DNA of 37,628 nucleotides from Acidobacteriota bacterium. Lineage in GTDB: Bacteria; Acidobacteriota; UBA6911. Below are positions 1 to 37,628 of this stretch, piece after piece (position 1 is the stretch's first letter; each line of letters opens with the position of its first letter). Below the pieces are notes generated by a model. That model did no database searches. It was not told the origin of the DNA and was given only the letters and a program-made list of their open reading frames with translations. The stretch is from the NCBI GenBank assembly GCA_003225335.1, contig QHZE01000256.1, positions 1 to 37,628 of the forward strand, read 5' to 3'. The position numbers and the translations under genes were made by a program.

Positions 1-750
1 CGCTTTCGCTGCCTGAAGCCAAGCGGCCGGCAACGCAGCCGGCAACGGCGCCTCGTCGCCGGTGATCACCTCGACGCGCCGGAAGCGAGCCTCGAGGCTG
101 GCCACCGGTTCGGCCAGGACCAGATTCCCCGCGTCGAGGAACGCCACCCAGTCGGCGAGCCGCTCAATCTCGTCGACGTCTTGGGAAGAGATGAGAACCG
201 TCCAGCTTTCCTCCCCCGCCCACTCGAGAACGCCCCGGATCAGCTCCTCGCGCACAAGCGGATCGAGTCCGCTGAACGGCTCGTCGAGGACGAGGAGTCG
301 TGGCCGGTACGCCAGCGATGATAGCAGGGCCGCCTTTACCTTCATTCCCCGGGAAAGGTTCTTGATTTTCTCGTTCAGCGGGAGGCTGAAACCGCCGAGC
401 AGGTTCCGGCAGAAAGCTTCGTTCCAGGACGGATACAGGGGCCGCAGATACGCCAGCAGCTCTGCCACCGTCATCCAGCCGGGGAGCCTCTGGTTTTCGG
501 AGACGTAGCCGATCTGAGCCAGCTCGGAAGGGCCCAGGCGGGTCGAATCGGTCCCGAGTACTCGGACGTTCCCACGGGTAGGCTCGAGCAGATTCATGAG
601 CAGCTTGATCGCGGTGGTCTTGCCCGCCCCGTTCGGCCCCAGCAATGCGAAGAGGCTTCCGTGCGGAACACGAAAGCTCAACCCTGACACCGCGAGCTTG
701 CGTCCGAATCTGCGAGTGAGTCCCTCGGCTTCGATGGCGTTCCCGATCAT
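1..750 (-). CDS. ABC transporter ATP-binding protein (partial, runs off left edge)
   Basis: ATP-hydrolysing subunit of an ABC exporter, cytoplasmic, expected to pair with a membrane permease encoded beyond the window. Reading from ATG at 750 (GGAG nearby upstream), 250 codons are visible. Walker A GPNGAGKT lies at residues 38-45, the Q-loop Gln at 87, a signature LSRGM at 132-136 and Walker B LLVLDE with D-loop SGLD at about 152-163. The H-loop position, normally His in an SSH motif, reads SSQD with Gln190 (codon 181-183). The gene starts 5 nt after the GntR gene stop, so the two form one operon of the YtrA/YtrB type, in which the regulator controls its own ABC transporter. The domain is of the single-ATPase antibiotic/bacitracin-like export type; the substrate cannot be told. 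Confidence 0.9.
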   Translation of the reverse strand, partial: MIGNAIEAEGLTRRFGRKLAVSGLSFRVPHGSLFALLGPNGAGKTTAIKLLMNLLEPTRGNVRVLGTDSTRLGPSELAQIGYVSENQRLPGWMTVAELLAYLRPLYPSWNEAFCRNLLGGFSLPLNEKIKNLSRGMKVKAALLSSLAYRPRLLVLDEPFSGLDPLVREELIRGVLEWAGEESWTVLISSQDVDEIERLADWVAFLDAGNLVLAEPVASLEARFRRVEVITGDEAPLPAALPAAWLQAAKA

Positions 751-755
751 GCCGA

Positions 756-1139
756 TCACTCCTTCTCCATCCGGTCCCATTGGCGCCTGGCGGCCTGCAA
801 CAGGTCTTCAAGCTCGAGGCCCAATCGCTTCGCCTCGACCACGAGACGTTCCACTTCGTCCCCCAACAGCGCGTTGCGCTGGGCCCTGGTCGCCGCCGCC
901 ACTTTGGCGACCGTGGTTCCAACTCCGGGCTGGACGTCGAGCAAGCCTTCGTGGACGAGGGTGGCAATCACCTTGTGGGCCGTGTTCGGGTTGATCTTGA
1001 GCTCCTGGCTCAACGTGCGCACCGACGGGAACCGGTCGCCGGGCCGCAACTGCCCGCTTGCCAGCGCCTTCTTGACGGCGTAGACGACCTGCCCGAAAAG
1101 GGGCAACCCGCTTCTCAACTCGACCGTGAAGGGCAGCAT
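756..1139 (-). CDS. GntR family transcriptional regulator, YtrA subfamily
   Basis: A 127-residue DNA-binding regulator. The N-terminal winged helix-turn-helix (about residues 10-75) carries the family pattern LFGQVVYAVKKALASGQL and PSVRTLSQELKINPNTAHK. The short C-terminal part (about 50 residues) is helical and has no FadR or UTRA ligand domain, which is the YtrA pattern of a dimerising tail. It is the first gene of an operon with the following ABC ATPase (5 nt spacing). YtrA proteins normally repress their own ABC transporter operon and are relieved by envelope stress or antibiotics; that role is inferred here. A perfect inverted repeat overlapping the probable promoter (1155-1173) is the likely operator. 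Start ATG at 1139 fits the family length. Confidence 0.9.
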   Translation of the reverse strand: MLPFTVELRSGLPLFGQVVYAVKKALASGQLRPGDRFPSVRTLSQELKINPNTAHKVIATLVHEGLLDVQPGVGTTVAKVAAATRAQRNALLGDEVERLVVEAKRLGLELEDLLQAARRQWDRMEKE

Positions 1140-1154
1140 TCTGGTGTACCATGT

Positions 1155-1184
1155 GTACTATAGCAACTAGTACGGCCGCAGCAA
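1155..1184 (-). promoter_or_regulatory. Promoter with overlapping GTACTA-N7-TAGTAC operator for the GntR-ABC operon
   Basis: A perfect inverted repeat GTACTA (1155-1160), 7 nt spacer, TAGTAC (1168-1173) lies 16 nt upstream of the regulator start codon. Read on the minus strand it overlaps a plausible -10 TATAGT (1157-1162) with a -35 TTGCTG (1179-1184) at 16 nt spacing. A repressor bound here would occlude RNA polymerase, consistent with autoregulation. A further GTGTAC word sits at 1145-1150. Confidence 0.55.
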
Positions 1185-1195
1185 GAGAAAAAAAC

Positions 1196-1258
1196 AGTCG
1201 GCAGTGGGCAGGGGGCAGTCGGCAGAAAAACCAAGGAAGATTCCTTCTCTCTGCCCCC
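1196..1258. repeat. Intergenic inverted repeat (CAGTCGGCAG word)
   Basis: Tandem variants of a GCAGTCGG/GCAGTGGG word (1196-1223). GGGGGCAG (1211-1218) is complementary to CTGCCCCC (1251-1258), and an AAGGA/TCCTT stem (1233-1246) lies inside. The 14-nt word AGTCGGCAGTGGGC (1196-1209) recurs inverted at 1697-1710, so the two copies bracket the PIN-domain remnant. Confidence 0.6.
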
Positions 1259-1271
1259 GGCAATCCGTAAA

Positions 1272-1301
1272 CTCGAAGCACACTCCCTCGAAGCACACTC
1301 C
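1272..1301. repeat. Exact 15-bp tandem duplication
   Basis: CTCGAAGCACACTCC occurs twice head to tail (1272-1286 and 1287-1301), immediately before the point where the PIN-domain reading frame becomes open. It lies next to the missing 5' part of that gene. Confidence 0.85.
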
Positions 1302-1306
1302 AATGA

Positions 1307-1561
1307 GAAGGAAACATCGGCCGCCAGGCCTTTGAGGAGGACGTCCAGAACGGCGTGTGGATCCTGGTCCCTGTCTCGAATGCGGTGCTCAAGAATGTCG
1401 AGGCCGCAGTGCGCAATCTCGCGCCACGCGTCTATCTGCGAGCCGCCGACGCGATCCATCTTGTTACGGCGCGGGACGCGGGCTTCTCTGAAATCTGGAG
1501 CAACGATAGGCACTTACTGCGCGCGGCCCGGTACTTCGGCCTCAAGGGAAGGACCGCTTGA
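1307..1561 (+). pseudogene. VapC-like PIN-domain toxin remnant, 5' half missing
   Basis: The frame open from 1307 to the TGA at 1559-1561 encodes the C-terminal half of a type II toxin-antitoxin PIN ribonuclease. After about 45 residues comes LRAADAIHLVTARDAG, then IWSNDRHLLRAA and a FGLKGR ending. These are the PIN C-terminal motifs: the AADAIHL acidic residue and the TNDRHL-like acidic residue. The N-terminal catalytic Asp region, roughly the first 50-60 residues, is absent. Upstream sequence is instead an in-frame stop, a 15-bp tandem duplication and an inverted repeat. No antitoxin gene is seen. The 68-codon reading from GTG 1355 would make only a fragment. The protein is very probably inactive. 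Confidence 0.75.
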
Positions 1562-1720
1562 TAACAGCTGTCGTTCCGGGTCCGATCTTCGGCCAAATCA
1601 ATGTCTGGTCGGCTCAGGCGCCCAAGCCGACACTCCTGGCGGCGGAGACACGACGCGAATCCTAGCCGGTTGATGATCGATGGGTGGCTGGCGAGGGCCC
1701 ACTGCCGACTGAGTCTAAGA

Positions 1721-1750
1721 TTGCCGTTCATGTTCCGGCAGTGCTACCAT
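1721..1750 (+). promoter_or_regulatory. Possible promoter of the thioredoxin/TPR gene
   Basis: TTGCCG (1721-1726) and TACCAT (1745-1750) are separated by 18 nt and end 27 nt before the GTG at 1778. If used, this promoter excludes the upstream in-frame ATG at 1730 as a start. Matches to sigma70 consensus are moderate. Confidence 0.35.
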
Positions 1751-1777
1751 TCAGGGACCAGTTTGGGAGAGCGCCAG

Positions 1778-2641
1778 GTGAAGAAATACGGAAAGGCCGT
1801 TCTGGTCCTGACAGCAGGCCTGGGGCTGGTGTTCGCAGCGGCCTGGATGGTTTACAGGTATCGCGCCCGTCCCACACAGATTGTCTGGGCGCGCAGTCTT
1901 TCGGAAGCAACCGGCAAGGCCCGATCAGGAGACAAACTGATTATTACCGACGTCTATACGGACTGGTGCGGATGGTGCAAAGAGATGGATGTCAAGACCT
2001 GGAGCCATCCCGCCGTCATAGAACGAAGCGAAAAATATGTCTTCCTGAAGCTGAACGCCGAGACGGAACCGGATGGCGTTGCCTTACAGAAGAAATTCGG
2101 CGTCGTGAGCTATCCGACCGTTCTTCTGCTGGATTCCCGGGGTGAGGAGTTCGAACGGCTGGAAGGATATTTGCCGGCGGAGGAATTCCTCGCAAATCTG
2201 AGAGCCACGCTTGAAGACCCGGACTCTCTCGGTAATCTGAAGAAGCAGGAGGTGCGCGAGCCGGAGAACTTTGGCATTCGGTTGAAGACCGGGAAGAAGC
2301 TGCTTTCCCGTTACGCTTTTTCAGATGCGCGGACGCGCTTCGAACAAATCCTGCAAAAGGACCCGGCCAACAGGTCGCAGCTGGGCGACGCTTCCCTTTT
2401 CTATCTCGCGCTCTCCCAGGCCGGCCTGACCCAGACAGACCAGTCGCTCGCAACGCTGGACCGTCTCTTCACGGCCTACCCTCAAAGCAAATTGCTGCCG
2501 GCTGGTTTCTTTATGTCGGCTCAGATCCTTCTGGACGCCGGCCGAACGGAAGCAGCAAGGACACGGCTTGAGAAGCTCCTCAGGGACTACCCCAACGATC
2601 CGCTGATAAAACGGGCCAAGAAAGTCCTCTCCGACATCTAG
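1778..2641 (+). CDS. Membrane-anchored thioredoxin-fold protein with TPR repeats
   Basis: A 287-residue thiol-redox protein. A single N-terminal hydrophobic segment (about residues 7-26) anchors or exports it, so the redox domain is likely periplasmic. The thioredoxin-like domain (about 35-145) has the active site WCGWC with the two cysteines at 64 and 67 and the cis-Pro loop VVSYPT. This resembles DsbD C-terminal/thioredoxin_7 proteins, which reduce or fold exported proteins. Residues 170-285 form helical TPR units (ARTRFEQILQKDP; AARTRLEKLLRDYPND), which usually mediate protein binding. Start GTG 1778 is chosen because it follows GGGAGAGCGCCAG and leaves the basic residues KK before the membrane segment; an ATG at 1730 is in frame. 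No partner gene is adjacent. Confidence 0.85.
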   Translation: MKKYGKAVLVLTAGLGLVFAAAWMVYRYRARPTQIVWARSLSEATGKARSGDKLIITDVYTDWCGWCKEMDVKTWSHPAVIERSEKYVFLKLNAETEPDGVALQKKFGVVSYPTVLLLDSRGEEFERLEGYLPAEEFLANLRATLEDPDSLGNLKKQEVREPENFGIRLKTGKKLLSRYAFSDARTRFEQILQKDPANRSQLGDASLFYLALSQAGLTQTDQSLATLDRLFTAYPQSKLLPAGFFMSAQILLDAGRTEAARTRLEKLLRDYPNDPLIKRAKKVLSDI

Positions 2642-2654
2642 CTCAGCTAGGCAT

Positions 2655-2707
2655 GGAGTTCAGGCTTTAGCCTGCTCAAAGTCAGCGCAGCCTGAAGGCT
2701 GAACTCC
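2655..2707. repeat. R1 palindromic repeat (GGAGTTCAGGCTTTAGCCTG), copy A
   Basis: Left arm 2655-2675 and right arm 2687-2707 are near-complementary and can form a stem of about 20 bp with an 11-nt loop. Other copies lie at 9982-10036 and 32185-32237, with half copies near 32143-32280. It sits 14 nt after the thioredoxin/TPR stop codon. Confidence 0.9.
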
Positions 2708-2755
2708 AAACCTGAACTCTGTGCTGATCTCCGAAGCAGTAAAAGTCATCCGGTA

Positions 2756-2890
2756 GCCACAGAGACACAGAGCCACTGAGAAAGACAGGCCACGAATTTC
2801 GCGAACTACACGGAAACAGCCGGGCGTTTCGCGCACGTTTGCATCACGCAACGACATACACTGTGTGTGATCGAAGAGAATTCGTGGCAA
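2756..2890. repeat. Degenerate repeat region (ACAGAGACACAGAG and CACGAATTTCGCGAA words)
   Basis: This part of the gap 2642-2990 contains a degenerate copy of the word family seen at 14303-14376 (GCCACAGAGACACAGAGCC) followed by a CCACGAATTTCGCG arm whose complement AGAATTCGTGGC occurs at about 2877-2888. No coding sequence is visible in the gap. Confidence 0.5.
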
Positions 2891-2962
2891 AGTCTTTCCA
2901 GCGTCAGGTCTTTCCCCAGCTTCCTCCCGAGAATAAGCGCTGGGACGCGTGAGTGGACGAAA

Positions 2963-2980
2963 GCGGCAGCAAGCTGCCGC
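2963..2980 (-). terminator. GC-rich hairpin at the end of the ribosomal superoperon
   Basis: GCGGCAGC (2963-2970), 2 nt, GCTGCCGC (2973-2980) form a strong short stem 10 nt downstream of the ribA stop codon, followed on the minus strand by TTTCG. The T-run is short, so it may terminate weakly or act as a 3' end protector. Confidence 0.45.
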
Positions 2981-2990
2981 ACTCCAACGG

Positions 2991-3584
2991 TCAGACTTTG
3001 GACAGGAGGTGGCCGAGCTTTTCCTTTTTGGTTTTGAGATACTCCTGGGTCGAGGAGCGGGGGGCTATTTCCAGAGGAATGCGCTGCTCGACTCGGATGC
3101 CTTCCCTTTCGAGCCCTTGAACCTTCTCTGGATTGTTTGAGAGAAGCCGGATAAGGCGAACTCCAACATACTTCAAAATCTCAGCCGGCATCCGGTATTC
3201 GCGGTGATCCGCGCGGAAGCCGAGCTGTTCGTTGGCTGCGACCGTATCCAGGCCCTGATCCTGCAACTCGTAGGCGTGTATCTTGTTGATCAGGCCTATG
3301 CCGCGCCCTTCCTGCATCTGGTAGACCAGGACTCCCAGTCCGGACTCCGCAATCATCCTGAGAGCGGTGTGCAACTGTTCCCCGCAGTCGCAGCGATCCG
3401 AGGCAAAAACATCGCCCGTCAGGCACTGGGAGTGAATGCGCACGAGAGCTACGCTCTCGGGACGGGGATTTCCCGCGACGAGCGCTACGGCCTCCTCCCC
3501 GGATTCCGGATCTTTGAATCCGTAGACCGTGAACTCACCGTTGCGCGTGGGAAGTCTGGCTCTAGGGACCTTACCGAAATCCAT
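2991..3584 (-). CDS. ribA: GTP cyclohydrolase II
   Basis: First enzyme of riboflavin synthesis: it converts GTP to 2,5-diamino-6-ribosylamino-pyrimidinone 5'-phosphate, formate and pyrophosphate. The 197 residues match the stand-alone form, not a RibBA fusion. The zinc ligands are in CLTGDVF-SDRCDCGEQ, with Cys at 54, 65 and 67, followed by the substrate-binding QEGRGIGL at about 91-98 and the NEQLGF / DHREY region. Start ATG 3584 gives the normal length; the frame stays open further upstream but that part is the rplQ gene read in another frame. The gene begins only 13 nt after rplQ, so it is probably the last cistron of the alpha operon. There is no room for an FMN riboswitch directly upstream. 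Confidence 0.95.
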   Translation of the reverse strand: MDFGKVPRARLPTRNGEFTVYGFKDPESGEEAVALVAGNPRPESVALVRIHSQCLTGDVFASDRCDCGEQLHTALRMIAESGLGVLVYQMQEGRGIGLINKIHAYELQDQGLDTVAANEQLGFRADHREYRMPAEILKYVGVRLIRLLSNNPEKVQGLEREGIRVEQRIPLEIAPRSSTQEYLKTKKEKLGHLLSKV

Positions 3585-3597
3585 AACACTTGCCCGG

Positions 3598-4113
3598 TCA
3601 GGCCCCGGCAGACTCCTTCCTGCTCTTGTCTTTTTCCCTCTTGCCTTTGGTTTTTTCACCGGCTTCTTTCGTCGGGGCGGCTGCAGCCTCGCCCTTGCCA
3701 GCCTTCTTTTTCGCCTTCTTTTCGCCCTTCGTCTCTCCTGCTTTCTCCCCTTTATACTCGCTGCCGAGCAATTCCAGGATGGCCATCTGGGCCCCGTCGC
3801 CGTCCCGCCATCCCAGCCGGACAATTCGCGTATAGCCGCCGTTGCGATCCGCGAAGCGAGGCGCCAGCGTGGCGAAGAGCTTGGAGACAACCTTAGGGTC
3901 CTTGATGAAGGCCAGCGCCCGCCGCCTGGCATGAAGCGTCTCGCGTTTGCCGAGGGTGATCATACGTTCCGCAATCGGGCGCAGGGCTTTGGCCCTGGGC
4001 AGAGTGGTACGAATTCGTTCCTTATCCAGAAACGAAGTCACCATGTTCCGGAACATCATGATGCGATGGGCCGTCTTGCGCCCCAGCTTACTGGTAGCGA
4101 CTCGATGTCTCAT
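3598..4113 (-). CDS. rplQ: 50S ribosomal protein L17 with Lys/Ala-rich C-terminal extension
   Basis: Large-subunit protein binding 23S rRNA near the exit tunnel. Residues 1-120 are a standard L17 ([17 protein letters not shown] at the start, [11 protein letters not shown], then the [20 protein letters not shown] core). Residues from about 121 to 171 form a low-complexity tail rich in Lys, Glu and Ala, making the protein longer than the usual 115-130 residues. It follows rpoA, as in the alpha operon, but with a 211-bp spacer that holds an inverted repeat. Confidence 0.97.
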
Positions 4114-4195
4114 GAAGCCGATCTCCTAAAACCACTAACCGCAAAAATCCTTCGCCTGCTGGAAAGAATTTTTCCACCGATCGAAAACTCTTCGT

Positions 4196-4263
4196 GATTC
4201 TTCGCGTCTTCGTGGTAAACGTAAGGCCCAATCCACCACGAAGACGCGAAGACGCAAAGAATC
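4196..4263. repeat. R4 inverted repeat (CCACGAAGACGCGAAGACGC word)
   Basis: Left arm GATTCTTCGCGTCTTCGTGGT (split for reading: GATTCTTCGCGT + CTTCGTGGT, 4196-4216) pairs with the right arm at 4235-4263. The right arm has one extra GACGCAAA unit, so the arms differ by slippage. The repeat lies in the rpoA-rplQ spacer. Related copies: 25509-25572, 27060-27127, 32616-32676. Confidence 0.9.
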
Positions 4264-4324
4264 GCCAAGTTTTTGGTTGCGGCCGGGCTGCCCGGTGTTC
4301 ATCTGTGTTCATCTGTAGTTTCGT

Positions 4325-5314
4325 TTATTCCGCCTTGGCCGGCAGTATCGGCCTGCCATCATCGCCGACCTTCATGCCAAAGGCCAATCCCATCTCGGAC
4401 AGAATCTCTTTGATCTCGTTCAAAGACTTTCGTCCGAAGTTCTTGGTCTTGAGCATTTCCGCTTCGGTCTTCTGGACCAGTTCGCCTATGGTCTTGATAT
4501 CCGCGTTTTTGAGGCAGTTGTAAGATCTTACGGACAGTTCCAGTTCTTCCACGGAGCGTTTCAGGTTCTCGTACATCCTTTCCGCGTCGCGATCTACCTC
4601 TTCCTCTTCCTCTTCGGGTTGCTCCTCGAAGTTGATGAAGATGTACATATGGTCCTTGACGATCTTCGCGGCCTGAGCGATAGCGTCCTGAGGCAGAATG
4701 CACCCGTTGGTCCACACATCGAGAACCAGCTTGTCGTAGTCTGTGGTCTGGCCCAAACGCGCGGCTTCCACGCTGTAATTGACGCGCTTGATCGGGGAGT
4801 GCACGCTGTCCAGCGGGATGTAGCCCACCGGAAGGTCTTCTTCGAAATTTTCGTCCGCGGGAACGTAACCGCGGCCGTTCTTGATCCGCATCTCGATCTT
4901 CAGGCTGCCCCCTTCTCCGATCGTCGCGATATGGACGTTGGGGTCCAGGATCTCAACATCCGGATCCGGAGCGATTTGCGCGGACTTTACCTCTCCGCTC
5001 TCGCTCACGTCCAGAGAGAGGGTCTTGGAATGGTCGACGTTCAGCTTCAGCGGGACCTGCTTCAGGTTCATGATGATGTTGGTAGCGTCCTCCGTAACAT
5101 TCGGGATAGGAGTGAACTCATGGAGGACTCCCTCGATCTTCACGGCGGTGATAGCCGCGCCTTCGATCGACGAGAGCAGAACGCGACGAAGGGCGTTGCC
5201 GATAGTGGTGCCAAAGCCTCGCTCAAAAGGCTGAGCATAAAAGTGACCGTACGTAGGCGTTAGAGTCTCAAGATCACAGATCAATCTTTTGGGCTTCTGA
5301 AACGCTCTGGTCAT
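4325..5314 (-). CDS. rpoA: DNA-directed RNA polymerase subunit alpha
   Basis: Alpha subunit (329 residues) that nucleates RNA polymerase assembly and contacts upstream promoter DNA and activators. The N-terminal assembly domain (about 1-230) has [20 protein letters not shown] and [11 protein letters not shown] Glu-rich linker ([12 protein letters not shown]) follows, then the C-terminal domain (about 250-325) with [21 protein letters not shown] and the helix-hairpin-helix [20 protein letters not shown] precedes the ATG at 9 nt. It is positioned after rpsD in the alpha operon. Confidence 0.98.
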
Positions 5315-5374
5315 AGATATCCTCTCCTTAAGTGCCGATGTTCCGACACGCGTCTGGACCCGTGCCGGATGTTA

Positions 5375-6007
5375 TTATTTCGAATAGAGCTCAACAATGA
5401 GGTGTTCGTCAATTGGCATCTGGATGTCGTCTCGTTTGGGCAGCGCCACAACAGTCCCCCGGAGATTGTCGGCGTCGAGCGCCAGCCAGGCGGGGACACC
5501 GCCCCGGCCGCCGATGGAAGCGACCGAGTCCAGGATGGGCTGCACCTTACGGGTGCGCTCCCGGATTGTGACGACATCCCCCGCTTTGACCTGATACGAC
5601 GGGATGTCCACTTTCTTGTCGTTAATTCGGATGTGCCCGTGAGCGACAAGCTGCCGTGCCATGGCACGGGACGTGGAAAATCCCAGGCGGTACACGACGT
5701 TGTCCAACCGGCGTTCAAGGCTTATCAGCAGCGTCTCGCCGGTTATTCCTTTCTTCTTGTCCGCTTTGGCGAAGTAGTTGGAAAACTGTCGCTCCAGAAT
5801 TCCGTAGATCCGCTTCACCTTTTGCTTCTCGCGCAACTGCACGCCGTAGCCCGCGATCTTGGGCCTGTGGTCGCGCCCGTGCTGGCCCGGCGGCCAGTTA
5901 CGTTTCTCGATGGCGCAAGTATCCTTGAAACACCGCTCACCCTTGAGGAAGAGTTTCATACCCTCTCTCCGGCAAAGGCGGCATACTGATGCCCTGTATC
6001 TAGCCAA
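5375..6007 (-). CDS. rpsD: 30S ribosomal protein S4 (zinc-binding C+ form)
   Basis: Primary 16S rRNA-binding protein of the small-subunit body and accuracy protein; in many bacteria it also represses the alpha operon. It has 210 residues. The N-terminal zinc module has Cys at 9, 12, 26 and 31. The S4 RNA-binding domain is at about 100-160 ([30 protein letters not shown]). It sits between rpsK and rpoA in the standard order. Confidence 0.98.
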
Positions 6008-6051
6008 TTATCTTCTCCTCTATCGCTGTAGCCATGACTCAATTCACTATT

Positions 6052-6137
6052 GGGAATCCAAGAATCCAAGAATTCAAGAATTAGAAAGGACGCACACAGT
6101 GTTCAACATTCTTGAATTCTCGGATTCTTGGATTCCC
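6052..6137. repeat. R3 inverted repeat (GGAATCCAAGAATTCAAGAAT word), 30-bp arms
   Basis: Arms 6052-6081 and 6108-6137 are complementary over 30 bp with one mismatch, loop 26 nt. The repeat fills most of the rpsK-rpsD spacer, ending 12 nt from the rpsK stop codon. Confidence 0.95.
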
Positions 6138-6149
6138 GATCATCATTTT

Positions 6150-6557
6150 TTAGACTCTGCGGCGCTTCGGGGGGCGGCAGCCGTTGTGTGGAATCGGAGT
6201 GATGTCCCTGATCGTTTTCACTTCGATGCCGGCAGCCTGCAAAGCCCGTATGGCCGATTCACGGCCCGCTCCCGGCCCTTTAATCTGGACCTGTATGCTT
6301 CGCATGCCCACCTCCTTTGCCGCCGCTGCTGCTTTCGCGGCGGCCTGCTGCGCGGCAAAGGGAGTTCCCTTGCGCGATCCCTTGAACCCGACGGCGCCGG
6401 CGCTGCAATGCGCGACGAGATTTCCTTCCAGATCCGTGATGCCGATAATCGTGTTGTTGAAGGTCGCCAGGATGTGGGCTATGCCCGCAGGCACGTTGAC
6501 CTTTTCCCGCTTCTTTCCTGATTTCTTCTTCGCGCCCTTTTTTGGTTTATCCGCCAT
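6150..6557 (-). CDS. rpsK: 30S ribosomal protein S11
   Basis: Small-subunit platform protein (135 residues) contacting 16S rRNA near the mRNA exit. It opens with a Lys-rich tail and then shows the S11 pattern [39 protein letters not shown], and ends [21 protein letters not shown] 6557 is chosen because it gives the family N-terminus; the frame remains open upstream across the spacer and part of rpsM, which is accidental. Confidence 0.97.
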
Positions 6558-6659
6558 GTTTGAATTCCTGATCCTCCGTTCCCTTGTGACGCTTGGAAGC
6601 TGTGAAAAAACCGCTCTTGGCGTGGCCCTGCACGGTCGCCCGCGGGCCACACAATAGAC

Positions 6660-6702
6660 GCGTCCCGGGCGGCCACCCAGGGCCGCCCCTGCGAGACGTG
6701 GA
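6660..6702. repeat. R10 spacer repeat (GGGCGGCCAC / GAGACGTGGATT word)
   Basis: CGGGCGGCCACCCAGGGCCG followed by CCCCTGCGAGACGTGGATT resembles 11375-11412 closely (CGGGCGGCCACGCGGGGCCA then CCCCTAGGAGACGTGGATT). It abuts the rpsM stop region. More degenerate relatives occur at 10047-10085, 11460-11500 and 24229-24320. Confidence 0.7.
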
Positions 6703-7065
6703 TTACTTCTTACCGATGGGACGCCGGGGACCCTTGCGTGTCCGGGCATTGGTATGCGTGCGTTGCCCTCGGACCGGAAGTCCGCGACGGTGGCGCAAGC
6801 CGCGATAGCAGCCGATCTCCATGAGCCGTTTGGTGTCCATGGCGATCGCCTTGCGCAGGTCGCCTTCCACCATCCCGTCTCTCTGGATGATGCCGCGAAT
6901 GCGCACCACTTCATCCTCCGTGAGATCCTTTACCTTGGTGTTGACGTCGACTCGCGCTTCCTGGCAAATCTTCGTCGCGCGAGCCTTGCCTATTCCGTAG
7001 ATATAGGTCAGCCCTATTTGCACTCTCTTGGGGAGCGGTAAATCCACTCCAGCAATTCTAGCCAA
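6703..7065 (-). CDS. rpsM: 30S ribosomal protein S13
   Basis: Small-subunit head protein (120 residues) forming bridges to the 50S subunit and touching the P-site tRNA through its basic tail. It begins [21 protein letters not shown] (read as 20-residue family start), has the helix-hairpin-helix [12 protein letters not shown] and ends with the basic [20 protein letters not shown]. It follows rpmJ in the alpha operon order. Confidence 0.98.
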
Positions 7066-7082
7066 TTCTTATCCTCCTTATT

Positions 7083-7145
7083 TCGATTGACGATTGAAAA
7101 ACCCTCGCACGCGCTCAATCGGCGTTCGTCCATCGTCCATCGTTT
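7083..7145. repeat. R7-type repeat (GATTGACGATTG / CATCGTCCATCG)
   Basis: GATTGACGATTG near 7086 and CGTCCATCGTCCATCG near 7128 are short near-complementary arms of the same word family as 18591-18676. It occupies the rpmJ-rpsM spacer. Confidence 0.55.
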
Positions 7146-7152
7146 AACCGTC

Positions 7153-7266
7153 TCAGCCCTGTCGCTGTTTGTGCTTGGGATTGGCACACTGAACCCGCAC
7201 CACTCCTCTGCGGCGAATTACTTTGCATTTATTGCAGATCTTCTTGACGGACGCTCGTACCTTCAT
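7153..7266 (-). CDS. rpmJ: 50S ribosomal protein L36 (zinc-ribbon form)
   Basis: A 37-residue large-subunit protein, [14 protein letters not shown] at the start and [12 protein letters not shown] at the end. The zinc ligands CNKC (11 and 14), Cys27 and His32 are intact, so this is the zinc-dependent C+ form. A second in-frame ATG lies directly upstream (7269); the GAGGGA ribosome-binding site abuts it, so the downstream ATG is the likelier start. It lies between infA and rpsM, as usual. Confidence 0.95.
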
Positions 7267-7278
7267 CATTCCCTCACA

Positions 7279-7326
7279 GGGAATCCAGAATCCAGAATGA
7301 AAAAGCAATATTCCGGCTTCTGGATT
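7279..7326. repeat. R3 inverted repeat (CCAGAATCCAGAATG)
   Basis: GGGAATCCAGAATCCAGAAT and CGGCTTCTGGATTC form an imperfect hairpin between the rpmJ start and the end of the infA fragment. The arm stops exactly at the TAG of that fragment. Confidence 0.8.
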
Positions 7327-7430
7327 CTACTTATAGCGGTAGACAATTCTTCCCCTGGTCAAATCCATACGGAAACACCTCGACCAGTTCTTGTCGCCCG
7401 GCAGGATGCGAATGAAATTCTTCGTCATAG
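7327..7430 (-). pseudogene. Decayed duplicate of the infA 3' end
   Basis: This stretch matches the last third of the intact infA (7488-7590) almost base for base. Shared protein text is [11 protein letters not shown] and, after a frame disturbance, [11 protein letters not shown] followed by TAG. One nucleotide is missing after GACAAGA and one is gained before TTTGACC, so the frame is lost and regained and the intermediate residues are scrambled. Similarity ends near 7430; no start codon or 5' half is present. Both copies are followed on their 3' side by an R3 element, so the duplicated unit was apparently R3 plus the infA 3' end. Confidence 0.85.
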
Positions 7431-7438
7431 CAAATTTC

Positions 7439-7482
7439 GAATTCAGGACATTCTGGATTCTGACTTCTGGATTCTGGATTCC
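7439..7482. repeat. R3 repeat (TTCTGGATTC array)
   Basis: GAATTCAGGACATTCTGGAT followed by further TTCTGGATTC units, lying between the decayed infA fragment and the stop codon of intact infA. It is mainly a single-sided array in this copy; its complement is the arm at 7279-7298. Confidence 0.75.
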
Positions 7483-7487
7483 CTTTT

Positions 7488-7706
7488 TCATTTATACCGA
7501 TAGACAATCCTTCCCCTCGTCAAATCATACGGAGACAGCTCGACCAGTATCTTGTCGCCCGGCAGGATGCGGATGAAATTCTTACGCATCTTTCCGGAGA
7601 TATGAGCCAATACCATGTGTTTGTTCTCCAGTTCTACACGGAACATGGCGTTGGGAAGGGTCTCAACCACTGTCCCTACCACCTCAATGGCGTCCTCTTT
7701 CGGCAT
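7488..7706 (-). CDS. infA: Translation initiation factor IF-1
   Basis: A 72-residue OB-fold protein that binds the ribosomal A site during initiation and assists IF-2 and IF-3. The sequence shows the family core [40 protein letters not shown] and the ending [16 protein letters not shown] 7706 (MPKEDAIEV) is chosen from the family start; a TTG at 7736, overlapping the adk stop codon, would add ten residues. The infA gene follows adk directly; the map gene often found between them is absent. Confidence 0.95.
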
Positions 7707-7732
7707 ATGAATCCGATTTCTTTCCCCCTGCT

Positions 7733-8410
7733 TCAAAACACTCTGACGGTTCGATCCTCTTTCTGTTCTTCGACTATCGCCCGCAAGGTCTCGAAGATGT
7801 CCTCCACGGGCTGTTCGCCGTCCACATCATAATAGCAGCCGCGCCCCCTGTAGTAATGCACCAGCGGCTCCGTCGACTGATGGTAAACCTGAATCCGTTC
7901 CTCCACAACCTTGGCTGCATCATCTTTGCGGTGCACGAGCGCGGTATTGCACTCATCGCAGCGATCCCCTTCAAGGCTGGGCCGAGATTCGGAATTGAAG
8001 ATTTTTCCGCAATCCGGGCACGTCCAGCGACCCGCCAGTCTCTCGAGGAGCACCTCGTTCCGCACCCGGACTACGACCGCGATAATCTTGGATGCGCTCG
8101 TCAGCACGGCGTCGAGGAACTCCGCTTGAGGGATCGTTCTCGGGTACCCATCCAGAACAAACCCATTTTCGCAGTCCTTGCGCGCCAGCCTGGCTTTTAC
8201 TATCGCGTCCACCAGCCTATCCGGCACCAGGGCGCCGGTCTCTATGTAACCCTTGGCTTTCCTGCCCAGCGCCGTCTTTTTTCTAACCGACTCACGAAGC
8301 ATGTCGCCGGTAGAGATCCTGGCGTAGTTGTAATAAGTGCACAGCTTGCGGGCCTGAGTCCCTTTACCCGCTCCGGGCGGGCCCAACAAGATAATTCCTA
8401 ATCTCGACAT
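7733..8410 (-). CDS. adk: Adenylate kinase (long, zinc-LID form)
   Basis: Cytoplasmic enzyme interconverting ATP + AMP and 2 ADP. It has 225 residues with P-loop GPPGAGKGT at 10-18, the AMP-binding STGDMLR, and FVLDGYPRT at about 84-92. The LID domain is zinc-binding, with Cys at 131, 134, 151 and 154. The C-terminal tail is normal for the long type. It lies between secY and infA, the standard spc-operon site. Confidence 0.97.
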
Positions 8411-8416
8411 ATCTTC

Positions 8417-8510
8417 AATTGCGGATTGCGGATTTGTAGCCTGCTCTGAACTCAGGAACTCGCAATCCGAAATCCGAAATTTGGAGATCCGAAATCCAAA
8501 ATCCGAAATT
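8417..8510. repeat. R2 inverted repeat (GGATTGCGGATTTCGGATTG word)
   Basis: Left arm AATTGCGGATTGCGGATTT (about 8417-8435) pairs with units in the right array at 8461-8510, which carries several AATCCGAAATCC units. It fills the secY-adk spacer, ending 5 nt from the secY stop codon. Confidence 0.85.
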
Positions 8511-8514
8511 ACAC

Positions 8515-9927
8515 CTACCCTCTTCGACCGCGAATCCTCCCTTTCTTCAAAAACCCGTCATAGTGGCGCATGATCAATTGCGATTCTATTTGCTGAACCG
8601 TATCCATGGCGACGCCCACGACAATGAGGAGCGACGTTCCGCCGAAATAAAAGGTCACACCCAGCCCCGTGGTCACCCAGCTCATCCCGATGCTGGCCAG
8701 AAAATCGTCCAGAGTGGGACCGATGACAGGAATGGGCTGGACCTTGAACCCCGTCATCAGGAATTCCGGGAGCAAACAGACTAGGACCAGGTAGATAGCG
8801 CCCGCGGCCGTCAGGCGGCTGAGGATCCGGTCGATGAACTCCGCGGTTCTCTTGCCCGGACGTATCCCGGGAATGTACCCGCCGTACTTGCGGATATTGT
8901 CCGCGACTTCCATCGGGTTGAAGATAATGCTCACATAGAAGAACGCGAAGAAGATGATCCCGGTCACGTAAAGCAGGTTATAAAGCGGCATACCCTGGGC
9001 CAGCTGAGACGCCAGGCTCTTCATGAATGTGCCGGGGAAAACGACGCCCAATGTCGATGGGATCGACACGATGGATGCCGCGAAAATCACCGGGATCACA
9101 CCGCCCGAGTTCACTCTCAACGGCAGGTGGGTGGCCTGCCCGCCGTAGACCTTCCGGCCCACGACACGCTTGGCATACTGGACCGGGATCTTGCGTTGTC
9201 CCCGTTCCACAAAAACGACCGCAGCCACGACGAGAATCATGACCACAAGCAGGATGATCACGGTGAACAGCGACCAGGTGCGCTGTTGCACGTTGACTAT
9301 GATGTCATGGATCGCGCGCGGCAGACCGGCCACAATCCCGGCAAAGATTATCAGGCTGATCCCGTTGCCGATTCCTCGCTCGGTGATCTGCTCTCCCACC
9401 CACATGATGAACGCGGTCCCTGTCGTCAGGGTAATCATCACCATGAAACGAAAGTACCAACCTGGCGCTTCCACGATCTGCGGCCCCGTGCCTCCGGACT
9501 TCTCGAGGGCGACGGCAGTCATGAATCCCTGGAACATCGTCAGCACCACGGTCAGGTAGCGCGTATACTGGGTTATCTTCCTGCGGCCCAGCTCCCCTTC
9601 TTTTGAGAGCTTTTCCAGGTGCGGGACGACCAGCGTGGCCAGCTGAAGAATGATCGAAGCCGTTATGTAAGGCATGATCCCCAGTGCGAAGATGCTGAAA
9701 CGACGGAGATTTCCTCCCGAAAAGATGTCCAGAAAGCCGAAGATCGTACCCGATTGCGCCTGGAAGAGCTGCTCCAGAGCCGAATGGTTAATGCCCGGAG
9801 TGGGAATGTACGCTCCGATGCGGTAGACCGCGAGGAGCCCCAGCATGAACAGGACCCGATTGCGCAGGTCCGGAATGCTGAAGATGTTCTTGATGGAGCT
9901 AAATAACGGACTTCGTTCTTCTGGCAT
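8515..9927 (-). CDS. secY: Protein translocase subunit SecY
   Basis: Channel-forming subunit of the SecYEG translocon in the inner membrane (470 residues, ten predicted membrane helices). The plug/TM2 region GIMPYITASIILQL, the LGRRKITQYTRY loop, the QRKIPVQYAKR cytoplasmic loop and the NPMEVADNIRKYGGYIPGIRPG loop are all present, as is the late GGTSLLIVVGVAMDT helix. It lies between rplO and adk as in the spc operon. Confidence 0.98.
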   Translation of the reverse strand: MPEERSPLFSSIKNIFSIPDLRNRVLFMLGLLAVYRIGAYIPTPGINHSALEQLFQAQSGTIFGFLDIFSGGNLRRFSIFALGIMPYITASIILQLATLVVPHLEKLSKEGELGRRKITQYTRYLTVVLTMFQGFMTAVALEKSGGTGPQIVEAPGWYFRFMVMITLTTGTAFIMWVGEQITERGIGNGISLIIFAGIVAGLPRAIHDIIVNVQQRTWSLFTVIILLVVMILVVAAVVFVERGQRKIPVQYAKRVVGRKVYGGQATHLPLRVNSGGVIPVIFAASIVSIPSTLGVVFPGTFMKSLASQLAQGMPLYNLLYVTGIIFFAFFYVSIIFNPMEVADNIRKYGGYIPGIRPGKRTAEFIDRILSRLTAAGAIYLVLVCLLPEFLMTGFKVQPIPVIGPTLDDFLASIGMSWVTTGLGVTFYFGGTSLLIVVGVAMDTVQQIESQLIMRHYDGFLKKGRIRGRRG

Positions 9928-9970
9928 CTCTTTCCACCCGTTCGGCGGGACCGCAGAAATCCGTCGCAGA

Positions 9971-10085
9971 GGCGAGAGGTTCGGAGTTCAGCCTTCAGGC
10001 TGCACAACGCCCGGGCAGGCTAAAGCCTGAACTCCGAACCCCTCGCCCCTACGACAGGCTGATTTTTTCACGCGTTCCGACGGAT
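9971..10085. repeat. Nested repeat: R1 copy B within outer arms, followed by R10
   Basis: The R1 hairpin (9982-10036: TTCAGCCTTCAGGCTGC ... GCAGGCTAAAGCCTGAA) is nested inside a second pair of arms, GGCGAGAGGTT (9971-9981) and AACCCCTCGCC (10037-10047). An R10 unit CTACGACAGG + CTGATTTTTTCACG follows to about 10085. Together they fill the rplO-secY spacer. Confidence 0.85.
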
Positions 10086-10104
10086 TACGATCCGCAGACC
10101 TTTA

Positions 10105-10560
10105 CTACCGATCGCTTATGATTTCGACCGAGCCTCCTGCTTTTTGAATTTTTTCGGCTGCGCTCTTGCTGAACTTATGGGCGCGAACAATGAGCGCGTG
10201 TTTTAGTTCTCCGTTCCCCAGAACCTTGAGACCGTCACGAAGGTCTTTCACGATTCCCCTTTCTGTCAGGACTTGAGGATCCAGGGTGGATCCGGCGACG
10301 AACCTGCCGAGCACGTCGACGTTCACTATCGCGTATTCCTTTCGAAAAATATTTGTGAAACCGCGCTTGGGCAACCGGCGGTGCAGGGGCATCTGCCCTC
10401 CCTCAAATCCGGCGCGGACAGAGGTGCCCGAACGGGATTTTTGCCCCTTGTATCCTCGAGTGGCAGTCTTGCCGTGACCGCTACCTATACCCCTGCCGAC
10501 GCGTTTGTTCTTCCTGTTGGCCCCTTTGGGCGGCGCGATGTTGTTCAGCGCAATTGGCAT
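10105..10560 (-). CDS. rplO: 50S ribosomal protein L15
   Basis: Late-assembly 23S rRNA-binding protein (151 residues). The Gly/Arg-rich N-terminal segment ([20 protein letters not shown]) and [12 protein letters not shown] are followed by the C-terminal domain with [20 protein letters not shown]. It starts 9 nt after the rpmD stop codon. Confidence 0.98.
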
Positions 10561-10569
10561 GACGTTTTC

Positions 10570-10776
10570 CTATCTGGACTCCACAATAGTCACAAGGTGG
10601 GGTATCTTCGCCACCATCCCGCGAATCGCCGGAGTATCCATGCGCGTTACTACCTGGTTAAGGCGCTTGAAACCGAGACTCTTCACCACCAGCTTGTGCT
10701 TCATCGGTGAACCGATGGCGCTCCTGACGTACTTGATCTGGATCGTCGCCCCCTTTTTCCCGGCCTTCTCTGTCAT
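10570..10776 (-). CDS. rpmD: 50S ribosomal protein L30
   Basis: A 68-residue large-subunit protein, IQIKYVRSAIGSPMKHK then VVKSLGFKRLNQVVTRMDTP (20-residue window) and IRGMVAKIPHLV. It has a slightly longer basic N-terminus than the E. coli form. It starts 2 nt after the rpsE stop codon, indicating tight coupling. Confidence 0.97.
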   Translation of the reverse strand: MTEKAGKKGATIQIKYVRSAIGSPMKHKLVVKSLGFKRLNQVVTRMDTPAIRGMVAKIPHLVTIVESR

Positions 10777-10778
10777 CG

Positions 10779-11273
10779 CTACAACCCCTCCGCCTGTTTG
10801 CCAAGCATCTTGGCGACATCGGCCGGATTCCTCAGCTGCTTCAAACCGTCAAAGGTAGCCTTCACGACGTTGTGCGGGTTCGTGCTTCCGAGGGACTTCG
10901 TCAGTATGTTGGAAATCCCGGCAGACTGAACCACGGCGCGCACGGGGCCTCCGGCGATAACGCCCGTCCCTTCCGACGCCGGCTTCAACATTACCCTTCC
11001 CGCTCCGTAACGACCCACAACAGCATGAGGAATAGTGCGTCCTTTCAGAGGAACCCGGATCAAATTCTTGCGAGCCTGTTCGACGCCCTTGCGAATGGCT
11101 TGAGGCACCTCCTTGGCCTTTCCCATCCCGTAGCCGACAATGCCATTTTGATCCCCAACCACTACAAGAGCGCTAAAGCTCAGGTTCTTCCCACCCTTTA
11201 CGACTTTTGTGACACGATTGATCGAAACTACCTGGTCCTTCAGCTCCAGAACATTCACGTCGATCCTTTCCAA
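10779..11273 (-). CDS. rpsE: 30S ribosomal protein S5
   Basis: Small-subunit protein involved in decoding accuracy and mRNA entry-channel helicase activity (164 residues). The double-stranded RNA-binding-like domain has [16 protein letters not shown]-type sequence and [20 protein letters not shown]; the C-terminal half carries [20 protein letters not shown] and [16 protein letters not shown]. It is separated from rplR by an unusually long 360-bp spacer. Confidence 0.98.
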
Positions 11274-11633
11274 GCTGCCTCCCTCAACACTGCTCGTTCA
11301 AGTCAAGCATGACTAAGACCAGGTTTGGAGCTCAGAAGGGTCGCCCGCCCGGTCAATAAGTAACGCGGACTCGCGGGCGGCCACGCGGGGCCACCCCTAG
11401 GAGACGTGGATTTTCTCACAGCTTCTGAGGCCTCACTCTTCACTAGTGGGTGTCTTGACTTATCTCGGCCTACGAGATCTGGACTTTTTCACAACGTCTG
11501 ACGCTCCGTGACAGCGGCGACCAATGACAAATTTCTCGTCTCTGCCTGCCAACGCAATTTGTCATTCTTCATTTGCCATTTCTCCTTTGTCATTGAACGA
11601 CCGATGCGTCAGATCCACACGGATTGAGCGGCA
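11274..11633. repeat. 360-bp spacer made of R10 and R6 repeat remnants
   Basis: No coding sequence is visible. 11335-11412 contains TCGCCCGCCCGG and CGGGCGGCCACGCGGGGCCA, an imperfect palindrome, then the R10 tail CTAGGAGACGTGGATTTTCT. A diverged second R10 tail CTACGAGATCTGGACTTTTT begins near 11471. From about 11521 the R6 word appears: CCAATGACAAATTTC and its complement AATTTGTCATTCTTCATTTG plus TTTGTCATTG (to about 11597). The spacer separates rplR from rpsE, genes that normally nearly abut. Confidence 0.75.
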
Positions 11634-12002
11634 TCAGAACCTCAATCCGTTTTCCCGGGCTGCGTCGGCCAGCGCCTTGACGCGGCCGTGATACAGGTAC
11701 CCTCCCCGGTCAAACACCACGGTCTCGATCCCTTTGGCCCGGGCCCTTTCGGCGATAGCTTTCCCCACAAGCTTCGCAGCCGCGATGTTTCCTCCCGAGC
11801 CTGCCGATGACCGGAGCCCCGCATCGGCCGTCGAAGCGGACACCACGGTTGTTCCACGCCTGTCGTCGATCACTTGCGCGTAGATATGTTTCAAGCTGCG
11901 GAAAACACAGAGTCGCGGCCGCTCCGGTGTGCCGTCTATCTTTCTGCGAATCCGCCTGTGAATTCTGGTGCGCTCGTGAGCGCGGTCCCTTGGACTAATC
12001 AT
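11634..12002 (-). CDS. rplR: 50S ribosomal protein L18
   Basis: 5S rRNA-binding protein of the central protuberance (122 residues). Family text [35 protein letters not shown] and the end [19 protein letters not shown] are clear. Its ATG overlaps the rplF stop codon by one base (TAATG), consistent with translational coupling. Confidence 0.98.
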
Positions 12003-12562
12003 TATGCCCCCTTCTTCCCTACCTTGAGGCGAATGACTTCACCGGCATAGCGAATCCCCTTCCCTTTATACGCGTCCGGCCTCCGCAGCGCCCTTATGTC
12101 CGCCGCAACCTGGCCCACCAGTTGCTTGTTCGCGCCTGAGACAATCAGCGTTACCGCGTAATTCTGGAGGGGTTTCTGTTGCTTTTCGACCTTGACGGAG
12201 ATTCCTTCAGGAATCGGAAACTCGATCGGATGGGAGTAACCCAGGTTGAGCGTCACCGATCTGGGCTTGGCGTCGGCCTTGAATCCGATGCCCACGATGT
12301 CCAAGTCCTTCGTGAAACCTTCCGTCACGCCACGGACGTTGTTCGCGGCAAGCGCCCGGGCCAGCCCATGGTAGGCGGGATACGGCTTCTCGTCGGACTC
12401 ACGCATGGCGACAAGCTCGCTCCCCTTCAGCTCAAACCGGATTCGGGGCGGAATAGGGCTGGTAAGCTTCCCCTTTTTCCCCTCTACTTCCAGCACCCCG
12501 TCCCGCACGGCTACCTTGACCCCTGCCGGAATCTTGATGGGTTTCTTTCCTACTCGTGACAT
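12002..12562 (-). CDS. rplF: 50S ribosomal protein L6
   Basis: Large-subunit protein near the factor-binding site (186 residues). Two tandem L6 domains are visible: [17 protein letters not shown], then [36 protein letters not shown] and the ending [16 protein letters not shown]. It is preceded by an R2 repeat spacer after rpsH. Confidence 0.98.
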
Positions 12563-12570
12563 GACGTCTC

Positions 12571-12633
12571 CAATTTCGGATTGCGGATTGCGGATTGAAA
12601 GACATCATCGACCCAATCCGAAATCCGAAATCC
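12571..12633. repeat. R2 inverted repeat
   Basis: Left array CAATTTCGGATTGCGGATTG plus CGGATTG (12571-12597), right array CAATCCGAAATCCGAAATCC (about 12614-12633), loop about 16 nt. It fills the rpsH-rplF spacer, ending close to the rpsH stop codon (12638). Confidence 0.9.
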
Positions 12634-12637
12634 ACAC

Positions 12638-13036
12638 CTAGCTGATCGCACAGAGCACTTCTCCACCAATTCCCTTCTCCTGCGCTTGCTTGCCCGTGAG
12701 CACTCCCTGTGACGTGGAAAGTATGCAGATACCCATCCCGCCAAGAATCGAGGGAATGGAACCTTTGTTCGCATAAACGCGGCAGCCCGGGCGGCTCACA
12801 CGCGCCACAGCGCTGATCACGGGCTGTTTGCCCGGCGCATAGCGGAGGGTGACCTGGATCGCGCCCTGTTTGTTATCCCGGTTATAGGCGTAATTGGCGA
12901 TGTAGCCCTCCTCCTTGAGAATCCGAACAATCTCAAGCTTGATCTTAGAAGAAGGAATCACCACGGTTTCGTGCTTGGCCCCGATCGCGTTGCGGAGCCG
13001 GATCAAGAGATCGGCTATGGGATCAGTCATGGTCAT
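12638..13036 (-). CDS. rpsH: 30S ribosomal protein S8
   Basis: 16S rRNA-binding central-domain protein (132 residues); in E. coli it is the translational repressor of the spc operon. It begins MTMTDPIADLLIRLRNA and ends with VYANKGSIPSILGGMGICIL, STSQGVLTGKQAQEKGIGGE. Twelve nucleotides separate it from rpsN. Confidence 0.98.
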   Translation of the reverse strand: MTMTDPIADLLIRLRNAIGAKHETVVIPSSKIKLEIVRILKEEGYIANYAYNRDNKQGAIQVTLRYAPGKQPVISAVARVSRPGCRVYANKGSIPSILGGMGICILSTSQGVLTGKQAQEKGIGGEVLCAIS

Positions 13037-13048
13037 AATATGCGCTCC

Positions 13049-13234
13049 TTACCAGCTCGATTTAGTGACACCAGGTATTTCGCCAGAAAGGGCCAGGTTG
13101 CGAAAGCAAATACGACAAAGCTGAAATTTCCTATAGTATCCACGCGGGCGCCCGCAACGCTGGCAGCGGTTGTGCGCACGCACGCGAAATTTGGGCTTCT
13201 TCCTGGCCTTTGCAATCATGCTGGTCTTCGCCAC
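13049..13234 (-). CDS. rpsN: 30S ribosomal protein S14, type Z (zinc-binding)
   Basis: A 61-residue small-subunit head protein. The zinc knuckle is CQRCGRP and CRICFR (Cys pairs at about 24/27 and 40/43), the short C+ type. Start GTG 13234 is chosen: it gives the exact 61-residue family length ([16 protein letters not shown], initiator Met) and is preceded at 5 nt by AAAGGGG. The frame is open further upstream only because the adjoining R2 repeat happens to lack stops there. Confidence 0.95.
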
Positions 13235-13247
13235 ATCAACCCCTTTC

Positions 13248-13307
13248 GATTTCGGATTGCGGATTGCGGATTTCGGATTGAAAATCCGCAATCCGCAATC
13301 CGCAATT
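13248..13307. repeat. R2 inverted repeat exactly bounded by the rplE stop codon
   Basis: Left array GATTTCGGATTGCGGATTGC and onward to about 13279; right array AATCCGCAATCCGCAATCCG to 13307. Read on the minus strand, the repeat begins at the first base after the rplE TAG (13308-13310) and ends at the Shine-Dalgarno of rpsN, so it is the entire spacer. Confidence 0.95.
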
Positions 13308-13859
13308 CTATTGTTGGCCTTTCTTGGCGAAAGGCATACCCAGATGCCTCAAGAGCTCGTAGGCCTCATCGTCCGACTTTGCCGTGGTCACGATTGTGAT
13401 GTTCATCCCACGCGCCTTATCGGCCTTTCCGAAGTCGATCTCGGGAAAGATCAACTGGTCTCGCAGGCCGAGCGTATAGTTCCCCCTTCCATCGAAGGCA
13501 CGGGGGGACACGCCGCGGAAATCGCGCACTCTCGGCAGGGCGGCGTTCACCAGCCGATCCAGGAATTCGTACATCCGGTCACCGCGCAGAGTAACGGTGA
13601 CGCCGATGGGCATCCCTTGCCGGAGCTTGAAGGCCGCGATGGACTTTTTTGCCTTGGTGACCACCGGGCGCTGCCCGGTTATGGCGCCCAGTTCGTCGGA
13701 CGCCACATCGAGCAACTTGGCATTTGTAATCGCCTCGCCCAGACCCATGTTGATGTTTATCTTCACGAGCTTGGGTACCGCCATGACGTTGCCATAACCG
13801 AAATGCTTTGTGAGGGCGGACACAACCTCCGCCTTATATAATTCCCGCAATCTGCTCAT
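13308..13859 (-). CDS. rplE: 50S ribosomal protein L5
   Basis: 5S rRNA-binding protein of the central protuberance that touches P-site tRNA (183 residues). Recognisable text: [64 protein letters not shown] and the ending [15 protein letters not shown] 13859 matches the family start; an ATG six codons upstream (13877) is in frame. Confidence 0.97.
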
Positions 13860-13875
13860 GAACCAACCCTCTTCC

Positions 13876-13944
13876 ATTTCGGATTGCGGATTGCGGATTG
13901 CGGATTTTCACTCCGCAATCCGCACTCCGTAATCCGCAATCGAA
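13876..13944. repeat. R2 inverted repeat
   Basis: Left array ATTTCGGATTGCGGATTGCG to 13908, right array CCGCAATCCGCACTCCGTAA to about 13944; the tight loop is only a few bases. It lies between rplX and rplE. Confidence 0.92.
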
Positions 13945-13949
13945 AGCGC

Positions 13950-14276
13950 TCACTCATCCAGGAGCTCGTTGCAGCTCTTGCACACGCGGACTTTGCGCCC
14001 ATCCTGCATGGTGCTGGATCCCACGCGTGTGCGTTCATTGCACCGCTTGCACACCACCATGAGATTGGATATGTGGATAGATGCTTCCTTCGGCAAGATT
14101 CCGCCCTTGATGTTCTTCTGGGGATTTGCCCGGGTATGCTTTTGAATGAAGTTCAGGCCCTCGACCACCGCCCGATTCTTCTCGCGGAAGAGTCGGAGCA
14201 CCTTCCCCGTCTTTCCCCTGTCCTTGCCTGACAGGACATAAACCTGATCGTTTTTCTTGATATGTACGCTGGGCAT
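13950..14276 (-). CDS. rplX: 50S ribosomal protein L24
   Basis: Assembly-initiator 23S rRNA-binding protein (108 residues) with the KOW motif VYVLSGKDRGKTGKVLRLF near the N-terminus and FIQKHTRANPQKNIKGGILP. The C-terminal part has two cysteine pairs, CKRCNE and CKSCNE, compatible with a small zinc ribbon. ATG 14276 (MPSVHIKK) sits 9 nt from GGAGG; ATG 14285 is too close to that site. Confidence 0.96.
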   Translation of the reverse strand: MPSVHIKKNDQVYVLSGKDRGKTGKVLRLFREKNRAVVEGLNFIQKHTRANPQKNIKGGILPKEASIHISNLMVVCKRCNERTRVGSSTMQDGRKVRVCKSCNELLDE

Positions 14277-14302
14277 CGGTTCCATTCCTCCCGTGCCTAT
14301 TT

Positions 14303-14376
14303 GCCACAGGACACAGAGACACGGAGAACAGCGATTCTTAAATTCTTAGTTCTCTGCGCCTCCGTGCCTCTGTGGC
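14303..14376. repeat. R8 inverted repeat (CCACAGGACACAGAGACACGG word)
   Basis: Left arm GCCACAGGACACAGAGACAC on to 14329 and right arm GTTCTCTGCGCCTCCGTGCC on to 14376 are imperfect complements; inside, ATTCTTAAATTCTTAGT forms part of the loop. It lies in the rplN-rplX spacer. Confidence 0.8.
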
Positions 14377-14398
14377 GAATGGTGTTCTGTGGAAACCA

Positions 14399-14767
14399 CT
14401 AAAGCACCTCCGGAGCCAGGGAGACGATCTTCAAGAATTCCTTCTCCCGAAGCTCCCGGCTCACAGGGCCGAACACGCGCGTTCCTATGGGTTCCTTCTG
14501 GTCGTCGATCAGCACCGCAGCATTGTCGTCGAATCGGATGTACGTACCGTCCCTGCGCCGGTATTCCTTCTTCGTGCGCACTATGACGGCTTTGACCACA
14601 GCCCCCTTCTTGACCTGTCCGTCCGGCGAGGCTTCCTTCACGTTCGCCGTGATGATGTCTCCAAGGCTTGCCACCCGCCCCACTTGATTCCCCCGGGCGT
14701 GAATGCACGAGATCTTCCGGGCACCCGAGTTGTCCGCCACTTCCAATATCGTTCTCATCTGGATCAT
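14399..14767 (-). CDS. rplN: 50S ribosomal protein L14
   Basis: Large-subunit protein at the subunit interface (122 residues), beginning [18 protein letters not shown] and ending [12 protein letters not shown], with [20 protein letters not shown] and the [20 protein letters not shown] stretch. ATG 14767 gives the canonical length; thirteen extra in-frame codons upstream do not resemble the family. Confidence 0.97.
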
Positions 14768-14953
14768 GATGACTCTGCCTCCAAGTCGGACGCCGAGATC
14801 AGGCACGCGCCCAAAGCTTCGTAACGCATCAAGAGCAACGTCCTAACGGGACACGGATTTTCACAGATTCAACGGGGTTAACCTGGTGCGGCATAGCCGC
14901 AACCCCAAAAATCCCGCCGCAGAGACGCCGGGACCCGCAGAAAGAGGTTTGGC

Positions 14954-15042
14954 AAATGACCAATGAAAAATGAAAAATGACAAATCGCAGTTCGTTGTCC
15001 AGATCCCTGACTTCTATTTGTCATTGGTCATTGGTCATTTTT
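14954..15042. repeat. R6 inverted repeat (AATGACCAATGAAAAATGAC word)
   Basis: Left array AAATGACCAATGAAAAATGA on to 14985 and right array TATTTGTCATTGGTCATTGG on to 15042, complementary with shifts of one unit. It lies in the 296-bp rpsQ-rplN spacer (14768-15063), which also holds an R10-like TAACGGGACACGGATTTTCA near 14847-14866 and no visible gene. Confidence 0.85.
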
Positions 15043-15063
15043 ACTTGAGCCTCGAAGATCCAC

Positions 15064-15342
15064 CTAAGTGGACTTCTCCTTCTCCAGGATTTCCAGGACC
15101 CGCCAGCGCTTGCGTGCGCTCAGCGGTCGAGTCTCCGTAATCCGAACACGGTCACCCACCTTGCAGGAGTTCTTCTCATCATGGGCGAGAAACTTCGAAG
15201 TTCTCCTCAAGGTCTTCCTGTACAACGGATGCCGCACCAGCCGGTCGACCGCAACGGTGACCGTCTTCTGCATGGCAGTGCTGGTCACAACCCCCACCTG
15301 TGTCTTTCGTATTCCTCTCTTCTTCTCGGTCATTTCCTCCAT
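15064..15342 (-). CDS. rpsQ: 30S ribosomal protein S17
   Basis: Primary 16S rRNA-binding OB-fold protein (92 residues). Family text: [20 protein letters not shown] (20-residue window), [20 protein letters not shown] and [20 protein letters not shown]. Two ATGs compete, 15342 and 15333; the second gives the family-typical MTEKKRG start, but its GGAGG is only 2 nt away. Confidence 0.96.
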
Positions 15343-15370
15343 TCCGCTATATCCTCAGGATTCGTATCCA

Positions 15371-15528
15371 GGAATTCAGGGAATCCAAGGAATCCAGGAA
15401 ATCCGGAATGAACCGGGGGAGCCAGGCCCAGTCTTTCATTCCGGATTCCTGGATTCCTTGGATTCCCTGAATTCCCAATTTCGGATTGCGGATTGAAAGC
15501 TTTTGGTTCTCAATCCGCAATCCGAAAT
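15371..15528. repeat. Two tandem hairpins: R3 with about 42-bp arms and R2 with 19-bp perfect arms
   Basis: R3 arms 15371-15412 and 15436-15477 are complementary over about 41 bp with a single one-base bulge. R2 arms 15478-15496 and 15510-15528 are perfectly complementary over 19 bp (13-nt loop). The R2 hairpin starts on the base after the R3 hairpin ends. Together they make up nearly the whole rpmC-rpsQ spacer. Confidence 0.97.
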
Positions 15529-15541
15529 CGGAAATCCGAAA

Positions 15542-15736
15542 TCAATTCTTAAGCTCCATTTCTCTCAGCACCGTTTTGATGCGGGCGATATCCCTTCGCA
15601 CGCCGCGCGCGCGGCTTGCGCTTTCCAGCTGTCCTGTAGCCGCTTCGAAGCGCAATTTGAACAACTGCGCCCGGAGTTCCTCTTCTTCGTGAATCAAGTC
15701 CTCTCTGGACATCTCTCGCAGCTTCGAGGGTTTCAT
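15542..15736 (-). CDS. rpmC: 50S ribosomal protein L29
   Basis: A 64-residue two-helix protein at the tunnel exit. It reads [20 protein letters not shown] and then [20 protein letters not shown], typical of L29. It starts 2 nt after the rplP stop codon. Confidence 0.96.
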
Positions 15737-15738
15737 GC

Positions 15739-16155
15739 TTAGTCCTTGCCGAACCGTTTCACGAATTTTGCCTTCACGGAAAGCTTGTGCGCCGCCAACC
15801 GCATCGCTTCCTGGGCCACGTCTTCCGGCACGCCTTCCATTTCGTAGATGATCTTGCCTGGCCGGATCACAGCCACCCAGCCCTCCGGGGCTCCCTTGCC
15901 CTTGCCCATTCGGGTTTCGGCCGGCTTCTTCGTGATGGGCTTATCCGGGAAAACCCGGATCCATATTTTCCCGCCGCGCTTGATAAAGCGCGTGATTGCC
16001 ACGCGTCCCGCTTCGATCTGCCGGTCGGTCAGCCATCCCGGCTCCAGGGCCTTCAGGCCATAATCGCCAAAGGTTACATCCGAACCGCGCCAGGCCTTGC
16101 CACGGCGCTTCCCTTTTTGCTGCCTTCGATATTTGACCTTCTTCGGCATCAACAT
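15739..16155 (-). CDS. rplP: 50S ribosomal protein L16
   Basis: Late-assembly protein near the A-site tRNA elbow (138 residues). It has the N-terminus [40 protein letters not shown] and the conserved RIRVFPDKP-type segment [23 protein letters not shown] 16155 matches the family; upstream in-frame codons derive from an R2 half-array. Confidence 0.97.
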
Positions 16156-16173
16156 CTTCTGCCACTCTCCCGA

Positions 16174-16197
16174 CTCCGCAATCCGCAATCCGCAATC
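16174..16197. repeat. R2 half-array next to the rpsC stop codon
   Basis: Three CCGCAATC units without an opposing arm, touching the rpsC TAA (16198-16200). This copy is one-sided. Confidence 0.8.
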
Positions 16198-16857
16198 TTA
16201 ACGCGCTCTTTCCGGCCTTTCCGGCTTCTGCATCTCAAAGACTTCGCCTTTGTAGATCCACACCTTGACGCCAATGACGCCGTAAGTCGTGAACGCCTGC
16301 GCGAAACCGTAATCGATGTCGGCGCGCAAAGTGTGCAGGGGGAGCTGCCCGTGAAGGTACCACTCCGACCGCGCGATTTCTGCGCCGTTCAATCGTCCTC
16401 CAACCCGCACCTTGATTCCCTTGGCCCCGAAACGCAGCGTGCTGTCGACGGCGCGTCGCATGGCGCGTCTGAAGGCGATCCGTTTTTCCAGCTGCTGCGC
16501 GATCCCCTCTCCCACAAGCTGGGCATCAAGTTCCGGTTTGTTAATTTCCTGAATCCTGAGATTGATCTCCCTGCCGGTGAGAGTCTGAAGATCCTTCTTG
16601 AGTTTCTCGATCTCGGTGCCTTTCTTTCCCACGATGATTCCAGGCCGCGAAGTGAATATGATGACCGTAAGCTTGTTGGCCGCCCGCTCGACTTCGATTC
16701 TGGAGATTCCCGCATGGGCAAACTTCTTCTTGAGCATCGCCTTCAGATTGAGATCCTCGTGAAGGAGGGCGCCGTAATCCTTGCGCGCAAACCAGCGCGA
16801 GCGCCACGTCCGATTGATACCCAATCTGAAACCGTAAGGATGGACTTTCTGACCCAA
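16198..16857 (-). CDS. rpsC: 30S ribosomal protein S3
   Basis: Small-subunit head protein forming the mRNA entry channel (219 residues). It contains [20 protein letters not shown], the KH domain [20 protein letters not shown] (with the GxxG loop) and the C-terminal [20 protein letters not shown]. The start is TTG at 16857, six bases after a perfect AAGGAGG; no ATG exists at the family start, and the frame upstream is R2 sequence. Confidence 0.97.
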
Positions 16858-16870
16858 GGCCGGCCTCCTT

Positions 16871-16933
16871 ATTTCGGATTGCGGATTGTGGATTGCGGAT
16901 TGATCGCGAGATCCGCAATCCTGAATTGGCAAT
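16871..16933. repeat. R2 inverted repeat
   Basis: Left array ATTTCGGATTGCGGATTGTG to 16900, right array ATCCGCAATCCTGAATTGGC to 16933. It ends 8 nt from the AAGGAGG of rpsC. 16934-16994 holds nothing recognised. Confidence 0.88.
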
Positions 16934-16994
16934 CTGATAAAGCTGTGCGCCAAAATCCCCTCAACAACACCCCCAAAAACAAATACGGAAGCAC

Positions 16995-17351
16995 TTACCC
17001 TTCTTCCTTTGCCTCGCCTTTGATGACGATGGTGATGTGCTTATAGCGGCGCTGTTGTTTGTAGGCCCGCCCCATGGGCGCCGCACGCATTCTTCGGCGC
17101 CATTTGGTTGGCCCCATGTCCACCACCGCCTTGGTTACAGTAAAGCTGTCGATATCTGCGCCGGCGAACTTCTCGTGGGCATTCGAGACGGCGGAGAGCA
17201 AAACTTTCTCTATCGATCGGGTCGCCCGCTTCTTGGTAAAGCGCAGGAGGGTGAGAGCCTGCTGCACATTCTTGCCACGTATCAGGTCTATCACCAGCCG
17301 CGCCTTCTGCGGCGAGCCCCGAAGGTAATTTCCTCTGGCTGTTGCTTCCAT
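16995..17351 (-). CDS. rplV: 50S ribosomal protein L22
   Basis: Tunnel-lining 23S rRNA-binding protein (118 residues). It starts [20 protein letters not shown], contains [20 protein letters not shown] and the C-terminal hairpin [23 protein letters not shown] 17351 fits the family; the upstream in-frame codons are R3 repeat. Confidence 0.96.
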
Positions 17352-17362
17352 ATCTTCCAGCT

Positions 17363-17440
17363 GGGAATCCAGAATCCAGAATTCAGAATCCAGAAGAACC
17401 AACGTCCATTCTGGATTCTGAATTCTGGATTCTGAATTCC
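17363..17440. repeat. R3 inverted repeat, about 32-bp arms
   Basis: Arms 17363-17395 and 17409-17440 are complementary with one or two mismatches; loop 13 nt. It occupies the rpsS-rplV spacer, 7 nt from the rpsS stop codon. Confidence 0.95.
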
Positions 17441-17446
17441 TTCTCC

Positions 17447-17743
17447 TCAGGCCGGCGGCTTCACGGCCGTTGTCTTCTCTGCCACCTTTGTCGTATGCCC
17501 CTTGAAGATGCGGGTGGGCGCGAACTCCCCCAATTTGTGACTTACCATGTTCTCGGAGATGTAGATCGGGATGAATTTCTTTCCGTTATGAACCGCAATG
17601 GTCAGCCCGACCATTTCCGGAATGATGGTGGAGCGGCGGGACCACGTCTTAATCACCGTTCTGCTGCTGGCGCCGGCGCTAGTGTGAACCTTCTTAAGAA
17701 GGTGCGCGTCAACGAATGGCCCCTTTTTTACAGATCTCCCCAT
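17447..17743 (-). CDS. rpsS: 30S ribosomal protein S19
   Basis: Small-subunit head protein (98 residues) next to S13. It reads [39 protein letters not shown] and ends [17 protein letters not shown], with the usual [12 protein letters not shown]. It lies 12 nt after rplB. Confidence 0.98.
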
Positions 17744-17755
17744 GAAGCACGCCTC

Positions 17756-18577
17756 CTAGTTGCGATGCTTGATGATGAAATGTTCGGTGCGCTTGTTGTT
17801 TCGCGTCTTGTAACCTTTCGTCGGAAGGCCCCACGGGCTTACGGGGTGGCGCCCTCCGGAGGTCTTGCCTTCACCTCCGCCGTGAGGATGGTCGATTGGG
17901 TTCATCGCCACCCCGCGCACAGTCGGCCTGATCCCGAGCCACCGGCTGCGCCCGGCCTTCCCGATCGATTGATTCTCATGGTCGAGGTTACCGACCTGAC
18001 CGATGGTCGCATAGCATTCCAGATGAACCATTCTCGTCTCGCCCGACGGAAGTTTGATCTGGGCATAGCCGGCCTCCTTGGCGAGAAGTTGCACTGCCAT
18101 TCCCGCGGCGCGAGCCAGCTGTCCGCCCTTTCCCGCTCGAAGCTCTATGTTATGAACCATCGTGCCCAGCGGAACGTTGCGCAGCGGAAGGGCATTGCCC
18201 ACGAGGATATCGGCGCCGTCGCCCGCAATCACTGTCGCGCCTACGGCCAAGCCGTGCGGAGCCAGAATGTAGCGTTTCTCCCCGTCGGCGTAGGTCAACA
18301 GCGCAATTCGCGCCGACCTGTTCGGATCGTATTCGAGAGTCGTGACCTTCGCAGGAATATCCCGCTTGTCCCGGCGGAAGTCGAGAATGCGGTACAAGCG
18401 CTTATGTCCCCCACCCCGGTGCCTGACCTGGATGTGCCCCTTGTTGTCCCTCCCGGAAATCCGCTTCTTCGGCGCCGTGAGACCTTTTAAGGGGCGCACC
18501 TTCGTCACGTCTTCGTTTGTCAGTGTCGTTCGAAACCGTATCGCCGGCGACGTCGGCCGATAAGTCTTGATCCCCAT
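17756..18577 (-). CDS. rplB: 50S ribosomal protein L2
   Basis: Universal large-subunit protein required for subunit association and peptidyl transferase (273 residues). It begins [19 protein letters not shown] and has [20 protein letters not shown], the [12 protein letters not shown] segment and the conserved C-terminal [19 protein letters not shown] containing the functional His of the [16 protein letters not shown] motif. Confidence 0.98.
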
Positions 18578-18590
18578 GATTCCCTCATCT

Positions 18591-18676
18591 CGATTGACGA
18601 TTGACGATTAAAAGCGACTGATAGGACCGTCGCTGCAAGTTCACTCGTCATTCGTCAATCGTCATTCGTCAATCGG
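18591..18676. repeat. R7 inverted repeat (CGATTGACGATTGACGATT word)
   Basis: Left array 18591-18609 and right array CGTCATTCGTCAATCGTCAT to 18676. The right array ends on the base next to the rplW TAA (18677-18679). Loop about 36 nt. It is the rplB-rplW spacer. Confidence 0.9.
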
Positions 18677-18970
18677 TTAGACCGCCCCCGCGAATTCGAC
18701 CATCTTTTCACCCTTCCTCAGGGTGACGTAAGCTTTTTTCCAATCCGGCCGGTGCCCGCTGTAGCGCCCCTGCCTGCGCATCTTGCCGTGGAAGTTAGCG
18801 GTTCGAACGCTCGCGACTTTGACCTTGAAGATCTTCTCCACCGCGTTCTTGATCTCCTGCTTGGTTGCACGTCGGGCTACCTTAAACGTCAGGGTATGAA
18901 GGTTATCCTTGACGAACGTGCTCTTCTCGGTTACGACAGGAGTCTTGAGAACGTCGTATCGTAGGCTCAT
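18677..18970 (-). CDS. rplW: 50S ribosomal protein L23
   Basis: Tunnel-exit protein that docks trigger factor and SRP (97 residues). It has VLKTPVVTEKSTFVKDN, FKVARRATKQEIKNAVEKIF (20 residues), and HGKMRRQGRYSGHRPDWKKA. Its ATG shares a base with the rplD stop codon. Confidence 0.97.
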   Translation of the reverse strand: MSLRYDVLKTPVVTEKSTFVKDNLHTLTFKVARRATKQEIKNAVEKIFKVKVASVRTANFHGKMRRQGRYSGHRPDWKKAYVTLRKGEKMVEFAGAV

Positions 18971-19593
18971 CAGCTCAATACCTCCTGCACCTGAAGGATC
19001 GCCCGCTTTGAGAAAATCAACATCTGATGATTCACCACGTCGTAAATGTTGACGCCGGTCCCCGGCACCATCTTTGCTTTGGGAAGATTCCGGGACGAGA
19101 GCTGGAGGTTGTGATTCTCCTCCGAATCGACGATGAGCACCTTCTGGTCGCCCGCCAGACCGCGCAGAATCCTGTCGAACTCCTTGGTCTTGTGACTGCC
19201 CAGCGCGAATTCGTCCACGACCGTGATCCGGTTCTCCTCGAGTTTCGCGGAGAGGGCCGAACGCAGCGCGCCGCGCAGCTTTTGTCTCGGAAAACGATAC
19301 GCATAGCTCCGCGGTTTCGGACCGTGCACCGTCCCGCCGTGTCTCCAGAGCGGGCTCCGGATGCTCCCTATGCGAGCCCGCCCGGTGCCTTTTTGGCGCC
19401 AGAGTTTTTTTCCGCTGCCGCTGACTTCCGCCCGTGTCTTCGTGGAAGCTGTTCCGCTGCGCCGGGAATCCCTGTAATGCTTTACGGCCTCCCAGATGAG
19501 GGTTTCGTTGATCTTGACTTTGAACACCTCGTCGGACAGCTCCAGCTTGCCCACGACTTCACTCGCCAGGTTCTTTACTTCTATCTCAGCCAT
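18970..19593 (-). CDS. rplD: 50S ribosomal protein L4
   Basis: Tunnel-lining protein; in E. coli also autoregulator of the S10 operon (207 residues). It contains GTASTKTRAEVSGSGKKLWR, QKGTGRARIGSIRSPLWRHG and PRSYAYRFPRQKLRGALRSA. Only a weak Shine-Dalgarno is seen because the R3 repeat begins 10 nt upstream of the ATG. Confidence 0.97.
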   Translation of the reverse strand: MAEIEVKNLASEVVGKLELSDEVFKVKINETLIWEAVKHYRDSRRSGTASTKTRAEVSGSGKKLWRQKGTGRARIGSIRSPLWRHGGTVHGPKPRSYAYRFPRQKLRGALRSALSAKLEENRITVVDEFALGSHKTKEFDRILRGLAGDQKVLIVDSEENHNLQLSSRNLPKAKMVPGTGVNIYDVVNHQMLIFSKRAILQVQEVLS

Positions 19594-19603
19594 TGATTAT
19601 CCG

Positions 19604-19694
19604 GGAATCCAAGAATTCAAGAATCCAAGAATGAGAAGCGACGCCGCCATGTCCATTATTCTTGAATTCTTGGATTCTTGAATTCTTGGATTCC
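19604..19694. repeat. R3 inverted repeat, 29-bp perfect arms
   Basis: Arm 19604-19632 is perfectly complementary to 19666-19694. The right side has an additional TTCTTGAA unit (19656-19665), another case of one-unit slippage. It lies between rplC and rplD and reaches the rplD ribosome-binding region. Confidence 0.97.
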
Positions 19695-19723
19695 TCCATC
19701 CCTTCATCCATAAACAGTCCATA

Positions 19724-20353
19724 CTATGACTTCCTTATGATCACGTAGCCGCCGTTACGGCCGGGAACGGCTCCCTTGACTAGGAGCAGGTTTTCCTGAT
19801 CCATGATCCGGACTACCTGGAGCTTTCGGACCGTAACCCTGGCATTTCCCATATGCCCCGCAGCCCGCATTCCCGGAAGGACCCGGCTGGGAAACGCAGA
19901 AGCCCCGATGGATCCGGGGGCGCGATGGAACATGGAGCCGTGTGTTGCCGCGCCTCCGCGGAAATGATGGCGCTTGACCAAGCCCGCGAATCCCCGCCCT
20001 TTGCTGGTTCCGACCACATCCACGTTGTCGCGCACTTGGAAAACCTGGTTGACGAGTATCTGGTCCCCTGGTTTGATAGCGTCACTGCCGTCTTCGAAGC
20101 GAAACTCCCGGAGAACACGGACCGGCGGGACTCCCGCCTTCTCGAAGCGCCCGGCCAGGGGCTTGTTGACGCGATCGGGCCGAACAAACTCCACAAGTCC
20201 GAGCTGGACCGCATCGTAACCGTCTTTCTCCTTGACCTTCTTCTGGACCACGACACAAGGACCGGCCTTGATCACGGTGACGGGAGTGACCGTCCCATTC
20301 TCTTCAAATACCTGAGTCATTCCCACCTTAATTCCAATCAGTCCGTCGACCAT
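19724..20353 (-). CDS. rplC: 50S ribosomal protein L3
   Basis: Early-assembly protein near the peptidyl transferase centre (209 residues). It begins [20 protein letters not shown] and carries [40 protein letters not shown] (with the Gln-methylation region replaced by the usual variant) and [12 protein letters not shown] at the end. ATG 20353 fits; upstream in-frame codons are R2 repeat. Confidence 0.97.
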
Positions 20354-20362
20354 GGTCGTCTC

Positions 20363-20441
20363 GATTGCGGATTTCCGATTTCGGATTTCGGATTGCGGAT
20401 TGCGGATTTGAAAGATTAATCCGCAATCCGAAATCCGAAAT
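20363..20441. repeat. R2 inverted repeat bounded by the rpsJ stop codon
   Basis: Left array GATTGCGGATTTCCGATTTC to 20409, right array ATTAATCCGCAATCCGAAAT to 20441, ending on the base beside the rpsJ TAG (20442-20444). It begins about 10 nt before the rplC ATG, leaving no clear Shine-Dalgarno. Confidence 0.95.
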
Positions 20442-20768
20442 CTACTTGTGTTCTGTGCCGAAGGCTTTGATCTCCACGTCAATCGCGGCCGGAAGATCGA
20501 GCTTCATCAGGGCATCGACTGTTTGAGGCGTTGGCTCCAGAATATCCACCAACCGCTTGTGCGTGCGAATTTCAAACTGTTCGCGGGATTTCTTGTCCAC
20601 GTGAGGAGAACGCAGCACGCAGAACTTGTTCTTCACAGTAGGGAGCGGTATAGGCCCCGACACTCGAGAACCGGTTCTCTTGGCGATGTCAACGATCTCC
20701 GAGGTGGACTGGTCGAGCACACGGTAATCGTAAGCCTTCAGCCTGATTCTTATTTTTTCGTTAAGCAT
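20442..20768 (-). CDS. rpsJ: 30S ribosomal protein S10
   Basis: Small-subunit head protein, also the NusE antitermination partner of NusB (108 residues). Text: [60 protein letters not shown] and [12 protein letters not shown]. It is the first gene of the S10 group, directly after tuf. Confidence 0.98.
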
Positions 20769-20804
20769 AACCGGCTCTCTCGTATCCCTCTCTCTACGGG
20801 TACC

Positions 20805-20886
20805 GAAGAATCCAAGAATTCAAGAATTCAAGAATAAAGTCCAATCAGTCTTTCAGACGTTCATTCCTTGGATTCTTGAATTCTTT
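20805..20886. repeat. R3 inverted repeat beside the tuf stop codon
   Basis: Left array GAAGAATCCAAGAATTCAAG to 20835, right array ATTCCTTGGATTCTTGAATT to 20886, touching the tuf TAG (20887-20889). Confidence 0.92.
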
Positions 20887-22074
<1,188 letters not shown>

Positions 22075-22095
22075 GAAGACCCTCCCAGCTCCTTT

Positions 22096-24189
22096 CTAGT
22101 TGCTGACGAGCTTTCCGCGCACTTTGGCCACGACTTCCTCACTGATAGCCTTGGGTGCTTCCTCATAATGTGAAAAGTGCATTGTATAGGTGGCACGCCC
22201 CTGGGTCATGGACCGCATGTCGGTGGAATAGCCGAACATCTCTGAAAGGGGAACCTTGCATTGGATAATGGCCGAGCCCAGACGGGACTCCGTGGACTCG
22301 ACGCGTCCCCGGCGCGAGTGCAGGTCGCCTGTTACCGCGCCCATGTATTCTTCCGGCACCACAATTTCCACGCGCATTACCGGCTCGAGCAAGACCGGAC
22401 GGGCGCGCCTGGCAGCCTCTTTGAGGGCCATCGATCCGGCGATCTTGAAGGCGATTTCGGACGAGTCCACTTCGTGATACGACCCGTCCAGGAGGGTCAC
22501 TTTCACGTCCACGACCTCGTATCCGGCCAGTACGCCCGATTCGAGCGCCTCTCGAACACCCTCCTCTACGGGTTTGATGTACTCCTTGGGAATGGATCCC
22601 CCTACGATCTCATTCTCGAACTCGATGCCCGTGCCGGGCTCCACTGGCTCCAGCGCGATCTTGACGTGACCATACTGGCCGCGGCCGCCCGTCTGGCGGA
22701 TAAACTTTCCTTCCGCTTCTGCGCGCTGCCGTATGGTCTCGCGATACGCCACCTGGGGCTTTCCTATATTTGCGGCCACTCCGAATTCACGCACCATCCG
22801 ATCCACCAGGATTTCCAGATGTAGCTCGCCCATACCCGAAATGATGGTCTGTCCGGTATCCTCGTCGGTGTGCATCTTGAACGTGGGATCTTCCCGCAGA
22901 AGTTTGTCGAGGGCTGTGCCCAGTTTGTCCTGGTCCGACTTTGTCTTGGGCTCGATCGCCACGGAGATCACCGGAGCGGGAAAGTCGATCGCCTCCAGCA
23001 CAATCGGGTGCTGCTTGTCGCAAATCGTATCTCCCGTACTCACGTTTCGAAGTCCGACAGCCGCGGCAATGTCTCCGGAGTAGACCTCCTTGATGTCTTC
23101 TCTCTTATTCGCATGCATCTTCAGAAGCCGGCCAATCCGCTCTGCAGTATCCTTGGTCGAGTTGTAGACCGAGGATCCCGACTTGAGCTGGCCGGAGTAG
23201 ACACGGAAGAACGCCAGCTGGCCCACGAAGGGATCGGTCATGATCTTGAAGACCAGGGCGGAAAAGGGTTCGTCGTCCTTGGCGTGGCGAATGGGAGGCT
23301 CGCCCCCATTTGTGCTCGCGCCTTTCACGGGAGGAATGTCGAGAGGGGATGGAAGGTAGCTGACGATGGCATCCAGGAGTGGCTGGATGCCCTTGTTCTT
23401 GAAAGCGGACCCACAGAGAACGGGCACGAATTTGAGGGCAATCGTGCCCTTGCGCATTGCCGCCATGATCTCCTGGTTCGAGACCTGTCCCCCGTGGACA
23501 TATTTCTCGAGGAGCCGATCGTCGACATCGGCGATGGTCTCCAGCAGTTGTTCGCGATACTTCTCCGCCTCTTTCCGGTATTCCTGAGGGATGTCCTCGA
23601 CCTCATACTTGGCGCCGAGTGTTTCGTCCCCGTAGGCGATGGCTTTCATATTGATGAGATCGATGACTCCCCGGAAGTAGTCTTCCTTTCCGAGAGGAAG
23701 CTGGACCGCCACCGGCGTTGTGTGCAGCCGATTCCGCATCATCTCGAGGACTCTGGGAAAATCAGCGCCCGGCCGGTCCATCTTGTTCACGAAACCGATG
23801 CGCGGCACGCGGTACTTGTCCGCCTGCCGCCAGACCGTCTCCGATTGGGGCTCCACGCCCTCCACCGCGCCAAAGAGCGCCACGGCGCCATCGAGGACGC
23901 GCAAGCTCCGTTCCACTTCGGCCGTAAAATCCACGTGCCCCGGAGTATCAATGATATTGATACGGTGGTCGTCCCAGAAACACGTCGTGGCGGCGGAGGT
24001 GATGGTTATCCCGCGCTCCTGTTCCTGCTCCATCCAATCCATGGTAGCGGTGCCTTCATGCACCTCTCCCAGCTTGTGCGTAATGCCGGTGTAATACAGA
24101 ATGCGTTCCGTCGCCGTGGTCTTACCCGCGTCGATGTGCGCCATGATTCCGATATTCCGGGTTTTCTCCAACGAAACTAAGCGTGGCAC
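22096..24189 (-). CDS. fusA: Elongation factor G
   Basis: Translocase GTPase (697 residues). The G domain starts [20 protein letters not shown], with [19 protein letters not shown] and NKMDRPGA. Domain II ([20 protein letters not shown]), domain III (GMGELHLEI), domain IV ([27 protein letters not shown]) and domain V (RRGRVES) are all present. Mixed codon use, unlike tuf 21 nt downstream. Confidence 0.98.
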
Positions 24190-24228
24190 TGTCTTATAAC
24201 TCCGTAGGCGCGAAAAAATCGTCGTGAC

Positions 24229-24328
24229 GTAGGGGAGCAGCGCCGCGTGGCCGCCCCGCCCCTGCCGTTACTGGCGCGCGGGCGACCGGGCCGCCCTACG
24301 CAAGCCCAATCTTTTCACACGTTCTCCG
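24229..24328. repeat. R10 palindrome (GTAGGGG ... GCCCTAC) in the rpsG-fusA spacer
   Basis: GTAGGGGAGCAGCGCCGCGT at 24229 onward and GGGCCGCCCTACG to about 24300 form imperfect GC-rich arms, followed by the tail AATCTTTTCACACGTTCTCC that resembles the R10 tails at 10060 and 11480. Confidence 0.65.
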
Positions 24329-24799
24329 TTACCATCGGTAGTGAGCGAAAGCCTTGTTGGCCTCCGCCATTCTGTGAGTGTCTTCCTTCTTCTTTACGGC
24401 GCCGCCCCGATTATTGGCGGCGTCCAGCAACTCCGCCGCGAGCTTCTCCCGCATGGTTTTTTCACCTCGAGCGCGGGCGCTGGCAATGACCCAGCGGATC
24501 GCGAGGGAGGTTCTCCGATCGTTCGGGACTTCGATCGGCACCTGGTAGGTGGCGCCGCCGACACGCCGCGACTTTACTTCCAGGACCGGCTTTGCCTGGT
24601 CGAGCGCCTTCTTGAAGATCTTGACCGGATCTTCCTTGGCGCGCTCCTTGACTGCGTCCAGAGCTCTGTAAAAAATATGCTCCGAGACGTTCTTCTTGCC
24701 CGAATGCATCATGCAGTTTATGAACCTGGTGATCAACGTGCTGCTGTATAAGGGATCGGGCAGCGTGTCCCGCCTTGGTACTTCCCTGCGCCTCGGCAT
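24329..24799 (-). CDS. rpsG: 30S ribosomal protein S7
   Basis: 16S 3'-domain nucleating protein (156 residues); in E. coli also str-operon autoregulator. It begins [20 protein letters not shown], with [40 protein letters not shown] and ends [18 protein letters not shown] 24799 gives the canonical 156 residues. Confidence 0.98.
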
Positions 24800-24928
24800 A
24801 CTGAAATGTCTCCTGCTGCATCGAAGGGTGCGTACAATGCATCGCTGGGGACAAGAAGTGTGGAGCGAACGCCCGATTCCGGATATTGCCATCCGGATCT
24901 GGGATCGCGTGGGTATGAACCCGTCACC

Positions 24929-24954
24929 CTCGCGCGGTTATCTCGCGCGGTTAT
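24929..24954. repeat. Exact 13-bp tandem duplication in the rpsL-rpsG spacer
   Basis: CTCGCGCGGTTAT occurs twice in a row (24929-24941, 24942-24954), 14 bp from the rpsL stop codon. The rest of the 168-bp spacer 24800-24967 holds no recognised element. Confidence 0.8.
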
Positions 24955-24967
24955 ATTGAAGGAGTGG

Positions 24968-25342
24968 TCAGCTTTTGGGTCGCTTGGCACCGTACTTGGA
25001 GCGGGAATTCTTGCGATCCTGGACGCCCACCGAGTCCAGCGTGCCCCGCACCACATGATAGCGAACCCCAGGGAGGTCCTTGACGCGCCCACCGCGAATC
25101 AACACGATGGAATGTTCCTGCAGATTGTGCCCGATCCCCGGAATGTAAGTCGTCACTTCGATTCCGTTGGTGAGGCGGACACGCGCTACTTTGCGCAGAG
25201 CGGAGTTTGGTTTCTTGGGTGTCGAGGTATACACCCGCGTACATACACCCCTCCGTTGAGGACATCCCTGTAAAGCCGGACTCTTCGTCTTATAACGAAT
25301 CTTCTTTCGCCCAGATCGAACCAGCTGACTGAAGGTCGGCAA
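24968..25342 (-). CDS. rpsL: 30S ribosomal protein S12
   Basis: Decoding-centre protein (124 residues). Text: [40 protein letters not shown] (with the KKPNSALRK streptomycin-site loop), [20 protein letters not shown] and [19 protein letters not shown]. The Lys of TPKKPNS is wild type, so no streptomycin-resistance substitution is seen there. First gene of the superoperon, preceded by AAAAAGGAGAAAG. Confidence 0.98.
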
Positions 25343-25432
25343 ACTCTCTTTCTCCTTTTTCTAACCCAGTCGGACGGCCTGAAACTTGAGGCTCCCCACG
25401 GCCGCGATCTTCTCCCAGCGAAAAACCCGGCG

Positions 25433-25462
25433 AATATAACAAAATAGAGTAACTTGTGTCAA
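25433..25462 (-). promoter_or_regulatory. Strong sigma70-type promoter of the str/S10/spc/alpha superoperon
   Basis: On the minus strand TTGACA (25457-25462) is followed after 18 nt by TATATT (25433-25438), with an AT-rich region upstream. The predicted transcript begins near 25426 and has a leader of about 80 nt before rpsL. It is the best consensus promoter in the window. Confidence 0.8.
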
Positions 25463-25508
25463 GAAAGTCTATTGCCATAATGTTTATTGTTTTGGCACAA
25501 GTTTGCGC

Positions 25509-25572
25509 CTTCGCGTCTTTGTGGTGAAGGCAGGGTGCGCCGCATTCACCGCTAAGACGCAAAGACGCGAAG
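25509..25572. repeat. R4 inverted repeat
   Basis: Left arm CTTCGCGTCTTTGTGGTGAA (25509-25528), right arm TTCACCGCTAAGACGCAAAG on to 25572. It lies between the divergent rpsL promoter and the glutamine synthetase-like gene; its left end is 46 nt upstream of the rpsL -35. Confidence 0.88.
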
Positions 25573-25652
25573 AGTCACGAAGAAGATTTTGGGTTGCCGC
25601 TCGGCTCCGCCAGGACTTTCGCGGCCAAGTCGCGCGACCGAGGAGGCATACA

Positions 25653-27044
25653 TTGAGCCAAGGAGAAACCAGATTGAAGGGAATGCTGACCCTTGAACAA
25701 CTGGCCGACCTGGCCGCAAGGGAGGAGATCGAGACGGTGATCGTGGGTTTTACAGATCACTACGGACGTCTGGCCGGCAAGCGTTTCGCGGCCGAGATGT
25801 TTTTGGACGAGACTGCCAGCCTCGGCGCTCACGGATGCGACTATCTGCTCACCACCGATATGGAAATGGAGCCGGTTGCCGGCTATCGCTTTGCCAATTG
25901 GGAGATGGGTTATGGCGATTTTCATCTGGTGCCCGACATGAGCACGCTCCGAGTGGCGGCCTGGTTGGAGAAGACGGCGCTGGTTCTGTGCGACGTAAAA
26001 GACGAAAAGACAGGGGACTATGTCAGCGTGGCGCCGCGCTCAATCCTGCGCAGGCAGGTTCAGGCGGCGCGAAGCCTGGGCTTCACGGGCTTTGCCGCTT
26101 CCGAGCTGGAGTACTACCTCTTCCGCAATAGCTACCGCGCGGCTGCCGAGCAAGGTTATCGCAGCATGGAGCCCGCCGGCTGGTATCTGGAGGACTATCA
26201 CATCCTGCAAGGCACGCGCACCGAAGCCTACACAGGCGCCGTGCGTCACCATCTGAAACACTCCGGCGTGCCCGTCGAAAACTCCAAGGGGGAATGGGGA
26301 CTCGGGCAGCACGAGCTGAACGTGCGCTACGCCGAGGCGCTGGAGATGGCGGACCGGCATGTGGTCTACAAGCAGTGTCTGAAGGAAGTGGCGGAACAGA
26401 TGGGCTTGAGCGTGACGTTCATGGCGAAGTTCGCTTCGGACCGGGCGGGATCGAGCTGTCACCTTCATTTCAGTTTGTGGCGGGACGGTCATAGCGTTTT
26501 TCCGGGCGATACAGCTCTTGGTCCCGTGAACTGCTCGGATGTGTTCCGCCACTTCCTGGGCGGCTGGATCGCTCACGCGCCCGATGTGATGGTCTTTTAC
26601 GCGCCGACGGTAAACTCGTACAAGCGTTATGTGGATGCTTCATGGGCGCCCACGCGGCTGGCCTGGAGCTACGACAATCGCACCGCCGGTTTTCGCGTGG
26701 TGGGACACGCGCAGAGCCTGCGCATCGAATGCCGCATTCCAGGCGCGGACTGCAATCCTTACCTCGCGTTTGCCGCGGCACTGGCCTCGGGCCTGGACGG
26801 ACTCGCCAACAGGACCGAACCGCCGGAGTGTTTCATCGGCGACATTTACGCCGCGCGGCACCTTCCACGCGTGCCCTACACACTGGCCGAAGCCACCGAG
26901 AAGTTCGCCGCCAGCGAATTCGCCAAGCGCGCCTTCGGCGAAGATGCAGTCGAGCACTACACGCACTTCTTCCGCACGGAACAGGCCGCCTTTAATGTGG
27001 CCGTTACGGATTGGGAGCGCCGCCGCTATTTCGAAAGAATCTGA
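25653..27044 (+). CDS. Glutamine synthetase family protein (PuuA-like)
   Basis: ATP-dependent ligase of the glutamine synthetase fold, probably joining glutamate to an amine as PuuA (gamma-glutamylputrescine synthetase) does. About 463 residues. The N-terminal beta-Grasp part starts GMLTLEQLADLAAREEIETV and has GRLAGKRF. The catalytic domain has the metal-binding ASELEYYLF, GQHELNVRYAEALEMADRHV, the HLHFSLW histidines, and NRTAGFRVVG ... RIECRIPGADCNPYLAFAAA for ATP and substrate. The GQHE(L/I)N-RYA form and the adjoining permease suggest amine or amino-acid use rather than the housekeeping GlnA. TTG 25653 is six bases after GAGGAGG; TTG 25674 and ATG 25683 are alternative starts. Confidence 0.88.
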   Translation: MSQGETRLKGMLTLEQLADLAAREEIETVIVGFTDHYGRLAGKRFAAEMFLDETASLGAHGCDYLLTTDMEMEPVAGYRFANWEMGYGDFHLVPDMSTLRVAAWLEKTALVLCDVKDEKTGDYVSVAPRSILRRQVQAARSLGFTGFAASELEYYLFRNSYRAAAEQGYRSMEPAGWYLEDYHILQGTRTEAYTGAVRHHLKHSGVPVENSKGEWGLGQHELNVRYAEALEMADRHVVYKQCLKEVAEQMGLSVTFMAKFASDRAGSSCHLHFSLWRDGHSVFPGDTALGPVNCSDVFRHFLGGWIAHAPDVMVFYAPTVNSYKRYVDASWAPTRLAWSYDNRTAGFRVVGHAQSLRIECRIPGADCNPYLAFAAALASGLDGLANRTEPPECFIGDIYAARHLPRVPYTLAEATEKFAASEFAKRAFGEDAVEHYTHFFRTEQAAFNVAVTDWERRRYFERI

Positions 27045-27059
27045 CTTTAAGCGTTTCGT

Positions 27060-27127
27060 GATTCTTCGCGTCTTCGTGGTGGATGGGACGCAGTTTTTAC
27101 CACGAAGACGCGAAGACGCAAAGAATC
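27060..27127. repeat. R4 inverted repeat overlapping the former permease start
   Basis: Left arm 27060-27080 and right arm 27099-27127, almost identical to the R4 copy at 4196-4263, including the extra GACGCAAA unit on the right. It begins 16 nt after the glutamine synthetase-like stop codon and ends where permease-coding sequence becomes recognisable. Confidence 0.93.
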
Positions 27128-27158
27128 GCTAAGTTTCGCGCAGGAACTGTTCCGCACG

Positions 27159-28550
27159 ATGGGCGGGTTCTCGAACTTCGCCATCTCGTTTTCGATCATC
27201 TCGATCCTGACGGGCGCCGTTACGCTCTACGATTACGGCCTCTCCATGGGAGGCCCTGCCGAGATGGCCTTCGGCTGGCCGCTGGTGTCTTTGTTTACCA
27301 TGACCGTCACGCTCAGCATGGGAGAGCTGGCGGCGTCCTACCCGACCTCCGGAGGCATGTATCACTGGTCGGCGATACTGGGCGGACGCACGTGGGGATG
27401 GTTCTCGGCCTGGTTCAACATCATCGGGCTGATCGCAGCGATCGCGGGCATCGATTACGGTTGCGCGCAGTTTACGACCCCCTTGCTGGGTCTGCCGTCC
27501 AGCACGGGCACGATCCTTCTGGTTTATGCGGCTATCTTGGTGACGCACGGGTTCATCAACCACTATGGCATCCGGCTCGTGGCGTGGTTGAACGACTTCA
27601 GCGTCACCATCCATATCCTGGGAGTGCTGATTATTGTGGGCGCTATCCTGTTCCTTGCTCCCAGGCAACCGCTTTCCTTTTTTGCGCAAACTGCGACGTC
27701 CACCGGCAAACCTTACTGGTGGGCGTTCATCCTCGGCCTGCTGCAAGCCCAGTGGACGATGACAGGCTACGATGCGTCCGCGCACGTCTCGGAAGAAACG
27801 GTCGACCCGCGGCGCCGCGTGCCCTGGGGGATGGTTATGGCCGTGGCAGTCTCGGCCGTGGTGGGCTATCTGCTGCTCTTCGCGCTGACGCTGGCCATCC
27901 GGGACATCCCCTCGGCGTTGAACGCAAAGGACCGTGACGGGAATCACGTCCCCGCGGTGGTTGCGATTCTGGAGCAAAGCCTGGGGAACACCGCGGGCAC
28001 CTTGATGACCGCGCTGGCTGCCGTTGCCATGTGGTTCTGCGGCCTGTCCACGGTGACTTCCAATTCACGCACTGTCTACGCCTTTTGCCGCGACGAAGGC
28101 ATGCCTTTTTCCAGCCTCTGGAAAAAGGTAAGCGCAAGACACCTGACGCCTGCTCCGGCGATCTGGTTCTCAGTCGTCACCGCGTTTCTGGCCCTGGTTT
28201 ACAGCGGCGCTTATTCGGTGGTTGCGTCGATCAGTACGATCGGTCTCTATATTTCCTACACGATCCCCATCTATCTGAAGCTGCGCGTCCGCAGTTTCGG
28301 CGTCTGGCAGCCGTTTCCGGGCTGGAACCTGGGAAGATACAGGTACGCGGTGAATTTGCTGGCCATTGCCTGGACCGTATTTATGTGCCTGATCCTTGTC
28401 ATGCCGCCCAACGAACTTTCAGGCAAGACGATCCTGGGAGTGGCCGCTGCCCTGACGTCGTGGTACTGGCTTTCGGAGCGCCACCGATATCGCGGACCCA
28501 ACCTGGCCGAGGAGAAACTCCTGGCCGTCAAGGGCGTAGACATCCCTTGA
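27159..28550 (+). CDS. APC-superfamily amino acid/amine permease, N-terminus apparently lost to a repeat
   Basis: Inner-membrane secondary transporter with about twelve hydrophobic helices, 463 residues from ATG 27159. TM1 has GGFSNFAISFSIISILTGAV with the unwound GxG-like segment, and GGPAEMAFGWPLVSLFT; the STSGGMYHW-like PTSGGMYHW and the QAQWTMTGYDASAHVSEETV motif mark the GABA/amino-acid permease branch. In-frame codons just upstream of ATG still encode FAQELFRT, the usual residues before MGGFSN in this family, but then run into the R4 repeat without any ATG, GTG or TTG before a TAA. So the natural start seems gone. If translated from 27159 the protein lacks its short cytoplasmic N-terminus, with only a poor ribosome-binding site. 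It probably supplies the substrate of the upstream ligase. Confidence 0.85.
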   Translation: MGGFSNFAISFSIISILTGAVTLYDYGLSMGGPAEMAFGWPLVSLFTMTVTLSMGELAASYPTSGGMYHWSAILGGRTWGWFSAWFNIIGLIAAIAGIDYGCAQFTTPLLGLPSSTGTILLVYAAILVTHGFINHYGIRLVAWLNDFSVTIHILGVLIIVGAILFLAPRQPLSFFAQTATSTGKPYWWAFILGLLQAQWTMTGYDASAHVSEETVDPRRRVPWGMVMAVAVSAVVGYLLLFALTLAIRDIPSALNAKDRDGNHVPAVVAILEQSLGNTAGTLMTALAAVAMWFCGLSTVTSNSRTVYAFCRDEGMPFSSLWKKVSARHLTPAPAIWFSVVTAFLALVYSGAYSVVASISTIGLYISYTIPIYLKLRVRSFGVWQPFPGWNLGRYRYAVNLLAIAWTVFMCLILVMPPNELSGKTILGVAAALTSWYWLSERHRYRGPNLAEEKLLAVKGVDIP

Positions 28551-28551
28551 G

Positions 28552-28703
28552 GGGAATCCAGAAGGAAAAGCGAATCAAAGGAATTCGAGGAATCCAAGGA
28601 ATGCCGAATGACCGGTGAAGAACCTCCGCATACGGGTGCAGAACTCTCCTTCTGAATTCCTCGAATTCCTTTGATTCCTTGGATTCCTTTGATTCCTTCG
28701 CTT
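28552..28703. repeat. R3-type inverted repeat between convergent genes
   Basis: Left array GGAATCCAGAAGGAAAAGCG to about 28601 and right array ATTCCTCGAATTCCTTTGAT to 28703. It spans the complete gap between the permease TGA and the TonB receptor TGA, touching both. It may serve as a bidirectional transcription terminator. Confidence 0.9.
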
Positions 28704-31700
28704 TCAGAACTCGAGCCGCAGGGAGAACTGGATGGTTCGAGGCCCCGCACCCTCGGCTGTCTGCAGGCTGCTGATTACGCCGATGCTGCTGGTACGCACC
28801 CGATTCCCGGGCAAGCCAAAATTCGGGTGGTTGAAAAGATTCTGGAATGTGCTCAAGAAGCGCAGCTTCGTCCCCTCCCGGATATCGAACGCCTTGCCTA
28901 CACCGAGGTGATAAACTGCGGTGCCAGGCCCGATCAATATTCCCACGCCGGCATTTCCGTAACGGCCAATATTGCTCGGCGGATCCACAAATGCACCGGT
29001 GTCAAACCACTGGTTGATCGTGCGCTGGTCTTCGGGAAGATTGCCATCGCCCACGCGATCGGGCCTATGGGATACGCGGTTCTGCTGGTTGGTGCCTGAG
29101 GGATCCCTGCCGCTTCCCAGTCGCGGCGTGAAATACGGTCCCGTCTGCAGGATCACGATCCCGCTCATCTGCCACCCTCCCAGAACGCCATTGACCACGG
29201 GATTAACTCCGGCCATATGCGCGCGGCCTTTCCCTACGGGAACGTCCCAGATGCACGTCGTCAGCCAGCGATGCCGGCGGGTATAACTCACATCGCCATA
29301 ATCGAGCCGCAGGAACCGGGAGTCGACGATCCGATTGCCGTTTTCCGCGACGTTAGAATCCGGAAGGGGCCCTTCGGCATCGGAGAGGTTCTTGGACCAA
29401 TACCAGCTGCTGTCGAACATCAGTCCCCGTGACATGCGCCGCCTCACATTCACCGTGAGCGCGTTGTACCAGGATATTCCCCCATTGTCGCGGCTGAAGA
29501 TAATGTTCCAGTTGGGGAACGGTTTCTTCGACGGGTCGTACGGCGCCGCCTGCGGCAGGGTGGCGTTCAAGTCCGGGCTCACGCTGAGCTTCAGCGTTTT
29601 CGATCCCACGTAAGAAACCTGCACCGCGGTGTCCCTCGCGAACTCATGCTCGCCTGTCAGGCTCCACTGCATGGAATACGGATCCCTGTAGAAGATATCG
29701 TTGGCGGTCCGGAAATCCGCCGTTCCCACGGTCGGAATGAACTCGGCCCCTGCCTTGACGTCCGGCCACTGGAACAGCGGCCTGCCGGCGGCAAACCCGT
29801 TGGTGAACGCCCGGACATCCGCCGTGTGGATTCCGATGAGCGAGTACAGGACGCTCCCCAGGATCGTCACCGTGTAGACTCCAAATCCGCCGCGAATCAC
29901 CGTCTTGTTGTTATTGAAGGGACGGTACGCAAAGCCGAAGCGCGGCGCAAAATTGTTTTTGTCCGCAAAACGCAACGTCTCCGGAATTCCGGCTTCCGCG
30001 GCGGTCAGGATCTTGGTGTCGCCTATTGACGCGACGAACCCGGGGACTGCGAGTTTCCTGGACGCTTCGTTGGGCACGATGACGTTTCCGGTGCGGCGAT
30101 CGAAATTCGTGATCTGCAAGGTGCGGTCGTGGAAGGGCGGATGGTATTCATACCTCAGGCCGAAGTTGATCGTAAGCTTGGGCGAGACCTTCCAGTCATC
30201 CTGCCAGAAAAACCCGTAGTGGCGTACCGCCGAGTCAAAATCAGGCCCGGTGTCCGCAATTGTAGAGTAGACTGGAATACCCAGCAAAAAGTCTCCCCAC
30301 GGCTGCCCGGTGAACGTGCCGTCAAAGGAGTAGTCTCCGAAATCGTCTCCACCCGTGAAAATTGCAGAATCCTGAATGGACATGTGGCGCACGTCCGCGC
30401 CCCACTTCATGATGTGTTTGCCGCGGCTCCATGTCATGTTGTCGGCAAACTGGATCCGGAGCTCGCGGAGCGATTCGTCACGCGAATGGCCGGGTGCGTC
30501 GTAACCGCCGATCGAAATGTTCGGCATACCGCCGCCGGAGGGGAGTTGCTCCGGCAATCCCCGCAGACCAAGCTCCTTTACCAATTCCTGGCCGTTGATG
30601 TTGAGCCCGAAGAACTGGCTGGATCGGGTGACGCCAAAACGAAACTCATTCAGGAGGCGCGGTGTGATGGACCAGTTGTCGGAAAAAGTCAGGCCTCGGG
30701 TCTTGTTCGTATTGGGATCGTTACCCAGGGCCGGAAAGGAATTTGCAGGCCGGGGATCGAGGTTCTTGAAGGTGAACCGTCCAAATAAGGAATGGCTGGA
30801 AGACAGCACATAATCCCCTCTCACGTCGAACTGGTTCGAGTCATTGGTCTGCTGCAATGGCCTGCGAAAGTTATCGGCCGCTCCCGGAGTGTTCGGCAGC
30901 GGATAGAACTTGTCGATGATCTTCTGGCTGACCGGGTTGATCCGGCCCGCAGGAATCTGATTATTGGCAAAGGCTGCCTGCGTCAACGGGTCAAAGACAG
31001 GGATCGACCCAAAGTTTCCCGAACGCAGTTCGTTTGTCGGAACGGTGAGCACGGCCGAAGAGGCGTTCTGGAACCTCACCCCTTCGAAATCACCGAAGAA
31101 AAAAGCCCGGTTCTTGAGGATAGGCCCGCCCGCGCTGGCCCCAAAATTGTTGCCCAGGAGGAAAGGCTTCTTGCCGGTAACGGGGTCGACAGGCACAAAG
31201 TAATCCTCCGCGTTGAGCGACTTGTTCTGGTGGTACCAGAAGAGTGACCCATGGAGGCTGTTGGTGCCGCCTTTCGAGGTTGTCGTAACGTCCCCCTGTT
31301 GCGCGAACTCCGCGTTGTTGTTGGTCGAGGTGACCTTGATCTCGCTGATCCCCTCGACCGAAGGGAAAAGTTCTCTGAGAGGGCCGTTGGAGCGCACGGA
31401 GGTTGAAGAAATGCCGTCGATGGTGAATTCGTTCTGGGCGATCTTGTTGCCGGCCAGCGTTATCCGGTTTCCCTGATCCACCTGCACCCCCGGCACCAGG
31501 GAAACCATGTTTATGGGGCTGGAGTTGCCGCCGCGGAAGTTCAGCGGCAGATCCTTGAGCTCGACGTTGGTCTTACTGCCGCTTATCGTCGGCGTTTCGC
31601 TGTTTACGACAGAAGCCTCGCCCGTAACGACGACCTGATCGGACACGCTGCCGACCTGGAGGGAGAAGTCCACACGGACTACCTCGCGGGGGCCCACCGG

Positions 31701-32018
31701 CACGTCGGAGTTAACCAGCTTCTTGAACCCCGTAATCTCGGCGCTGGCTTCGTAGCGCCCCGGAGGAAGGTTCTGGAACTCGTAATTCCCGCTCTCGTCG
31801 CTGATCGTTGTCCGGGAAAAGTTCCCATCCACATTGAGAGCGGTCACCGTCGCGCCGGGGACGACGGCCTGGGACTGATCGCGGATCGTTCCGCGCAGAG
31901 TGCCATAGGTCGATTGAGCCAGACTCGGCGGCACGAGTGTAAAAAGCATTGCAAAGACGCAATAACAGAACATCAGCCACCGCCCGGCTGTACGTGTCCT
32001 CAGGGCTGTGTACATCAT
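28704..32018 (-). CDS. TonB-dependent receptor with N-terminal carboxypeptidase-regulatory-like domain (Oar-like)
   Basis: Outer-membrane beta-barrel receptor or transporter of 1104 residues. A signal peptide ends near residue 34 (LVPPSLA). Residues about 38-115 are a carboxypeptidase-regulatory-like fold (GTLRGTIRDQSQAVVPGATV; LPPGRYEASAEITGFKK). The plug (about 120-260) shows DQVVVTGEASVVN, NEFTIDGISSTSVRSNGP and ISEIKVTSTNNNAEFAQQGD. The remainder is barrel and ends in Phe, the usual outer-membrane C-terminal signature. Such proteins are expanded in Acidobacteriota, where substrates are often plant polysaccharides or are unknown. ATG 32018 is 7 nt from GGAGG; a longer in-frame ATG at 32114 is not supported. 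No partner SusD-like gene is present. Confidence 0.93.
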   Translation of the reverse strand: MMYTALRTRTAGRWLMFCYCVFAMLFTLVPPSLAQSTYGTLRGTIRDQSQAVVPGATVTALNVDGNFSRTTISDESGNYEFQNLPPGRYEASAEITGFKKLVNSDVPVGPREVVRVDFSLQVGSVSDQVVVTGEASVVNSETPTISGSKTNVELKDLPLNFRGGNSSPINMVSLVPGVQVDQGNRITLAGNKIAQNEFTIDGISSTSVRSNGPLRELFPSVEGISEIKVTSTNNNAEFAQQGDVTTTSKGGTNSLHGSLFWYHQNKSLNAEDYFVPVDPVTGKKPFLLGNNFGASAGGPILKNRAFFFGDFEGVRFQNASSAVLTVPTNELRSGNFGSIPVFDPLTQAAFANNQIPAGRINPVSQKIIDKFYPLPNTPGAADNFRRPLQQTNDSNQFDVRGDYVLSSSHSLFGRFTFKNLDPRPANSFPALGNDPNTNKTRGLTFSDNWSITPRLLNEFRFGVTRSSQFFGLNINGQELVKELGLRGLPEQLPSGGGMPNISIGGYDAPGHSRDESLRELRIQFADNMTWSRGKHIMKWGADVRHMSIQDSAIFTGGDDFGDYSFDGTFTGQPWGDFLLGIPVYSTIADTGPDFDSAVRHYGFFWQDDWKVSPKLTINFGLRYEYHPPFHDRTLQITNFDRRTGNVIVPNEASRKLAVPGFVASIGDTKILTAAEAGIPETLRFADKNNFAPRFGFAYRPFNNNKTVIRGGFGVYTVTILGSVLYSLIGIHTADVRAFTNGFAAGRPLFQWPDVKAGAEFIPTVGTADFRTANDIFYRDPYSMQWSLTGEHEFARDTAVQVSYVGSKTLKLSVSPDLNATLPQAAPYDPSKKPFPNWNIIFSRDNGGISWYNALTVNVRRRMSRGLMFDSSWYWSKNLSDAEGPLPDSNVAENGNRIVDSRFLRLDYGDVSYTRRHRWLTTCIWDVPVGKGRAHMAGVNPVVNGVLGGWQMSGIVILQTGPYFTPRLGSGRDPSGTNQQNRVSHRPDRVGDGNLPEDQRTINQWFDTGAFVDPPSNIGRYGNAGVGILIGPGTAVYHLGVGKAFDIREGTKLRFLSTFQNLFNHPNFGLPGNRVRTSSIGVISSLQTAEGAGPRTIQFSLRLEF

Positions 32019-32142
32019 CGGTTTTCCTCCGTTCCGAAGGGAGCAGGTTACGGTCTTCCCCAATGCCAGGATTTGCGGAAGCCTAGCAGACGAAAACAGC
32101 GTTTGCATTAACATTTGGCTTAAAAAAGGTTAATAAACGTTT

Positions 32143-32280
32143 GGAGTTCGTGGGCTTTCGTTTGGAGTTCGTGGCCTTTCGTTTGGAGTTCAGGCTTTAG
32201 CCTGCTCCGGCTCAGTGCAGCCTGAAGGCTGTACTCCATACCTCTGTTCGTGGCCTCTTGTTCGGAGTTCAGGCTTTAGG
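32143..32280. repeat. R1 copy C with partial copies
   Basis: Full R1 hairpin at 32185-32237 (GGAGTTCAGGCTTTAGCCTG ... CAGCCTGAAGGCTGTACTCC). It is flanked by truncated half copies: GGAGTTCGTGGGCTTTCG (about 32143), GGAGTTCGTGGCCTTTCG (about 32164) and GGAGTTCAGGCTTTAGG (about 32264-32280). This is the gap between the divergent receptor and Dabb genes; no promoter was identified with confidence. Confidence 0.9.
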
Positions 32281-32311
32281 TATAAATTGTCATCTTGAGG
32301 GCTGACACTTT

Positions 32312-32608
32312 ATGATCGAACATCTCGTGCTGTTTAAGGTGAAGAGCGAAGCTTCGCCCGCAGACGCGGAGAAAATGGTGCTGGCACTGAGAAGCCTGGC
32401 GGGACGCGTGCCTTCGATCCGGGAACTCCACTGCGGGACAAACTTCAGCAATCGAAACCAGGGCTTTACCCATGGGCTGCTGGTAACATTTCGCTCCAGG
32501 GCCGATCTGGACGCGTATAGCGATCATCCGGAACACCAGCGCGTCGTCGCCGAGTGCGTGCGCCCGATCGTGGAGAGCATTGTCGTCGTCGATTTCGAAT
32601 CTTCGTAA
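32312..32608 (+). CDS. Dabb-domain (stress-responsive A/B barrel) protein
   Basis: A 98-residue protein of the dimeric alpha/beta-barrel superfamily, seen from MIEHLVLFKVKSEASPADAE, the central HGLLVTFRSRADLDAYSDHP and HQRVVAECVRPIVESIVVVD. Family members are small cytoplasmic dimers; some are enzymes, most have no known role. It is followed after 102 bp, filled by an R4 repeat, by the propeller gene on the same strand, so the two could share a transcript. Confidence 0.88.
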   Translation: MIEHLVLFKVKSEASPADAEKMVLALRSLAGRVPSIRELHCGTNFSNRNQGFTHGLLVTFRSRADLDAYSDHPEHQRVVAECVRPIVESIVVVDFESS

Positions 32609-32615
32609 ACAAAGT

Positions 32616-32676
32616 CTTCGCGTCTTTGTGTCTTCGTGGCGGACGGGCGCGGTTTTTACCACGAAGACGCAAGAAG
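32616..32676. repeat. R4 inverted repeat
   Basis: Left arm CTTCGCGTCTTTGTGTCTTC on to 32640, right arm ACCACGAAGACGCAAGAAG (32658-32676). It lies between the Dabb and propeller genes. Confidence 0.88.
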
Positions 32677-32710
32677 AGCCGCGTAGGTCCAATCACAACC
32701 CAGGAGGCTT

Positions 32711-33850
32711 ATGGCAACCAAGTCTAAAGCTCGCGTTGCTTTGCTCATTGCAACACGCAAAGGCGCTTTCATGCTGAGCAGTGACAGTTTGCGCCGGGAT
32801 TGGAAGCTTTCGGCCCCAATAATGCTGGGCAACATCGTCCACCACATTGTCCTCGATCCGCGAGATAGGCGAACCATTTTGATGGCCGCCCGAACCGGCC
32901 ACCTGGGTCCGACGGTTTTTCGTTCCGCCGATTTCGGCAAGAAGTGGAAGGAGGCCGAAAAACCTCCCGCTTTTCCCAAGGCGGAGGAAGGCCAGAAAGG
33001 CCTCGTACTGGACCACGTTTTCTGGCTCGCTCCCGCACATGCGAGCGAAGCGGGAGCGTGGTATGCCGGTTCCTCCCCGCAGGGATTGTTCCGCTCCGAA
33101 GACGAAGGCACGAGTTGGGAAGGCGTGGCGGGGTTCAATCAGAATCCGATGCGGGAGACCTGGACCGGCGGAGAGAGGGACGGCACGCCGGACGGGCCGA
33201 AGATGCACTCGATTCTGATCGACCCGCGAGATCCCAACCACATGTATATCGGGATGTCCAGCGGGGGCGTTTTCGAGAGCAGGAACAAAGGAGTCAGCTG
33301 GAAGCCTTTAAACCAGGGGTGCGCCGCCGATTTCATTCCGATTCCCGACCCGGAATACGGACATGATCCGCACTGCGTCCGGCTTCACCCCCTGATGCCC
33401 GACCGCCTGTATCAGCAGAACCACTGCGGCATCTACCGCATGGAACGGGCGGAAGGCCGCTGGATCCGCATCGGAAAGAATATGCCGAAGAAGGTCGGCG
33501 ATATCGGCTTTCCTCTCGCCCTGCACCCGCGCGACCCGGATACGGTCTGGGTCTTCCCGATGGATGGAACCGCCGTCTGGCCACGGACGAGTCCGGAGGG
33601 CAAACCTGCTGCGTACGTCACGAGAAACGCGGGCAAAACGTGGAAGCGCCAGGACAACGGACTGCCGAGCAGCCAGGCATGGTGGACCGTCAAGCGGCAG
33701 GCCATGACGGCCGACACGCGCGATCCGGTCGGAATATATTTCGCGACCACGAGCGGGGAGGTTTGGGGCACCCGCAACGAAGGCGAGCGCTGGACGTGCC
33801 TTGCGCGGCACCTGCCTCACGTTTATTCGGTCGAGGTCGCAGAATTCTGA
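32711..33850 (+). CDS. BNR/Asp-box-type beta-propeller (sialidase-like fold) protein
   Basis: A 379-residue protein with repeated Asp-box-like motifs (SADFGKKWKEA, SEDEGTSWEGV, SRNKGVSWKPL, TRNAGKTWKRQ, TRNEGERWTCL), each closing a propeller blade. There is no signal peptide, so it is predicted cytoplasmic, unlike secreted sialidases. Candidate functional residues are in HSILIDPRDPNHMYIGMSSG, YGHDPHCVRLHPLMPDRLYQ and QQNHCGIYRM, rich in His, Asp and Cys. The real activity is unknown. The next gene encodes a MoaD/ThiS-like carrier protein, suggesting that the two work together. AGGAGG precedes the ATG at 5 nt. The stop TGA touches an R5 repeat. Confidence 0.82.
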   Translation: MATKSKARVALLIATRKGAFMLSSDSLRRDWKLSAPIMLGNIVHHIVLDPRDRRTILMAARTGHLGPTVFRSADFGKKWKEAEKPPAFPKAEEGQKGLVLDHVFWLAPAHASEAGAWYAGSSPQGLFRSEDEGTSWEGVAGFNQNPMRETWTGGERDGTPDGPKMHSILIDPRDPNHMYIGMSSGGVFESRNKGVSWKPLNQGCAADFIPIPDPEYGHDPHCVRLHPLMPDRLYQQNHCGIYRMERAEGRWIRIGKNMPKKVGDIGFPLALHPRDPDTVWVFPMDGTAVWPRTSPEGKPAAYVTRNAGKTWKRQDNGLPSSQAWWTVKRQAMTADTRDPVGIYFATTSGEVWGTRNEGERWTCLARHLPHVYSVEVAEF

Positions 33851-33923
33851 TCAGACTTCAGACCTCAGACCTAATCCTCCTCAGGTCTGTAGTATGAGGT
33901 CGGAGGTCTGAGGTCTGAAGTCT
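33851..33923. repeat. R5 inverted repeat (TCAGACTTCAGACCTCAGAC word), intact copy
   Basis: Left arm TCAGACTTCAGACCTCAGAC (33851-33870) begins on the base after the propeller TGA. The loop contains CTAATCCTCCTCAGGTCTG, and the right arm GAGGTCGGAGGTCTGAGGTC on to 33923 pairs back. It separates the propeller and MoaD-like genes. Confidence 0.93.
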
Positions 33924-33944
33924 TAGACAAAGAGGCTCAAATTC

Positions 33945-34262
33945 ATGAAGGTATTTGTACCTACACCGCTGAGGTCGTACACGCGAGAGGAGAGCGTGGT
34001 CGAGGGATCGGGTTCGAGTCTGGCGGAATTGCTGGCCGATATGGATCGCCGCTATCCCGGATTTCGCTTTCGTATTATTGACGAGCAGGACGGAATCCGG
34101 CAGCACATCAAGATCTTTGTAAATCAGGAGCAGGCAGGCACGTTGAAAGCCCCTCTAAGGTCGAGCGACGAGATTCATATCATCTGCGCGCTGAGCGGCG
34201 GGTCAGACTTCAGACCTCAGACTTCAGACATCAGACCTCAGACTAATCCTCCTTGGGTCTGA
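33945..34262 (+). CDS. MoaD/ThiS-like sulfur-carrier-type protein with repeat-encoded tail after the diglycine
   Basis: A ubiquitin-like beta-grasp protein. Residues 1-86 form a complete domain: MKVFVPTPLRSYTRE, LAELLADMDRRYPGFRFRII, HIKIFVNQEQAGTLKAPLRS, DEIHIICALSGG. MoaD, ThiS and their relatives end at this GG, whose terminal Gly is adenylated and thiolated by an E1-like enzyme. Here the frame runs on for 19 residues (SDFRPQTSDIRPQTNPPWV) entirely encoded by an R5 repeat (34203-34262), and the TGA is also repeat sequence. The carrier therefore has a blocked C-terminus unless the tail is cleaved. It follows the propeller gene on the same strand. No adenylating partner is in the window. Confidence 0.85.
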   Translation: MKVFVPTPLRSYTREESVVEGSGSSLAELLADMDRRYPGFRFRIIDEQDGIRQHIKIFVNQEQAGTLKAPLRSSDEIHIICALSGGSDFRPQTSDIRPQTNPPWV

Positions 34263-34470
34263 CTTCGTGAACGCTGTTCTCGGGGGGTGCAATTACAAGT
34301 GGGAGCCTTTAACTCTCTGGAGAGTTTTTAATAATCGTGAAAACCGCCGCGAATTGCACGAATTTCACGAAAGGATCACCTCAAGGTAGCGCCGAAAAAA
34401 TTTGACTCCCACTTGCCTAATCCTCCTCGGGTCTGATGTCTGAGGTCTGAAGTCGGAGGTCTGAGGTCCG
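34203..34470. repeat. R5 hairpin split by a 154-bp insertion flanked by a 20-bp direct repeat
   Basis: The left arm (34203-34242) plus the loop word CTAATCCTCCTTGGGTCTGA (34243-34262), and the loop word CTAATCCTCCTCGGGTCTGA (34417-34436) plus the right arm to 34470, would make one R5 hairpin like that at 33851. Between the two loop copies (19 of 20 identical) lies 34263-34416, with an internal inverted repeat CAAGTGGGAG (34296-34305) / CTCCCACTTG (34406-34415) and a GAATTGCACGAATTTCACGA segment. The right arm ends at the TGA of the convergent oxidoreductase gene. Confidence 0.85.
34311..34330 (+). terminator. Possible weak intrinsic terminator after the MoaD-like gene
   Basis: AACTCT, 4-nt loop, AGAGTT followed by TTTAATAA. 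The stem is short and AT-rich, so termination strength is doubtful. Confidence 0.3.
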
Positions 34471-35739
34471 TCAGACGTTGTAGAGGTTCTGACTGATTTC
34501 CAGAATTTTGGTCTGCTTCACGGCCTCATCGGCCTTCAGAATCGCGGTTGCGGCCTTCAAGCCTTCTTCTCCGTCGCACAGGTTGGGTTCGCCGTTTCGA
34601 ATGGTCCGGGCGAAGCCTTCGAGCTCCAGTCTATAAGCGCTTACGGCGCTCAAGCCTGATCCCGTTCCGCTGACGGAGTTCCCCGCCGCGTCTCTCCCGC
34701 GGCTCTCCGACGCTTCCATCACCGGTCCGCCCTTGTCCGCCTTGACCTCCAGTTCCGAGGCTTTTCCCCGGTCCCCTTCCATGAACAGGAGCGCTTCCGT
34801 CTCGCCACCGAGGATGATGGTCCCCTTCGTCCCCATGAATTCCTCGTAGTAGTGGTCGTAGGCGTTGGACTGGATCGACGAATAGGTCACTGTCAGATTG
34901 TTGGGGTACTGGAAGATGGCATAAAGGTGATCGAACACTTCGCGGCCGTCTTTGTACCGGTATACTCCGCCCGTGCCGACCACGCTCTGCGGAACATTTC
35001 CCGCGAACCAGTTGATCGCGTGAATCTGGTGGCTGCACAGCTCCGACATCAGCCCGTGGGAGTACTTGTTATAGAGCCGCCAGTTGACCAGCTGCTCGAT
35101 GCTGTCGTAGCCCCACGGGCGGGGATCGAACTTTGGGTCCTCGATTTTCCGCCGCCAATCTCCATTCCGGTGCCACAGGGCGCGAACGTGGTAGATCTCG
35201 CCGATCGTTCCGTTTTTGATAAGCTCGTGGGCCTGGTGGTACAGGGGATTGTACGCGCGCTGATGGCCGATCTGCAGGTTCTTACGGGCCGATCTTGCCG
35301 CCTGGATCATCTTCTTGCAGTCGTCGACCGTGTAGGCCATGGTCTTTTCGCAGAACACGTGTTTGCCGGCCTGCAGAGCATCAACGGCCATCTGCGAATG
35401 CATCCACAGCGGCGCTGCGATCAAGACTGCTTCGATATCTTTGCGCTCGAGAAGCTTTCGGTAATCCGAATGCCCTTCGGCATTCGGATCGTGGTTTCTC
35501 TTGGCAATGTCCAGCCCTCTAAGCAGATTGGGCGGGAAGATGTCGCATACGGCCACGAGCTTGATGAAATTGGGATTGCAATTTTCCATCAGCACCCGGC
35601 CCTGCCCTCCCGGCCCGATGATTCCGGCAGTGACCGGTCGTAGCGAAGCCGCCTTCCACAACAGGGCTCCTGCGGCCGGCAGGGTGGCGACCGCTTTTAT
35701 GAAGTTTCTGCGGCCAAGCTGTCTTTCTTGTTCCGTCAT
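34471..35739 (-). CDS. Tat-exported Gfo/Idh/MocA-family oxidoreductase
   Basis: NAD(P)-dependent sugar or polyol dehydrogenase-like protein, about 422 residues. The N-terminus has a twin-arginine signal GRRNFIKAVATLPAAGALL, so export to the periplasm with bound cofactor is predicted. The Rossmann domain starts TAGIIGPGGQGRVLM; the family EKP-like motif reads HVFCEKTMAYTVDDC, and the catalytic-His segment is SELCSHQIHAINWFAG. The C-terminal alpha/beta domain has YDHYYEEFMGTKGTIILGGE. Start ATG 35739 is chosen over ATG 35748 because GAGG is 9 nt upstream of it. The stop codon borders the R5 repeat. Substrate unknown; glycoside or inositol-type substrates are usual. Confidence 0.92.
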   Translation of the reverse strand: MTEQERQLGRRNFIKAVATLPAAGALLWKAASLRPVTAGIIGPGGQGRVLMENCNPNFIKLVAVCDIFPPNLLRGLDIAKRNHDPNAEGHSDYRKLLERKDIEAVLIAAPLWMHSQMAVDALQAGKHVFCEKTMAYTVDDCKKMIQAARSARKNLQIGHQRAYNPLYHQAHELIKNGTIGEIYHVRALWHRNGDWRRKIEDPKFDPRPWGYDSIEQLVNWRLYNKYSHGLMSELCSHQIHAINWFAGNVPQSVVGTGGVYRYKDGREVFDHLYAIFQYPNNLTVTYSSIQSNAYDHYYEEFMGTKGTIILGGETEALLFMEGDRGKASELEVKADKGGPVMEASESRGRDAAGNSVSGTGSGLSAVSAYRLELEGFARTIRNGEPNLCDGEEGLKAATAILKADEAVKQTKILEISQNLYNV

Positions 35740-35862
35740 GGGAAACATCCTCTACAGAGCTGAGTTAAGTACACCAATCCGAAAATACGATGATGTATTA
35801 GCCGGGTCCTCTTCCCTCTTCGGTCACAACGCAACCGGTTGCACCAACACCAAAAAGCGCGG

Positions 35863-35913
35863 CCACGAATTACACGAATTCCACGAAAGAAATTCGTGGA
35901 ATTCGTGGCGAAT
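35863..35913. repeat. R9 inverted repeat (CACGAATTCCACGAA), 15-bp perfect arms
   Basis: Arms 35873-35887 and 35893-35907 are perfectly complementary with a 5-nt loop; GCCACGAATTA precedes and GTGGCGAATT follows as degenerate extra units. It lies just downstream of the DoxX stop codon (35924) on the minus strand. Confidence 0.93.
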
Positions 35914-35923
35914 TTTCTGCGAA

Positions 35924-36457
35924 CTAAACTTCCTTGACCGCTGGCGCCGGCATCGCAATGTTCTCGCCGGGCTTATGTTTTCGAAATTTTATAAGCATGT
36001 CCAATCCGGAGATCTTTCCCGTATCGAACGACAGACTCACGGCAAGAGCCAGGATCTCTATCAGCACCTGGTTTACGTAAAGCTCATTACCGTTGATGGT
36101 GGGGACGCCGAATCCGTGAACCGGAAACGGCGGATGCGCCAGATAAAAGAGCAGCAGCAGGGCGATTGCGCCCAGTGAAGCCGCGCGAGTGAACAGCCCG
36201 ACCATTAAAAGCACGCCGAGAATCATCAGCCCCCAGATTGTGGCCTGATCCGCAACAGAGAGCCAGGCGCGATTTTCGGTCATTCTTTGAAAGAGCGCGG
36301 CCAGGGGACCGTCGGCCGATTTGAGGTAAGGCTCCGCCGACCAGCGGGCCGCCCGCAGCTTTCCCATGCCTTGGTAAAACAGGTGCCAGCCGACGCAAAA
36401 CCGAAATAGAACCAGCATGAATTGCTGCCAGCCGGTGAGAGAGTTTGCTGAGCTCAA
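35924..36457 (-). CDS. DoxX family membrane protein
   Basis: About 177-residue inner-membrane protein with four hydrophobic segments: FMLVLFRFCVGWHLFYQGMG, ATIWGLMILGVLLMVGLFTR, ASLGAIALLLLFYLAHPPFP and VNQVLIEILALAVSLSFDTG. This is the DoxX/TQO-small-subunit-like topology; members participate in quinone-linked redox or remain uncharacterised. TTG 36457 is chosen because GGAGG lies 7 nt upstream; the ATG at 36499 lies inside a palindrome loop and would add 14 repeat-encoded residues. It is on the same strand as ApbE, with about 45 bp between. Confidence 0.82.
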   Translation of the reverse strand: MSSANSLTGWQQFMLVLFRFCVGWHLFYQGMGKLRAARWSAEPYLKSADGPLAALFQRMTENRAWLSVADQATIWGLMILGVLLMVGLFTRAASLGAIALLLLFYLAHPPFPVHGFGVPTINGNELYVNQVLIEILALAVSLSFDTGKISGLDMLIKFRKHKPGENIAMPAPAVKEV

Positions 36458-36476
36458 CTCCAGGCCTCCGGACGCC

Positions 36477-36524
36477 GGGGTCTGACCCTGAAAATACAAT
36501 TTTCAATTTTCAGGGTCAGACCCC
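36477..36524. repeat. Perfect 19-bp palindrome (GGGGTCTGACCCTGAAAAT) across the ApbE 3' end
   Basis: Arms 36477-36495 and 36506-36524 are perfectly complementary; loop 10 nt. It encodes the last residues and the TGA of the ApbE gene (KTGSDPEN) and lies just upstream of the DoxX ribosome-binding site, so it can also act as an intercistronic hairpin. Confidence 0.96.
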
Positions 36525-37564
36525 GTTTTCAGAGAGAGTCCCCAGACAAGGACTGCTGCGTTTTCATGCGCGGCAACCAGTATACTACCAACTTCCGGAT
36601 GCGAGTCACAATAGGCCCGAACCGCCTCAGGCGTCATGACAAAGAAAGCTGTCGAAAGCGCTTCCGCCTGAGCGGCGCCGGGAGCCGTCACGGAACAAAG
36701 AGAATTGTGCCTGCTCGGCCAACCTGTCCTTGGATCCAGGAGGTGTCCGAATTTGCGCCCGTCCACGACGAAGTATTGTTGCCCCGTACCTGACGTGGAC
36801 ATGCCCTCATCAACAAGGCGAATTGTGCCCAGGCTCGCACCCGGCGCGTGGGGGGCGCGGATGCTTACCTCCCAGCCGGGACCGAGGTTCGAGTTTCCCG
36901 ACGCATAGATGCTGCTGTGGCCCGCGTGAATCATGAAGTCATTGAGACCGGCACTCCGAAGGAGCTCTGCTGCGCGATCCAGGGCGTACCCTTTTCCGAT
37001 GCTCCCCAAGTTCAGCTCCACGCCGGATCTTAGGAAACGCACGGAATGATTTCCGTCATCAAACAGAACTTTATCCCAGCCGGTAACCGCACGGGCGGAA
37101 TCCAATTCTTCCTCGCCGGGTATCCTCCCCTTGCGCTCAAGAAATCCCCAGCAACGGATCAGCGGACCGGCCGTGATGTCAAAGGCTCCTTGAGTCTGAC
37201 GGCCAATTTCGTGTGCCCGGCGCAAAAGACCGTACAGACGCTCCTCGACGGGCACCGGGCAGGCAAAGGCCGTACGGTTCAGGAGGCAGATCTCACTGTC
37301 ATCACGGTACACCGTCATTTGGCGCTCCAGCCGGTCTATCTCATTGAGCGCCTCATGAACCGCCGGCACAAATGAGCCATCCCGGGGCCGCAGAAAGATC
37401 TGAAACTGACACGCCATCGCTTGACGGCCGAGAACGAGGTAATAACCGGGCGATGCTTCACGCTCCGCCAGCGCCGCGGCGAAGGCGCTTCGCACAATGC
37501 CGCCCATGCCCCTTCGGTCCAGCATGCGTCTCGCTCGCCGGCCTTTATTGCTTCCTCTCCTCAT
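36503..37564 (-). CDS. FAD:protein FMN transferase (ApbE-like)
   Basis: Enzyme that attaches FMN covalently to Thr/Ser of flavoproteins using FAD and Mg2+. About 353 residues from ATG 37564. Motifs: QTQGAFDITAGPL, ELNLGSIGKGYALDRAAELL, FMIHAGHSSIYASG, and STSGTGQQYF then GHLLDPRTGWPSRHNSLCSV and AQAEALSTAFFVM, the C-terminal Mg/FAD-binding set. No lipobox or clear signal peptide is visible. The start is uncertain: ATG 37564 overlaps the upstream gene by 20 nt, ATG 37525 and 37507 are alternatives, and conserved sequence begins at GYYLVLGRQAMACQFQIF. The last eight residues and stop are encoded by the palindrome. Confidence 0.9.
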   Translation of the reverse strand: MRRGSNKGRRARRMLDRRGMGGIVRSAFAAALAEREASPGYYLVLGRQAMACQFQIFLRPRDGSFVPAVHEALNEIDRLERQMTVYRDDSEICLLNRTAFACPVPVEERLYGLLRRAHEIGRQTQGAFDITAGPLIRCWGFLERKGRIPGEEELDSARAVTGWDKVLFDDGNHSVRFLRSGVELNLGSIGKGYALDRAAELLRSAGLNDFMIHAGHSSIYASGNSNLGPGWEVSIRAPHAPGASLGTIRLVDEGMSTSGTGQQYFVVDGRKFGHLLDPRTGWPSRHNSLCSVTAPGAAQAEALSTAFFVMTPEAVRAYCDSHPEVGSILVAAHENAAVLVWGLSLKTGSDPEN

Positions 37565-37628
37565 TTGCTTTGGGAATCATCCTGATGGGGCGCAGCCATT
37601 CGGCCACAACCACAATCTTCTTCGCGGT
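37545..37628 (-). CDS. C-terminal tail of an unrecognised protein (partial at right edge)
   Basis: The frame that ends in TAA at 37545-37547 gives 27 residues, TAKKIVVVAEWLRPIRMIPK then ANEERKQ. It is on the same strand as ApbE and overlaps its first possible ATG by 20 nt, which suggests an operon. The fragment is too short to name. Confidence 0.55.
   Translation of the reverse strand, partial: TAKKIVVVAEWLRPIRMIPKANEERKQ

Follow-up and report, generated by a model that had tools for sequence, protein, structure and literature searches.

A heptad hairpin repeat extends a CysO-class carrier protein past its diglycine in an acidobacterium, giving a putative pro-form

E1 enzymes require a free terminal glycine on the carriers that they activate, as established for MoaD and ThiS. 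In an Acidobacteriota genome (assembly GCA_003225335.1), a carrier gene of this superfamily continues for 19 residues beyond its diglycine, raising the question of whether the tail is a propeptide, the mark of a dead gene, or an accident that the cell can tolerate. Here, we analyze the 37,628-nucleotide contig that holds the gene (QHZE01000256.1, the window), trace the tail to a hairpin repeat, and weigh the possible fates of the extended protein.

An intact carrier core with a displaced end

At 33945-34262 an open frame specifies 105 residues and closes with a TGA at 34260-34262. The original prediction placed the end of the ubiquitin-like domain at the CALSGG motif, and coordinates, reading frame and domain profile all agree with it: CALSGG occupies residues 81-86, and the Pfam ThiS match (PF02597; scoring 38.7 bits where the cut-off is 22.5) spans residues 5-86, ending on the second glycine. 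The carrier gene and its upstream partner are arranged as follows:

32711..33850, + strand: BNR/Vps10-like beta-propeller protein of 379 aa, the carrier's partner gene (Pfam BNR/Sortilin-Vps10)
33945..34202, + strand: CysO/MoaD/ThiS-like carrier core, residues 1-86, ending ALSGG (Pfam ThiS 5-86; AF2; Foldseek)
34197..34202, + strand: diglycine codons, residues 85-86 (alignment of 77 carriers)
34203..34262, + strand: 19-residue tail and TGA, supplied by the arm, loop and first opposite heptad of hairpin 2

The domain matches the ThiS/MoaD superfamily profile, and where PF02597 members end in Gly-Gly the encoded chain adds its 19 residues. Scores fall below the curated cut-offs for the MoaD equivalog TIGR01682 (12.8 vs 66.15 bits), the SAMP1 equivalog NF041918 (31.9 vs 60) and MoaD_arch TIGR01687 (33.9 vs 49.5). 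By sequence profile and fold, the nearest solved relatives are instead the CysO proteins of Amycolatopsis and M. tuberculosis, and the top Foldseek matches are CysO 4n6e (TM 0.89) and 3dwg. Structure and sequence thus place the carrier in the CysO class, while its neighborhood departs from that class, with a propeller gene adjoining it in place of cysM and a JAMM gene. The earlier MoaD/ThiS-like label holds for the PF02597 superfamily but not for the class, since the protein is neither MoaD nor ThiS proper. An AF2 model is confident over the core and disordered from residue 85 on, with tail pLDDT below 50.

Relatives were gathered through the upstream propeller gene, which yielded 80 loci from Rokubacteria, Nitrospirae, Proteobacteria, Acidobacteria, Planctomycetes, Myxococcota and other groups. 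A carrier gene lies downstream of the propeller in 78 of the 80 loci, mostly overlapping it or within a few dozen bases, and 77 carriers are complete (L101, which runs off its contig, was left out). As originally predicted, the diglycine is the normal C-terminus. In the orthologue alignment that the prediction had proposed, the stop follows GG directly in 71 of the 77 complete carriers, among them the G061 carrier, which reads GGCGGATAG; four others add a single residue (V, A, C or D), and the diglycine itself is invariant across the 77 aligned carriers, the window's included. None of the 77 complete carriers shares a tail with the window's carrier, and we rejected a conserved tail among orthologues. 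One relative, L061, carries a 17-residue tail (1936-1986) after GG on a well conserved core; this tail contains no repeats and is unrelated. Its host is a not closely related acidobacterium whose rpoA is 66% identical to the window's.

The window's carrier retains 25 of 27 conserved columns (at least 85% conservation), the exceptions being I5V and L33M. Measured against that of the propeller, its divergence ranks 29 of 77, an ordinary value, and this comparison revealed no accelerated carrier evolution. Judged from its sequence, the gene is an otherwise ordinary CysO-class sulfur/ubiquitin-like carrier with an intact core.

Propeller and CysO-class carrier form a compact two-gene unit conserved across many phyla. 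Across phyla no third gene is conserved next to the pair; wider synteny is confined to particular taxa, Betaproteobacteria and Cupriavidus (from scans of which the first relied on a poor choice of ORFs). More distant pairs occur within the phylum (L015/L044, L016/L045, L050 and L051). In L022/L039 (G111:C44, 1907-3274) carrier and propeller are fused in one chain with an internal GG. The damaged carrier among the 77, in L078 (5110-5362) beside a propeller gene, has an internal deletion and a changed second glycine and has probably decayed. The window's propeller protein has no signal peptide evident by eye. The papers searched held no relevant description of a propeller-MoaD pairing; Iyer et al. 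2006 (PMC1779556) list a carrier-E1-JAB-cysteine synthase operon in Solibacter and do not mention propellers.

A hairpin repeat encodes the tail

The tail reads SDFRPQT SDIRPQT NPPWV, in frame after ALSGG. Its DNA consists of TCAGACN heptads, a pattern matched 14 times in the window against 0.11 expected and reached that often in 0 of 100 shuffled windows, which bears out the earlier claim that a repeat carries the frame 19 residues past GG. Translation follows a hairpin. It passes through one arm, where every 21 nt yield S-D-x-R-P-Q-T, crosses the loop, and ends in the opening heptad of the opposite arm at the TGA of GTCTGA. The remaining features of the locus lie on either side of the carrier gene:

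33851..33924, no strand: heptad hairpin 1, (TCAGACY)3 - TAATCCTCCTC - (RGTCTGA)n, between the propeller and carrier genes
34263..34416, no strand: dispersed repetitive element with inverted ends AAGTGGGAG...CTCCCACTT, inside the loop of hairpin 2
34417..34468, no strand: loop remnant and opposite arm of hairpin 2, 38 nt of it 89% complementary to the tail-coding arm
34471..35748, - strand: convergent gene, a putative Gfo/Idh oxidoreductase by its translated sequence

The two arms have opposite coding properties. Whichever of the three frames is used, the (TCAGACY)n arm has no stop and translates to one cyclic peptide, SDLRPQT, and the (RGTCTGA)n arm presents a TGA; this independence of frame follows from 7 and 3 being coprime. 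With one arm open and the other stopping, loss of a gene's own stop at one of these hairpins adds a short SDxRPQT tail that ends just past the loop. In hairpin 1 the inverted arms are 20 nt long and 100% complementary (-47.1 kcal/mol, z -6.6). It abuts the TGA of the propeller gene and lies within a propeller-carrier gap of 94 bases, compared with a median of 2 bases in other genomes. In hairpin 2 the (RGTCTGA)n arm lies at about 34430-34468, the whole fold has a z of -5.8, and the TGA of the convergent gene also sits at the repeat edge. The 154-base element in its loop lies between near-identical 20-base repeats, CTAATCCTCCTYGGGTCTGA, and has 42 matches in the genome, many over query positions 70-152, with dozens of them partial. 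Other short-unit repeats, of GGATTGC, CAAGAATT and GGATTCTG types, occur at 6044-20840 of the window and elsewhere, where they fill gaps in the ribosomal protein cluster, often as inverted pairs, and in some cases lengthen ORF starts.

An exact 20-base probe of the heptad repeat matched 71 times in this genome. Of 79 relatives, one from the same family had five matches and one from the same class four, and the remaining 77 had zero. The repeat is nearly private to this genome or lineage. Around the arrays examined, 15 of 51 long ORFs that reach an array run in frame into it (stop more than 25 bases into the array; one spurious pairing left out; not all of these ORFs are necessarily genes). Five repeat-tailed genes exceed their Pfam cut-offs, encoding LysS, GalT, a Gfo/Idh oxidoreductase, HPPK and PfkB. 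All five lie on other contigs, and their domains end near the repeat start, the GalT match overlapping it by about four residues. The LysS proteins of relatives end 0-21 residues past FPLLRPE with no conserved end, indicating that the repeat there replaced a loosely constrained terminus. Because at least five other Pfam-confirmed genes carry such tails, the carrier's tail is no sign of a designed propeptide, and because 71 of 77 relatives stop at GG, it is derived. That the tail is a repeat-made, non-adaptive addition and not a conserved propeptide is well supported. Such a tail should be tolerable for most enzymes, but not for a carrier that needs a free glycine.

Fate of the extended carrier

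The original prediction suggested looking for a JAMM gene, and the genome contains exactly one above threshold (104 bits), with its motif HSHPDHPARPSEFD intact (H-x-H-x7-S-x2-D). It lies on another contig, between a gene for the cysteine synthase CysM and a carrier::MoeB-type E1::rhodanese fusion in which GG is internal; E1-type genes number two in the genome. A third carrier (L036; G000:C301, 4135-4434), beside a threonine synthase-like gene, ends GG-APCARIHR, eight residues past the diglycine. As encoded, none of the three carriers found in the genome ends at GG, and two of the marks of a JAMM-processed precursor, an extension after GG and an intact-motif JAMM in the genome, are present. Among relatives in the phylum, residues follow GG in 21 of 21 carriers that adjoin a JAMM gene versus 4 of 13 that do not (Fisher p about 1e-5, with related genomes counted as independent). 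In propeller-paired genomes we rejected the tail as a marker of JAMM presence, as 15 of the 16 genomes tested have a JAMM gene, tailed carrier or not.

JAMM proteases are known to cut at such sites. HvJAMM1 cleaves SAMP1-MoaE exactly after the glycine, a cleavage required in vivo, and carrier fusions are predicted to be inactive without it (PMC4443979); DRJAMM cleaves MoaD-MoaE (PMC8832034), and CsJAMM processes SAMP precursors (PMC6043591). Ubiquitin-like proteins are known to be kept as inactive precursors by flexible extensions over GG, and CsRpn11 and CsJAMM are strictly specific for their substrates (PMC6043591).

We propose that the lineage-specific heptad hairpin came to occupy the 3' end of the carrier gene, where the stop after Gly-Gly was lost. 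The ribosome would read the open arm as SDxRPQT and halt where the opposite arm first presents a TGA, producing a 105-residue pro-form whose flexible tail, a by-product, would cover the diglycine. The genome's JAMM protease, encoded beside the carrier::E1 fusion with its internal GG, would cut the tail after GG, and an E1 of the MoeB type would then activate the freed glycine. In such a cell peptides containing SDFRPQTSDIRPQT would mark the 105-residue form, as against carrier peptides ending at Gly86.

On balance we lean toward this accidental, lineage-specific pro-form, plausibly matured by the JAMM protease; the carrier most likely still works because that enzyme would be able to cut after GG. 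The intact core, the ordinary rate of divergence, the second element nested in the hairpin and the presence of the JAMM gene are the reasons for favoring it. More tentatively, a spreading hairpin repeat may just have turned a free-standing carrier into a zymogen-like pro-carrier, tolerable by way of a JAMM that matures another masked carrier. Several considerations weigh against maturation. Propeller-paired carriers almost never need a protease, so the JAMM may not recognize this one; its presence does not discriminate, given the 15 of 16 genomes; and the conserved core may merely reflect a very recent tail.

Very recent inactivation, the main rival, ranks close behind. Here the repeat would have disabled the carrier by permanently masking GG and preventing adenylation, leaving a pseudogene of very recent origin whose core is intact, an outcome that we regard as a real if lesser possibility. 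The need of E1 enzymes for a free glycine and the unmasked diglycine of 71 of 77 relatives fit this account, the damaged carrier in L078 offers a parallel, and a repeat private to the lineage would have left little time for decay. Against it stand the retained, unaccelerated core and the JAMM gene; moreover, the second dispersed element within the array suggests that array and tail are not brand new, and L061 has independently acquired its 17-residue tail on a well conserved core.

An assembly or sequencing error at the repeat, with the real genome stopping after GG, is improbable. The assembly comprises 795 contigs, of which the window is one in full, and such arrays recur in it, but the tail-coding stretch is just 60 bases, within the span of single reads, and the pattern returns at the five Pfam-confirmed genes on other contigs. 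Still less probable is a function of the tail itself, such as partner binding or regulated release: extensions over GG can hold ubiquitin-like proteins inactive (PMC6043591), but unrelated enzymes gain the same heptad peptide, dictated by the DNA repeat, and no relative has the tail.

The accidental pro-form, if true, would offer a glimpse of the way in which ubiquitin-like proteins can acquire pro-forms by chance, with a concrete and testable origin for a protected precursor, in which a stop is lost to a repeat while the right protease is already in the cell. The locus also points to a widely conserved propeller and CysO-class carrier unit, undescribed in the papers searched, and to a repeat family rewriting the C-termini of many proteins within one genome.

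Comparison with known systems

The repeat resembles the TAACTGA heptamers of Beggiatoaceae, which are likewise intergenic, can overlap gene ends, and in one orientation place stops in all three frames (PMC4679880). Here, however, a single hairpin combines the two orientations, so that from either side an open arm precedes a stop.

The carrier shares its fold with CysO of the CysO-CysM-Mec+ system of M. tuberculosis and with Amycolatopsis BexX/CysO, its closest solved relatives, and its genome also has CysM, JAMM and E1 in one cluster. Unlike CysO, it is paired with a propeller rather than CysM and is tailed after GG. In the MoaD-MoaE and SAMP1-MoaE fusions (PMC8832034, PMC4443979), GG is likewise buried in a longer chain and JAMM cuts after the glycine, but the extension there is a folded partner, whereas here it is a disordered, repeat-encoded peptide and its cutting is putative. 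The Caldiarchaeum ubiquitin and SAMP precursors (PMC6043591) come close in form, with a short extension past GG that a JAMM-family protease removes. CsUb-pre is trimmed of nine residues by the protease that partners it, whereas the tail described here is lineage-specific and common to unrelated genes.
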